This document shows positions 1 through 64,000 of a DNA stretch of 64,000 nucleotides, in pieces. The translations under genes and the position numbers were made by a program. Within the stretch, counting starts at the first letter, position 1. The number at the start of each line of letters is the position of its first letter. A model generated the notes under the pieces. It was given only the letters and a program-made list of their open reading frames with translations. It was not told the DNA's origin and did not search any database. Source of the stretch: Deltaproteobacteria bacterium (GTDB taxonomy: Bacteria; Desulfobacterota; Desulfuromonadia; Geobacterales; Pseudopelobacteraceae); the NCBI GenBank assembly GCA_021850095.1, contig JAJZRX010000008.1:1-64000 (forward strand). Reading direction: 5' to 3'.

Positions 1-11
1 AGGTTTGTTAG

Positions 12-416
12 ATGCTGACAAAAATTAATCACATCGGCGTAGCCGTCAAATCCCTGGAAGAGTCGCTACCGTTCTATCGTGATCACCTGGGCATGTCGTT
101 TGCAGGAATAGAAACTGTGGACGAGCAGAAGGTGAGGGTGGCCATGCTTCAGATCGGTGAATCAAAAATCGAACTGCTGGAACCGACCTCGGAGGACAGT
201 CCGGTAGCCAAGTTTCTTGAGAAAAACGGTTCTGGTATCCACCACATAGCTTACGAAGTTGAGGATATCGAGGCCGCCATAGCCAAGCTGACCGCCGAGG
301 GAGTCAGAATGATCGATCAAACCCCCCGCTGTGGCGCGCACGACACACGTATTGCATTTTTGCATCCCAAATCATCCGCCGGGGTGCTGACCGAACTTTG
401 CCAGTGCGGTCACTAG
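12..416 (+). CDS. mce: methylmalonyl-CoA epimerase (VOC/glyoxalase fold)
   Basis: 134 aa ORF; MLTKINHIGVAVKSLEESLPFYRDHLG...GIHHIAYEVEDIEAAIAKL is typical of the family. Confidence 0.9.
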   Translation: MLTKINHIGVAVKSLEESLPFYRDHLGMSFAGIETVDEQKVRVAMLQIGESKIELLEPTSEDSPVAKFLEKNGSGIHHIAYEVEDIEAAIAKLTAEGVRMIDQTPRCGAHDTRIAFLHPKSSAGVLTELCQCGH

Positions 417-490
417 ATTAAAATTCATTGAGTGAATTGCGGATAACCTATTACTTACAGACTGTTACAGCGTTTACACCTATTTTTTTC

Positions 491-518
491 TTGACTTACG
501 TTTGATTTGTTGTATATT
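491..518 (+). promoter_or_regulatory. putative sigma70 promoter for the porin gene (TTGACT-16-TATATT)
   Basis: Near-consensus hexamers at 491-496 and 513-518, upstream of a ~350 nt leader. Confidence 0.55.
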
Positions 519-879
519 GCGCGCACTCTAATAGAACAAAGTACTGAAACAAACGAACTCCATAAGTAGCTAACCGACTGATAACACTTGACTCCAGCCT
601 GCGCTGGTAGCAAAAACCGGGAGCGAAACACACTGTGAACGTTTCAGCGAAAAAAATAATGAATTATGCATTTATACCTTTGGGTGTTCGGACTGTTTTC
701 CGGATGTTCAGGGGTTTTTGTGTCTAAAGCAGCAAATTAGCTGGTTCTTTAAATGGCGGTTGATGTGCGTATCGGTGCCAAAATTACTTGAAAGGTGGTG
801 AGCCTCGGCAAGGAATTAAACTGACAATCACGTTGTTCGCAGTAGTATCACGCATCTTATAAAAATGAAGGAGGCACAC

Positions 880-2214
880 ATGAGTATCAAAAAAACAGTA
901 GCAATCGCAGCAGCAGCAGGGGCGCTGGCCGCTATCTCCGTACCCGCGATGGCATTGGAGAATGAGTTCCATGGTTCATATTACTTTGGCACTATCTTCT
1001 CTAACTACAATAATGGCGTCGCCGGCGTCAATTTTGTCCCCACTTTAAAAAAGCCCAAGATGAACAATTACTTTGAGCAGCGCGCCCGGATACAGTACAT
1101 TGCCAAGGCCAGTGACGATCTGAAACTTGTTACCCAGTTTGAAATTGATAACCAGTTCGGCAAGTCAACCGCCACAACAGCTACCAACAACAAGACCAAC
1201 GGTGTTGGCATTGATTCGGATGTCGTGAACATCGAAGTAAAACATGCCTATCTTGATTTCAACATTGGCAAAAACTTCAATACCAAGCTTGGTATCCAGC
1301 CTTACAAGGATACCCTCAAAGGTCTCTTTATTGATGCGGATATTCCTGGCATTACTACCACCACCGAGCTTGGCGCCTATACACTGGGTCTTGGGTTTAC
1401 CCGTCTGACCGATTCTCTCGCTCCGTTTAGTCAATCTACTGCTCATGCATTTCGTCTTGGTGAATTGAACCAGGATCTATTCATGTTGGACAACACCTTT
1501 GCTTTCACCAAAGACACCAAAGCTGCCCTCTCTTACTATTTCCTGGCTAACTACGCAACGGCAAATGCAAGAGACCTGAACCATACTTTTAGCCTCTCCG
1601 GCGAGACCAAAGTGGGTCCCGTTGCTCTGAGCGGTTTTGTTGCCAAGCAGTTAGGCAACAGTCGTACAGCAACCGGTGTTCGTGGCTCAAACAACGGCTG
1701 GGCTGCTAACGTGGCTGCCAAGGCGGCTGTTGGACCTGGCACTGCCCGTACCGGTTTCCTCTTTACCTCCGGTGACAACAACCCATCTGATGGCCATAAC
1801 AATGGCTGGGCTCCCACCACTGTTAACTCCTATAACGAAAGCGGCCTGGTGATCCTGACCCGCAACACCGCCAACAGCCCGGGCACCACCGACCAGTACA
1901 TCCGTCGCGCTATCACCAACCAGGCAGTTGCGTTCCTGGGCTATAACGCCAATCTGACCGACAAGCTTTTTGTTGACGGCGCTGTTGGCGCTGCATGGGT
2001 GCCTGCTTCTGCTGGCGCACCAAATAATAATGCCAGCGACTTCATGGGCACCGAGCTCGGCCTTACCACCGGCTATAAGCTCTACCCGAATCTGACCCTG
2101 CAGGCACAGGCCGGCTACATGATCCTGGGCGGCTACTATGCAGATTCTGCTGCTGGTGCTAAAGATCCGGAGAACCCCTACACCATGCGTCTCCAGGCAA
2201 AGTTTGCATTTTAA
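880..2214 (+). CDS. outer membrane porin-like protein
   Basis: Signal peptide MSIKKTVAIAAAAGALAAISVPAMA, beta-barrel-like repeats, terminal F (..RLQAKFAF); AAGGAGG Shine-Dalgarno favours ATG at 880 over 865. Confidence 0.75.
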   Translation: MSIKKTVAIAAAAGALAAISVPAMALENEFHGSYYFGTIFSNYNNGVAGVNFVPTLKKPKMNNYFEQRARIQYIAKASDDLKLVTQFEIDNQFGKSTATTATNNKTNGVGIDSDVVNIEVKHAYLDFNIGKNFNTKLGIQPYKDTLKGLFIDADIPGITTTTELGAYTLGLGFTRLTDSLAPFSQSTAHAFRLGELNQDLFMLDNTFAFTKDTKAALSYYFLANYATANARDLNHTFSLSGETKVGPVALSGFVAKQLGNSRTATGVRGSNNGWAANVAAKAAVGPGTARTGFLFTSGDNNPSDGHNNGWAPTTVNSYNESGLVILTRNTANSPGTTDQYIRRAITNQAVAFLGYNANLTDKLFVDGAVGAAWVPASAGAPNNNASDFMGTELGLTTGYKLYPNLTLQAQAGYMILGGYYADSAAGAKDPENPYTMRLQAKFAF

Positions 2215-2297
2215 TCGGATGATAGCCTGATGTCCGAAAGGGGGGGAGTAATTCCGCCCCACACCTTAACTTAAAACCAGCTTGAAGTAGTGGTGAG

Positions 2298-2330
2298 AAC
2301 GGCGACATGGAAACATGCCGCCGTTTTTAT
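2298..2330 (+). terminator. rho-independent terminator after the porin gene
   Basis: aacggcgacatggaaacatgccgccgttttta hairpin plus T tract. Confidence 0.65.
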
Positions 2331-2555
2331 TCTGTGCGGGCTGGAATGTACAGAAATCTTGCTTTTGCCTGGATGGCGGGGTTATTGATCTTTGCTGGAC
2401 AGGGAACGTGCTTGTTTCATTAGTACGGTAGTGAGTTGTGACAATATCAAGATTTATGTTGTAAGAGCACTGTGACTAGATCCGCGGAGAAATATTTGAG
2501 CAGGTGGGGCAGCGCAGTCTGTTGATTTTGAGCAATAAAGGATAACAGCGCAAAT

Positions 2556-2594
2556 AAGAAGGGCGGAGAGTTTGAAAACTCCCCGCCCCCTTGA
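2556..2594 (-). terminator. terminator-like hairpin downstream of the minus-strand porin
   Basis: aagggcggagagtttgaaaactccccgcccccttg inverted repeat just past the stop codon at 2616. Confidence 0.5.
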
Positions 2595-2615
2595 TTCTGT
2601 TACTTACTGACTGGT

Positions 2616-3866
2616 TTAGAAGAAGTAGAATGCGGCCAGACGGAATACGTTTGCTGTACCGATATTGTGTGTGCCTGCTGCTGGGCGGCCATAGGCAGTT
2701 TCCAGATGCTGATACTCTGTCATGACACGGACAGCGGCGTTCAGATCGTACGAAAGATTGGTGTAAAACTGCTCATGATATTTCTGGAAATCCGTTGCTG
2801 CGTAGTTGGCATAATTGATAGCACCTCTTCTGCCGTAGCCGGCAGTGATCCCCAGTTCCTGCGTCGGGTAGAAGATTAGCTGGGCGCCCAGGCCATAGCC
2901 TTTGGCGGGGTTGGGTTCGGCTGATGCCGAGTTGTAGGTCGTGCCAGCAGTTGCAGAGTTAAAGGCCATATTGGCGGCCTGATAGATCTGGCCTTCCAGA
3001 GACATGGTCATGGCGCGGCTCTTGCCGTCTGATGACCTCAGAATTGGTACAAAGGCGTAGGCTCCGTAACCGTAAGAATCAACAGTCCTGTTTGTTGCCG
3101 GCGCAGCAGCAACTTTTGCATTGCCGTACAGACCGAAGACGCCCAATGTCAGGGGCTTCATGGGCAGGCCAAAGTAGCCGGGGGCTGTGCCCAGGGCCTT
3201 GCTGGTGAACATGACCTGGCCGGCGCCATTGACGGTAGCGCCATAGGTAGTACTGGCGGCCGTGTTGTTATTGCCGTTCTGATTGGGATCCTGCACGCCA
3301 ACCACCAGGCTGAGGGCGTTATCGGCATTGAGGTTGATCTTCTGGGTTACGCGGATCTGCGGGACGCGCGGATTATTCGGGGCACCGGTAACGGCGCCGG
3401 AACGGAAGTCAACCGTTGATGCTGTAAAAGGTCCAAAAATATCCCAGTTCTGGCCGAAGATTACCTGGGTGTTGGCCCAGTCCAGCGAACCGTAGGCCAA
3501 GCGCATGCGGAACTGGGGGCTCTCGGGAGCGGCAGAGGTGTCACCGTAGAAGTCACCCTCTATCAGGGCGCTGGTCTTGGCGCCCATCAGTTCAGGACCA
3601 CTGGCCTTGAACCAGAGGCGCGACTGGCGTGCGGTAAAAATGGATTGCTCCTGTTTTCCTGCCGCGGAACCGCTCTTGGCGATTGCGCCGGACCCAGGCG
3701 TCAAGCCGCCACTATTGCCGAAGTTTACGGAGTTGTAGGCATAGTCAAGCTTCACAAAACCGCCAATTGCGAGGTCAAACTTGCTGGTGACCGGTGCCGC
3801 AAAGGCCATTACCGGTACTGAACAGAGCAGAGCTGCACAGATACTGCTGGATAGTCGTTTTTTCAT
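2616..3866 (-). CDS. outer membrane porin-like protein
   Basis: Signal peptide MKKRLSSSICAALLCSVPVMAFA, C-terminal aromatic ...FRLAAFYFF; SD gaaggag before ATG 3866. Confidence 0.75.
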   Translation of the reverse strand: MKKRLSSSICAALLCSVPVMAFAAPVTSKFDLAIGGFVKLDYAYNSVNFGNSGGLTPGSGAIAKSGSAAGKQEQSIFTARQSRLWFKASGPELMGAKTSALIEGDFYGDTSAAPESPQFRMRLAYGSLDWANTQVIFGQNWDIFGPFTASTVDFRSGAVTGAPNNPRVPQIRVTQKINLNADNALSLVVGVQDPNQNGNNNTAASTTYGATVNGAGQVMFTSKALGTAPGYFGLPMKPLTLGVFGLYGNAKVAAAPATNRTVDSYGYGAYAFVPILRSSDGKSRAMTMSLEGQIYQAANMAFNSATAGTTYNSASAEPNPAKGYGLGAQLIFYPTQELGITAGYGRRGAINYANYAATDFQKYHEQFYTNLSYDLNAAVRVMTEYQHLETAYGRPAAGTHNIGTANVFRLAAFYFF

Positions 3867-3985
3867 TGAGTGTCTCCTTCGTGTCATTGTAGTTCAGAAC
3901 GAGTTGTGCCCACATTCAAATTCAAATTACATGTAAAGCCGTGCAATACGCTGCTGCAACCTCCTTTCATTTAAAACGTGGTAAA

Positions 3986-4957
3986 TCATTGCACTGCTAT
4001 GATGTCGGTGGGGTATACTTGAAAGCCATCCTTTACCGCAGCAGTCGCCCCGTTCGATCCAACAAAACCGGTTATCACCACGCTCCCCATGACAGTTCCC
4101 GGAGCAAAACCGAGTCCCGGGACAATCTTTCCGCCGCGCAGGACGTTCAGTTCCTGGCCCAGGTTGACACCGGCGTCGTGGCCGGCATTGATATAGATTT
4201 TACCGGCTTCAATTGCCACGATTTTGGCATACCAGGGGAGTTGCGCAATCGCTTCGCGTGACCGATCGGCAAGCGTTGCCATTGATGCCGCAACGGCACT
4301 GTTCATGGCAACAGAATCTTTTGCATCATAGGCCGGTATGATTGAATCAGCCTTGCTGATCAATCCCGCCCCCATGCCGTCATAGATTTCGACCGACAGG
4401 AATTTGCCAGATCCGAGTCCATCCGGAGCGGATACAAACAACGACACGTTTACACCTAGATCCTGCCAGGCCTTGGCGGCATAGGCAGCACGTTCGTCTC
4501 TGGACAAGAGTTTATCCGCTGCCGCTTCGGGAGCAATGGATATGACGGGGGATCCTGGCAATACGCGCAGCTTTTCCTTTAATGGGATGGAAAGCTGGCT
4601 GTGGCCTGTTTCCAGTACAGCAGCTCGACTTCGCATACCGCTGGTAAATGGCTTTGCCGCAACAGCTACCGCAGGGAACGCAGGTACGGGAGTTGAACTT
4701 TGCTGAACGGTTCCGTCTGCCTGATTATTCGTTACTGAATCGTAGGCCTTTTTGATTACCTCGCTGCCGCGTGGCGGGCCATTATCCACAGCGCTCTTCG
4801 GTACCCAGATGGTGGCGGGGGCGTCTCGCGACATGGTGAAGGCCGGATTGCTTATCTCCACGTATTCCGAAGATGAACGGTCATCATTTGCCTTGGTTCC
4901 GGCGCAGGCCGTCAGGGAAAGCACAAGTGGAAGAATAAAATAATTATTAACTCGCAA
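3986..4957 (-). CDS. putative lipoprotein of unknown function
   Basis: Signal peptide with lipobox LSLTACAG; 323 aa. Confidence 0.6.
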   Translation of the reverse strand: MRVNNYFILPLVLSLTACAGTKANDDRSSSEYVEISNPAFTMSRDAPATIWVPKSAVDNGPPRGSEVIKKAYDSVTNNQADGTVQQSSTPVPAFPAVAVAAKPFTSGMRSRAAVLETGHSQLSIPLKEKLRVLPGSPVISIAPEAAADKLLSRDERAAYAAKAWQDLGVNVSLFVSAPDGLGSGKFLSVEIYDGMGAGLISKADSIIPAYDAKDSVAMNSAVAASMATLADRSREAIAQLPWYAKIVAIEAGKIYINAGHDAGVNLGQELNVLRGGKIVPGLGFAPGTVMGSVVITGFVGSNGATAAVKDGFQVYPTDIIAVQ

Positions 4958-5275
4958 AGAACACTCCTTTTAACATTTAGTAGTAGGAAATTATTTTTCT
5001 GCGTTTTTTGGCAAGAAAACAACATCGCAACGCACTATTTGTTTTATCCGGGTTAGGATTGAAATAGACTCCGAGCTCAATTGTTTGCACAAAAATAAAA
5101 CAGTGTCATGCAATAGCATATAAAGAGATTTGTTTCTTACCGAATCGCGAGATCAATGTCAATAATTTAGATAATAAAAGCGTAAACACGATAATTGATA
5201 TGAAAAACAGCGTTTGTTTTTGACGTGTGGGGAGTGCCGTGGTTCTCTCTGGAATAAATCTCTTAAGGATACCTC

Positions 5276-6197
5276 GTGTAGTGCTATTCTACCGCAACCT
5301 GTAATGACATACTCTGTCTGATGTGTATGGTACCATCGCGGTAGGGAGGGTATATCATGAAAAAGAACCATATACAGTTGCAAAAAGGCCTGAGTTTAAA
5401 CCAGTTTATAGCTTCTTATGGCACCGAAGAGCTATGTGGGGCTTTTCTGGAGAAGTCACGCTGGACAGAAGGGTACAGCTGTCAAAAGTGTGGTTGTGCG
5501 CATCCATATGTTTACTGGAAGAAAACCGTGAAAGTTTTCCAGTGTAGCGCCTGCAGAAAACAGGTGACGTTGACCGAAAATACGATCTTTCACTCTACGA
5601 AATTATCCCTGGTCCAGTGGTACCAAGCTATGTATGAACGAGAAATCACAACTAAACTTTCCGGCAGTGTTGAAATTGACGATGCCTATTTCGGAGGAGA
5701 ACTCCGGGATGGCAAAGTCGGCCGTGGTTTTGAGAACCAAGATCCCCTTTATTCCAGCGTTCCAGACCAATGCCAGTAACAACTCAATTTATGCAGTCTT
5801 TCACCAGGTCAAGAATTTCAGCCTATCCGAGGTCAAATCTTGGGTACAGCAATCTTTGGTTCACGACACTCTTGTCGTTTCCGATGGTCTCAACTGCTTT
5901 AAAGCGGTAACTAAAGCAGATTGCGATCATCAACAAGTAGTTGTCGGCAGCAAGCGCAAGAGCGTTGATATGGAATGTTTTTTCTGGATCAACACCATAC
6001 TTGGTAATTTAAAAACAGCCATTACAGGCACTAAATCATGCGTTTGACTTTAAAAAGCACGGATTTTGCTCTCTCGGCGAGTATCAATACCGATTTAACC
6101 GCAGTTTCAATCTGGCGTCTATGTTCCTGTTTGCTGCCACCCATACAGGGGCTTGGCCAGAGAGGCTTTTACGCCTTGCGGAAGAATAGCACTTCTT
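5276..6197. mobile_element. degenerate IS1595-family (ISXO2-like) insertion sequence
   Basis: Terminal inverted repeats gtagtgctattctaccgcaa (left) and ttgcggaagaatagcacttct (right) flank transposase fragments. Confidence 0.75.
5357..6190 (+). pseudogene. IS1595/ISXO2-like transposase, frameshifted
   Basis: Overlapping ORFs 5357-5779 (Zn ribbon CQKCGCAHPY...FQCSACRKQVTLTENTIFHSTKLSL..VEIDDAYFGGE) and 5634-6047; the frame is broken in several places. Confidence 0.8.
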
Positions 6198-6266
6198 CTC
6201 AGCCTTTTCTTTGACGATTGCCAAGAGCTGTGATAAATTCCTCCCTCGAAATTACGGGAGTCAATT

Positions 6267-6566
6267 ATGCAAAAGGAACATCTTGAAATACTGCTTGAAT
6301 CGATTGACAGTAAATTTCAGGTTACACTGGAAGCCTTTCAGTCACTCAATCAAAAGATCGATACCAAGATTGATGAACTACGGAGTGAGCTGAAGCAGGA
6401 CATTGCTGTTGTTGATAGTAAGGTGATGGGATTGAGCAAGCGTCTGGATTCAGTTGAAGAACGCCTCTCAAATGAGATAGCAGAAGTTCGTGCCGATCTA
6501 GCTGCTCACCGTAACAATACCGAACTGCATCACGCGCCGCCAAAGCACCCGTTGAAAAGAGCTTAA
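6267..6566 (+). CDS. small predicted coiled-coil protein
   Basis: 99 aa, heptad-like; 5 bp upstream of parA. Confidence 0.5.
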   Translation: MQKEHLEILLESIDSKFQVTLEAFQSLNQKIDTKIDELRSELKQDIAVVDSKVMGLSKRLDSVEERLSNEIAEVRADLAAHRNNTELHHAPPKHPLKRA

Positions 6567-6571
6567 TTCCC

Positions 6572-7354
6572 TTGAATCCTAAATCCAAAACCATCTGTAT
6601 AGCCAATCAGAAGGGCGGCGTCGGCAAAACTACCACCGCTGTCAACCTGGCCGCTTCACTGGCGGCGGCCGAGCGGCCTACGCTTCTGGTCGATATCGAT
6701 CCCCAGGGCAATGCCACCAGCGGTGTCGGTATAGACAAGGCCGCTTTGCGCCACACAGTCTACGACGTTCTGATTAATGGCGCCGATCCGAAAGAGATCA
6801 TTCTGGATACTGGCCAGCCCTATCTGCATATTCTGCCGTCGAATTCCGACCTGGCAGGGGCCGAGCTGGAGCTGATCACTGAAACCGGCCGGGAGCAAAA
6901 GCTCAAGTTTGCGCTGACAGCGCTGACGGATCAGTACCGCTATATCATTATCGATTGCCCCCCCTCGCTGAATCTGCTGACAATCAACGCCATGACCGCC
7001 GCCAACTCGGTCCTGATACCGCTACAGTGCGAGTTCTACGCCATGGAGGGGCTTTCCCAGATCCTGCAGACTATCCGCCTGATCCAGAAAGGACTGAACC
7101 CCTTCATGGTCATTGAGGGGATTCTGCTGACCATGTTCGACGCGCGCGGCAATCTGGGCAAGGAAGTGGCGGCTGAAATCCGCACCCATTTCTCGGAGCA
7201 GGTCTTTGAGTCGGTCATACCGCGCAATGTGCGCTTGGCCGAGGCTCCAAGCCATGGCAAGCCGATCATGTATTACGATATCACCTCGCGCGGCGCTGCC
7301 AGTTATATGCAGCTGGCCCGTGAGATTATGAAAAGGGAGGCAGCCAATGGCTAA
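6572..7354 (+). CDS. parA: ParA/Soj family chromosome partitioning ATPase
   Basis: Deviant Walker A KGGVGKTTTAVNLAASLA, DIDPQGNATSG; TTG or alternative start. Confidence 0.93.
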   Translation: MNPKSKTICIANQKGGVGKTTTAVNLAASLAAAERPTLLVDIDPQGNATSGVGIDKAALRHTVYDVLINGADPKEIILDTGQPYLHILPSNSDLAGAELELITETGREQKLKFALTALTDQYRYIIIDCPPSLNLLTINAMTAANSVLIPLQCEFYAMEGLSQILQTIRLIQKGLNPFMVIEGILLTMFDARGNLGKEVAAEIRTHFSEQVFESVIPRNVRLAEAPSHGKPIMYYDITSRGAASYMQLAREIMKREAANG

Positions 7355-8201
7355 ATTAGGTGGCCTCGGCAAGGGGATGGCAGCGTTGCTGCAGGTGACT
7401 GAAGTGGTCGACGAGACGAAAAAGTATTTCGTCTGTCCGATCGAGCAGATCCGCCCCAACCGCAATCAGCCGCGCAAGCATTTTGCGCCGGAAAAGCTGG
7501 AAGAACTGGCCGCATCTATCCGAGAAAAAGGCATTATTCAGCCGCTGGTGGTAACCAAAAAAGAAGACCACTACCAGATCATTGCCGGCGAACGCCGCTG
7601 GCGCGCCGCGCAGAAAGCCGGACTGCACGAGATTCCGGTGGTCATTCGTGAGGCCACTCCGGATGCGGTCATGGAGCTGGCGCTGATCGAAAATATTCAG
7701 CGTCAGGATCTGAACGCGATTGAAGAAGCCCAGGCCTACCGCTCGCTGGTGGAGCAATTCAGTATTTCCCAGGATGATGTGGCCAAGCGGGTCGGCAAAA
7801 ACCGGTCAACGGTAACCAACTCGCTGCGCTTGCTGAAGCTGCCGGAGAATATCCAGCGCGATATCGTGGAGGAACGGCTCAGTATGGGGCACGCCCGCGC
7901 CCTGCTGTCTCTGGATTGTCCTGAGTCTGTGGAAAAGGCCCGCCATGAAATCCTGCAGCGTCAATTGAGCGTCCGTGCCACTGAAGAGCTTGTCAGAAAG
8001 CTGAAGGTAAATCCGCACCCGGCGCCGGCCAAGCGCATGCAGCAGCCGGATCTGCTGATGACGGCTCTGGAGGAGCAGCTTCAGAAACGATTCCAGTCCC
8101 GAGTCGCCATTCGCAAGCTTGGGGCCAAAGGTGGGCGTCTTGAAATTCATTTCAATGATTCCGATGAATTAACCCGCATTGTCGACCTGCTTGAAATCTG
8201 A
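7347..8201 (+). CDS. parB: ParB/Spo0J family partition protein
   Basis: IRPNRNQPRKHF...IIAGERRWRAAQKAGL..ALIENIQRQDLNAIEEA. Confidence 0.93.
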   Translation: MAKLGGLGKGMAALLQVTEVVDETKKYFVCPIEQIRPNRNQPRKHFAPEKLEELAASIREKGIIQPLVVTKKEDHYQIIAGERRWRAAQKAGLHEIPVVIREATPDAVMELALIENIQRQDLNAIEEAQAYRSLVEQFSISQDDVAKRVGKNRSTVTNSLRLLKLPENIQRDIVEERLSMGHARALLSLDCPESVEKARHEILQRQLSVRATEELVRKLKVNPHPAPAKRMQQPDLLMTALEEQLQKRFQSRVAIRKLGAKGGRLEIHFNDSDELTRIVDLLEI

Positions 8202-8236
8202 AAAATCTGGAAAAATATCAAAATTACTCAAATATC

Positions 8237-8264
8237 TTGACAGTCCGGCAATTGCTGTGATACT
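8237..8264 (+). promoter_or_regulatory. putative promoter of the atp cluster (TTGACA-16-GATACT)
   Basis: ttgacagtccggcaattgctgtgatact, about 65 bp upstream of atpF' start. Confidence 0.5.
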
Positions 8265-8330
8265 TAGTCGCTGTTTAAACCCATTCGTGGGATACGGTAT
8301 ACAATTCAGCATGCCTGCAAGGGGTAGGTC

Positions 8331-8756
8331 GTGATAGAACTAAATTTGGCATTCTTCGTACAGCTGGTAAACTTCGGGATACTGGTCCTTGTCCTCAATA
8401 TTTTCCTTTTCAAACCGATTCGCAAGGTCTTGGCCGATCGACGCACTGTGATCGATTCCGCTCGCGAAAAGGCGGCATCGGTTGATGAGCAGGTTCAGGC
8501 CAAGATGGCTCAATACGAGGCTCGTTTGCGCGATGCCAAGGCTGAAGCGGGTGCCCGTCGCGCCGAAGCGCTCAAGCAGGCACAGGCTGAAGAAACTGCC
8601 CTGCTTGAGAAAGCGCGCAGCGAGGCGACCGGTTCACTGGCAGCGATCCGCGCAAAGATTGCCAAAGAGGCTGGCGATGCCCGCCAGCTGTTGAAAACAC
8701 AGGCCGAAACACTGTCCGGTGATATCTGTGAGAAAATCCTCGGGAGGAGCCTGTAA
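8331..8756 (+). CDS. atpF': ATP synthase F0 subunit b'
   Basis: Short N-terminal TM segment (NFGILVLVLNIFLFKPIRKVL) and long charged helix; adjacent to a second b subunit. Confidence 0.8.
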   Translation: MIELNLAFFVQLVNFGILVLVLNIFLFKPIRKVLADRRTVIDSAREKAASVDEQVQAKMAQYEARLRDAKAEAGARRAEALKQAQAEETALLEKARSEATGSLAAIRAKIAKEAGDARQLLKTQAETLSGDICEKILGRSL

Positions 8757-8758
8757 TT

Positions 8759-9370
8759 ATGTTGATGGTATCCGATCGTACAAAAAAGGTTGTCTACGCA
8801 CTGTCGTTCATCGCCCTGGTTCTGTGTGTGGCTGATGCCGGTTTCGCGTCAGAGGCGGGCGGTGGAGCGCATCATCCCGATAGCGGCGCCCAGATGAAAG
8901 ATTTTGGCTGGAGGGTTTTCAATTTTGTCGTGTTGGTGGGAATTCTGGTTTTCGCCCTCAAGAAAGCCGATGTCAAGGGGTCGCTGGCAGCCCGTCAGGT
9001 TGAGATCGAGAAAAGTTTAAAAGACGCAGAAACGGCCCGCGATGCAGCCGAGGCGAAATTGCGCGAATACAGCGGCAAGCTCGATCAGGCTTCCCGGGAA
9101 ATTGATGAACTGCACGCGGCAATCATTCGTGAAGGTGAGCAGGAGAAGGCCCGCATTGTAGCTGAAGCCAAGGTGGCGGCTGAAAAGATAGTTGCCCAGG
9201 CTGCGCTGTCGGCAGAGCAGGAAACTCTCAAGGCCCGCAATGAGCTGCGCATAGAGGCGGCTCGCCTGGCAGTTGAAATTGCGTCCGGTAAATTGAGCGG
9301 TTCGATACAGAAGAACGACCACGACAGGTTTGTCGGTGAATATCTTGACAAGGTGGTACAGATCCAGTGA
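8759..9370 (+). CDS. atpF: ATP synthase F0 subunit b
   Basis: Hydrophobic N-terminus then coiled coil; directly upstream of atpH. Confidence 0.85.
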   Translation: MLMVSDRTKKVVYALSFIALVLCVADAGFASEAGGGAHHPDSGAQMKDFGWRVFNFVVLVGILVFALKKADVKGSLAARQVEIEKSLKDAETARDAAEAKLREYSGKLDQASREIDELHAAIIREGEQEKARIVAEAKVAAEKIVAQAALSAEQETLKARNELRIEAARLAVEIASGKLSGSIQKNDHDRFVGEYLDKVVQIQ

Positions 9371-9909
9371 TCAATAACACGATTGCGAGACGATATGCCA
9401 AGGCTCTGGTTCAGCTTGGCTCGGAGGGTGGTCTGGTGGATCGCTTCCGTGAAGAGTTGGCTGCCATTGATCGTCTGTTTGCCGGCAATGCCGAGCTGCG
9501 CGCCGCTTTTGGTGACCCGGCTCTGACGCTGGAGCAGAAGAAGTCCATTATGAAAGAGCTGGTTGCCAAGTCGGCCTGCTCCGAGCTGGTTGGCAACTTC
9601 CTGCTTCTTTTAGTGGATAAAAACCGAACCGCTTTTCTTGGTCAGATCGTGCAGACCTATGAAAAGCTGGCCGACGAGTTTTCCGGTGTGATTCGCCCGG
9701 TGATCAGGAGTGCTTTTACGTTGGATGCCGCCCAGGTTGCGGCAATTCAAGCTGCGCTGGAAAAGAAGACCGGTAAGAAAGTGGTTCCGCAGGTGCAGGT
9801 GGATGCATCTCTTCTGGGTGGTGTTGTGACCCAGATTGGTGATACCGCCTATGACAGCAGTGTCAAAACCCAGCTTAAACGGATTCAAGATATATTACAG
9901 AAGGGGTAG
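9367..9909 (+). CDS. atpH: ATP synthase F1 subunit delta
   Basis: [17 protein letters not shown]...; position in cluster. Confidence 0.92.
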
Positions 9910-9917
9910 GAGTTTCC

Positions 9918-11426
9918 ATGGAAATCAAAGCCGAAGAGATCAGCGAGATCATCAGGAAGCAAATCAAGGAGTATGGTAAGGAAGTTGAGGTGTCGGAAAC
10001 CGGCACGATCATCTCCATTGGTGACGGTATTGCCCGTATCCACGGTCTGGCTGGCGCCATGGCCGGTGAGCTGCTGGAGTTTCCCGGCGGCGTGTCCGGT
10101 ATGGTTCTCAACCTTGAGGAAGACAACGTCGGCGCCGCTATTCTTGGTGAGTTCGCCGAGATCAAAGAGGGCGACACCGTCAAGCGCACCGGTCGTATTA
10201 CCGAGGTTCCGGTCGGCGACGCACTGATTGGGCGCGTTGTCAACGCAATCGGTCAGCCCATTGATGGCAAAGGCGCCATCAACACCAGCACCTTCAGCAA
10301 GGTGGAAATCAAGGCTCCTGGTATTGTCAGCCGTAAATCGGTTCATCAGCCGATGGCAACCGGCCTCAAGGCGATCGACTCCATGGTTCCAATCGGACGC
10401 GGACAGCGCGAGCTGATCATTGGCGACCGTCAGACCGGCAAGACCGCCGTTGCAATCGATACGATCATCAACCAGAAGGGTGGCGATGTTGTCTGTATCT
10501 ATGTCGCTATCGGCCAGAAGCGCTCCACGGTCGCTCAGGTTGTTTCCAAGCTTACTGAACATGGTGCAATGGATTATACCATCGTTGTTGCCGCCACCGC
10601 TTCCGAGTCGGCTCCGCTGCAGTTCATCGCTCCCTATACCGGTGTTACCATGGGCGAGTACTTCCGCGACAACAAGAAGCATGCCCTGATCATCTATGAT
10701 GACCTCTCCAAGCAGGCTGTCGCTTATCGTCAGCTTTCCCTGCTGTTGCGTCGTCCTCCAGGACGTGAAGCGTATCCGGGTGACGTTTTTTACCTCCACA
10801 GCCGTCTGCTGGAGCGTGCCTGCAAGCTTTCCGATGCCTGCGGCGCCGGTTCGCTGACCGCTCTGCCGATCATCGAGACACAGGCTGGTGACGTTTCCGC
10901 CTACATCCCGACCAACGTTATTTCGATTACCGACGGGCAGATCTATCTCGAATCCGACCTGTTCTTCTCGGGTGTCCGCCCGGCTATTAACGTCGGTCTC
11001 TCGGTTTCGCGCGTAGGCGGTTCCGCTCAAACCAAATCAATGAAGCAGGTGGCAGGTACACTCCGTCTTGACTTGGCCCAGTATCGTGAGATGGCCGCTT
11101 TTGCCCAGTTCGGTTCCGACCTCGACAAGGCCACTCAAATGCAGCTGGCTCGTGGTGAGCGTCTGGTAGAGGTTCTCAAACAGCCTCAATACCGCCCGAT
11201 TCCGAACGAAAAGCAGGTTGTCATAATCTTTGCCGCCAACAACGGTTTTATGGACGAGCTGCCGGTTGCCGTTCTCAAACGTTATGAGACGGAGCTGTAT
11301 TCCTTCTTTGATAACCGTCAGGCTGACCTTTTGGCAGAGCTGCGCGATAAGAAAGCGATCGATGATGATCTGAAGAAGCGCATTCTTTCGGCGCTGGAGC
11401 ACTTTAAAAAGGAATTTACCGCTTAA
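9918..11426 (+). CDS. atpA: ATP synthase F1 subunit alpha
   Basis: [36 protein letters not shown]. Confidence 0.98.
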
Positions 11427-11444
11427 GCAAGGACGGTTTGAATC

Positions 11445-12311
11445 ATGGCGAGCCTTAAAAGCATTAAAAAACGGATCGTATCCGTAAAAAATACCCGCCA
11501 GATCACCAAGGCCATGAAAATGGTTTCGGCTGCGAAGTTGCGCCGTGCGCAGGAAAACGTGGTAGCAGCCAGACCATATGCGAAGAAACTTGGTGATGTG
11601 CTGCAGTCGCTGGCCGGAAATCTGGAAGGTGATCTGCATCCGCTGCTGGAGAAACGCGAAGCCAAAAAACTGCTTCTAATCGTGGTCTCTTCGGATCGGG
11701 GTTTGTGCGGCGGTTTCAACACCAACCTCTGCAAGGCCGGTGAGCGTTATATCAAAGAGAAGCAGGCTGTTTACGAGCAAATCAGCGTTATGACGGTTGG
11801 CCGTAAAGGTTATGAGTATTTCAAAAACCGCCTCACGGTATATAAGAACTTCCCCAACATAATTTCCAAGCCCACCTATCAGAACGCAGCTAGGCTTGGT
11901 CAGGAAATTATCGATGGATTCGTGGAAGGTGAGTACGATCAGGTCGAGCTGTTATATAACTCCTTCCGCACGGTCATGTCCCAGGATATTACTTTTCAGC
12001 AGCTGCTGCCGGTTGTTCCGGAAGAAACCGCCGCTGTTGATGAAGCTCCGGTGGAATACATCTATGAACCCTCGGTAGGGGAACTGCTGGCTGAAATACT
12101 TCCCAAAAACATTGAAGTGCAGCTCTTCAAGTCTATGCTGGAATCGGTAGCCGGTGAGCATGGAGCCCGTATGACCGCCATGGACAGCGCCTCCAAGAAC
12201 GCTTCCGAGATGATCGGCAAGCTGACGTTGCAGTACAACCGTGCTCGTCAGGCAGCCATCACAACCGAGTTGATGGAAATCATCTCCGGTTCGGAATCCA
12301 TCAAGGGTTAA
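11445..12311 (+). CDS. atpG: ATP synthase F1 subunit gamma
   Basis: [36 protein letters not shown]. Confidence 0.97.
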
Positions 12312-12334
12312 TATTAAGATCTAACACAATATGA

Positions 12335-13780
<1,446 letters not shown>

Positions 13781-13788
13781 TTTATCGT

Positions 13789-13853
13789 GTAGGGGCGATC
13801 CTTGTGATCGCCCTGATCTTCCGGGCGAAGACAAGATTCGCCCCTACAAGGAT
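13789..13853. repeat. REP/MITE-like inverted repeat between atpD and atpC
   Basis: gtaggggcgatccttgtgatcgccc ... gggcgaagacaagattcgcccctac, ~25 bp imperfect arms. Confidence 0.8.
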
Positions 13854-13860
13854 CAAAAAA

Positions 13861-14277
13861 ATGGCTGAAAAGATGAAGCTGGAAATTGTTACTCCTTATA
13901 AAAAAGTGGTCGATATCGAAGTCGATGAAGTGACTGCCACTGGCAAGCTCGGTGAATTCGGTGTTCTGCCGGGACATGCTCCTTTTCTGACTTCGCTCAA
14001 TATCGGAGAGCTGTGCTACAAGGCCGAAGGTGTCTCGACCAGTATGGCGCTCAACTGGGGCTACTTTGAAGTCAAGGACGACAAGATCATTGTTCTGGTC
14101 GAAACCGCCGAGTATGCTGAAGATATCGACGTTGAACGCGCCAAGGCCGCTCAAAGCCGGGCCGAGGAGGCTCTCAAGAAGCTCACTCCGGAAGACAAAC
14201 AGTTCAAGATCTACGAAGCAGCCCTGGAGCGTTCGATTATCCGCATGCAGGTCGCCGGCAAGAACGTCCGTAAATAA
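13861..14277 (+). CDS. atpC: ATP synthase F1 subunit epsilon
   Basis: MAEKMKLEIVTPYKKVVDIEVDEVTATGKLGEFGVLPGHAPFLT; ATG 13861 preferred to the ORF-track start at 13804, which lies in the repeat. Confidence 0.95.
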   Translation: MAEKMKLEIVTPYKKVVDIEVDEVTATGKLGEFGVLPGHAPFLTSLNIGELCYKAEGVSTSMALNWGYFEVKDDKIIVLVETAEYAEDIDVERAKAAQSRAEEALKKLTPEDKQFKIYEAALERSIIRMQVAGKNVRK

Positions 14278-14305
14278 TTTCAGACTGGGATACAGAAGTG
14301 TATTG

Positions 14306-14338
14306 ATAGAGCGGCAGCGATGCCGCTCTATTTGTTTA
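14306..14338 (+). terminator. terminator of the atp cluster
   Basis: atagagcggcagcgatgccgctctatttgttt. Confidence 0.6.
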
Positions 14339-14348
14339 TCCGGGGTTT

Positions 14349-15296
14349 ATGATGTCACAATCAAAAAGCTACAACAGCTTTTCCGCTGAACTGAAACGGG
14401 TGTTCGGCTGCAAGGTGCAGCGCATATCCGTCGACGCCGGTTTCAGCTGCCCCAACCGCGACGGTTCGCTGGATACGCAGGGATGCATTTTCTGCGGCGG
14501 CAACGGTTCCGGTTCCCATGGCATCCTGCGCGATTTACCCATTCAAGCCCAGCTGGAAGACGGCAAGCGGATCATGCGCCGCAAGTACCGGGCATCCCGG
14601 TTCATCGCCTATTTCCAGGCCTATTCCAACACCTATGCTTCTGTGGAGCAGCTGCGTGAGCTTTTCGAGCAAGCCCTGGCCGTTCCGGAGGTGGTGGGCC
14701 TGATTGTTGCCACCCGACCGGACTGTCTGCCGGAAAACGTTCTCGACTATCTGCGGGAGCTTTCCGGTCGTACCTATCTCTGGCTGGAGCTGGGGATGCA
14801 GTCCATGCACGACAGCACTCTCCGGTTCATCAACCGCAGACACGATCACGCCTGCCTGGTTGATGCGGTTCAGCGCGCACGTTCCCGTGATGTGCGGGTC
14901 TGCGCCCATGTAATCCTGGGGTTGCCGGGAGAAACCCGTCAGGATATGCTGGCCATGGCGGGGGAACTGAATCGTCTGGGAGTGGCCGGGGTCAAGCTGC
15001 ATCTGCTGCATGTCATGAAAGGCACCCGGCTGGCGGAACTGCACCATCGGGGCGAGGTTGAGGTGCTTGGGCGGGACGAGTACGCCGGGCTGGTGTGCGA
15101 TTTTCTGGAACTGCTCGATCCGCGGATTCTGATCCATCGTCTGACCGGCGACGGCGGACACGATCATCTGATCGCGCCGCTCTGGTCGCTCAAGAAGTTC
15201 GAAGTCCTCAATCTGATCGATGCGGTTATGCTGCAGCGCGGGGCACGCCAGGGCAGCCGTTTCACTCCTCCCGTGCCTACATCTCCACCCGCGTAA
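14349..15296 (+). CDS. TIGR01212-type radical SAM protein (YhcC-like)
   Basis: CPNRDGSLDTQGCIFCGGNGSG; VILGLPGETRQDM..GVKLHLLHVMKGT. Confidence 0.85.
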   Translation: MMSQSKSYNSFSAELKRVFGCKVQRISVDAGFSCPNRDGSLDTQGCIFCGGNGSGSHGILRDLPIQAQLEDGKRIMRRKYRASRFIAYFQAYSNTYASVEQLRELFEQALAVPEVVGLIVATRPDCLPENVLDYLRELSGRTYLWLELGMQSMHDSTLRFINRRHDHACLVDAVQRARSRDVRVCAHVILGLPGETRQDMLAMAGELNRLGVAGVKLHLLHVMKGTRLAELHHRGEVEVLGRDEYAGLVCDFLELLDPRILIHRLTGDGGHDHLIAPLWSLKKFEVLNLIDAVMLQRGARQGSRFTPPVPTSPPA

Positions 15297-17097
15297 CGAC
15301 CCCCTGCAGCTTGGCCGCCGGCAGTTTGTTGAACTGCACGAAGTTGGGGGTCAGCTTTTTGATCAGAGCAAACATCTTCCAGACCGGATTCCTGGTCTCA
15401 ATATCCTCGATGCCGTAAAAAATGACTTTCTCGCTGATGCCGTTGGACTTGAGCAGCTTCTCGATGTCCAGCACCTCCATGTAGCCGGCGTTGATCTCGA
15501 AAAACTCCAGTCCGGTGCCCACATCCTTCTTGTGATGACAATGGATGTCAAAAGGTTCGTCGGTTCTGACAATCGAAATGAAAATATTGCGCTCGTAAAT
15601 GATGTTGGAGCGGATTACGCAGTGGACGATATAGGGCGGGATCACATCCAGTCCTTTGAGGAAGAAGAGCGCTGTTCCGGCGATATTCTTGTCCTTGGCG
15701 TAGATCTGCTCGTAGGAAAGCATGAAGATGTCCAGTTCCAGCGGACGCAGTGCCCGGTAAAGAGCGCGCTGACCTTTGGTCCAGATCATGATCGTGGCAA
15801 AGGGGATCGATGCCAGGATCAGCGACCAGTAGGCGCCGTGGGGGAACTTGGAAAAGGTGGAGGTGAAGTAGATCAGATCGATGATCGCGATCACCACGAC
15901 GATCGGGACTTTCCACTTCTTGGTGGTGCGGGAGAAGACCATGATCATCATCAATGCGGTGATGGTCATGGAACCGGTTACCGCCATACCGTAGGCCGCC
16001 GCCAGGTTGCCGGATTTCTGGAAGAAGAACATGACGAAGATGACCGCCACCATCAGGGTCCAGTTGACTGCGCCGATATAGATCTGTGACTGGATCTGGC
16101 TGGAGGTGTAATCAACCTTGAAGAGCGGCATCAGACGGGTGGTTATGCCCTGGTAAACGATGGAGAAAACGCCGCTGATGATGGCCTGGGAAGCGATGAT
16201 GGTGGCCATGATCGTCAGCAGCAGGAAGGGGATGTAGAGCAGCGGGGACTGGCTCTGGATCATGGCGAAGAGGATATTTTTGGCTTCCGGATTGCGCAGG
16301 ATGAAGGCGCCCTGGCCGAGGTAGTTCAGGTAGAGGGCCGCAAAGACGAAGTACCAGGCCCGGATGATCGGTTTCTTACCCAGATGCCCCATGTCGGCAT
16401 ACAGCGCCTCGCCGCCCGTGGAGCAGAGGATGACTTCCGAAAGCACGATATACCCGGCAAAGCCGTTCTGGCGGAAGAACTCCAGCGCGTGCCAGGGGTT
16501 GATAGCCGAAACGATGCCGGGGGTGCCGGAGATGGAGATCAGTCCCGATATCAGCAGAGAACCGAAATAGACCAGCATGATCGGCCCGAAGATGCCGGCC
16601 ATCTTATCGGTGCCGCGCGACTGGAAGAAGAACAGGGTGAAGGCGATCAGGGCGGCAATAAAAACCAGCACCGACTGCTTGGTGGCCGCCAGGGAGGGGA
16701 TCAGCAGCAGACCCTCCACCGCCGAGAGGATCGAAATGGCCGGGGTGATGACTCCGTCACCCAGCAGCAATGAAACCCCCAGAAAGGAGAGGAAACCGGC
16801 AAAAGCCAGAACGCGCCCCTTCTTGAAGAGCTTGATGATGATCTCCCGCAGGACGATTTCACCCCCCTGGCCCTTTTTGCCCAGGCTCATGGCCAGCCAG
16901 GCATACTCGGCCGTAACCAGAATCGTCATGGTCCAGAACACCAGCGAGAGAATGCCATAGACATTGGCCACGGTCGGTTTGGTCATGGCAAAGACAACCG
17001 TCAGGGTATAGATCGGGCTGGTGCCGATATCGCCAAATACCAGGCCCAAGGCCTTGACGATACCGCCCCAGAAGGAATCTTCGTGTTTTTGGGTCAT
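15277..17097 (-). CDS. kup: Kup-family potassium transporter
   Basis: GIVKALGLVFGDIGTSPIYTLTVVF; 606 aa; C-terminus TPNFVQFNKLPAAKLQGVVTRVEM. Confidence 0.93.
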   Translation of the reverse strand: MTQKHEDSFWGGIVKALGLVFGDIGTSPIYTLTVVFAMTKPTVANVYGILSLVFWTMTILVTAEYAWLAMSLGKKGQGGEIVLREIIIKLFKKGRVLAFAGFLSFLGVSLLLGDGVITPAISILSAVEGLLLIPSLAATKQSVLVFIAALIAFTLFFFQSRGTDKMAGIFGPIMLVYFGSLLISGLISISGTPGIVSAINPWHALEFFRQNGFAGYIVLSEVILCSTGGEALYADMGHLGKKPIIRAWYFVFAALYLNYLGQGAFILRNPEAKNILFAMIQSQSPLLYIPFLLLTIMATIIASQAIISGVFSIVYQGITTRLMPLFKVDYTSSQIQSQIYIGAVNWTLMVAVIFVMFFFQKSGNLAAAYGMAVTGSMTITALMMIMVFSRTTKKWKVPIVVVIAIIDLIYFTSTFSKFPHGAYWSLILASIPFATIMIWTKGQRALYRALRPLELDIFMLSYEQIYAKDKNIAGTALFFLKGLDVIPPYIVHCVIRSNIIYERNIFISIVRTDEPFDIHCHHKKDVGTGLEFFEINAGYMEVLDIEKLLKSNGISEKVIFYGIEDIETRNPVWKMFALIKKLTPNFVQFNKLPAAKLQGVVTRVEM

Positions 17098-17345
17098 ATG
17101 ACCTGCCTTGTAAAAAATACAGCAATATTTTCAACGCCTCGCTTATATCTCATTTTAGAGCGTATTGCCACTGGAAGAATTCTGCAGCAAGTCTCTTCAT
17201 ATCCCCGGTTTACTCTTGCCGGACGTCGCCGCCGGTTTTTCATTGATTATTTCGTTAGCGCTCTCTTCCCGATTTCTCTGCTTCGGCCACTTGACAATCA
17301 ATAGCATTGAGATAGTGTTATTAGAAAAAATTTAAGCAAAAGGGG

Positions 17346-17819
17346 GTGACGGGGAAAATGACCACAAAGTCAGCAAACTATCTGAAGATTGCCCTCGGAA
17401 CGGCAATGCTCGCTGCAGTTGCGCTTCTCTTTGTTCTCTTCGGTCCGCCCAAGCTGCTGGCCAAAACATCCACACCCGACTACTGCGCAACCTGCCATGT
17501 CATGGAAAGCCAGTACGAAGCCTGGTTTCACACCGGCGCACACCGCAGGATCAAGTGTGTCGACTGTCATCTGCCCAACGGTAACGCAGGAGTGCATTAT
17601 CTCTGGAAATCAATAGACGGCATGAAGGACGTTCTGGTTTTCTACTCCGGTACGGTTCCGGACAGGATCATGCTTTCTGCCCATGGAGAGCAGGTGCTGC
17701 GCGAAAACTGTGTCCGTTGTCACGAAACGACCGTCATGATGACCGACCAATCCCGAAACTGCTGGGGCTGCCACCGTTGGGTGACCCATACTCGTAATGC
17801 CGCGATAGAAACCTTATAG
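17346..17819 (+). CDS. nrfH: cytochrome c nitrite reductase small subunit (membrane tetraheme)
   Basis: Four CXXCH motifs (CATCH, CVDCH, CVRCH, CWGCH), N-terminal TM; followed by nrfA. Confidence 0.9.
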   Translation: MTGKMTTKSANYLKIALGTAMLAAVALLFVLFGPPKLLAKTSTPDYCATCHVMESQYEAWFHTGAHRRIKCVDCHLPNGNAGVHYLWKSIDGMKDVLVFYSGTVPDRIMLSAHGEQVLRENCVRCHETTVMMTDQSRNCWGCHRWVTHTRNAAIETL

Positions 17820-17832
17820 GGAGGAGCTGGAG

Positions 17833-19299
17833 ATGAAAACAATCAAGCCGTTTATGCTGTTAGTTGCCGTAGCCGCAGTCAGCGCCCTGCCGGCAATCTG
17901 GGGCTGCGCTCCAAAAAAGGCGGAACCGGTCAGGGCGGTACAGATCGCCGACGGGGACATTGAGCCGGCCAACTGGGGCAAGGCCTTTCCGACCCAATTC
18001 GAGATGTGGAAAAAAACCGAGCAGCCGGAAACGCCCGGCAAAAGCAGGTATAAGAAAGGGTTTGACGCCGACAAGATCACCTACGACAAACTCTCCGAAT
18101 ATCCCTATATGGCGCTGCTGTTCAATGGCTGGGGATTTGGCATAGAGTATAACGAGCCAAAGGGACACGCGAACATGGTTCGGGATCAGCTGGAGGTTGA
18201 TTCTTCCAGGATCAAGGCCGGCGGCGTCTGTCTGACCTGCAAAACACCCTACGCTCCCAAACTGGAGAAAGAGATGGGCGCAGCGTACTACAAAACACCG
18301 TTCAAGGAGGTGCTGGCCAAGATACCGGAAAACCACAAAACCCTGGGCGTAGCCTGCATTGACTGCCACAACAACCAGGATTTGTCGTTGAAGATCAGCC
18401 GCGAATTTACTCTGGGAGCGGCTCTGAAGGATATGGGCGTGGATCGGGCAAAGCTGTCCCGCCAGGATATGCGCAGCCTGGTCTGCGCCCAGTGTCACGT
18501 CACTTATAATATTCCCAAGGATCAGGACATGAAGTCCGTCGGAGTCTTCTTTCCCTGGCAGGGGAGTAAATGGGGCACTATCAGCATCGAGAATATCATC
18601 AAGAAGATCCGCAGCGATCCGGCCTACGGCGAATGGAAACAGAGTGTCACCGGCTTCAAGCTCGGCTTCATCCGCCACCCGGAGTTCGAGCTGTTTTCCA
18701 ACAACAGTGTTCACTGGAAAGCCGCCGCTTCGTGTGCCGATTGTCATATGCCCTACACCCGGGTGGGCGCCTTCAAAGCTTCCGACCACCGCGTCATGAG
18801 TCCGCTCAAGGGGGACATGAAGGCCTGCACCCAGTGTCATCCGGAAAAAGCGGAATGGCTGCGTGAGCAGGTCACGGCAATTCAGGATCGCACCGCTTCG
18901 CTGATGCTCCGCTCCGGCTATGCTACCGCTACGGTCGCCAAGCTGTTCGAGACCGTTCATGCCCAGCAGGCCCAGGGCAAGACCATTGACAAGGCACTGT
19001 ATGACCGGGCCAAGGATTTCTATGAGGAGGCCTTCTACCGTTGCGTCTTCATTGGCGCCGAAAACTCGGTCGGCTTCCACAATCCGACCGAGGCCATGCG
19101 GGTGCTGGGAGATGCCATCGCTTTTGCCGCCAAGTCCGAAGCGCTGCTCAGGCAGGCTCTGGCCAAGGCCGGCGTGGATGTGCCTTTGACGGTGAACCTG
19201 GAACTGAACAAGTATGTTGACCAGCGGGGCGAAAAGAAAATCAAGTTTGACCCGAAGATAGAGATCAAGGATCCTTACGGGGTGCAGGTAAGGTTCTGA
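17833..19299 (+). CDS. nrfA: ammonia-forming cytochrome c nitrite reductase
   Basis: Catalytic CXXCK (CLTCK) plus four CXXCH (CIDCH, CAQCH, CADCH, CTQCH). Confidence 0.95.
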   Translation: MKTIKPFMLLVAVAAVSALPAIWGCAPKKAEPVRAVQIADGDIEPANWGKAFPTQFEMWKKTEQPETPGKSRYKKGFDADKITYDKLSEYPYMALLFNGWGFGIEYNEPKGHANMVRDQLEVDSSRIKAGGVCLTCKTPYAPKLEKEMGAAYYKTPFKEVLAKIPENHKTLGVACIDCHNNQDLSLKISREFTLGAALKDMGVDRAKLSRQDMRSLVCAQCHVTYNIPKDQDMKSVGVFFPWQGSKWGTISIENIIKKIRSDPAYGEWKQSVTGFKLGFIRHPEFELFSNNSVHWKAAASCADCHMPYTRVGAFKASDHRVMSPLKGDMKACTQCHPEKAEWLREQVTAIQDRTASLMLRSGYATATVAKLFETVHAQQAQGKTIDKALYDRAKDFYEEAFYRCVFIGAENSVGFHNPTEAMRVLGDAIAFAAKSEALLRQALAKAGVDVPLTVNLELNKYVDQRGEKKIKFDPKIEIKDPYGVQVRF

Positions 19300-19315
19300 T
19301 CCGATTTCAGTAAAC

Positions 19316-19356
19316 ACGCAAAGAGCCCGGAGCTGCAAACTCCGGGCTCTTTGCGT
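19316..19356. terminator. bidirectional terminator between nrfA and kup
   Basis: acgcaaagagcccggagctgcaaactccgggctctttgcgt, a long perfect stem between convergent genes. Confidence 0.7.
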
Positions 19357-19383
19357 TCCCGTGCGGGATTCAGAAAGATAGCG

Positions 19384-21204
19384 CTACATCTCGACTCTCG
19401 TCACCACCCCCTGCAGTTTGGCGGCCGGCAGCTTGTTGAATTGCACGAAATTTGGTGTCTGGCGCTTGATGGTCGAGAACAGCTTCCAGGCCAGGTTGCT
19501 GGTTTCAATATCCTCTATCCCGTAAAAAATGACCTTTTCCGTAATCCCGTTCGACTTGAGAACCGCTTCAATATCCAGAATATCCATGTAACCGACTTTG
19601 ATCTCTATTGCATCCAGGCCGGTCGCCAGGGCAGTCTTCAGAACGGTTTCCAGTCCGTAGGGTTCATCGGTGCGGATGATGGAAATCAGCACATTGCGTT
19701 CGTAAATAATGTTGGAGCGGATGATGCAATGCACCAGATAAGGAGGGATAACACTCCATTCCTTGACGAAGAACAGAGCGGTGCCGGGGATGTTTTTGTC
19801 CTTGGCGTAGATCTGCTCGTAGGCCAGTTCGAAGGTGTCGAAGTCCAGCGGCTTGAGAGCCCGGTACAGTGCCCGCTGCCCCTTGGTCCAGACGATAATG
19901 GTAACGAACGGCACCGCCGCCAGAATGATCGACCAGTAGCCGCCATGGGGAAACTTGTTCAGATTGGCAATCAGAAAGACCAGGTCAGCTGCTGTGACCA
20001 GCAGGGCGATCGGAACTTTCCATTTTTTGGTGGTATGGGCATAGATCATGGTCATCATGATGCCGGTGATGGTCATGGTGCCGGTCACCGCCAGTCCGTA
20101 GGCGGCCGCCAGGTTTTCGGATTTGCGGAAAACCAGCATGATCATGATCACTGCCGCCAGCAACACCCAGTTGATCGAGCTGATGTAGATCTGGGACTTG
20201 AGGTGGGTGGAGGTGTAATCGACTCTCAAAAGCGGCAGGATGCGGGTGGTGATTCCCTGGTAGACGATCGAAAAAACCCCGCTGATCAACGCCTGCGAGG
20301 CGATGACGGTGGCGATGATCGTCAGGATCAAAAAGGGTATGTAGAGCAGGGCGGCCTCGTTGCGGACCATCCCGAACAGAATGTTCTTGGCGTCCGGGTG
20401 GGTGATGATGTAGGCGCCCTGTCCCAGGTAATTGATCACCAGAGCCGCGAAGACGAAATACCAGGCCCGCACGATCGGTTTTCTTCCCAGGTGCCCCATG
20501 TCGGCATACAGCGCTTCGCCGCCGGTGGCGCACAGAATAACCTCGGACAGGACGAAGAAGCCGGCCAGACCGTTATCATACAGGAAGCGGGCGGCATACC
20601 AGGGATTCAAGGATTTGAGAACGATCGGGTGATCGATGATCGAAAAGACGCCCGAGAGGGTCAGTGATACGAACCAGATCACCATCAGCGGTCCAAAGGC
20701 GCGGGCCACGTTATCGGTGCCCTTGTTTTGAAAGATGAAAAGTCCGACAGCGATGATGGCGGCGATCAGGATCAGGATGTTTTGCGGCGTGTGTTCCAGT
20801 CCCGGTATCAGCTCGATGCCTTCCACGGCCGAGAGGATCGAAATGGCCGGGGTGATGACTCCGTCACCGATCAGCAGGCAGATGCCGATGTAGGAAAGGA
20901 AGGTGACAAAGGCCAGTGTGCGTCCCGGTTTGATCATTCTGACCAGGATTTCGCGCAGAACAATGGTTCCGCCTTCCCCCTTGCGCCCCAGACTCATGGC
21001 CAGCCAGGCGTACTCGACCATGACCAGGGTCACCAGGGTCCAGACGATCAGGGAGATGATGCCGTAGATGTTGTCCTGGGATGGTTTGGTGAGGGTGACG
21101 ATAACGGTCAGGGTGTAGATCGGGCTGGTGCCGATATCGCCGAATACCAGTCCCAGTGCCTTGACGATTCCGCCCCAGTAGGAGCCAGCTAGGTGCTGCT
21201 TCAT
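19384..21204 (-). CDS. kup: Kup-family potassium transporter (second paralog)
   Basis: MKQHLAGSYWGGIVKALGLVFGDIGTSPIYTL; start reassigned from 21264 because the upstream extension runs into the terminator. Confidence 0.92.
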   Translation of the reverse strand: MKQHLAGSYWGGIVKALGLVFGDIGTSPIYTLTVIVTLTKPSQDNIYGIISLIVWTLVTLVMVEYAWLAMSLGRKGEGGTIVLREILVRMIKPGRTLAFVTFLSYIGICLLIGDGVITPAISILSAVEGIELIPGLEHTPQNILILIAAIIAVGLFIFQNKGTDNVARAFGPLMVIWFVSLTLSGVFSIIDHPIVLKSLNPWYAARFLYDNGLAGFFVLSEVILCATGGEALYADMGHLGRKPIVRAWYFVFAALVINYLGQGAYIITHPDAKNILFGMVRNEAALLYIPFLILTIIATVIASQALISGVFSIVYQGITTRILPLLRVDYTSTHLKSQIYISSINWVLLAAVIMIMLVFRKSENLAAAYGLAVTGTMTITGIMMTMIYAHTTKKWKVPIALLVTAADLVFLIANLNKFPHGGYWSIILAAVPFVTIIVWTKGQRALYRALKPLDFDTFELAYEQIYAKDKNIPGTALFFVKEWSVIPPYLVHCIIRSNIIYERNVLISIIRTDEPYGLETVLKTALATGLDAIEIKVGYMDILDIEAVLKSNGITEKVIFYGIEDIETSNLAWKLFSTIKRQTPNFVQFNKLPAAKLQGVVTRVEM

Positions 21205-21243
21205 GGTGTGCCTCCTGCACGGTTGTGTGCAGGGCTGACAGCT

Positions 21244-21280
21244 AAAAATAAAAAACGCCGGCATGAACCGGCGGTTTAAG
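21244..21280 (-). terminator. riboswitch-associated intrinsic terminator
   Basis: Minus strand: accgccggttcatgccggcgttttttattttt. Confidence 0.8.
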
Positions 21281-21285
21281 TCCGC

Positions 21286-21425
21286 TGTCGCGCCCTTCCA
21301 GATGCCTACGAGGTTAGCTGACGGGCTCGGGATTGGAAGTTCCCTATCCGGCGCTTGCCGGAATACGCCCCTGTTGATTGGGTCCCCCGCATTCGTCCCT
21401 GTGGACGAATCTCGGCTGCTTTTGG
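21286..21425 (-). ncRNA. ydaO/yuaA-type (c-di-AMP) riboswitch aptamer
   Basis: Minus strand: gcgggggacccaatcaacaggggcgtattccggcaagcgccggatagggaacttccaatcccgagcccgtcagctaacctcgtaggcatc, matching the conserved ydaO blocks (GACCCAA, GGGG, GGAUAGGGAACUUCC, CCCGAGCCCGUCAGCUAACCUCGUAGGC). Confidence 0.88.
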
Positions 21426-21429
21426 GGCT

Positions 21430-21457
21430 GTTATACGCTTTTCGAAGGTTGTGTCAA
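21430..21457 (-). promoter_or_regulatory. promoter of the riboswitch-kup transcript (TTGACA-16-TATAAC)
   Basis: Minus strand: ttgacacaaccttcgaaaagcgtataac. Confidence 0.7.
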
Positions 21458-21559
21458 GAAAATCAAGCGAACTCCGGTATTAGTGGTATTAATAAAGCAT
21501 GGCGACTGTCTGATGCCCGCCGCGCACCAGGCGCATATCCACTCGATCCGGAGATTTTT

Positions 21560-24500
21560 ATGGACAGCTCTGCACCAGCCAGCGAAACAGGTTATCGCAA
21601 TTATTCAGTCCCTCTGCTGCTTGCCCTGATCGTTGCCGGTCTGGCCGGCAACTATTTCAAGTATCCTATCTTTTTGAATATAGATTTCCTGTTCGGAAGC
21701 ATCTTCGCCATGCTGGCTTTGCAGTTCTTCGGCCTTGGGCGAGGCATCCTGGCGGCTGCGGCTATCTCGCTCTACACCTATGTTCTTTGGAATCATCCCT
21801 ACGCCATCATCATTCTGACCTCCGAAGTGGCGGTGGTGGGCTGGCTGATCAGGCGGCGCAGGACAGGGTTGGTTCTGGCTGACTCGCTCTACTGGCTGGT
21901 GGCCGGAATGCCGCTGGTGTTCATCTTTTACCATCTGGTTATGCATGCGCCTCTCGGCAGTACCTACATCATCATGACCAAGCAGGCAGTAAACGGAATT
22001 GCCAATGCCCTTGTCGCCCGGATGATCTTTAGCGGATACGCCTTGCGGAGTCGCACATTACTGATCTCATACCGCGAGATTGTCTATAACCTGCTGGCTT
22101 TTTTCGTGTTGTGTCCGACCTTGATCCTGCTGGGGGTTGGCAGCCGAACCGATTTTGCTGAAACCGATCTCAGGATTCGCACCTCTCTGATGCAGAATAA
22201 GGTGCGTCTGGCCCATATCCTGGAAACCTGGGTTTCAAACAGAAAAACAGCCATTATCAATCTGGCTGAAATGGCAGCTTCACACACAGCGCAGCAGATG
22301 CAGCCCCATCTGGAACAGGCCAGAAAATCGGATGACAATTTTCTGCGGATCGGATTGCTGGACAGGGAGGCGACCATCACGGCTTATTTTCCGCTGGTGG
22401 ACGAATTGGGGCACAGCAACATCGGCAAAAACTTTGCCGATCGTCCATTTATCCCCAGACTTAAACAAACCCTGAAGCCGATGCTTTCAGAAGTCGTCAT
22501 GGGCAGAATCGGCACACCCAAGCCGATGGTGTCGATGCTTGCACCGGTGGTGATCGATGGCTCGTACGGCGGCTACATAACCGGAATTCTATCTCTGGAA
22601 CAGGTCAGGGAACATCTGGAAAAGAGTACCGCAGAAAGCGCCCTGTTTTATAGCCTGGTGGACAAAAACGGCCAGGTCATAATGTCCAATCGACCGGGCC
22701 AGAAGGCCATGGCGCCGCTCAATCGCGGCGCAGGGACACTCGAAGTTCTGGATGCGACCATCAGTCGCTGGCTGCCGGTTGTTCCCCCCAACACGACGAT
22801 CTCGGAACGTTGGAAACATTCATTTTACATCGTGGAAACTTCCATCGGCAGCCTGGCGGAATGGAAGCTGGTTCTGGAACAGCCGGTGGGCCCGTTTCAG
22901 AAAGTTCTTTATAACAACTACGCCGGTAAGCTGTCGTTGCTGTTTATTGTCTTGCTGGTATCACTGGTCTTGGCCGAGATTTTGAGCAGCAGGATCATCG
23001 GGACGATCGAAAACCTGCGCCAGATTACCCGCGACCTTCCCTCCAGGCTGGCGGCAAAAGGCAAAACGATTTCATGGCCTGAAAGCGGAATATACGAGGC
23101 AAAACAGCTGATCGGAAACTTCAGGCAGATGGCGGAATTTCTGGAGGGGCAGTTCAGTGAAATCCGCCAGATCAACGAATCGCTGGAGCAGAAGGTCGAA
23201 GAGCGCACCTCGGAGCTGAAGGAGCAGAAGCAAAGGCTGGCCGACATCATCACCGGCACCAACGTCGGAACCTGGGAGTGGAACGTTCAGACCGGCGAGA
23301 CGGTTTTCAACGAGCGTTGGGCCGAGATTGTCGGTTACCGTCTGGCCGAGTTGGAACCGGTCAGCATCCGGACCTGGACGGAGCTGGTTCATCCTGATGA
23401 CCTCAAAATTTCCGGGGAACTGCTTGAAAAACATTTCAAGGGCGAACTGGAAAGTTACGAGTATGAATGCCGCATGAGGCACAAAGACGGACACTGGGTC
23501 TGGGTGCTGGACCGCGGCAAGGTCGCTTCCCGGACTGAAAGCGGATTGCCGCTGATCATGTCGGGAACGCATCAGGATATTTCCGCCCGCAAGCAGCAGG
23601 AGGAGGATCTGAAGATCGCCAAGGATCAGGCCGAATCCGCCAACCGCGCCAAAAGCGAGTTTCTGGCCAACATGAGCCATGAAATCCGTACGCCGATGAA
23701 CGGTATCATCGGCATGACCCAGCTTCTGGAAATGAGCGATTTGAGTGCGGAACAGCGCGAGTTTGTGAGTGCTCTCAAGCTCTCCGGCAATAATTTGCTG
23801 GCGCTTATCAACGACATCCTTGACCTTTCCAAAATAGAAGCCGGCAAGATCAATCTGGATCTGGCCCGCTTCAGTCTGCAGGAGTGCATCAACGATATCG
23901 TCCTGACTCAAAAATCCCTTATCCAGGAAAAGGGCCTCGCTCTGGAACTGAAACTGGCAGCCGGGATCCCTTCCGTTCTGATTGGTGATCAGTTGCGGGT
24001 AAGACAGATTCTGCTCAACCTGCTGGGTAATGCGATCAAATTCACCTCCCGGGGCGGGATCAGGATTTCGGCACATGTGCTGGAGCAGCTCGACTCCAGT
24101 GTGCTGGTTCAGATCGAAATCCGCGACAGTGGCATCGGTGTTTCAGCCGATGCACTTGACAAGATATTTCTGCCGTTTGTGCAAGCGGACGGTTCGACTA
24201 CCCGCCAGTACGGCGGTACCGGACTCGGCCTTACGATCAGCCGTCGCCTGGCGGAGTTGATGGGCGGGACTCTGCACCTTGAAAGCGCGCTGGGCGCCGG
24301 AAGCTGCTTCACCGTTACGATTCCGTTTACTGTCAGCCGGGAGCCGGACAGGGTGACGGACGATACAACTGCAGCGTCACATGTTTGGGATGGTTCACCC
24401 TTGCGGATACTGTTTGTCGAGGACAACCGGATCAACATCAAGTTCGGAACGGTAGTGCTGAAGAAGCTGGGGCATGACGTCACCGTGGCCGAGAATGGCC

Positions 24501-24811
24501 GGGAATGCCTTGAAAAGCTTGAGCATGATCACTTTGATCTGGTACTGCTGGATATCCAGATGCCGGTTATGAACGGGGAGGATGCGCTGCGCGAGATCCG
24601 CAGGAAAGAACAGGGCGGAGAGCGCCGCCAGCCGGTGATTGCCCTGACCGCCTATGCGCGGCGTGGTGAGAAGGAGCACTTTCTGGAAGCGGGCTTCGAT
24701 GGATATGTTTCAAAACCGCTCGATATCAGGGAGCTGGTCAGCGAGATCAAGCGGGTCGTGCCAGAGGCCCGGGAAACAGGTGCTGCCGCCGTGGAGGGCA
24801 ATCATGGATAA
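21560..24811 (+). CDS. hybrid sensor histidine kinase (membrane N-terminus, sensor, PAS, HisKA, HATPase, REC)
   Basis: [65 protein letters not shown] 21560 preferred because the ORF extension covers the riboswitch. Confidence 0.9.
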
Positions 24812-25433
24812 ACGCTTCAAAATACTGATAGTGGACGATGAATTGATAAATATCCGGGTTGTGAAAGACGCACTCAAGGAAGAGTATTCCATTATCACGG
24901 CCCAAAACGGTTATGATGCCATCAGTCAGCTCAAGGAAAACCGTCCCGATTTGATCCTTCTGGACGTGATGATGCCCGATCTGAACGGTTTTGACGTCTG
25001 TGCTATTATCAGGGCCGATGATGCATTCGCCGATATTCCGATTATTTTTCTGACAGCGATGGATTCGGCCGAAGGGGAGATGAGGGGGCTGGAGCTGGGG
25101 GGGATAGACTACCTGGCAAAACCGGTAAATTTCGTTCTGCTCAAGCTGCGAGTGCGCAATCACCTTGAGCTGAAGGAACGCAATGACCTTGTCAGGCAGC
25201 AGCGGGATCTGCTGGCCCGCCGGACGGAAGAGCTGGAAGCGGCTCTGGCTCGTGTCAAGCGGCTGGAAGGGATTATCCCGATCTGCATGCACTGTAAAAG
25301 CATCCGTAACGATAGTGAATCCTGGCAGCAGCTGGAGTCCTATTTCACCGAAAACTCGGACGCACTCTTCAGTCACGGAATCTGCCCGGCCTGCCTGGCC
25401 AAGCATTACCCTGGGGTTGATCTTCCCGGCTGA
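24804..25433 (+). CDS. response regulator with C-terminal cysteine motif
   Basis: [35 protein letters not shown]-term [37 protein letters not shown]; start overlaps the kinase stop (ATGGATAA). Confidence 0.88.
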
Positions 25434-25490
25434 ATCGGACTCGTTTCCGCAGCGTAAGAGTGCTGCTGGCCGGACGATGGGAGCCTGCCC

Positions 25491-26255
25491 ATGGCTTATC
25501 GCACAATACTGGCCGTTGTCAACGAACACAGCGGCTCCACCGTGTCCGCACGTTATGCCCTGGCGCTGGCCGCAGCGGGCGGGGCGGAGCTGGTGCTGTA
25601 CAGCGCTCTGTCCGAGGGGGGCGACCTGAACGTCGCCCGGCAGACGGAGCGCCACCTGGATCATCTCCATGCCGAAGCTCTGCTGCACGGGAGTGCGGTC
25701 ACCCGTATTTCCGAAACCGGTACGCTGACCCGGCTGCTGCCCCGCCGGGTTCTGGCCGAAGGCGCCGATCTTGTCTTCTATCCCCTGACCCCCGGCGAAC
25801 GCTATGGGGATCCCCTGCAGCGCCAGACCACCCACCAGTTTCTGCGAACGATCCGGGCCGATCTGGCCGTTACCCGCATCATGCATATGGGTAAACCCCA
25901 TCCCCGCCACATCCTGGTGCCGGTGGCCGCTGTCATCAGTGACCGGGAAGCGCGCGTCAGGTTTCTGATTGCCCTGGCAAAAGGCTTCCATTCCCGGCTG
26001 ACGCTGTTTCATCGCCCCGCGCCCGGAAAAGCGGATCTTCCCGATGATTGCGCCAGGCTGCGCAATGAACTGCGCCAGCATCATCTGCCGGTTCTGGAAC
26101 GCAGCGGCTCGGGTTCTATTGCTCGGGCGATCGTGCTGGAGGCCAGCGAGCGGGGCGCCCTGCGGCGACTGTTCTTCGGCAATCCGGCCGGGGATGTCAT
26201 GCGCCAGCCCCCCTGCAATGCGATCCTGTTTCGTCCGCTGAAGGAATCGTCGTGA
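25491..26255 (+). CDS. universal stress protein-like protein
   Basis: MAYRTILAVVNEHSGSTVSARYALALAAAGGAELVLYSAL...HILVPVAA; tandem Usp-like organisation. Confidence 0.65.
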   Translation: MAYRTILAVVNEHSGSTVSARYALALAAAGGAELVLYSALSEGGDLNVARQTERHLDHLHAEALLHGSAVTRISETGTLTRLLPRRVLAEGADLVFYPLTPGERYGDPLQRQTTHQFLRTIRADLAVTRIMHMGKPHPRHILVPVAAVISDREARVRFLIALAKGFHSRLTLFHRPAPGKADLPDDCARLRNELRQHHLPVLERSGSGSIARAIVLEASERGALRRLFFGNPAGDVMRQPPCNAILFRPLKESS

Positions 26256-28879
26256 AGATCCAGGCGCTCTCCATTCCTGACGTCTTTGCAACCCTCTTCA
26301 GCTCCCCGCAGGGGATCAGCGCCGCCGAGGCACAGCGTCGCCTGGGGGAGTACGGGGTCAACGAGATCCGCGAGATGCATGTCCGCTCCCTGGCATCCAG
26401 GCTTGTGTCCCAGTTCACCCATTTTCTGGCGCTGCTGCTCTGGTGTGCGGCCGGGCTCTGTTTCCTGTCCGAATACCTCCATCCCGGTGAAGGGCTGGTG
26501 CGGCTCGGCATCGCCATCCTGGCGGTGATCTTTATCAATGCCCTGTTCACCTTTGTTCAGGAATACCGTACCGAAAAGGCGATTGAGGAGCTGCGCAAGC
26601 TGCTGCCCTTCCGGGTTGCGGTATTGCGGGCAGGAGCTGAAAGCGAGATTGAAGCGCGGGAAATTGTGCCGGGTGATCTGATTCTGCTGAAAGAAGGGGA
26701 CAAGGTGCCGGCCGATGGGCGGGTCGTTCTGTCGAACCGGCTGACGGTCAACAACGCTCCCCTGACTGGTGAATCGGATTCACGCCTGCTATCGGCCGCT
26801 CCGTTCGAGGGAGAAATGGAGGACAGTCATAATCTGGCCTTTGCCGGGACGCTGGTGGTCAGCGGCTCCGGCATTGTCGTGGTCTATGCCACCGGCATGG
26901 CAAGCGAGTTCGGCAAAATCGCCCACATAACCGGCCGTGTGGTGGAAGAGGTCAGCCCACTGCAGGCCGAGATCAGTAGGGTCAGCCGTGCGGTCGCCAT
27001 CATCGCCGTTGCCGGCGGGGCCTGCTTTTTTACGGTGGGACTGGCCTTCGGACAGGGCTTCTGGAACAACTTCCTGTTTGCGATCGGGATCATCATTGCC
27101 CTGGTTCCCGAGGGTTTACTGCCGACCGTGACCCTGTCACTGGCCATGGCCAGCCAGCGCATGGCGCGCCGCAATGCCCTGGTGAAAAGTCTCAATGCCG
27201 TGGAAGCACTCGGTTCGGTCGATATGATCTGCACCGACAAGACCGGCACGCTGACACAGAATCTGATGACAACCAAAACCCTCTGGAGTCCGGATGACGG
27301 CAGGATGGCCTGCACCGTCGCCTTGCTCTGCAATAACGCCGTGTTGTCGGGGGATACGGTTCGGGGAGATCCGACCGAGACGGCGCTCTTCCGCTATGCC
27401 CGGGAGCGGGGCAGCGTCACGGGAGAACGGCTGGATGAAATTCCGTTTGACGCCGAACGGAAGCGGATGGCAACCCTTCACCGGATAAAGGGGCGCCTGT
27501 TTGTTCTGGTCAAAGGGGCCGGCGAGAGCGTGCTGCCTCGTTGCAGCGCCCTGGCCGGTGCCACTGCAGCCGTCCCGTTGAACAGCGCGGCGACGGAGGA
27601 ATTGGCGGAGCGGCAGCGGATCATGGCGGCCGAAGGGCTGCGGGTGATCGCGTTGGCTTTCCGGGAGCTTGAGAATCTTCCGGCTGAGGGAGTCCCGGAA
27701 GATGGTCTGACCTTTGCCGGTTTCATGGGGTTGGAGGATCCGCCCCGTCCGGAAGTGCCGCCGGCCCTGCGGGACTGCCGCAGCGCCGGAATCCGGGTGA
27801 TCATGATTACCGGTGACGCCGGAGCGACGGCCGCCGCCATTGCCCGGAAAATCGGACTGATCAACGCTGATCCGGTTATTATCGAAGGCAGGGAGTGTGC
27901 CGCCATGCCGGACGATGTGATGCGGCAGGAGCTGAAGAAGGATAATCTGATCTTTGCCCGCATGTCACCCCAGAACAAGATGCATATCGTCAGTCTGCTG
28001 ATCGAGCAGGGACACCGGGTAGCGGTCACCGGCGACGGTGTCAACGATGCGCCGGCCCTGAAAAAAGCCCATGTCGGCATCGCCATGGGGCTTTCCGGCA
28101 CCAGCGTGGCCCGCGAAGCGGCCGACATCGTGCTGCTGGACGACAATTTCGCCTCGATCGTGCATGCCATCGAGGAGGGGCGCAGCGTCTTTGAAAACAT
28201 CCGCAATTTCATAACCTACATTTTTGCGTCAAACATCCCCGAGCTGATCCCCTACATCGCCTACATCCTGTTCGGCATCCCGCTGCCGTTGACGATCATG
28301 CAGATTCTGGCCGTCGATCTGGGCACTGACATGCTTCCGGCTCTGGCGCTCGGCTCGGAGCGTCCTTCGCCTGAAATCATGCGGCGTCCCCCGCGCCCGA
28401 AGACGGAGCGTCTGCTGACCAGGGGGGTGCTGGTCAGGGCATATCTCTTTCTGGGGCTGTTCGAGGCGCTGGCCGGCATGAGCGCTTATTTCTGTGTCCT
28501 GTACAGCGGCGGCTGGAGCTGGCCCCAATCCCTTGCGCCCACTACAACGCTCTATCTGCAGGCCACCACGGCCTGTCTGGCCGGCATCATCGCCACCCAG
28601 GTAGCCAATGTTTTTACCTGCCGCTCTCCGCAGCTTTCAATCTTTTTCCTGGGGTTTCTGTCCAACCGTCTGGTGCTGCTTGGTATTGCCACTGAACTGG
28701 TTCTGGCCGCTTTGATCATCTACACCCTGCTCGGCAACGCCATTTTCGGCTGTTCACCCATCAGCGCCGGTGTCTGGCTGCTGCTGATCCCCTTCGCCCT
28801 GCTGCTGCTGGTTGCCGATGAGATTCGCAAATATGTCGTCAGGCGCAGCGCAGCCCGCCATAATTCTCTCCAGAACTGA
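26252..28879 (+). CDS. cation-translocating P-type ATPase (P2-like)
   Basis: DKTGTLTQN phosphorylation motif, TGES, TGDGVNDAPALKKAHVGIAMG. Confidence 0.93.
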   Translation: MKIQALSIPDVFATLFSSPQGISAAEAQRRLGEYGVNEIREMHVRSLASRLVSQFTHFLALLLWCAAGLCFLSEYLHPGEGLVRLGIAILAVIFINALFTFVQEYRTEKAIEELRKLLPFRVAVLRAGAESEIEAREIVPGDLILLKEGDKVPADGRVVLSNRLTVNNAPLTGESDSRLLSAAPFEGEMEDSHNLAFAGTLVVSGSGIVVVYATGMASEFGKIAHITGRVVEEVSPLQAEISRVSRAVAIIAVAGGACFFTVGLAFGQGFWNNFLFAIGIIIALVPEGLLPTVTLSLAMASQRMARRNALVKSLNAVEALGSVDMICTDKTGTLTQNLMTTKTLWSPDDGRMACTVALLCNNAVLSGDTVRGDPTETALFRYARERGSVTGERLDEIPFDAERKRMATLHRIKGRLFVLVKGAGESVLPRCSALAGATAAVPLNSAATEELAERQRIMAAEGLRVIALAFRELENLPAEGVPEDGLTFAGFMGLEDPPRPEVPPALRDCRSAGIRVIMITGDAGATAAAIARKIGLINADPVIIEGRECAAMPDDVMRQELKKDNLIFARMSPQNKMHIVSLLIEQGHRVAVTGDGVNDAPALKKAHVGIAMGLSGTSVAREAADIVLLDDNFASIVHAIEEGRSVFENIRNFITYIFASNIPELIPYIAYILFGIPLPLTIMQILAVDLGTDMLPALALGSERPSPEIMRRPPRPKTERLLTRGVLVRAYLFLGLFEALAGMSAYFCVLYSGGWSWPQSLAPTTTLYLQATTACLAGIIATQVANVFTCRSPQLSIFFLGFLSNRLVLLGIATELVLAALIIYTLLGNAIFGCSPISAGVWLLLIPFALLLLVADEIRKYVVRRSAARHNSLQN

Positions 28880-29030
28880 TCTTTGCTGTACATTCCGGTT
28901 GATTCCCCGGGTGTCTGTAGCCGTTTTGAAGGTCTGCGGCATGGCGTCACGAAATATAATTTACTGTTTACACTACGTACAAAACTGCTACACTCCACGG
29001 TCAGCTCAAAAGCAGGGGAACGGAAGCGGC

Positions 29031-29933
29031 ATGAATGGTAAAACCGTAGCACTCAAGGTCGATGTGGATACCTACGCCGGGACACGGGACGGTGTGCCGG
29101 CTCTGCTGGAGGATCTGGCGCGCTTCGGTGTTTCCGCCACCTTTTATTTCTCCATGGGGCCGGATAACTCCGGCAAGGCCATTCGGCGTATCTTCACCCG
29201 CCCCGGTTTCCTGAAAAAAATGCTGCGCATCAAGGCTGCCTCCGTGTATGGCATCAAAACCATGCTCTATGGCACCCTGCTGCCGGCCCCGATGATCGCC
29301 TCCGATTTCCCGGATGTGCTGCGCGAGACGGAACGCCGTGGGCATGAGCTTGGCATCCACAGCTGGGATCACGTCAAGTGGCACGATTACCTGCCCTGGT
29401 TTCCCAAACACCTGACCGCCATGGAGCTGGGACGGGCCAGCGCACTTTTTGAGGAAATCCTGGGGCATCGCGCCGTGACCACCGCCGCGCCGGGCTGGAC
29501 CGTCTCGCCCGATTCGCTGGAGGTGCAGGACGCACTGGGGTTGAGCTTCTGCAGCGACGGACGCGGCAGGCACCCTTTCTATCCGGTCATGGAGGGGCGC
29601 CGTTTCCGGACCGTGCAGATCCCGACCACTCTGCCGACCGCCGATGAACTGTTGGGGGAAAACGGTATCACACCGGAAAACATCCACCGCTTTTATATCG
29701 ACAATCTGAACGAAGGACTCAACGTGATGACGATTCATGCCGAACTGGAGGGCGGTTGTATCCGCCCGTCTTTCGTGCGCCTGCTGGAATGCTTCAAAAA
29801 TGACGGCGTACGCTGCATTACCCTGGGGCAGGCGGCCAAAGAGATTTCAACTATTCCGGCTTGCGAACTCTCCATGGGCGAGATTGCCGGCAGGGACGGC
29901 AAGGTGGCCATCCAGGGAGGATGCAGCCAATGA
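29031..29933 (+). CDS. polysaccharide deacetylase, ArnD-like
   Basis: VALKVDVDTYAGTRDGVPALLEDLARFGVSATFYFSMGPDNSGKAIRR...HELGIHSWDHVKWHD. Confidence 0.8.
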   Translation: MNGKTVALKVDVDTYAGTRDGVPALLEDLARFGVSATFYFSMGPDNSGKAIRRIFTRPGFLKKMLRIKAASVYGIKTMLYGTLLPAPMIASDFPDVLRETERRGHELGIHSWDHVKWHDYLPWFPKHLTAMELGRASALFEEILGHRAVTTAAPGWTVSPDSLEVQDALGLSFCSDGRGRHPFYPVMEGRRFRTVQIPTTLPTADELLGENGITPENIHRFYIDNLNEGLNVMTIHAELEGGCIRPSFVRLLECFKNDGVRCITLGQAAKEISTIPACELSMGEIAGRDGKVAIQGGCSQ

Positions 29934-30160
29934 TCTGCCGCTACTTCAAGGTCGCCCATCGCGACATGGTCTACCTCAAATTCATCCTGGAAGCCTACGA
30001 AGGGATGAATGTCATGAGTACCGTCGATAACCAGGCCGGAATCATCCGCATTGCGATCATGCCCGGTTTCGTCGAGGATATGGATGCCCTGCTGGCCGAA
30101 CTGGGTAAAAAAGTGAACATGGAACCGGTTCAATGGAACGATGAGCCCTGTGGATTCTGA
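29930..30160 (+). CDS. DUF4911-like small protein
   Basis: MICRYFKVAHRDMVYLKFILEAYEGMNVMSTVD...; ATGA overlap with the upstream gene. Confidence 0.6.
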   Translation: MICRYFKVAHRDMVYLKFILEAYEGMNVMSTVDNQAGIIRIAIMPGFVEDMDALLAELGKKVNMEPVQWNDEPCGF

Positions 30161-30228
30161 AACCCGCCTTCCCCGCGCCTGCCTTAACACGGTTACACAA
30201 CATAAACCATACCTTCAGGAGAAAATTG

Positions 30229-32511
30229 ATGCAGTTTAGCAGCGAAGACGTTCACCCGATTCTGGCAATCCTGGTCGAGCAGAGCGGACTGGCGGCCGCC
30301 TCGGTTGCCAATACCATCGAATTGCTGAAAGAGGGGGCCACGGTCCCTTTTATTGCCCGTTACCGCAAGGAGCGCACCGGCGAGCTGGATGAGGTTCAAA
30401 TCAGGCTACTGGAGGAGCTGCTGGTCTATAATACGGAGTTGGCCGAACGGAAAATCACCGTGTTGAAAAGCATTGCCGAGCAGGGCAAGCTGACCCCCGA
30501 GCTGGAGGGGCGGATTGTTGACTGCCGCCAGAAAACCGAGCTGGAAGATCTGTATCTGCCCTATCGCCCCAAGCGCCGCACCAAGGCCACCATCGCCCGG
30601 GAGCGCGGGCTGGAGTTGTTGGCCGATTTGCTGGCGGCAGGAGTGGCAGCCGGCAGCCTGGAAGAGTTGGCTGCAGCCTTCGTCAATCCGGAAGGTGAGG
30701 TGCCGGATGCTGCCGCCGCACTGGAAGGGGCCGGACATATTCTGGCCGAACGATTGGCTGACGATGCCGATGCACGGGCCTTTGTGCGGCGTCTGACCTG
30801 GGAGGAGGGGCTGCTCTGTTCACGGGTGGCGAGCGACAAGAAGGAGGCCGTCACCAAGTTCGAGATGTACTACGATCATCAGGAACCGTTGAAAAGTGTG
30901 CCGTCGCACCGCCTGCTGGCCATGCGGCGCGGAGAAAAGGAAGAGGTGCTGCATCTGGCGATTCAGGCCCCGCTTGATACGATCCTGACCGGCCTGAAAT
31001 CCCGGATCGCCACGGGCAAGGGGATCGCAACCGGGTTGCTGGAACGGGTGGCCGAGGATGCCTATAAACGTCTGATCGCAACCGCCATCGAGGGGGAGTT
31101 GCGGCTGGAGGCCCGTAATCGGGCCGATGAGGTCGCCATCAAGGTCTTTGCCGACAACCTGCGCAACCTGTTGCTGCTCCCGCCGGCCGGCAGCTGCCGG
31201 GTGCTGGGGGTCGATCCCGGCCTGCGGACCGGCTCGAAGCTGGCGGCGGTTGACGAGACCGGCCGCCTGCTGGAATACGCCACCATCTATCCCCATGCCG
31301 GCGGTGCCGCCAAGCTCGCCCAGGCCAAACAAACCCTGATCGACCTGGTCAAGCGCTGCAACAGCCAGCTGGTGGCAATCGGCAACGGCACTGCCGGCCG
31401 CGAGATGGAGCAGTTCGTCAAGGAAACACTGCGCGAGGCGGGATTGAACCTGGCGGTGGTGATCGTCAACGAGGCCGGGGCCAGCGTTTATTCCGCTTCG
31501 GAGATCGCCCGCGAGGAATTTCCCGATCTGGATCTGACGATCCGGGGCGGCGCTTCGATCGCCCGCCGCCTGCAGGATCCGCTGGCTGAATTGGTCAAAA
31601 TTGATCCCAAAAGCATCGGGGTCGGGCAGTACCAGCACGACGTGGATCAGCCCGCCCTGAAAAAGTCACTGGATGCGGTGGTTGAATCCTGTGTGAACTA
31701 TGTCGGGGTGGATTTGAACACCGCTTCCTGGGCGCTTTTGTCCTATGTTTCCGGCATCGGCGAAAACTTGGCCAAGGGCATTGTCCGGCATCGCGACCAG
31801 AATGGTCCCTTTGCGACCCGCAAGGCGCTGCAGAAGGTGGCCCGCTTCGGCTCCAAGACCTATGAGCAGGCTGCCGGATTCCTGCGGATCCGGCGAGGAT
31901 CCGATCCGCTGGACAACACCGCCGTACACCCCGAGCGCTATGGTGTGGTGGAACGGATGGCGGCCGACCTGGGAGTCACGGTGGCCGAACTGGTGGCCGA
32001 TCCGGCCAACGTGGAGCGGATCGAGCTGTCGCGCTACATCGCAGAAGGGCTGGGGCTGCCGACTCTGAAGGATATTATCGAGGAGCTGAAAAAACCGGGG
32101 CGCGATCCGCGAGCGGCGTTTAAAACCGCCGAACTGCGTGACGATATCCGGGAGATGTCCGATCTGAATGAGGGGATGATTCTGGAAGGGACCGTTACCA
32201 ACGTGGCCGCCTTTGGCGCCTTTGTCGACATCGGAGTTCACCAGGACGGCCTGGTGCATGTCAGCCATCTCTCGAGCCGATTCATCAAGGAGCCGGGCGA
32301 GGCGGTCAAGGTCGGGCAGGTGGTCAAGGTCAAAGTGCTGGCGGTGGATATTCCCCGCAAGCGCATCTCGCTTTCAATCAAGGAGGCTTCGCCGCAGCTG
32401 CAGCAGGCCCGCCCCAAGGGAGCGCCGCAGCAGAAACAAACAACGCCGCCGGCACCGGTCAACAGTTGGGAAAAGGCAGGTTTCCGGGTTCGGGAGGGGC
32501 GGAAGAAATAA
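30229..32511 (+). CDS. tex: Tex-family RNA-binding transcription accessory protein
   Basis: VPFIARYRKERTGELDEVQ; C-terminal S1 domain GTVTNVAAFGAFVDIGVHQDGLVHVSHLS. Confidence 0.95.
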   Translation: MQFSSEDVHPILAILVEQSGLAAASVANTIELLKEGATVPFIARYRKERTGELDEVQIRLLEELLVYNTELAERKITVLKSIAEQGKLTPELEGRIVDCRQKTELEDLYLPYRPKRRTKATIARERGLELLADLLAAGVAAGSLEELAAAFVNPEGEVPDAAAALEGAGHILAERLADDADARAFVRRLTWEEGLLCSRVASDKKEAVTKFEMYYDHQEPLKSVPSHRLLAMRRGEKEEVLHLAIQAPLDTILTGLKSRIATGKGIATGLLERVAEDAYKRLIATAIEGELRLEARNRADEVAIKVFADNLRNLLLLPPAGSCRVLGVDPGLRTGSKLAAVDETGRLLEYATIYPHAGGAAKLAQAKQTLIDLVKRCNSQLVAIGNGTAGREMEQFVKETLREAGLNLAVVIVNEAGASVYSASEIAREEFPDLDLTIRGGASIARRLQDPLAELVKIDPKSIGVGQYQHDVDQPALKKSLDAVVESCVNYVGVDLNTASWALLSYVSGIGENLAKGIVRHRDQNGPFATRKALQKVARFGSKTYEQAAGFLRIRRGSDPLDNTAVHPERYGVVERMAADLGVTVAELVADPANVERIELSRYIAEGLGLPTLKDIIEELKKPGRDPRAAFKTAELRDDIREMSDLNEGMILEGTVTNVAAFGAFVDIGVHQDGLVHVSHLSSRFIKEPGEAVKVGQVVKVKVLAVDIPRKRISLSIKEASPQLQQARPKGAPQQKQTTPPAPVNSWEKAGFRVREGRKK

Positions 32512-32527
32512 TCTGAAAAATATTTGC

Positions 32528-32649
32528 ACCACAGAGTCACAGGGAACACAGAGAACTTCTGAAAAGACTCATCATAAAAGTAACGAAACCTTCTTTACCC
32601 TGTTGTTTGAGTCGGAGTTTTTCCTCCGTGTTCTCTGTGGCTCTGTGGT
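32528..32649. repeat. long inverted repeat (MITE-like)
   Basis: accacagagtcacagggaacacagagaactt ... ttcctccgtgttctctgtggctctgtggt. Confidence 0.8.
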
Positions 32650-32668
32650 AAATGATTTTAAATTTATT

Positions 32669-34372
32669 TCATACCAGCAGTACCCGCAAGCCCAGCCCGG
32701 CGCCCGAAACGTAGACGAACGTGCAGGTTGTCGGGCCTTTTTCCCATTTCCCGTTTCGGTAATCATTGATAAAATTATGGCGGAAGGCCTTGATCCGGCA
32801 GTCAGCCGGCAGATCAAGCCCCTCCGGCAGATCGCGCAGTCCGGGCCAGCTGCACTCTTTTTGCCGCTGTTCAATAAAAGATGGGAGCTTGCCCATCAGC
32901 GGCATTTCGCTGCGGCAGTAGTCGAAGAACAGCGCATCGAAAAGACGGGGTTTTTCGTTTTCATCAACCAGATCTTCCGCCAGAACGGCAAACAGTTCAT
33001 AGACCCGGCGCCGTGAAAAGCTGGAAAGATTTTCGTTGCCGGCTTTGCGGGCCATTGCGTCGAGTATACCGGACCTTATATGCCGTTTCTCCAAATACTG
33101 AAATACAGTGCCGAAACCGCCATGTTTCTGAAAAAGATCCAGCAGACGCCCGATGGTTTCTATGCGACAGATGTCGTCATAAGACAGCCAGCGGTTGCGG
33201 AGAATCGTGTAGGGGGGATGGCTGGAGAAAGCATATTCCTCGCGTCCGGCAATTTCCCGCATCGGCGACCCTTTCAGCACCTTGAGCGGTTCGATCTGGA
33301 TCTCATCCGGTTCCAGATCTGCCACCGCCTGCAGCGAACGCAAAAAGCCGTCATAATCTTCTTCCGGCAGGCCCGCCACCAGGTCCAGGTGCAGTTCAAC
33401 CTTGGTTTCTTTTTTTAGACGGCGAACGTTATCATAGATCTTTGATAGGTTTGCCTTGCGCCCGACCTGGGCCAGCGTGCTTTCAGAAGCTGACTGGATG
33501 CCGATCTCAAAGCGGAAGGTGTTTTCCGGAACCTGCGCCAGAACCCGCAGATTGTCGTCGGTCAGCAGGTCGGCGGCGATCTCGAAATGAAAATGGCTGC
33601 CCCGGTTGTGCTTCAGGATGAATTCCCACAACTGACTAGCCCGGACGGCATCGTAATTGAACGTGCGGTCCACCAGTTTAATCTGCGACACATTTTGGCG
33701 TATAAGTCGCAATAGATCACTTTCGATCTGCGACCTGCCAAAGGAACGGACCGTACCTTCCACCGACGAGAGACAGAAAGCACAGGAAAAAGGGCAGCCG
33801 CGTGATGTCTCGTAATAGACCAGAGGTTTTTGCAGATCCACCAGACCGACCTCGAAGGGCGATGTAAGCGTATCCAGATCAATCTGGTTTCTGCCGGGCG
33901 GCCCGGACACGATATCATCGCCGTCGCGGAAGAAGAGGTTGCGTACCTCCGCAAGGCTCTGCTCCGGTTGGGGATGGTCTGTGTCGGCAAGCGTTTCCAG
34001 CAGCCGCCGGAAGACCAGTTCTCCTTCGCCCTTGACGACAAAATCAACTGCCGGATTGGCGTGCATCAGCTCAAAGATCCCGAAGGATGCCTCCGGTCCG
34101 CCCAGCGCGATCAGAGTGCGTGGTGCAATCTTTTTGATGTCCGATACAATCCGCAGGGTCTGCTCAATATTCCAGATGTAGCAGGAAAAGGCGATCAAGT
34201 CGGCCCTTTCGGCCATGATCAAGCGCAGGAGCTGCTCGCGCGGTTCGTTGACAGTCCATTCACGGATTACAATTTCAGCAGCGGCAATGTCGCGGCAGGC
34301 GGCTGCCAGGCAGGGGAGCGCCAGCGAGGCGTGGGAGTATTTGGCGTGCAGGGTGGTAAGGAGTATTTTCAT
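32669..34372 (-). CDS. B12-binding-domain radical SAM protein (DUF4080-like)
   Basis: SRGCPFSCAFCLSSVEGTVRSF; N-terminal B12-binding fold MKILLTTLHAKYSHASLALPCLAA. Confidence 0.85.
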   Translation of the reverse strand: MKILLTTLHAKYSHASLALPCLAAACRDIAAAEIVIREWTVNEPREQLLRLIMAERADLIAFSCYIWNIEQTLRIVSDIKKIAPRTLIALGGPEASFGIFELMHANPAVDFVVKGEGELVFRRLLETLADTDHPQPEQSLAEVRNLFFRDGDDIVSGPPGRNQIDLDTLTSPFEVGLVDLQKPLVYYETSRGCPFSCAFCLSSVEGTVRSFGRSQIESDLLRLIRQNVSQIKLVDRTFNYDAVRASQLWEFILKHNRGSHFHFEIAADLLTDDNLRVLAQVPENTFRFEIGIQSASESTLAQVGRKANLSKIYDNVRRLKKETKVELHLDLVAGLPEEDYDGFLRSLQAVADLEPDEIQIEPLKVLKGSPMREIAGREEYAFSSHPPYTILRNRWLSYDDICRIETIGRLLDLFQKHGGFGTVFQYLEKRHIRSGILDAMARKAGNENLSSFSRRRVYELFAVLAEDLVDENEKPRLFDALFFDYCRSEMPLMGKLPSFIEQRQKECSWPGLRDLPEGLDLPADCRIKAFRHNFINDYRNGKWEKGPTTCTFVYVSGAGLGLRVLLV

Positions 34373-35406
34373 CGGTCGCCGCCCGAAAAGCTGACCAGGT
34401 ATTTTTCACCCTTGTTCCGGATTTCGGTTTTGAACGGACTTGAGAGCGCCCTCAATTTTTCGATGACCGAATCGGCCCTGGCTCCGGACAAAAGACGAGG
34501 CTGGAAACCGACCCGGCGGTGCAGTACATCCAGTGGCAGGATCTCGGCAGTCCGCTGCTTATCGTCCAGTCGCAGGCGGATCAGGGCGCTGACGTCGGCG
34601 GTGGTGCTCTTGCTGGCAAAGGCGAAGTTGCCCAGGCTGTAGAAGATGATGCCTTGTTTGTAGCGCTCGATCCCCTGCAGCACATGGGGATGATGGCCGA
34701 TGACGACATCCGCGCCGGCATTGATGGCGTTGTGGGCGGCGTTGCGCTGATAGGCTTGCACCGTGTCGCTGGCTTCCTTGCCCCAGTGGAAGGAAACGAC
34801 CACATAGTCGGCCTGCCGGCGGGCGTTGGCCACGTCGGCCGTCACCAGCTTTTCGTAGCCGGGGGCGGTGCCGGGGCGTGTCTGGCTGGCGAAGAACTCG
34901 ATTGGCTGGGTCAGCGAGTAGCCCAGGAAAGCGATCTTCTTGCCTTTGATGGTGTAGAGCACCATTGTGCGGGCCTCGCCCAGGTTGGCCCCCGCTCCGA
35001 CCCAGGCGATGCCGACCGAGTCCAGGTGCCGCAGGGTTTCGGCCAGTGCTTCGCCGCCAAAGTCCATGCTGTGGTTGTTGGCCAGCGTCACCAAGTTGAA
35101 GCCGGCCTGGCGGATCGCCTTGGCGACAGCCGGTTCAGCCCGGAAGCGGAACTGCTTGCTGGTAAACTCGCTGCCGCCGGTGGCAATGGGGGATTCAAGG
35201 TTGGCCAGGTTGATATCGCCACTCGCCAGTTCGGGCCTGACAGCGGTGAAGGGGTGGTCATAGCCCTTGGATCTCAATATCGGCTTCCATTTGCCGGCCA
35301 GCATGATGTCGCCGACCGCGTTGATGATGATTTCTTCCGCCCACAGGCAGATTGGTATGCACAGAAGCAATAAGGTAAGCAGGATCCGGGTTATGATAGC
35401 TTTCAT
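34369..35406 (-). CDS. CapA/PgsA-type metallophosphatase family protein
   Basis: INAVGDIMLAGKW...NLVTLANNHSMDFGGEAL...VSFHWGKE...GHHPHVLQGIERY; ATG 35406 begins the signal peptide. Confidence 0.85.
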   Translation of the reverse strand: MKAIITRILLTLLLLCIPICLWAEEIIINAVGDIMLAGKWKPILRSKGYDHPFTAVRPELASGDINLANLESPIATGGSEFTSKQFRFRAEPAVAKAIRQAGFNLVTLANNHSMDFGGEALAETLRHLDSVGIAWVGAGANLGEARTMVLYTIKGKKIAFLGYSLTQPIEFFASQTRPGTAPGYEKLVTADVANARRQADYVVVSFHWGKEASDTVQAYQRNAAHNAINAGADVVIGHHPHVLQGIERYKQGIIFYSLGNFAFASKSTTADVSALIRLRLDDKQRTAEILPLDVLHRRVGFQPRLLSGARADSVIEKLRALSSPFKTEIRNKGEKYLVSFSGGDR

Positions 35407-35476
35407 TGTGGCTCTTTTGGATTGACGTGAGGTGGTACAAGTGTTAGAAAAATACACTTTTAAACCCCAAAAATAA

Positions 35477-36760
<1,284 letters not shown>

Positions 36761-36819
36761 TTCCAGCATTAATCTTTGAAATTTTAAAAAGATTGTGCTA
36801 TACAGAATCCCCCGAAAAC

Positions 36820-36908
36820 GGAAGGGTGGCCGAGTGGTTTAAGGCAGCGGTCTTGAAAACCGCCGAGGTTAATAGCCTCCGTGAGTTCGAATCTCACCTC
36901 TTCCGCCA
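36820..36908 (+). tRNA. tRNA-Ser(UGA)
   Basis: ggaagggtggccgagtggtttaaggcagcggtcttgaaaaccgccgaggttaatagcctccgtgagttcgaatctcacctcttccgcca; acceptor pairing, long variable arm, anticodon TGA, encoded CCA. Confidence 0.97.
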
Positions 36909-36943
36909 TTTAACTTTGATCAAATTTTATATAATGAAGCCAG

Positions 36944-36972
36944 AAAACCCGCTAGAGATGGCGGGTTTTTTC
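36944..36972 (+). terminator. terminator downstream of tRNA-Ser
   Basis: aaacccgctagagatggcgggtttttt. Confidence 0.65.
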
Positions 36973-37022
36973 GTAATTTTAGTGGATTTATGCAATCATC
37001 CGTAACAGCGAGGAATTTCATC

Positions 37023-40000
37023 ATGTCCCAAAACCAGACCGAAAACCGCTTTATCGAACTGATGACCGAACTGTTTCAACTGGATGAAGCCGAGGCCCTT
37101 GATTTCGGGCTCTATCGGATTATTCGCCGCCAGAATCGGGAAATTCGTGATTTTATCGGTGAAATTATCAGCGAGGGCGGACAGAAGGTTTTGCGGGGTG
37201 GGCAGTTATCAGCTTTATTGGCGGAAACCTTTGCCTCTGTTGATGACGAGGCCACGGCGGATGATACCTACCGGATTGCTGAATTGGAAAAAGTTCTTGG
37301 TATAAAGCCGGGGATGAATCTGCCGGAACGCGAGCTTTTGTTGGCGTCACTGGAGAAGATACCGGCGACCGCCCAGATGGTGGCCGATTATCGCAGCCGC
37401 CTGGAAAACAGGGCCGCTGCAAAAACAGCCACAACGGATCAGGCCGAGGTGCTCAATCGGCTTTATCAGTTTTTCTCGCGCCACTACCAGGACGGCGATT
37501 TCATCGTCGAACGCCGCTATGGGCGGGACGGTAGTCGCTACATCCGTTCAACCGGCGAGGATACCGAGTTTCACTGGGCCACCGAGGACATGTACTACAT
37601 CAAGTCCGGCGATATCTTCACCGATTTCCCGGTCAAGCTGATCAGGGGTCAGCGGTTGTTGTTTACGGTTGAGGCGGACAGCCTACAGAAGACCCGGGCA
37701 GAATTGAAGCCGAGCGACAAGGCCCACTATGAGCTGGATACCGTGGCAGCGGGTGAGGGCGGGATATTCAAAATCAGCCTGAAGTATCTCAAGGGGGCGC
37801 AGAGCGATAAACAGAAGGATGAGATCGCCGCAGCGGCGCAAAAAGTGTCCGGCGGAGACGCCGCCGAGATCAAGCGCTGGCTGAACCATTTCATTGCCCG
37901 CAACCAGTCCGATTTTTTCATTCACAAGCGCTTAAAAGAGGCGTTGGCCGAGGATCTGGATATTTTCATCAAAACCGAGGTGCTGGACGCCGACCAACTG
38001 CTGGCCGACGGCGACCTGCCCCGGCGGGTAACCAAGGTGGCGCGCATCGTGCGCCGGGTGGGGCAGCAGATCATCGACTTTCTGGCGGTGCTGGAGGATT
38101 TTCAGAAGGCGCTCTGGGAGAAAAAGAAGCTGGTCTTTACTACTCGCTACGTCATCACCCTGGACCGGATCGACAAGCTGGCCGGCCGGGAGTGGCTGGA
38201 AACGCATCTGGAGCGGATAATAGAGCTGCAACGGGAGGAATGGCGGGCGCTGGGGCTGGGGGATATTGCCACGGCTGCCGCCTGCCGGGTGGAAATTCCG
38301 GGTGATCTGCTGACACAGGCGAGGGTGCGCTATCTGCCGCTGCCGGTGGATACGGTGCATTTTGATGATGAGTTCAGGTGGGCGCTGCTGGCGGCTGTTA
38401 CGCACGAAAAGGGGCTGGATCAGGCTCTGGACGGGGTGGCGATACATTCGGATAACTGGCAGGCGCTCAATACCATGCAGGCCAAGTATCGCGATCAGGT
38501 CAAGTGCTGCTATATCGATCCGCCGTATAACACCGGCGGCGATGGATTTCCCTACAAAGATGCCTATCCTCATGCATCATGGCTGGCAATGATACAGGAT
38601 CGGCTTAATGAGGCAGTTCCCTTCATGGCTCGCAAAGGCGCGCTGTTTTCCAGTATTGACCATGTGGAACGACATGCTCTGACCGAGGCTCTTGGACGCG
38701 CTTTCGGGCGCAATAACCGGGTGGAGGAGATTATCTGGGGGCAGAACACCACCAAGAATCAGTCGCCAACGTACTCGACCAACCATGAGTATGTGGAGGT
38801 TTTTGCCCGCGACCTGGCTGCGGCTAGCAGCGACGAACGCATGTTTCGCGAACCCAAGCCCGGCGCCGCAGAAGTGCTTGAACTGGTGGAGCGTCTGAAT
38901 TCTGAGTACCCAACTACGGCTGAAATTGAGCGGGAAATCAAAGCTTTGTTTGAAAAGCATCGTTACGAATTACGCAGCGAGCTTGAAGATCTGGGCGTTG
39001 AATACGAAAAAAGCCTGGATACCTGGAAAGGGCTCTATAATTATCAGCATGCAGAGTATCGGGATGAACACGGATTATTTGTACAGGAGTCTGAAGCTAG
39101 AGAGAAGTTGGCAAGAATTTGGATTTGGAAAGAAGGTGACTCTTCCTTTCCCAAAGGTGGTGGTACAGATAATAAAGTGGGTGTCCATACGTTTGGAGAC
39201 CCTGATTATCGTTTTTACCGCCCCAAACATCCAATTTCTGGTGAAAAGTGCCCACATCCAAAATCTGGATGGCGATGGCCTGAACGTCCGGCAGGTATGT
39301 CAAGTTCCTTTGAAGAGATGGATGCTGACCATCGCATCGTTTGGGGTGATTGGAATCCCAAGAAGCCAAAAGTTCCACAAGTTAAAAGATTTTTGCACGA
39401 AGTTGATACGCAGGTTTCGAAATCGATAGTACTTGATTATACAGATGGCGAAAAAGAGTTAACAAATCTCACAGGTAAAATACGAAGTTTCCCAAACCCA
39501 AAACCAACCACACTTATCGAACGCTTCATCCTGCAAACAACCGATGCTGACGAATGGGTCATGGACTTTTTCGGCGGTTCCGGCACAACCTTTCATGCTG
39601 CGGTAAGCGCACAACATGATGATCGCCAGCGCCGCCGTGTCTTGCTGATTGAAGGGGGCAGGCATTTTGAACCCATTTTGATGCAGCGGGTGAAACGGGT
39701 TTCAGCTGCCTGGTTTTGGAAGAACGGCAAACCGGTTGCTCTCGACGGTCCCGGCCTCTTCATGCGGGTGCAGGCGCTGGAGCAGTACGAGGACACCTTG
39801 GAAAACCTGGATATGGAATCCCCCAGCGACTCTCCGAAACTCCCCTTCGATGATCCGGCCTGGCGGCTGCGCTATCGCCTGGAGCAGGCCAGCCGTGGCC
39901 TGTATTGCGGCATTGATCGCTTTATTTCTCCCTTCGGCTATACCCTGAAACGGGTGGAAGGGGGCGGCGATGCCCCGGAGCGGCCGGTTGATCTGGTGGA

Positions 40001-40274
40001 AAGCCTGTTTTATCTGCTGGGGATTGAGGTGTCGCGCATGCTCCGCGAACCGCAGGGGGTGGTGGTGACCGGGCGCGACCGGCGGCAGCAGTCGTTGGCG
40101 GTGTTTTTCCGTGACTGCGCGGCACCCGATTCCGCTGACTGGCTGAAGGTCAAGCTGGCCGAATACCCAGCCGACCGGGTGCTGACCAATGATCCGGCTA
40201 GTCTGATCTTTGAGGGGTGCGAGCGCTTCGAGGCGATTGAGACGGTTTTTGCCGGGCAGTTCGGGAGGGTCTAA
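37023..40274 (+). CDS. large beta-class adenine-specific DNA methyltransferase (Type III Mod-like, long N-terminal extension)
   Basis: DPPYNTGGDGFPYKDAYPHASW precedes WVMDFFGGSGTTFHAAV (beta-class motif order); 1083 aa. Confidence 0.88.
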   Translation: MSQNQTENRFIELMTELFQLDEAEALDFGLYRIIRRQNREIRDFIGEIISEGGQKVLRGGQLSALLAETFASVDDEATADDTYRIAELEKVLGIKPGMNLPERELLLASLEKIPATAQMVADYRSRLENRAAAKTATTDQAEVLNRLYQFFSRHYQDGDFIVERRYGRDGSRYIRSTGEDTEFHWATEDMYYIKSGDIFTDFPVKLIRGQRLLFTVEADSLQKTRAELKPSDKAHYELDTVAAGEGGIFKISLKYLKGAQSDKQKDEIAAAAQKVSGGDAAEIKRWLNHFIARNQSDFFIHKRLKEALAEDLDIFIKTEVLDADQLLADGDLPRRVTKVARIVRRVGQQIIDFLAVLEDFQKALWEKKKLVFTTRYVITLDRIDKLAGREWLETHLERIIELQREEWRALGLGDIATAAACRVEIPGDLLTQARVRYLPLPVDTVHFDDEFRWALLAAVTHEKGLDQALDGVAIHSDNWQALNTMQAKYRDQVKCCYIDPPYNTGGDGFPYKDAYPHASWLAMIQDRLNEAVPFMARKGALFSSIDHVERHALTEALGRAFGRNNRVEEIIWGQNTTKNQSPTYSTNHEYVEVFARDLAAASSDERMFREPKPGAAEVLELVERLNSEYPTTAEIEREIKALFEKHRYELRSELEDLGVEYEKSLDTWKGLYNYQHAEYRDEHGLFVQESEAREKLARIWIWKEGDSSFPKGGGTDNKVGVHTFGDPDYRFYRPKHPISGEKCPHPKSGWRWPERPAGMSSSFEEMDADHRIVWGDWNPKKPKVPQVKRFLHEVDTQVSKSIVLDYTDGEKELTNLTGKIRSFPNPKPTTLIERFILQTTDADEWVMDFFGGSGTTFHAAVSAQHDDRQRRRVLLIEGGRHFEPILMQRVKRVSAAWFWKNGKPVALDGPGLFMRVQALEQYEDTLENLDMESPSDSPKLPFDDPAWRLRYRLEQASRGLYCGIDRFISPFGYTLKRVEGGGDAPERPVDLVESLFYLLGIEVSRMLREPQGVVVTGRDRRQQSLAVFFRDCAAPDSADWLKVKLAEYPADRVLTNDPASLIFEGCERFEAIETVFAGQFGRV

Positions 40275-41372
40275 ATGGCGGCCAAGGTGAAAAATGCACA
40301 ATCAGGCAAGGCTATAAAAGCGGAAAATAAAGCAACTTCGCCTGTTCCTCTCCCTGGCCAGCCGTTGCTGACTGAAGTGCGGGAGCTTATTATCTCCGCC
40401 CGTCGGCAGGTTGCCCAAACCGTCAATGCCGGGCTGACAATGCTGTATTGGCAGGTCGGCGACCATATTCGACGTGACGTCATGAAAGAAAAACGGGCGG
40501 AATATGGAGCGGAGATTGTGCAGACGCTGTCTGCACAATTGGAAGTAGAATTCGGGCGTGGTTTTGGTCGCCGAAATCTGTTCCAAATGATCAGATTTGC
40601 TGAGGTATACCCTGACCCGCAGATTGTGCAATCGCTGATTGCACAATTGGGATGGACACACTTCCAGCATATCATCAGGCTTGATAACCCGTTGAAGCGG
40701 GACTTCTACGCTGAATTATGCCGACTGGAAAAATGGGGTACTCGTACGCTGAACAAGAAAATCCAGTCCATGCTGTTCGAGCGTACGGCACTTTCCAACA
40801 AGCCGGAGAAGCTCATCGAAATAGAGCTGAAAGAACTTCGCGACACAGACAAGCTAACTCCCGACCTCGTGTTTCGCGATCCCTACTTCCTTGATTTCCT
40901 GGGTCTCAAGGACGTCTACGCTGAAAAGGATCTTGAAGCCGCCATACTGCGTGAAATGGAATCGTTCATTCTGGAGCTGGGGGTGGGGTTCGCCTTTATG
41001 GAGCGACAGAAACGGATCATCGTGGATGGCATCGACCATTATCTTGATCTCCTCTTCTACCACCGGAATTTAGGGCGTCTGGTTGCCATTGAGTTGAAGA
41101 TCGGTGAATTCAAGGCAGCGCATAAAGGTCAGATGGAACTCTATCTGGGCTGGCTGGACCGGTATGAGCGGAAGCCGGGCGAGGAGCCTCCCATCGGCCT
41201 GATTCTGTGTGCCGGAAAACGTCACGAGACCGTCGAACTGCTTGATCTCGAACGAAGCGGCATTCAGGTGTCGTCATACTGGACGGAAGCCCTGCCGAAG
41301 GCCGAAATGGAGCGCAAGCTACATGAGGCGGTGATCTTGGCCCGTGCGCGGCTTGAAGGGCGGTCGGTATGA
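40275..41372 (+). CDS. DUF1016/YhcG-type PDDEXK nuclease-domain protein
   Basis: LISARRQVAQTVNAGLTMLYWQVGDHI; C-terminal DHYLDLLFYHRNLGRLVAIELKIGEFKAAHKGQMELYLGWL. Confidence 0.88.
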   Translation: MAAKVKNAQSGKAIKAENKATSPVPLPGQPLLTEVRELIISARRQVAQTVNAGLTMLYWQVGDHIRRDVMKEKRAEYGAEIVQTLSAQLEVEFGRGFGRRNLFQMIRFAEVYPDPQIVQSLIAQLGWTHFQHIIRLDNPLKRDFYAELCRLEKWGTRTLNKKIQSMLFERTALSNKPEKLIEIELKELRDTDKLTPDLVFRDPYFLDFLGLKDVYAEKDLEAAILREMESFILELGVGFAFMERQKRIIVDGIDHYLDLLFYHRNLGRLVAIELKIGEFKAAHKGQMELYLGWLDRYERKPGEEPPIGLILCAGKRHETVELLDLERSGIQVSSYWTEALPKAEMERKLHEAVILARARLEGRSV

Positions 41373-43843
41373 GCAAAGCAAAGCAATCCGGTCATTCCCG
41401 CCTGAAGGCAGCCCTGATGCTGCGGGACGCCCTGGCCTTTGAGCTGGGGATTGATCTGTCAAAAGCCATGCGGCAGCTGGCCGTGGCCGAGGAAACCCTG
41501 GACGCACGAAAGGCGCTGGATGAGGGGCATTTCCTGGCGGCGCTGCATTCGGTCTGCTGCGGCGACTTTGACCAGATCACCCGTTTTGATTCTTCTGTTC
41601 GCACCGCCTGTGCCCAGGTACGCCTGGCGCCGCGCTATGCCCAGTATCTGGGGCTGCTGTTGTTTGTCTGCTGGCTGGAAGCCCAGCGTATGGATGCCGC
41701 CGCGCTGCTCTGCCGTCTGAACCTGTGGCTGACAGCTCACCCGCCCACGGGTGAAACGCTGGAGCCGTTTGTCGAAGCCGATTTGCAGTGTGCCGCTTTC
41801 TGGATGGCGACTGCTGCGGGCAAGACCCACGTGCTGCATGCCTGTCTGGCCCTGCTGTTTAGGCATCATAATTGGGACAGGATTTTGCTGGTGACTCCAT
41901 CGGAGGCGCTGACGCGGCAGCATGCCGACAAGCTGCGCGAGGTTGGTCACTGGGATGTGTTCGCCTATCCGCAGGATGGCGACCAGTCCGCCCTGGGGCG
42001 CTTGTCACCCGATACGGTGATTGTCCTTGATATCAACAAGCTGTCTGATGCAAAAAAAGGCGAAGGTGTCACGGTCCCGATGACCGTTTTCGAGGATGGC
42101 CGCAATCTGGTTTTCGTGGACGAGGGGCACAAGGGGCAGAAGTCGGAGGAAAGCGTCTGGAAACGTCTGCAGCAGGATCTGGCGGGAATTGATGCTGTTC
42201 AGCCGCGTCATCGCGGCATGCTGATTGAGTTTTCGGCGACCTTCGGCCAGGTGGCGGAAAAGGAACATGCCTTTGGGCGCTACGCCAAATCGGTGATCTT
42301 TGATTACGCTTATGACTGTTTTCATGCCGATCTGTACGGTAAGGATTTCTGGCATGTCAAGCTGGATGGACGTGGCGAGGCCGATCAGGCGGTGCGACAA
42401 CAAACCATGACGGCGGCCCTGTTGTCGTTCTGGCATCAGGTTGATTGCTACCGCAGTGGCGCAGCCCGGCAGCAGGCATCCGAACTGGGATTGAAGGTGG
42501 CAGCGCCGTTGTGGGTGCTGCTGGGGCTTTCGGTTATCGGCGGCAGCAACAAGAGCGACAAGGAACAGACATCCGACGTGATTGATTTCCTGCGCTTTCT
42601 TGCCGAGGTCGTCCAGCGCCGGGAGCAGTTGGTCGACTGGCTGCATGACGTTCTGGAGTGTACCGTTATCGGTTGCGATCTGCTGCCGCGCGAGGTACGT
42701 GCCGCAGTAGTTGGTAAAACCACGGAAGAGCTGGCTCACCGGATTCTGACCGATGTCTTTGCCTGGCAGCCTGGCGATAAGCCGGTGTTGCGCCTGCTGA
42801 AAACGGCGACAGGTGAATTGGGGATCGGCCTGCGACGTGGCGACCATGTTCATTATTTCGGTGTGGTGAACGTGGGTGATGCCGGCGGTCTGAAAAAGGC
42901 GCTTGAAGGCGCGAACTTGCTGGTGGAGGACGATGTGTTGACCTCGTCGCTCTTTGAAGATCTTGGCCGCAATGATTCGGGCGTTAATATACTGATCGGC
43001 TCCCGCCGTTTTGCCGAGGGGTGGGACAACTACCGGGCTGCCAGCCTGACTCTGCTGCGACTCGGCCAGGGCGAGGGCTCGTTGATTATTCAGATGTTTG
43101 GACGAGTGGTGCGCTTCGCCGGGAAGAATGGCGACGGTAAACGCATCGCCAAGCCACCTGTTGTTCTAAAACCACTGCAAACCGCCTATCTCTTTGGTCT
43201 GCGCTCCGCTTACCTGGAAACGTTTCTGAATGATCTGCATGCCAACGGAGTACCGGTATCGACACATGTAGACTGCCCGACATTCCTGAACCTTCCGCTG
43301 CCAACGTCGTTGAAATCTGTCAGGGCAATTGCGCCGGAAAAGATCGAGTTTGTTGTCGAGGCTAAAGGCGCAAGCTGGTTGCCCAGGCTCACCAGAGTGA
43401 AACTGTCATTGGCCGCATCGGTGACAACAACCGGTCTGACGAGCGGCGGTGTCACCCTGTCAAAAGGGGTGGCAGGGGAAGATATTACGGCAATATTCCG
43501 GCAGCAACTGGTCGCCATTGATCTGGATGCCGTGCATCGGGAGATGGTGGAGATGAAACGTACGCTGCGCTGGTGGAACTTTGCCTTTGACCGGGAAGCC
43601 ATCCGCGCGGCGCTGGAAAGTAACCGCTACGAAATCTTCGGCCTGCCGTCTGCCATGCGAATCAGCGGAGAGGCTGACCTGGCCAGGCTTCAGCGTATGG
43701 CCGCGTCGATTGTCCGCCGTTTGTTTGAAAGCGCCTATCGCAAGCAGGAAAACCGGAGAAGCCGCAACGCGCGGATTGAGGCACAGCAGAGCGGAATCCC
43801 CGTTGAATATTACAAGGACTTTGATTATGCCGCCGAAACTTAA
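41369..43843 (+). CDS. DEAD/DEAH-type helicase (Type III Res-like, lacking an obvious C-terminal nuclease)
   Basis: MATAAGKTHVLHACLALL (Walker A-like), VFVDEGHKG (motif II), GSRRFAEGWDNYRAASLTLLRLGQGEGSLIIQMFGRVVR (motif VI-like). Confidence 0.82.
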   Translation: MSKAKQSGHSRLKAALMLRDALAFELGIDLSKAMRQLAVAEETLDARKALDEGHFLAALHSVCCGDFDQITRFDSSVRTACAQVRLAPRYAQYLGLLLFVCWLEAQRMDAAALLCRLNLWLTAHPPTGETLEPFVEADLQCAAFWMATAAGKTHVLHACLALLFRHHNWDRILLVTPSEALTRQHADKLREVGHWDVFAYPQDGDQSALGRLSPDTVIVLDINKLSDAKKGEGVTVPMTVFEDGRNLVFVDEGHKGQKSEESVWKRLQQDLAGIDAVQPRHRGMLIEFSATFGQVAEKEHAFGRYAKSVIFDYAYDCFHADLYGKDFWHVKLDGRGEADQAVRQQTMTAALLSFWHQVDCYRSGAARQQASELGLKVAAPLWVLLGLSVIGGSNKSDKEQTSDVIDFLRFLAEVVQRREQLVDWLHDVLECTVIGCDLLPREVRAAVVGKTTEELAHRILTDVFAWQPGDKPVLRLLKTATGELGIGLRRGDHVHYFGVVNVGDAGGLKKALEGANLLVEDDVLTSSLFEDLGRNDSGVNILIGSRRFAEGWDNYRAASLTLLRLGQGEGSLIIQMFGRVVRFAGKNGDGKRIAKPPVVLKPLQTAYLFGLRSAYLETFLNDLHANGVPVSTHVDCPTFLNLPLPTSLKSVRAIAPEKIEFVVEAKGASWLPRLTRVKLSLAASVTTTGLTSGGVTLSKGVAGEDITAIFRQQLVAIDLDAVHREMVEMKRTLRWWNFAFDREAIRAALESNRYEIFGLPSAMRISGEADLARLQRMAASIVRRLFESAYRKQENRRSRNARIEAQQSGIPVEYYKDFDYAAET

Positions 43844-44921
43844 GAAAAAACAGCTGCAGCCCGGTCTGTTCGGCTCTTCGCCGGAGTGTCCGGATATCAG
43901 AAACCTCCCCTGCATCGTTGATCCGCAGGGAAAGATCGAGGTCTGGGCGCCGGGCAGTGTCTATCAGCCACTGCTGTTGACTCCCGGTGGCGGTGTCAGT
44001 GCCGGCCCCGGTTCGTTGGACATAAACGAAGAGCTTTTCGTCCGCCATCTGATAAAACGGCTTTATCCCGCCGGGGATCATCCCAAGAGTGAAAAAACTC
44101 CACTGATCTGGCAGGGAAGAGAACTCTGGTTCAAGCGCAATATCGAAAAAGATCCTCGTTCATTCCGTTTGCGGGTGGATGATTCCGACTGGTTCTATCC
44201 CGATTTTATCATCTGGATTCTGGACCGGGAAACCAGGACCCAGACCTTCGGTTTTGTTGATCCAAAGGGTTTGGCTATTGGCGCGGCGGGCGGCTGGTCT
44301 GATTTCAAGATAGTTTCCACAATCTACATGCCGCATGTGGTTGATTTGCAGCTTGGCGAACAGGGCGAGTTGCTGGAATATGAAGGTCAAGAGTGGACGT
44401 TTCGTGTACGCGGAGTGCTGGTTTCTACTTCAAGCCTGGAGAGTTTGACGACTCATGCCAAGTTCAGGGTGCGGGACGAAATGGGAAATAGCATTGCTCC
44501 GACGGAGGATGATTTCAGACAGGCCCGGATCATTTTCCAGAGAAACGATGTCGGTTACATTGATTCCGTGCTTGATCTGTTGATGCATGATACGGAAATG
44601 GACAGGATTGTCGAGGCGGCGGCCTGTCTGCATCACGCCACTGACTCGTTTGTGCCCGACGATGAGGTCGGCTATGATCTGGCGTTGCGCCTGGACGAGT
44701 CCGAACAATCGGAAACGGAATTTGTCGGTGCCCTGTTGGAGGACTACCTGAAGCCTGACAGTGCGGGCAAACTGGGGGCTTGTGTCCAGCGAAGAAGACG
44801 TGGTTATCTACTGGATTATGCCAAAGAAGGGATATTGGGCCTGGGAGCGGAGAAAGCCATCTCCGTACGTGATAATCCGACTCCCTGCGCGGAGTTGTGG
44901 AAGAGGAAGCGAAAAGGGTAA
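43827..44921 (+). CDS. putative stand-alone PD-(D/E)xK nuclease subunit of the R-M-like operon
   Basis: DSDWFYPDFIIWILDRETRTQTFGFVDPKGLA resembles the PD...DxK core of Type III Res nuclease domains; ATG overlaps the helicase stop. Confidence 0.55.
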   Translation: MPPKLKKKQLQPGLFGSSPECPDIRNLPCIVDPQGKIEVWAPGSVYQPLLLTPGGGVSAGPGSLDINEELFVRHLIKRLYPAGDHPKSEKTPLIWQGRELWFKRNIEKDPRSFRLRVDDSDWFYPDFIIWILDRETRTQTFGFVDPKGLAIGAAGGWSDFKIVSTIYMPHVVDLQLGEQGELLEYEGQEWTFRVRGVLVSTSSLESLTTHAKFRVRDEMGNSIAPTEDDFRQARIIFQRNDVGYIDSVLDLLMHDTEMDRIVEAAACLHHATDSFVPDDEVGYDLALRLDESEQSETEFVGALLEDYLKPDSAGKLGACVQRRRRGYLLDYAKEGILGLGAEKAISVRDNPTPCAELWKRKRKG

Positions 44922-45176
44922 GGCAATGGTGCCAGGCTCCCGCAGATTGGGCAATCTCGCCATTCCTCGTGTTTTGCTGATTTACAAGTTCAGGTTTAAC
45001 GTGATCCACCCCAAATGGGGTAGTGTAGTGAGCAGATGAGAAGTAAATACGTTGGTGCCGGATATGTTGAAAATATTTAGTCAATATTATTGGTATGTTA
45101 AGTGTATTTTGCTGTTTGGCACGGCATATGCTTTTAGTAAAGGCAGCTTCACTAAATCATTCTGGAGGTTTTACCC

Positions 45177-45416
45177 ATGAAAAAAGTTCTTTCCACTCTC
45201 GTTGCCGCCCTGGTTGCCATGTCTTTCTCCGCCGTAGTATTTGCCGCTGAAATGCCGGCCGGCCACCCGGCTGTTGCTGCTCCGACTGCTGATGCCAAGC
45301 CTGCTGTGGAGAAAAAGGAAGTTAAGAAAGTAAAGAAACACAAAAAAGCAATGAAAGCAAAAGCAGCAAAGAAAGAAGCCGCTCCTGCTGTTGAAGCTGC
45401 TCCTGCTGCCAAGTAA
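45177..45416 (+). CDS. small secreted Ala/Lys-rich protein
   Basis: Signal peptide MKKVLSTLVAALVAMSFSAVVFAAE then low-complexity A/K/V; SD ggaggt. Confidence 0.6.
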   Translation: MKKVLSTLVAALVAMSFSAVVFAAEMPAGHPAVAAPTADAKPAVEKKEVKKVKKHKKAMKAKAAKKEAAPAVEAAPAAK

Positions 45417-45436
45417 TTCCACTTTCAGAATGTTTC

Positions 45437-45471
45437 AAAAAAAGCCGCATCTTCGGATGCGGCTTTTTTTA
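45437..45471 (+). terminator. rho-independent terminator
   Basis: aaaaaaagccgcatcttcggatgcggcttttttt. Confidence 0.85.
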
Positions 45472-45547
45472 TAACTACATCGCGATGTTTGATGTATAAA
45501 AAAGGCAATTTTGCGTGGCTGTATTAAAGGCAGGTGGAGAAATATAG

Positions 45548-45751
45548 ATGAAGATAACAACAGAATTCATAAAGCTGGACAGTTTTCTCAAGATGGAAAA
45601 TGCCGTCTCTTCCGGAGGGGAGGCCAAGATCATCATCGCCGATGGACTTGTTTTGGTTAACGGCCAGGTGGAAACCCGCCGGGGGCGCAAGCTGTATCCC
45701 GGCGATCAGATCGTCTACGGACGGAAGCGTTTTACGGTGGAGGCGGCGTGA
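45548..45751 (+). CDS. RNA-binding S4-domain protein (YbcJ-like)
   Basis: FIKLDSFLKMENAVSSGGEAKIIIADGLVLVNGQVETRRGRKLYPGDQI. Confidence 0.85.
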   Translation: MKITTEFIKLDSFLKMENAVSSGGEAKIIIADGLVLVNGQVETRRGRKLYPGDQIVYGRKRFTVEAA

Positions 45752-46644
45752 GCCGTGTGCGGGTTCTGCTTTTCTGGCTGCTGCTGACGGTGTCCGGATT
45801 TTGTGTTTCGCTGGCCCAGGCGGCCTATGATCTGGAAGTTCCGGCCGATCCCTGGGACGAGTACCGCCTGCAGTTCAAAACCTATTCCAAACATCTGCTC
45901 GCTTCCTATGACCGGGCTTTTGTCGATGACTACGAAGGGGCCATCCGGGAAGTCGGGCGGGCCATCGAACTGCTGCCGGACGAGGGAATCGGCTATGCCG
46001 AGCGGGGCAAGTATTACCGCATGATCAATGATCACGTCCTGGCCGAGGCTGACTTTAAAAAAGCGCTGGTGCTGTTTGAACGGGCGCTGGCGCGTTATCG
46101 CCCCGTCAGTGCCAAGAAAAAACAGAAAAAAAGCGTTCGCAAGGTTGATCCGGCCGAGGCGGCCCGCCTGATTGCAACACTGCATTATCAGCGCGGCGAA
46201 GCCTACTATGGTTTTGAAAAATACCGCCAGGCCGGCGATGATTTCGGAATCGCCTGCCGGGGGGGCAATTCCGCCGCCTGTTCGCGGGCATTGGATGTCA
46301 GGGCGATCGAAAAGCGGGGAATCAACTGGGCGCCGATCTCCGCGCTGCAGTATTATGACCGTCAGCGGGTTGAATATGTCGATGCAGATCTTGTCCGGGT
46401 CTGGGTCCGCCGGGAAGATTCCTTGCCGGCCCAGTTCGAGGCCGGCTCCGAAAAACATGTTCAGCAGCAGCTTGAACTGAAGTGCTCCACGCGCGAATTT
46501 CGTCTGCTGGAGGATCTGGCCGCCCCCAATCAAAAATCGGCGGTCAAACGGAAATCCGCAGTTCCTCTCTACAGCAAAGCGGCCCCCGGCAGTGCTCCCA
46601 GTAAAATACTGACGCTCCTCTGCGCCCGTCCACCCCTCAAATGA
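45748..46644 (+). CDS. TPR-like periplasmic protein of unknown function
   Basis: Signal sequence; AIREVGRAIELLPDEGIGYAERGKYYRMINDHVLAEADFKKAL. Confidence 0.55.
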   Translation: MSRVRVLLFWLLLTVSGFCVSLAQAAYDLEVPADPWDEYRLQFKTYSKHLLASYDRAFVDDYEGAIREVGRAIELLPDEGIGYAERGKYYRMINDHVLAEADFKKALVLFERALARYRPVSAKKKQKKSVRKVDPAEAARLIATLHYQRGEAYYGFEKYRQAGDDFGIACRGGNSAACSRALDVRAIEKRGINWAPISALQYYDRQRVEYVDADLVRVWVRREDSLPAQFEAGSEKHVQQQLELKCSTREFRLLEDLAAPNQKSAVKRKSAVPLYSKAAPGSAPSKILTLLCARPPLK

Positions 46645-46731
46645 TTTGACTTCTCGGGCGGTTAAAATTAGTATGGCGCACTTTGCTGGTTGAATTCCAA
46701 TCGTTTTCGGACGCATTCATAGGAGACAAAA

Positions 46732-47754
46732 ATGAACATGAGATTTCTTGACGCTTGCTGGGGCAAACCTGTTGATCGTACTCCGGTATGGCTGATGCGC
46801 CAGGCCGGCCGTTATCTGCCGGAGTATATGGCGGTTCGCTCCAAATGCACGTTTCTGGAGTTGTGCAAGACCCCGGAGCTGGCGGCCGAAGTAACCATTC
46901 AGCCGGTCGATATTCTGGGGGTGGATGCCGCCATCATGTTCTCCGATATTCTGACTCCGGTCGAGCCGATGGGGATGAAGCTGGATTTTGTGCCCGGCCC
47001 GGTTTTTGAGAAACCGATCCGCAGTATGGCCGATGTGGAGGCGTTGCGGATTCCGGAGATGGAGCAGGATGTTCCCTACGTGCTGGAGACCATCAAGATT
47101 CTGCGCCGTGAACTGGCTTCCAAGGTGCCGCTGATCGGCTTTGGCGGGGCACCGTTTACCCTGGCCTGTTACATGGTTGAAGGCAAGGGGTCCAAGGATT
47201 TTGCCCAGATCAAGCGCATGATGTATGCGGCGCCCGAGATCTACGCCGCCCTTATGGAAAAAATCACCATGATGAGCATGGAATACCTGAACGCCCAGAT
47301 CAAGGCCGGCGCCCAGTGCATCCAGATCTTCGATACCTGGGGCGGGATCCTTTCACCGGCCGATTACGAGCGCTATGTGCTGCCCTACACGAACAAACTG
47401 ATCAACGGCCTGAACCGGATGCAGACACCGGTGATCCATTTCGTCAAGGGAGCCGGCACGATGCTGGAAACCGTTAAAAAGGCGGGCGGCGATGTGATGG
47501 GGCTGGATTGGCATGCCGACCTGAAGGCAGCCCGTGATGTGCTCGGTCCGCAGATGGCGGTGCAGGGCAACCTTGATCCGACCGTGCTGTTCGCCACCAA
47601 AGAGATCATCGAGCGCGAAGTCAAGCGGGTGCTGGACGAGAATGCCGGCCGCCCCGGTCATATCTTCAACCTGGGACACGGCATACTGCCGACGGTACCG
47701 CCCGAAAATGCTATTTTCATGGTCGAGTGCGTCCACCGCCTGTCGCAGAAATAA
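46732..47754 (+). CDS. hemE: uroporphyrinogen decarboxylase
   Basis: PVWLMRQAGRYLPEYMAVR; NLGHGILPTVPPENAIFMVE. Confidence 0.98.
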   Translation: MNMRFLDACWGKPVDRTPVWLMRQAGRYLPEYMAVRSKCTFLELCKTPELAAEVTIQPVDILGVDAAIMFSDILTPVEPMGMKLDFVPGPVFEKPIRSMADVEALRIPEMEQDVPYVLETIKILRRELASKVPLIGFGGAPFTLACYMVEGKGSKDFAQIKRMMYAAPEIYAALMEKITMMSMEYLNAQIKAGAQCIQIFDTWGGILSPADYERYVLPYTNKLINGLNRMQTPVIHFVKGAGTMLETVKKAGGDVMGLDWHADLKAARDVLGPQMAVQGNLDPTVLFATKEIIEREVKRVLDENAGRPGHIFNLGHGILPTVPPENAIFMVECVHRLSQK

Positions 47755-47779
47755 TAATTACAAGATTTTAGAGGTTTTT

Positions 47780-48133
47780 ATGTCCGCTGCACTGAAAAAT
47801 ATCGTGGTTTTCGTTACCGATCTGGCCAAGGCCAGGAGCTTTTATGTTGATCTGCTGGGGTTGCCGGTGGCCGGACAGAGCGAGATGATCATCGAATTCT
47901 TTCCCGGAGCCGGGACGAGTATGGGTGTTTCGCTGGCGCTGCACGACGATGCCCGCGCTCTGGTCGGCCGGCATACCGGCATCAGTCTCAAAGTGGAAAA
48001 TATCGTTGAATTGTGCGAAAAGCTGAAAAACGGCGGCGCGACCTTTGTCGAGCCGCTGGAATCCAGTCCCTGGGGCAAGATGGCCGTGGTGCGGGATTTT
48101 GACGGCAACCTGTTTGCCCTGGTTGATCGCTGA
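47780..48133 (+). CDS. VOC-family (glyoxalase-like) protein
   Basis: MSAALKNIVVFVTDLAKARSFYVDLLGLPV...PWGKMAVVRDFDGNLFALVDR. Confidence 0.82.
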   Translation: MSAALKNIVVFVTDLAKARSFYVDLLGLPVAGQSEMIIEFFPGAGTSMGVSLALHDDARALVGRHTGISLKVENIVELCEKLKNGGATFVEPLESSPWGKMAVVRDFDGNLFALVDR

Positions 48134-48600
48134 TGAACGTAGTAACTGCCGCGCTTCTGGAACAGGTAGCATCCGAAGCTCTGCTGTCACCCCGTTTGCG
48201 CAAGAACCACAATATTCACCGCTGTGACCAATCCCGCTGCCACCGCCTGCTGAACGCCGTTGAGCCCGGCTCGTACATCCGCCCCCATCGCCATCTTGAT
48301 CCCGAAAAGGACGAGGCCTTTATCCTGCTTAAAGGCCGACTAGGCATAGTGACCTTTAACGATGATGGCACGGTCGCTGAAACGGTGCTGTTGTCCATTG
48401 CCGCTGGCACTCTTGCGGTGGATATCCCCTGGGGGATTTATCACACGGCAATCAGCCTGCAATCCGGCACGGTTTTTTATGAAACCAAGGCTGGCCCGTA
48501 CCTGCCGCTGGCCGAGGCTGAAAAAGCCTACTGGTCGCCGGACGATGGCGATCCGCGCTCTACGGAATATCTGGAATCTCTGCGTGGCCTTTTCGATTAA
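48133..48600 (+). CDS. WbuC-like cupin-fold metalloprotein
   Basis: NHNIHRCDQSRCHRLLNAVEPGSYIRPHRHLDPEKDEAFILLKGRLGIVTF. Confidence 0.75.
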   Translation: MNVVTAALLEQVASEALLSPRLRKNHNIHRCDQSRCHRLLNAVEPGSYIRPHRHLDPEKDEAFILLKGRLGIVTFNDDGTVAETVLLSIAAGTLAVDIPWGIYHTAISLQSGTVFYETKAGPYLPLAEAEKAYWSPDDGDPRSTEYLESLRGLFD

Positions 48601-48601
48601 A

Positions 48602-49210
48602 ATGCTACAGCGCTGTGTGCCGCTCCTGCTGCTGGCGCTGATTCTGGCGATCCCGTGCTCAACCTGTTTAGCGGCAAATCCGGTCAAGATGCGTCCTTAC
48701 AGCGGTATCGGCGTCGCGGTTCTCCCCGGAGCGGATTCCGGTCAGGGGGTATCCCCGCCGATGCATCTGTATCGGGAACCGGGCCTGATACGACTCGGAA
48801 CCGCAACAGCTGCGGCGCTGCCGGGCAATGAGTGGATCTTCGGAAAGCAGACCGATCAGATCCTGCTGATCGTGATGGCCCGCAAGGGGAACTGGCTCAA
48901 GGTCTGCTACGATGACGCCGGCCGGGAAGCCTGGATAAATACTCTCGGCAAGGATTATTTCCAGCCTTGGGACCTGTTTTTGAAAAGCCGTTTCAGCCGG
49001 ATGCTGCCGGGGCTTCGCAAACAGTATTACCAGCTGTATCAGCGGCCTGAACAGAATCCGGGCCTTGCCCTGACTCCCAAACAGCCGTTCAGGGTGCTCA
49101 GGCTGGAAAATGACTGGGTCATGGTGCTGCCCGATCAGGCCACCATCGGCTGGCTGCGCTGGCGGGATGAGGATGGGCGCCTGACGATCGGGCTGGATTA
49201 TAAAAACTGA
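48602..49210 (+). CDS. putative SH3-like domain exported protein
   Basis: Signal peptide MLQRCVPLLLLALILAIPCSTCLAAN; ARKGNWLKVCYDDAGREAWI. Confidence 0.5.
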   Translation: MLQRCVPLLLLALILAIPCSTCLAANPVKMRPYSGIGVAVLPGADSGQGVSPPMHLYREPGLIRLGTATAAALPGNEWIFGKQTDQILLIVMARKGNWLKVCYDDAGREAWINTLGKDYFQPWDLFLKSRFSRMLPGLRKQYYQLYQRPEQNPGLALTPKQPFRVLRLENDWVMVLPDQATIGWLRWRDEDGRLTIGLDYKN

Positions 49211-49269
49211 AACCCCTGCCGCGCCTTTGTGCGTGGCGAATTTTGATCAGAATGGATGAGGTGTGAGTT

Positions 49270-50574
49270 ATGAGAGTCGAGCTGGTGCCGCCGGGAACAG
49301 GCGAACTGACCTACGAAATCCGGAATATTGTCAATGTGGCTGAAAAACTCCAGAAGCACGGGGTCAAGATCAACTGGGAAAATATCGGCGATCCGATCGT
49401 CAAGGGTGAGGTTATTCCGGCCTGGATGAAGGAAATCGTAGCCAAGGCAGCCATGGACAACAATTCCTGGGGCTACTGCCACACCCGCGGCGTTCTGGAA
49501 ACCCGCGAGTACATCTGCGAGACCACCAATGCCCGCGGCGGCGCACAGATCACCCCGGATGACATCATCTTCTTCAACGGTCTGGGCGACGCCATCGCCA
49601 AAATCTACGGCGCCCTGCGGGCCGAGGCGCGGGTACTGATGCCTTCGCCCTCCTACACCACCCATACCCTGGGAGAGATCGGCCACGCCCACTCGGCGCC
49701 GTCGCTTTTCAAGCTCGATCCGGCCAACAAGTGGTATCCGGACATGGAAGACCTGAAAAACCACGTCCGCTACAACCCCAATATCTGCGCCATCATGATC
49801 ATCAATCCCGACAACCCCACCGGTATGGTTTACACCAGGGAGATGCTGGAGCAGATCGTGGCGGTGGCCCGTGAAAACGATCTCTTCATCATCGCCGACG
49901 AGGTCTACACCAACATCGTGTATAACGGCGAAAAAACGGTGCCGATCAGCGATGTGATCGGCGACGTGCCGGCCATCTCCCTGAAGGGGATTTCGAAAGA
50001 GCTGCCCTGGCCCGGTTCGCGCTGCGGCTGGATCGAAGTCTACAACGGCCACAACGACGAGCAGTTCCGCAAGTACGTCAACCTGATCCTGACCGGCAAG
50101 ATGAACGAGGTCTGCTCCACCACGTTGCCGCAGATGGTGATACCCGAGATCGCCCGTCACCCGGAATATAATTCTTACTTGGCCGAGCGCATCGCCAGCT
50201 ACGAAAAGATGAGCAACATCACCTACGACTTCTTGAGCCAGGTTCCTGCGCTGCAGGTCAACCGTACCAACGGCGCCTTCTACATGGCGGTGGCCTTCAA
50301 GGATGGACTGCTGAACAATCGCCAGTCGCTGCCGATTGCCAACGCCGAGGTCAGGGAGCTGGTGGAGGGCTTGGTCAGCCAGCCGGGCGTGTCGCCCGAC
50401 AAGCGCTTTGTCTATACCATACTGGCTGCCACCGGTATCTGCATCGTGCCGCTCTCCTCATTTTCCACGCCGCTGCAGGGCTTCCGCGTGACTCTGCTGG
50501 AGAAGGACGAGAACGAGTGCCGCCGGATTTACCGCACGCTGGCGGAGAAAATCGGCGAGTATCTCAACTCCTGA
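49270..50574 (+). CDS. pyridoxal-phosphate-dependent class I/II aminotransferase
   Basis: MIINPDNPTGMVYTREMLEQIV, GISKELPWPGSRCGW. Confidence 0.88.
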   Translation: MRVELVPPGTGELTYEIRNIVNVAEKLQKHGVKINWENIGDPIVKGEVIPAWMKEIVAKAAMDNNSWGYCHTRGVLETREYICETTNARGGAQITPDDIIFFNGLGDAIAKIYGALRAEARVLMPSPSYTTHTLGEIGHAHSAPSLFKLDPANKWYPDMEDLKNHVRYNPNICAIMIINPDNPTGMVYTREMLEQIVAVARENDLFIIADEVYTNIVYNGEKTVPISDVIGDVPAISLKGISKELPWPGSRCGWIEVYNGHNDEQFRKYVNLILTGKMNEVCSTTLPQMVIPEIARHPEYNSYLAERIASYEKMSNITYDFLSQVPALQVNRTNGAFYMAVAFKDGLLNNRQSLPIANAEVRELVEGLVSQPGVSPDKRFVYTILAATGICIVPLSSFSTPLQGFRVTLLEKDENECRRIYRTLAEKIGEYLNS

Positions 50575-50593
50575 TTCTGATGCCATACTGATG

Positions 50594-50634
50594 AAAAAGC
50601 GGGGAAGGGCTCGAAGCCTTTCCCCGCTTTTTTT
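50594..50634 (+). terminator. rho-independent terminator
   Basis: aaaaagcggggaagggctcgaagcctttccccgctttttttt. Confidence 0.85.
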
Positions 50635-50705
50635 GACTCGTACCTCGTACCATCAAAATCTACCCCACTTCAGTCCCCCCTTGTCTACAGGGGTTAGCTG
50701 CTCCT

Positions 50706-51692
50706 TCAGGGAAGCTCCAGCGGCGGTTCCTCCAGCGCGGCCAACTGTTCGCGCAGTTCCAGAATCTGCTCGCCCCAGTAACGCACGCTGTTGAACCAGG
50801 GGAAGGTTAGCGGAAAAACCGGGTCCTCCCAGCGGCGGGCCAGCCAGGCGCTGTAATGGAGCATGCGCAGGGAACGCAGCACTTCGATCAGGCGCAGTTC
50901 GGCCGGATCGAAATCATAGAACTCGTTGTAGCCTTCCAGCAGCGCCTCCAGTTGGGCCATCTGACGCTGACGATCACCGGAGAGCATCATCCAGAGATCC
51001 TGAACCGCCGGGGCCATGCGCGCATCGTCAAAATCAACGAAATGGGGCGCGTTGTCCCGCCAGAGGATGTTGCCGCTGTGGCAGTCGCCATGGGTGCGGA
51101 TCTGGCGGAGCGCTCCGGCTGCGGAGATGATGGTGTCAATTTTTTCCAGCAGCTGGCTGGTCAGCGCTGTGTAACTTTCGCGGTATTCGGGCGGTATGAA
51201 CTCTTCCCGGACCAGGGCCACACTTTCATGCCCAAAGCTGAAGCTGTCCAGAGCCGGACGCTGGCGGAAGGCTTTGACCGCCCCGATACAGTGAATACGC
51301 CCCAGCATGCGGCCGAGGATCAGCAGGTTGTCCAGATTGTCGAATTCCGGGGCGTGTCCCCCCTGCTGCGGGTAAAGGGCAAAGCGGAAATCATGGTGGA
51401 AAAAGAGGCTTGCTCCGGCGGCGTTTCGCCAGGGAGCCACCACCGACAGTTCATGCCCGGCCAGTTCAAGGCTGAATTCATGCTCCTCGATGATTTGCTG
51501 GTCGCTCCAGCGGGCCGGGCGGTAAAACTTGGCGATCAGCGGTCTTTCTTCTTCGATGCCGATCTGATAGACCCGGTTTTCGTAACTGTTAAGCGCCAGA
51601 ATACGGCAATCACAGCGAAATCCCTGGCTCTCCACAGCGTCCATGATGAAATCGGGCGTGAGTACCTGAAAGGGGTGTTTTTTATCCTGCAT
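50706..51692 (-). CDS. SrkA/YihE-like serine/threonine protein kinase (APH fold)
   Basis: HPFQVLTPDFIMDAVESQGFRCDCRILALNSYENRVYQIG...IRTHGDCHSGNILWRDNAPHFVDFDDARMAPAVQDLWM. Confidence 0.88.
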   Translation of the reverse strand: MQDKKHPFQVLTPDFIMDAVESQGFRCDCRILALNSYENRVYQIGIEEERPLIAKFYRPARWSDQQIIEEHEFSLELAGHELSVVAPWRNAAGASLFFHHDFRFALYPQQGGHAPEFDNLDNLLILGRMLGRIHCIGAVKAFRQRPALDSFSFGHESVALVREEFIPPEYRESYTALTSQLLEKIDTIISAAGALRQIRTHGDCHSGNILWRDNAPHFVDFDDARMAPAVQDLWMMLSGDRQRQMAQLEALLEGYNEFYDFDPAELRLIEVLRSLRMLHYSAWLARRWEDPVFPLTFPWFNSVRYWGEQILELREQLAALEEPPLELP

Positions 51693-51758
51693 GGCGCTCT
51701 CCTTATCCCCGTATGTTTTCTGAACGATCGAACGTTCCCACGGTGTCTGGCTCTGGAT

Positions 51759-51801
51759 AAAACAAGGGGGGATGGCTGCCGCCATTCCCCCCTTGTTTCC
51801 A
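51759..51801. terminator. inverted repeat/terminator downstream of tatA
   Basis: aaacaaggggggatggctgccgccattccccccttgttt. Confidence 0.65.
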
Positions 51802-51820
51802 TTGTCATGAAAAGTCCGGA

Positions 51821-52009
51821 TCAGGCTTTCTTGTCGTTATCTTCACTTTTTGGTTTGATTTCAATTTCATCCTTGCCGTCCGAGGCTTTTTTGAAGTTGC
51901 GGATACTCTTGCCGAGCGCCCCGCCTATTTCGGGCAATCGCCCGGCGCCGAAAACAACCAGGACAATGATCAGTATAACGATCAGTTCAGGCATGCCGAA
52001 TCCAAACAT
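51821..52009 (-). CDS. tatA: Sec-independent translocase TatA/E-type
   Basis: [42 protein letters not shown]. Confidence 0.93.
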
Positions 52010-52235
52010 TATATCCTCCCTGCAGTGCGTGATTAATGGTGTCGCCACTATCGCATCGACCTGAAAAAAAATCAAGCATTGCACGTTATTTACTGCTGCA
52101 GATTCCGTATACAGGGCCAGCGTTGTAAACATGCTGGATCAACCGAAGAATGGGGGGCGATGGATTGACAGCCTGTGGCGGCCGGTGTACAAAAGCGAGG
52201 CTGTGGCGATTGATCGTATGCAAGGGGAGGGACCA

Positions 52236-53300
52236 ATGGGTTTGAAAAGAATCTGGGGAACATATGGCCGGTCAGGTTTGGCGGCCCGGAGCGGGATGCT
52301 TGCAGGGCTGCTTGCGGCAATCCTGGCCGTCTGCCCGCTGGCGCCCGCGCAGGCCGGGGACATGGAAATAACCCCCTTTGCAAGCTCCAATCAGAGCCCG
52401 CTGGTGCAGATTTATGGACTGCCGCGCGAAAGCGGGGCGGATATCGTTTCGCCAGGCCGTTTGGCGTTCGGCTTGTCTCAGGATCTATCCAGCAACCATA
52501 CCGTCAGCAGCAGCGCCCGGGAAGAGATCGCCCTGGATGGCGAGACCTACCGCTTGCTCCTTACTGCCCGCTACGGCCTGTCGCCGCGCTGGGAGGTCGG
52601 CCTGGAGCTTCCCTATCTGGTACAGGGGGGCGGTTTTCTGGATCGCTTTATCATTGACTGGCATTCGGCTTTCGGTCTGCCCCAGGGTGGCCGCGACTCC
52701 GCTCCCAAAGACCGTATCGGTTACCGCTACAGCAAGGATGGTGTCCAAAGGCTGAAGATGAATCATTCCGGTTCGGGGATTGGCGATCTGAGTCTGACGA
52801 GCGGCTACGCTCTTTATCAGCATAATGATGAAGAATCCCATGACCGTCTGGCGCTCAAGGGGGCGCTTAAGCTACCCAGCGGGGACAGTTCACGTCTGCG
52901 CGGCAGCGGCGGCGTTGATTTTATGCTGCAGTTGTGCGGCGCCATGACCAATTCCACTGAGTGGGGCTCTCTGGGGGTGTTCGGTTCCGTAGGGGGTCTG
53001 GCCATGTCCGACGGAGATGTATTAAGCGACCAGCGCAACAATCTGGCCGCTTTCGGAACCTTCGGGGTGGGCTGGGGGCCGGCTGCGTGGCTATCCTTCA
53101 AGCTGCAGTTGAACGGCAACACCCCTTTGTATCGCGGCAGTTCGCTGGACGAGCTTTCCGGCAGTTCACTGCTGCTGATTTCCGGGGGAGCGCTCAAGCT
53201 GCCGGGCGATTATCTGCTGGATATCGGCGTCTCGGAGGATCTGGCGGTCGCCACCGCCCCGGATGTCAGTTTTCATCTGGGATTGAGCAAAAAGTTCTGA
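52236..53300 (+). CDS. DUF3187-like outer membrane protein
   Basis: Signal peptide then LVQIYGLPRESGADIVSPGRLAFGLSQDLSSNHT...WEVGLELPYL...GGGFLDRFIIDWHSAFGLPQGGRD. Confidence 0.75.
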   Translation: MGLKRIWGTYGRSGLAARSGMLAGLLAAILAVCPLAPAQAGDMEITPFASSNQSPLVQIYGLPRESGADIVSPGRLAFGLSQDLSSNHTVSSSAREEIALDGETYRLLLTARYGLSPRWEVGLELPYLVQGGGFLDRFIIDWHSAFGLPQGGRDSAPKDRIGYRYSKDGVQRLKMNHSGSGIGDLSLTSGYALYQHNDEESHDRLALKGALKLPSGDSSRLRGSGGVDFMLQLCGAMTNSTEWGSLGVFGSVGGLAMSDGDVLSDQRNNLAAFGTFGVGWGPAAWLSFKLQLNGNTPLYRGSSLDELSGSSLLLISGGALKLPGDYLLDIGVSEDLAVATAPDVSFHLGLSKKF

Positions 53301-53336
53301 CAAAAAAAAAGCCCCGGTCTCCGGGGCTTTTTTTGT
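53301..53336 (+). terminator. rho-independent terminator
   Basis: caaaaaaaaagccccggtctccggggctttttttg. Confidence 0.85.
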
Positions 53337-53363
53337 CAGCTGTTGATGAATCATTCCGGATTG

Positions 53364-53463
53364 CAATCAAGATGACACCGATTCTAGGGGCGACCCTTGT
53401 GGTCGCCCAATAAGTGGCGGATTCATCGCCACCAAGGCAGTGTTTTTAATGTCATCTTGATTG
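53364..53463. repeat. nested inverted repeat containing a taggggcgacccttgtggtcgccc unit
   Basis: Outer arms caatcaagatgaca (53364-53377) and tgtcatcttgattg (53450-53463); inner unit resembles the atpD-atpC repeat arm. Confidence 0.75.
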
Positions 53464-53473
53464 TAAAGCCGAA

Positions 53474-54001
53474 TCAGTAGTTCTTGTCGGCGTAATCAAC
53501 CCAGCCGCCGGCCAGCACCAGCGCTTTGTCGAAGGGGGAAATTTCAAAGCTGAAGCTCTTCTGCTGGCCGCCGCCCTTCATGGTCAGCGTCCCGGCTTCG
53601 ATATCGATACTCATGGCTGCGTCTGCATCTTCGGCATGTGACATGATCAGGTCTATGTCGGCCTTGGGCAGTTCGATGGCGGCCATGCCGCAGTTGAACA
53701 TGTTCTGGCGGAAAATGCGGGCGAATGATTCGGCGATCACGGCGGTGATGCCGTTGACTTCGAATACCCAGGGGGCGTGCTCGCGGGACGAACCGCAGCC
53801 GAAGTTGGCGCGTGAGACGATGACCCGTGCGGCACCGGTTTTGGGGCCTTTGGGATCGAAGCCGGGCAGTTTCAGGTCTTCCAGAATATACGGTTTCAGA
53901 TCTTCCTTGGTGATTTCGGTCAGGTATTTGGCCGGGATGATCTCGTCGGTGTTGATGTCGCTACGGTCAAGAAAGAGGACCGGGCCTCCGAATGTTTTCA
54001 T
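53474..54001 (-). CDS. leuD: 3-isopropylmalate dehydratase small subunit
   Basis: FLDRSDINTDEIIPAKYLTEITKEDL; NFGCGSSREHAPW. Confidence 0.93.
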   Translation of the reverse strand: MKTFGGPVLFLDRSDINTDEIIPAKYLTEITKEDLKPYILEDLKLPGFDPKGPKTGAARVIVSRANFGCGSSREHAPWVFEVNGITAVIAESFARIFRQNMFNCGMAAIELPKADIDLIMSHAEDADAAMSIDIEAGTLTMKGGGQQKSFSFEISPFDKALVLAGGWVDYADKNY

Positions 54002-54040
54002 ATGGGTGACTCCTTCTATAATTAATAAAAACAAAATTAA

Positions 54041-54165
54041 AACACTGAGCAACAGAGCAACAGAGGAAAGGTATTGCAAACAAGAGAAACCAAATACCAA
54101 AGTCTTTAGGAAAAGCTTTTGAAAATGAAATTGATTTTCTCTGTTGCTCTGTTGCTCTGTGTTAT
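54041..54165. repeat. long inverted repeat between leuC and leuD
   Basis: aacactgagcaacagagcaacagaggaaa ... ttttctctgttgctctgttgctctgtgtt. Confidence 0.8.
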
Positions 54166-54174
54166 TTGAATGGC

Positions 54175-55458
54175 TTACAGGTACTTTCTCGGATCAGCGA
54201 TCTTGCCCTCAATGGCGCTGGCCGCCGCCGTGGCGGGCGACATCAGGTGCACCATGCCCCCTTTGCCCATTCTGCCCATGAAGTTGCGGTTGGTGGTGGA
54301 GGCGCAGACTTCGCCCTCGGCCAGTACGCCGTTGCTCATGCCCAGGCAGGCGCCGCAGGTCGGGTTGGTGACGCAGAAACCGGCTTCCATGAAGATGTCG
54401 ATCAGCCCCTCCCTGGTAGCGTCCTTGAAAATTGCCGGGGTGGCCGGCGAAAGGATGCCGCGCACGGTGGGAGCCAGCTTGCGTCCTTTCAGAATCTGGG
54501 CGGCGATGCGCAGGTCTTCCAGGCGTCCGTTGGTGCAGGAGCCGATGTAGATCTGATCCAACGGTGTGCCTTCGATTTCGGAAATGGTTTTGACCTGATC
54601 CGGTTTGTAGCCGAAGGTGACGGTCGGCTGCAGGGTGGCGACATCGATCTCGATGATCTGCTCGTACTCGGCATCGGCGTCGGCGCACCACCGGGAATAT
54701 TCTGCCAGGGCGGCTTCCTTGCTGGCAAAGTCATTGCTGATGAATTTCCAGAGATAGTCGACGGTGGTCATGTCCGGCATGCAGATGCCGGAGGTTCCAC
54801 CGGCCTCGATGGCCATGTTGCAGAGCGTCATGCGCGATTCCATCGTCATGTCAGCGATGGTGGAGCCGTGGAATTCCATCACCCGGTCGGTGGCGCCGTT
54901 GACGCCGATCCTGCCGATGATGTGCAGGATCACGTCCTTGGCATAAACCCCTTTGGGGAGTGTGCCGTTGACATTGAACTTGATGGTTTTGGGCTGGCGG
55001 AAAGCGCAGACACCTTTCAGAATCCCGACTTCCAGGTCGGTCGTGCCGATGCCGGCCGCGAAGGCTCCGAAAGCGCCGTGGGTGCAGGTGTGGGAGTCGC
55101 CCATGATAACCGTGTAGCCGGGACGAATAAAGCCCTGCTCCGGGAAAAGCGCGTGGCAGACGCCGTTGGCGCCCACATCGAAAAAGTCCTTGATACCGTG
55201 GCGGCGGGCCCAATCGCGCAGAATTTTGGCCTGGGTGGCGGTTTTGGTGTCTTTGCTGGGGGTGACGTGGTCGATAACGGCCTTGATTTTGGTCGGATCG
55301 AAAACCCGGTCCTTGTCGCGGCGGATCAGGTCGTCGATGGCGATTGGCGTCGTGATTTCGTGGCACAGCACCGCATCCAGCCGCAGCACCTTGGTGCCGG
55401 GAAACGGTTCATCCACCAGATGAGCATCAAATATCTTTTCAGCAGTTGTTCTACCCAT
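54175..55458 (-). CDS. leuC: 3-isopropylmalate dehydratase large subunit
   Basis: TVIMGDSHTCTHGAFGAFAAGIGTTDLE; YIGSCTNGRLEDLRIAAQILKGRK. Confidence 0.95.
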   Translation of the reverse strand: MGRTTAEKIFDAHLVDEPFPGTKVLRLDAVLCHEITTPIAIDDLIRRDKDRVFDPTKIKAVIDHVTPSKDTKTATQAKILRDWARRHGIKDFFDVGANGVCHALFPEQGFIRPGYTVIMGDSHTCTHGAFGAFAAGIGTTDLEVGILKGVCAFRQPKTIKFNVNGTLPKGVYAKDVILHIIGRIGVNGATDRVMEFHGSTIADMTMESRMTLCNMAIEAGGTSGICMPDMTTVDYLWKFISNDFASKEAALAEYSRWCADADAEYEQIIEIDVATLQPTVTFGYKPDQVKTISEIEGTPLDQIYIGSCTNGRLEDLRIAAQILKGRKLAPTVRGILSPATPAIFKDATREGLIDIFMEAGFCVTNPTCGACLGMSNGVLAEGEVCASTTNRNFMGRMGKGGMVHLMSPATAAASAIEGKIADPRKYL

Positions 55459-55651
55459 AGTAAGTAACCTCGCATGATTCAAGATCCGATGTTTCTAGCA
55501 TAATTCCTGCTACAAAGTAAACCGGTGAACTTTTTTTTGATGATGCGATATGTCCCGCTTGACAGGATTTTACATGGAAAAGAAGCTTCGGCATGGTATA
55601 AAGCGGAAGCGGATTTGATCTGTCGATTCAAGCTAAAAACACGGGGAAGCC

Positions 55652-56401
55652 ATGCATCCTGAAACTATTAAAGACCTGCTCCATTCGATCCAGGATGGAA
55701 CGCTCTCCATTGATGACGGCCTGCGTCAGTTGAAACAGCTCCCTTATCAGGATCTGGGCTGCGCCCAGGTCGACCATCACCGCGAACTGCGCCAGGGGAT
55801 GCCGGAGGTGATCTTCGGCCAGGGCAAGACGGTGGAGCAGATTACCGCGATCATGACCGCCATGTCTGCTAAAGGGAGCAATGTTCTGGTGACGCGGCTG
55901 GATCAGGACAAATCCGGTCAGATCCTGACCTCCTTTCCGGCCGCCCGCTATCATGCGGAAGCGCGTTGTCTGACGCTGGAGCATAAGCCGGTCGAGCCGT
56001 CTGGCAAGGGAACCATTCTGGTGCTGTCGGCCGGCACATCCGACATACCGGTGGCGGCCGAGGCGGTCGTCACGGCCGGATTCCTGGGCAACCGGGTGGA
56101 GCAGATTTTCGATGTCGGCGTGGCCGGTATTCACCGTCTGCTGGCACGGAGCGATCAGCTGGCGGCCGCCTCGGTCATCATCGTCGTGGCCGGCATGGAA
56201 GGGGCGCTTCCCTCGGTGGTGGGCGGCCTGGTGGACAAGCCGGTCATCGCGGTGCCGACCTCGGTTGGCTACGGCGCCTCCTTCGGCGGGATCGCGGCGC
56301 TATTGGGGATGCTCAACTCCTGCGCCGCCGGGGTGACGGTCGTCAACATCGATAACGGTTTCGGAGCCGCCTGTGCCGCCAGTATGATCAATCGGGTCTG
56401 A
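55652..56401 (+). CDS. larB: nickel pincer cofactor biosynthesis protein LarB
   Basis: ARYHAEARCLTLEHKP; VLSAGTSDIPVAAEAVVTAGFLGN; AVPTSVGYGASFGGIAALLGMLNSCAAGVTVVNIDNGFGAACAASMI. Confidence 0.93.
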   Translation: MHPETIKDLLHSIQDGTLSIDDGLRQLKQLPYQDLGCAQVDHHRELRQGMPEVIFGQGKTVEQITAIMTAMSAKGSNVLVTRLDQDKSGQILTSFPAARYHAEARCLTLEHKPVEPSGKGTILVLSAGTSDIPVAAEAVVTAGFLGNRVEQIFDVGVAGIHRLLARSDQLAAASVIIVVAGMEGALPSVVGGLVDKPVIAVPTSVGYGASFGGIAALLGMLNSCAAGVTVVNIDNGFGAACAASMINRV

Positions 56402-56408
56402 AAGGACC

Positions 56409-59003
56409 ATGAAGGAGCCAGTGAGTAAACAAACATCATCCCCGGAGAATCCCATGAGAATTGGCAATAACCGCAAAAGCGCCCCCACTGCACGTTCTAA
56501 AGAATCCGCAAAAATCGCAAAACAACCCAAGCTCAGCCGTACCCACAAGCCGGCGGATATGGATCTGGAAGAGTGGCAGCGTCAACTGCGGGTGGAGTAC
56601 GGCAAGAGTCAGGAATTTCAACTGGAAAATCGTGGCGATCATCCGGTGTTCTCCGAATTTGCCCTGACAAACCCCGTCTCAAAAAGAACCTACCGCATCG
56701 CGATCCGGGGCGACCAGCCGGGTGACAATTTCTGCTCCTGCCCCGATTTCCGCATAAACGGACTGGGAGTCTGCAAACATATCTCCTTCACCCTGGCTCA
56801 CCTGAAAGCCTTGAAAGGCGGCGCAAAACATTTCAAATCCGGATTCATCCAGCCCTGGTCGGAAATGTATCTTTCCTATGGACTGAAGCGCGCGGTCAGA
56901 CTTCGTCTGGGGAGCGCCGCGCCGGCGGCTCTCCGGAAACTGTCGCAGCGTTACTTTGCCTCTGACGGTGTATTGAAGGAACAGCGGTTTGGTGACATTA
57001 CCGATTTTATCGCCAAAGCGACCAGCCTGCCCAGACACGAGCTGCGCTGTTATGACGATGTCATGGAATTCATCGCTTCCCGCCAGGATGCCGATCATCG
57101 CCGCGCCATGATAGATTCCATGTTTCCGCAAGGTATCGATTCGCCGGTCTTTGATTCGCTCATCAAGGCAGACCTGTATTCCTATCAGCGGGAAGGGGTG
57201 CTTTTCTCCGCCCGGGCAGGGCGGGCGCTGCTGGCCGACGACATGGGTCTGGGTAAGACCGTCCAGGCCATCGCGGTGGCGGAGGTGATGGCGAGACTCT
57301 TCGATATTTCCAGGGTTCTGGTCGTCTCGCCAACCTCATTGAAACACCAGTGGAAAAGTGAGATCGAGGCGTTTACCGACCGGACGGCCACCGTGATCGA
57401 AGGTTTGACCCCGCAACGCCGCGAGCTGTATCGGTCCGACTCGTTTTTCAAGCTGGTGAACTACGAGCTCATTTACCGCGATGTTGATCTGATCGAAGAG
57501 TGGGCGCCGGATCTGATCATCCTGGACGAGGCGCAGCGCATCAAAAACTGGCAGACCCGCACCGCCCAGGCGGTGAAGCGTCTGGAATCCCCGTTTGCCC
57601 TGGTCTTAACCGGAACGCCTCTGGAAAATCGTATCGAAGAACTCCATTCCATCATGGAATTCGTGGATCGTCATCACCTGGGGCCGCTTTACCGCTTCGT
57701 ACACATGCACCGTGTCACGGATCAGGCTGGCAAGGTGATCGGCTACAAAGAGCTGGACAAGATTCGCACTTCATTGAGCGGTATCATGATCCGGCGGAAA
57801 AAGAGCGAGGTTCTGAAACAGCTTCCCGAGCGGATCGACAAGAATTTTTTCGTAACGATGACGCCCGAACAGATGGAGATACATCAGGATTATGCCGACG
57901 TGGTGGCGCGGCTTGTGGCCAAGTGGCGGCGATTCCATTTTCTCAACGAGGCGGACAGTTTGCGTCTGCGCATCGCCCTGGCCAATATGCGCATGGTGTC
58001 GGACAATACCTGGCTGGTTGACAAGAAAACCGTGCACGGTCCGAAGGTTGAGGAACTGGAGACGCTGCTTAGGGAACTGGTCATCGAGGGTGGCGAAAAG
58101 GTTGTCATCTTCAGCCAGTGGCTCAGGATGAACGAGCTGGTGGAACAGGTGCTGGCGCGTCTTGAGATCGGGCATGTTCATCTGAACGGTGCCGTGCCAT
58201 CCAAAAATCGCAAGCAGCTGATGAGTCGTTTCAAGTCTGATCCTGAGTGCAAGGTATTTCTTTCCACCGATGCCGGCGGGGTGGGGCTGAACCTTCAGAG
58301 CGGCTCGGTGGTGATCAACCTGGATATACCCTGGAACCCGGCCATACTGGAGCAGCGCATCGCCAGGGTGCACCGCATGGGGCAGAAGAAACCGGTGCGG
58401 GTAATCAATTTCATTTCCCGCAACTCCATCGAGGAGCGAATTCTTGATCTTTTGCGCTTCAAAAAGGCGGTCTTTGCCGGGGCGCTGGATGAGAATGGTA
58501 GCGACACGGTGATGCTGGGCGAATCCCAACTGAATGCCTTCATGAATTCCGTGGAGGATCTGACCAGCGGCATGGAACAAGTTGATCTGTCCGGCGGGCA
58601 GGATGTCTGGCGCGATGAACAGGAGGCGGAGGAGGCGGGGGCCGAGATCGTCCCGGATGCCGTTCAGGGTGAAGTGGCGGAAACATCCTCACCGCAAGCG
58701 GCAACAACTGCTGGCGCAGCACAAACTCCGCCGCTGGGCGAGCTGTTGCAAGCCGGCGCGCGTTTTCTGATGGAGCTGGGACAGGCGCTTTCTCCGCAAC
58801 CGGCGGTCGCGGGAAATGTTGCCGGCGCAACATCAGGTGATGTCCGGCGTAACCCGCTGGCATCGCTGGTAAGCGTGGACGAGGCAACCGGCAAGAGCTG
58901 CCTGAAGATTCCGCTGCCGGAACCGGAGGTGATGACTTCGCTCGTATCCGGCTTGAGTCAGTTGTTGGCCGGGTTTATGGCGGGAAGGAAGCGGGGGGCA
59001 TGA
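56409..59003 (+). CDS. SWIM zinc-finger SNF2-family helicase
   Basis: FCSCPDFRINGLGVCKHISF (SWIM CxCxnCxH); LLADDMGLGKTVQAIAVAEVM; LDEAQRIKN; LNLQSGSVVINLDIPWNPAILEQRIARVHRMGQ. Confidence 0.93.
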   Translation: MKEPVSKQTSSPENPMRIGNNRKSAPTARSKESAKIAKQPKLSRTHKPADMDLEEWQRQLRVEYGKSQEFQLENRGDHPVFSEFALTNPVSKRTYRIAIRGDQPGDNFCSCPDFRINGLGVCKHISFTLAHLKALKGGAKHFKSGFIQPWSEMYLSYGLKRAVRLRLGSAAPAALRKLSQRYFASDGVLKEQRFGDITDFIAKATSLPRHELRCYDDVMEFIASRQDADHRRAMIDSMFPQGIDSPVFDSLIKADLYSYQREGVLFSARAGRALLADDMGLGKTVQAIAVAEVMARLFDISRVLVVSPTSLKHQWKSEIEAFTDRTATVIEGLTPQRRELYRSDSFFKLVNYELIYRDVDLIEEWAPDLIILDEAQRIKNWQTRTAQAVKRLESPFALVLTGTPLENRIEELHSIMEFVDRHHLGPLYRFVHMHRVTDQAGKVIGYKELDKIRTSLSGIMIRRKKSEVLKQLPERIDKNFFVTMTPEQMEIHQDYADVVARLVAKWRRFHFLNEADSLRLRIALANMRMVSDNTWLVDKKTVHGPKVEELETLLRELVIEGGEKVVIFSQWLRMNELVEQVLARLEIGHVHLNGAVPSKNRKQLMSRFKSDPECKVFLSTDAGGVGLNLQSGSVVINLDIPWNPAILEQRIARVHRMGQKKPVRVINFISRNSIEERILDLLRFKKAVFAGALDENGSDTVMLGESQLNAFMNSVEDLTSGMEQVDLSGGQDVWRDEQEAEEAGAEIVPDAVQGEVAETSSPQAATTAGAAQTPPLGELLQAGARFLMELGQALSPQPAVAGNVAGATSGDVRRNPLASLVSVDEATGKSCLKIPLPEPEVMTSLVSGLSQLLAGFMAGRKRGA

Positions 59004-59278
59004 GAAAGAAATCAAGAACCAACGAAAAAAACAATCCCCGACTGAGGGACGCCTTTCTTGAAGTTGTTGATAATCAACTGGATGCAAACGAGCCGCCGGA
59101 AGCCAGGCAAACGCTTGATCGCTTGATTGCTCAAGGTATTTCAGAGGAAAATGCGAAGAAGTATATCGCTCAAGCCGTGTGTCTTGAGGTTTTTGATGTC
59201 CTGAAGCACAACAGGCCTTCAGATCAGGATAGATATGTCAGAAATCTTCTGCGCCTCCCCGAGGAACCGCAAGAATAG
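59000..59278 (+). CDS. small protein of unknown function (possibly DUF1841-like)
   Basis: 92 aa; start overlaps the SNF2 stop (ATGA). Confidence 0.5.
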   Translation: MRKKSRTNEKNNPRLRDAFLEVVDNQLDANEPPEARQTLDRLIAQGISEENAKKYIAQAVCLEVFDVLKHNRPSDQDRYVRNLLRLPEEPQE

Positions 59279-59289
59279 GTAGACCGGGT

Positions 59290-59630
59290 CAAGCAAATCG
59301 GGCCTGGCTGGCTGAATCGCTGGAGAAGTCGCTTTTGCAGCGAGAGGTGCTGACCTACGGAGTTGTGCTTTGCGAACTGCTGCAGGGAGTCAAAAAGCCG
59401 GATGAAGAGTTGCTGGTGCTGAATGCCCTGCAGGCGTTGCCTTGTCAGAAAATGACGCGGGAGTTGTGGATTCAAGCCGGCCAACTCTCGGCCTCGCTTC
59501 AAAAAATGGCCACAGGTTGCCGCTGTCCAATATAATCATAGCGACACTTGCCCTGCATCATGGTTGTTCCGTGCTGACGGTTGATCGACATTTTGGGCTG
59601 ATTGCGGGTTTGGAGCTGGTGGAAAGATGA
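59290..59630 (+). pseudogene. PIN-domain (VapC-like) toxin relic, truncated and frameshifted
   Basis: LLQREVLTYGVVLCELLQGVKKPDEELLVLNALQALP... in one frame, then LPLSNIIIATLALHHGCSVLTVDRHFGLIAGLEL in another. Confidence 0.7.
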
Positions 59631-59675
59631 TCTTGGTGGAACGTTAGCTTTAAGAAGAGTAAAGAGGAGTCAGTT

Positions 59676-59751
59676 CGTCAACATCGACAGCGGTTTCGGA
59701 GCCGCCTGCGCGGCTAATATGATCAACAGGTTGCGAACGGAAAATGTATGA
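59676..59751 (+). pseudogene. second copy (relic) of the larB 3' end
   Basis: gtcaacatcgacagcggtttcggagccgcctgcgcggctaatatgatcaac translates VNIDSGFGAACAANMINRLRTENV*, paralleling larB VNIDNGFGAACAASMINRV*. Confidence 0.85.
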
Positions 59752-59766
59752 CTATTTTTTGTGCTA

Positions 59767-59794
59767 CTGAAAAATAGTCTTGACTATTTTTCAG
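59767..59794. repeat. perfect 13-2-13 palindrome upstream of the ATPase gene
   Basis: ctgaaaaatagtc tt gactatttttcag, plus a third arm copy gactattttt at 59750-59759. Confidence 0.8.
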
Positions 59795-59815
59795 TGAAGG
59801 TAATAATTGCCAGTT

Positions 59816-61036
59816 ATGTGGCGCCGTGAAAAATACAAAAAAATATGGGATGAACTTGCTGCCGATAAGGCAATGGTTTTTCTTGCGGGTCCCCGGCAGT
59901 CCGGCAAGACAACTCTAGCCAAGTGTATTGCAGATGAATACGCAAGTAGCCTTTACTTCAATTGGGATATCCTTTCGCACCGGGACCGGCTGATAAAAAA
60001 CAGCACGTTTTTCGAGGAAGTTGAGAGGAAAGCGGCGGACCGTCCTTTGATAATCCTGGACGAGATTCATAAATACCGCGACTGGAAAAACTATCTTAAA
60101 GGGGTCTATGACCAGTTTTATCAATCCTACCAGTTTCTGGTTTCAGGCAGCGGGCGGCTCGACCTGTATCAGAAAGGGGGCGACTCCCTCGCCGGGCGCT
60201 ATTTCATGTTTCACCTCTGGCCGTTTACTCTGTCGGAATTGGTGGGGAACAACGCGACAGTTGATTCCTTTCTGGCTGCTCCACTGGAGACAGGCACGGA
60301 CAGAAGCCCGGAGTTGAAGCAACTTTGGGATGGACTTGCGGAGTTGAGTGGTTTTCCTGAACCGTATCTCTCTGGTAAATCCACAACCTGGCGCCGCTGG
60401 TCGAACAGTTATGCGCAGCAGTTGATCCGGGAGGATATCCGGGAACTTACCGACGTCAAGTCAGCAACAACCATGGAAACCTTGTATCACCTGCTGGCGT
60501 CACGCATTGGCAGTCCGGTCTCCATACCATCCCTCTCTCGTGATCTTCAGGTTTCCTATAATTCGGTTCAGAACTGGCTCACCATATTCGAGCGGTTTTT
60601 CATGCTGTTTTCCATCATCCCGTGGAGTAATCGGATAGCGCGGGCCATCCAGAAGGAGCGGAAACTCTACCTTTTCGATGTGCCGCGCATCATGGACCGG
60701 GCAGCGCGATTTGAAAACATGGTCGCTCTGGAGTTGTGGCGAGCTGTCACGGCATGGAACGATGTGGGGTATGGCAACTTCTCGCTTCATTTCATAAAAA
60801 ACAAGGAACAGCAAGAGGTTGATTTTTTGCTGGCCAGGGATAACGAACCTTTTCTGCTGGTTGAAGCCAAAATGTCGGATATGCAGCCTTCAGCTGCGCT
60901 GCGGAAGTTTCAGCAGGCACTGGAAGTGCCGGCGGTGCAGCTGGTGAATGAAGGAGAGGGGTACCGGCTTTTCACCAATGGCGATCAGAAAATCCTGGTT
61001 GTCCCGGCTTGGTTGTGGTTGGCAGGATTGCCGTGA
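59816..61036 (+). CDS. AAA ATPase with DUF4143-type C-terminus
   Basis: VFLAGPRQSGKTTLAKCIADEY; FLVSGSGRLDLYQKGGDSLAGRYFMFHLWPFTLSEL; QEVDFLLARDNEPFLLVEAK. Confidence 0.9.
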   Translation: MWRREKYKKIWDELAADKAMVFLAGPRQSGKTTLAKCIADEYASSLYFNWDILSHRDRLIKNSTFFEEVERKAADRPLIILDEIHKYRDWKNYLKGVYDQFYQSYQFLVSGSGRLDLYQKGGDSLAGRYFMFHLWPFTLSELVGNNATVDSFLAAPLETGTDRSPELKQLWDGLAELSGFPEPYLSGKSTTWRRWSNSYAQQLIREDIRELTDVKSATTMETLYHLLASRIGSPVSIPSLSRDLQVSYNSVQNWLTIFERFFMLFSIIPWSNRIARAIQKERKLYLFDVPRIMDRAARFENMVALELWRAVTAWNDVGYGNFSLHFIKNKEQQEVDFLLARDNEPFLLVEAKMSDMQPSAALRKFQQALEVPAVQLVNEGEGYRLFTNGDQKILVVPAWLWLAGLP

Positions 61037-61145
61037 ACGGCTGCCGAAAAAATGTCCATTTGGGAAGTTCCCCGGTTCTCCAAGAGAATTCCTGACATAC
61101 TACAAAAAACAGCGCATAACTATTTCGTAAACTAAGTAGGCATCC

Positions 61146-62327
61146 ATGACCATTTTATACCTTGACTGCCAGGCCGGTATTTCCGGCGATATGACCGTGG
61201 GGGCCCTGCTGGATCTGGGGGTGCCGCTGGAATACCTGCGTTCCGAGCTGACCAAGCTGGCGCTGCCGGCGGAATCCTTCAGCCTTTCAATCCGGCGCAC
61301 CGAACGGCGGCACTTTGCCGCGCTCAAGTTCGACGTAACCGTGCATGATCACCATACCCACCGTCATTATGCCGCTATTGACACGCTGATTGTCGACAGT
61401 GCATTGCCCGCTCCGGTAAAGGAAAAAGCACGGCGGGTCTTCCGGCGCCTGGCCGAGGCTGAGGCCGGGGTGCATGGTGTGCCGCTGGAAGAAGTGCATT
61501 TTCACGAGGTCGGCGCGCTGGATTCAATCGTCGATATCGTCGGAGCCGCGATCTGTCTGGACTATCTGGGTGTTGAAGCCATTCATGCCTCGGCGCTGCC
61601 GCTGGGGAGCGGCTTTGTCAACAGCGCCCATGGGCGCCTGCCGGTGCCTGCTCCGGCCACGGCGGAACTGCTGCGGGGGATGCCGCTGCATGGCGATTGC
61701 GGGCCGGGCGAGCGGGTTACGCCGACCGGGGCGGCCATCCTGGCGGCATTATGCGATGGTTTTGGAAAACAGCCGGGGATGCTGCTGGACAGGGTCGGCT
61801 GCGGGGCCGGCAGCAAGGATTTTGATGATTGCCCCAACCTTCTGCGGGTTTTTCTGGGCCGGACGCCTGCTGTTGCACGGCCGGCCGAGCAGGTGATCGT
61901 GGCTGAAGCCAATATTGACGATTCGTCAGCGGAAGTGCTGGGTTACGCCATGGAACGACTGCTGGAGGGGGGAGCGCTGGATGTCTTTTTTACCCCGATC
62001 CAGATGAAAAAGAATCGCCCCGGAACGATGCTTTCGTTTCTGTGCCGTCCGGAGCAGTTCGCTGTGCTGTCACGGATCGTGCTGACCGAAACTTCGGCCA
62101 TCGGCCTGCGCCATCACCGGGTTGAACGCACGGTTCTGGAGCGCCGGATTGTGGAGTTGCCGACGGAGTTGGGGCTGGTGCGATTCAAGCAGGTCTTTGA
62201 TGCAGATGGCAGCCTGTTGCGGGCAGCCCCTGAATACGAGGATTGCCGCCGGATCGCCGTCGAGCGGGGAATGCCCTGCCGGGACGTCATGGAGCGGGTG
62301 CAGCGGCCGGGGGTAAATGAGCGATGA
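61146..62327 (+). CDS. larC: nickel pincer cofactor biosynthesis protein LarC
   Basis: [52 protein letters not shown]. Confidence 0.93.
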
Positions 62328-63577
62328 AAATATCCACCTTGAGTATTGGCGACGAGCTGATCTGCGGCCAGTTGACCGATACGAATGCCGGCACGATTGC
62401 CGCCGCGTTGCTGAATGAAGGCTTGCGGGTCCAGCGCCATCTGACCGTTGGTGATAACGAGCCGGACATCATGGATGCGCTGGATGAGCTGGGGCGGATC
62501 AGTGAAATGGTGATCGTGACCGGTGGACTGGGGCCCACGGCCGATGACCTGACTTCCCGCGCGGTTGCCCGCGCCACCGGGCGGCGGCTGATAGTCAACG
62601 AGGATGCACGGGCTCACGTCCGAACCATGTCCGGCAAACTGGATTCGCTGATCGTCTGTCCCTTGAGCGACAAGCAGGCCATGCTGCCGGCCAAATCCAC
62701 CCTGATACCCAACCCCAACGGCACGGCCTGCGGTTTTCAGCTGATGCACAATGGCTGCTTCATGTTTTTCATGCCGGGTGTTCCGTCCGAGATGATCGTC
62801 ATGCTGCGGGAGTCGGTGATACCCTTCATTCTGGAGCGGGTGACGCACAAGCGCGTTATCCGCACGGCCTGCCTGAATATATTCGGGCCGTGCGAGGCCG
62901 AGGTGGACGAGCTGCTGCAGGGGATTGCCAGGCCGGAGCAGGGGCTGGCCATGGGTATCTGCGTCACCTTTCCCCGGATGCAGGTGACACTGCGGGCCGA
63001 GGCTGACAGCCATGAGGCTGCCGCCGAACTCCTCAGGCAGGCGGCCGGAACGGTGCGGGAACGCCTGAAGGATTTTGTCTTTTCAGCCGGCGACTGCAGC
63101 ATCGATGCGGTGGTGGCGGAGCTGTTCCGCGACCGTTGCCTGACGCTGGCGCTGGCCGAGTCCTGCAGCGGCGGGCTGATCGCCAAACGCATCACCGATC
63201 TGCCCGGCAGTTCCGCCTATTTTCTGGAAGGGGTCGTGACCTACAGTAATGCCGCCAAGCAGCGATTGCTGGGAGTGCCGGCCGAATTGCTGGAGGCAAA
63301 AGGGGCGGTCAGCTCCGAGTGCGCCTCGGCCATGGCCAAAGGGGTGCGCTCCGCTGCCGGCAGCGATCTGGGACTGGCGGTGACCGGCATAGCCGGGCCG
63401 GATGGCGGCTGCGAGGACAAACCGGTCGGCACGGTCTTTATTTCCCTGGCGGCACCGGACGGCTGCTGGACCAAGCGCTTCCAGTTCCACGGTTCCCGAG
63501 ATGAAATCAGAACCCTGACGGCCTGGACGGCGCTGGACTGGTTGCGCAGGTATCTGCTGCAGAGAGCGGTCAGCTGA
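62324..63577 (+). CDS. cinA: CinA family competence/damage-inducible protein (nicotinamide-nucleotide amidohydrolase domain)
   Basis: [61 protein letters not shown]. Confidence 0.93.
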
Positions 63578-63667
63578 TTCAGATAAATCCTTGCGGTAAA
63601 TCCACCCGGTATGCTATTTTTCTACCCCTTTGATCCACACTATCCCACCTCTTTCAGGAGTACCACC

Positions 63668-64000
63668 ATGTCGGATAAAAACAGCGCCCCGGAGAAAAAC
63701 AAGGCCATAGAACTGGCTCTCAGCCAGATAGAAAAACAGTTCGGCAAGGGCGCAATCATGCGTCTGGGCACTGATGAGGCGCTGCCGGGGGTGGATGCCA
63801 TCTCCACCGGCGCCATCTCCCTGGATGTGGCCCTGGGTGTGGGCGGCGTGCCGCGCGGCCGGATTGTCGAGATTTACGGTCCGGAGTCTTCCGGTAAAAC
63901 CACCCTGGCACTGCATATCGTGGCCGAGGCCATGAAGAGTGGCGGCATCGCCGCCTTTGTGGATGCCGAACACGCCCTGGATATCGGTTATGCCCGTAAA
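63668..64000 (+). CDS. recA: recombinase RecA, truncated by window end
   Basis: [23 protein letters not shown]-like; [40 protein letters not shown]. Confidence 0.97.

Follow-up and report, generated by a model that had tools for sequence, protein, structure and literature searches.

The window, which is the whole 64,000-nucleotide stretch of DNA that was analysed, carries four co-directional, coupled open reading frames (ORFs) on the + strand between 37023 and 44921. This arrangement had been described in the initial annotation, and every coordinate was checked and holds. The first gene, mod (37023..40274), encodes a beta-class Type III DNA methyltransferase of 1083 aa. It is followed by a gene for a 365-aa nuclease of the DUF1016/YhcG type (40275..41372), by res-H (41369..43843), which codes for an SF2 helicase-like motor and helical spacer of 824 aa with no nuclease domain, and by res-N (43827..44921), the gene of a detached Type III nuclease subunit of 364 aa. 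The stop of mod abuts the DUF1016 start at 40275, the end of the DUF1016 gene at 41372 and the helicase start at 41369 form a 4-bp ATGA junction, and the helicase and nuclease genes overlap by 17 bp (43827 to 43843).

The operon is located behind serS and a tRNA-Ser gene (36820-36908), with a terminator-like hairpin at 36942-36971 upstream of it. The whole insert behind the tRNA-Ser (36913..45545, no strand assigned) is missing from the same-genus genome G025, an empty site in which the two flanks lie only about 94 bp apart. In the same-genus relative L002, the operon occupies the same position behind tRNA-Ser. An integrase-type insertion at the tRNA-Ser was considered; the tRNA end does not recur in the window at ≤3 mismatches. 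A defence hotspot behind tRNA-Ser was also considered and was not borne out, as the corresponding place in G153, a genome of another genus, is taken up by about 10.6 kb of genes that look ordinary, judged from their translations only.

The methyltransferase (Mod) matches the Pfam family N6_N4_Mtase (3.5e-24) and the PADLOC MTase_III model PDLC03646 (5.4e-102). Its frame opens at 36990, and the start at 37023 has a Shine–Dalgarno-like GAGGA and agrees with the homologues. The catalytic motif IV, DPPY, is encoded at 38517..38528 on the + strand and aligns with that of the Eco86II Mod; together with FGG (motif I) it lies around the target-recognition region, as is expected of a Type III Mod. Over its whole length the protein aligns with the Eco86II Mod (1,040 aa) at 27% identity (E 1e-100). 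The N-terminus of about 490 residues had been regarded as a peculiarity of this system. Because of the end-to-end match it is instead a feature of the whole fused branch, Eco86II included, and the Mods of the fused relatives likewise align with it. The predicted structure of this N-terminus is poor (pLDDT 65, pTM 0.46). The product of methylation may be m6A or m4C. An assignment to m6A is left undecided, since Eco86II, the characterised enzyme nearest to it, makes m4C (PMC8259958) and DPPY cannot tell one product from the other; DPPYNT is common to m4C and m6A members and is thus non-discriminating.

The helicase is recognised by Pfam ResIII (3e-10) and by the PADLOC REase_III model PDLC03654, a Type III Res model of 1,154 positions, over positions 377-701 (3.1e-64). 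It carries the Walker A and B sequences TAAGKT and DEGH of an SF2 Res motor. Aligned with fused Res proteins, it matches motor and spacer to residue about 820, where the match stops, and so a helicase lacking its own nuclease, as had been proposed, is what the alignment supports. The remainder of Res is accounted for by ORF 4. Its only PADLOC model is the same PDLC03654, matched at positions 1001-1051 with a score of only 17.6 bits. When profile was compared with profile by hhalign, with 13 fused Res proteins on the Res side, nuclease residues 43-258 were placed on Res 889-1065 with a probability of 99 (E 2.5e-18), and PDF...VDPKG fell on PDF...VDPKG. The nuclease region matches about 840-1040 of the fused Res proteins, whose C-termini its profile picks up in many genomes. 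The active-site stretch PDFIIWILDRETRTQTFGFVDPKG (residues 125-148; 44199..44270, + strand) includes P125, D126, D145, K147 and G148, which are invariant in 16 homologues. ORF 4 matches no Pfam family, and no NCBIfam model scored above its cut-offs. By homology, ORF 4 is the Res nuclease domain, to which residues 1-42 add a new N-terminal tail and residues 259-364 a new C-terminal piece, and the earlier suggestion of a detached Res nuclease is supported by the shared PADLOC model and by hhalign.

An AlphaFold2 model of the nuclease (pLDDT 77.6; core 85-95) places a helix at 66-79, strands at 98-104, 127-133 and 138-147, helices at 160-178 and a strand at 188-200. This predicted order is compatible with a PD-(D/E)XK core. 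Foldseek comparison of the model with the PDB and viral models gave nothing at E ≤ 0.001, and PD-(D/E)XK proteins recur among its weak, non-significant matches. As no match was significant, assignment of the nuclease fold relies on sequence homology and the order of helices and strands. PCNA appeared as a PDB match at E 0.0015 and worse; it covers residues 246-296, outside the active site, and was judged to be a chance match.

About 17 loci have the split form; they belong to several groups of proteobacteria, to Nitrospirota and to one viral contig. A scan of 84,980 species genomes yielded 20 loci: the detached nuclease is full or near-full in 15 and a fragment in one, and the other four hold ordinary fused Type III Res proteins. 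Among 395 genomes of the window's phylum, the detached nuclease occurs only in the window's own; 23 others match the shared core only, in 18 cases as part of a frame of 1,029-1,218 aa. Further samples contributed G951, G1087 (which holds L004), G1247 (which holds L011) and the divergent L128, besides fused forms, and the viral contigs held one split copy. The PLSDB plasmids held no detached nuclease but only fused relatives: the plasmid relatives of the helicase are fused Res proteins of 1,022-1,133 aa beside Mods of 985-1,113 aa, and sixteen more fused loci from genomes give the same picture. Helicase and nuclease genes are adjacent wherever both can be read, and Mod is present where the contig allows, except in the eroded L124, which has lost Mod and the helicase N-terminus. 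The split is genuine and old: a frameshift or misassembly as its source is ruled out by its conservation across about 17 loci, where the genes start and overlap normally. The split helicases form one clade (support 100/100) with L128 at its base. The fork joining this clade to the fused forms is open in the tree, where branches are long. With the placement of the clade infirm, a fission, as opposed to proteins that were never fused, rests on parsimony with the fused outgroup.

All four operon genes are under purifying selection against the same-genus copy in L002, with dN/dS values of 0.15 for Mod, 0.093 for DUF1016 and 0.08 for both helicase and nuclease; the flanking housekeeping genes serS and hemE give 0.06 and 0.03. 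These values bear on whether the division of helicase and nuclease is a step of decay, leaving a methylation-only system that no longer cuts. The nuclease of L010 has an internal stop and that of L016 is also broken by a stop, and some copies may indeed be methylation-only; the losses in L124 point the same way. For the window, however, this account is improbable, as its four frames are intact, helicase and nuclease have a low dN/dS similar to that of the flanking housekeeping genes, and the active-site residues are invariant in the 16 homologues.

The Mod sequences of the window and L002 are 80-100% identical at the N-terminus and 42-62% identical over residues 601-800 in a sliding comparison, with the divergence confined to residues about 501-900. 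A dip in GC is seen at 39000-39999. From the sliding identity and the GC dip, residues 601-800 (38823..39422, + strand) are presumed to be the target-recognition part. The two operons probably encode one and the same machinery directed at different targets, as would be expected of a working restriction-modification (R-M) system.

ORF 2 matches Pfam DUF1016_N and YhcG_C (about 1e-45) and the PADLOC defence candidate PDC-S02 (5.8e-122). It had been taken for a component of the system, and one possibility is that all four genes form a defence system, with DUF1016 as an essential second nuclease of the complex. Tight coupling at both of its junctions, purifying selection (dN/dS 0.093) and its standing as a defence candidate would fit such a role. 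The Mod-helicase junction can be read in 13 split loci, and 11 of them nevertheless lack the gene, which is present only in the window and L002; the slot otherwise holds other genes or nothing. The junction is empty in L005, L010, L016 and L022; it holds DUF4160 and DUF2442 in L006 and L009, DUF2442 in L007, the PIN-type pair UPF0175 and DUF3368 in L003, and other sequence in L013, L014 and L128. In addition, the two other DUF1016 genes of the window's genome lie elsewhere. An essential DUF1016 is thus quite unlikely, and on the comparison of loci the gene is a separate nuclease-type passenger, an accessory outside the core. The Mod-helicase slot seems to be a place where cargo of a toxin-antitoxin-like or defence-like kind settles. 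L011 opens with frames ahead of the helicase that resemble DUF4160/DUF2442, named by eye.

The N-terminal tail of the detached nuclease contains QPGLF at residues 11-15 (43857..43871, + strand), a QxxLF motif. Of 18 close homologues, 17 keep its Q, L and F, in forms such as QLGLF, QSGLF and QGGLF, the exception being the broken gene of L016; the divergent L128 has QLTL. No QxxLF was found in the first 25 residues of 587 background ORFs from the collected loci, and the fused Res proteins share no corresponding motif. The tail is otherwise variable and predicted to be disordered (pLDDT below 50, residues 1-45). That it has a function is well supported. QxxLF, or QL[S/D]LF, is the consensus of bacterial beta-clamp-binding motifs (PMC12309361), and the nuclease tail has this motif in a segment predicted to be flexible. 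It is hypothesized that the tail binds DnaN. The QxxLF tail would then recruit the nuclease to the host beta sliding clamp, either tying cutting to replicating DNA or letting the clamp hold the nuclease in place of a covalent linker; this is a tentative proposal, possible but on balance doubtful. If true, it would be a case of a restriction system using the replication clamp, and the open-access literature searched contained no report joining clamp-binding motifs with restriction-modification. A glycine at motif position 3 weakens clamp binding in E. coli (PMC12309361). Glycine is frequent at this position in the detached nucleases.

Very probably the locus encodes a Type III R-M system that belongs to the long-Mod (Eco86II) branch and in which Res is split in two at the linker joining helical spacer and nuclease, with Mod, helicase and nuclease working together as outlined below. 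The Type III-like character originally suggested finds support in the PADLOC Type III models and the hhalign match to fused Res. The reading is preferred because one PADLOC model covers two ORFs, the hhalign match is strong, the pair is adjacent and the clade is fully supported; because the fused relatives are Mod-Res systems and Eco86II matches the same PADLOC models; because dN/dS is low throughout and the divergence of Mod is confined; and because in the EcoP15I crystal the nuclease, which comes after a helical spacer, is disordered (PMC4490356). The sequences themselves show the homology of all three core parts and the point at which Res is split; they also show that the split forms share a single-clade history, that the genes are under purifying selection and that the specificity region has diverged between two close copies.

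Complex formation, sliding, cutting and phage defence are what we infer for the products. A Mod dimer would bind an asymmetric site in host DNA and methylate one strand. The helicase subunit would dock on Mod and hydrolyse ATP, whereupon the complex would start sliding. Most likely, the nuclease joins the Mod2-helicase complex non-covalently, through its fold and tail, and when two complexes meet it would cut beside the site. The 17-bp overlap, through translational coupling, may keep the amounts of helicase and nuclease equal. The QxxLF tail could be a new tether, with either the beta sliding clamp or a pocket of the complex as its partner.

What is new is a Type III Res whose nuclease is encoded separately and has a conserved tail of its own; the rest of the Type III anatomy is present. 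How Type III enzymes stay on DNA during sliding is an open question, and it has been proposed that the nuclease lobe and linker close round DNA as a sliding clamp (PMC11142916). In EcoP15I the motor and nuclease are inseparable, whereas here they are naturally separated. Mod and helicase could be assayed with or without nuclease, so that the roles of motor and cutter become separable by add-back. The conservation of QxxLF in the tail points to another kind of tether and, perhaps, to restriction being linked with replication. There is also a consequence for annotation, in that such systems will be annotated as nuclease-less Type III, or their nuclease will be left as a hypothetical protein.

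Among catalogued systems, PDLC03646 and PDLC03654 are the best PADLOC models for ORF 1 and ORF 3, with Res there being one protein of 1,154 aa; at 17.6 bits the detached nuclease would probably be missed by PADLOC. PDC-S02 is of the same DUF1016/YhcG family as ORF 2, which differs in sitting inside an R-M operon as a passenger. A split Type III Res was not found in the open-access literature searched, and within that scope the description of the architecture as under-described is fair.

Helicase and nuclease also occupy separate genes in Hachiman (HamAB). By analogy with HamB and HamA, the helicase could sense aberrant DNA and license a free nuclease regardless of methylation, and HamA is among the weak Foldseek matches of the nuclease, albeit at a non-significant E of 0.2. 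Such a mode of action is hardly credible here: the operon carries a Mod, whereas Hachiman has no methyltransferase, a long Type III Mod is always present where the contig allows except in the eroded L124, and all three parts align with Eco86II, a Mod-Res system shown to methylate and cut (PMC8259958).

The divided Type III system shares with the classical m6A enzymes EcoP15I and EcoP1I a beta-class Mod with DPPY and FGG, an SF2 motor, a helical spacer and a PD-(D/E)XK nuclease (PMC4490356; PMC11142916). Those enzymes differ in having a Mod of 644 aa without the long N-terminus, a single-chain Res, and ExK in place of the DPK seen here. As a class, Type III enzymes methylate a single strand of an asymmetric site and, with ATP and two sites, cut about 25 bp away. 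In Type III Res, the PD-(D/E)XK domain lies in the same chain, C-terminal to the motor. Since here it sits in its own gene, the system is classed as a variant and not as a plain Type III member.

The closest comparison is Eco86II of E. coli NCTC86, which makes m4C at GAGCC and cuts about 25 bp away (PMC8259958); the same study reports two thermophile systems that need Res for methylation. Its locus was found by DNA search and analysed as L136, and its Mod and Res match PDLC03646 and PDLC03654 at 2,204 and 2,326 bits. In Eco86II a SNF2-type gene precedes mod, which characterises the third group of PMC8259958; none lies 5' of the window mod, where tRNA-Ser and serS are found instead. The window does hold a SNF2 gene at 56409-59003, 11 kb away and of merely generic similarity. 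Eco86II has no QxxLF tail, its mod and res are 2 bp apart with no insert slot, and its Res is one chain of 1,126 aa, as opposed to a helicase of 824 aa and a nuclease of 364 aa here. The homology nonetheless runs from end to end, with the long Mod, the same PADLOC models, aligned helicase and nuclease, the PD...DPKG active site and the gene order mod-res in common.

The junction between Mod and the helicase is occupied by small genes that differ among the split-Res loci L003, L006, L007, L009, L013, L014 and the divergent L128, with contents comprising DUF4160 and DUF2442, UPF0175 and DUF3368, a glyoxalase-like gene, or genes of unknown type. This intergenic region looks like an insertion slot within the R-M operon. 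Mod is itself interrupted or frameshifted in two of these relatives, L009 (frames 3674-5152 and 5204-6724) and L013 (2979-5030 and 4844-6031), with the break falling close to motif IV or inside the target-recognition region. Decay, phase variation or an error in assembly may account for these breaks.

The genome carrying the window holds two further DUF1016 genes away from the operon (C22:4988-5848 and C91:380-1078; 37-38% identical), and its contig C71 encodes a shorter, Type III-like methyltransferase in a 641-aa frame.

Downstream of the operon, inside the insert absent from the same-genus genome G025, lies a small Ala/Lys-rich ORF (window 45178-45417). Judged by eye, its start resembles a signal peptide, and it is flanked by the operon on one side and an S4-domain-like gene on the other. 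G025 also lacks a second stretch, window 56401-61164, in which positions 56409-59003 encode a SWIM/SNF2-type helicase and positions 59807-61036 an AAA_14/DUF4143 ATPase. The likeness of this helicase to the SNF2-type gene located 5′ of mod in the characterised Eco86II system is generic only.
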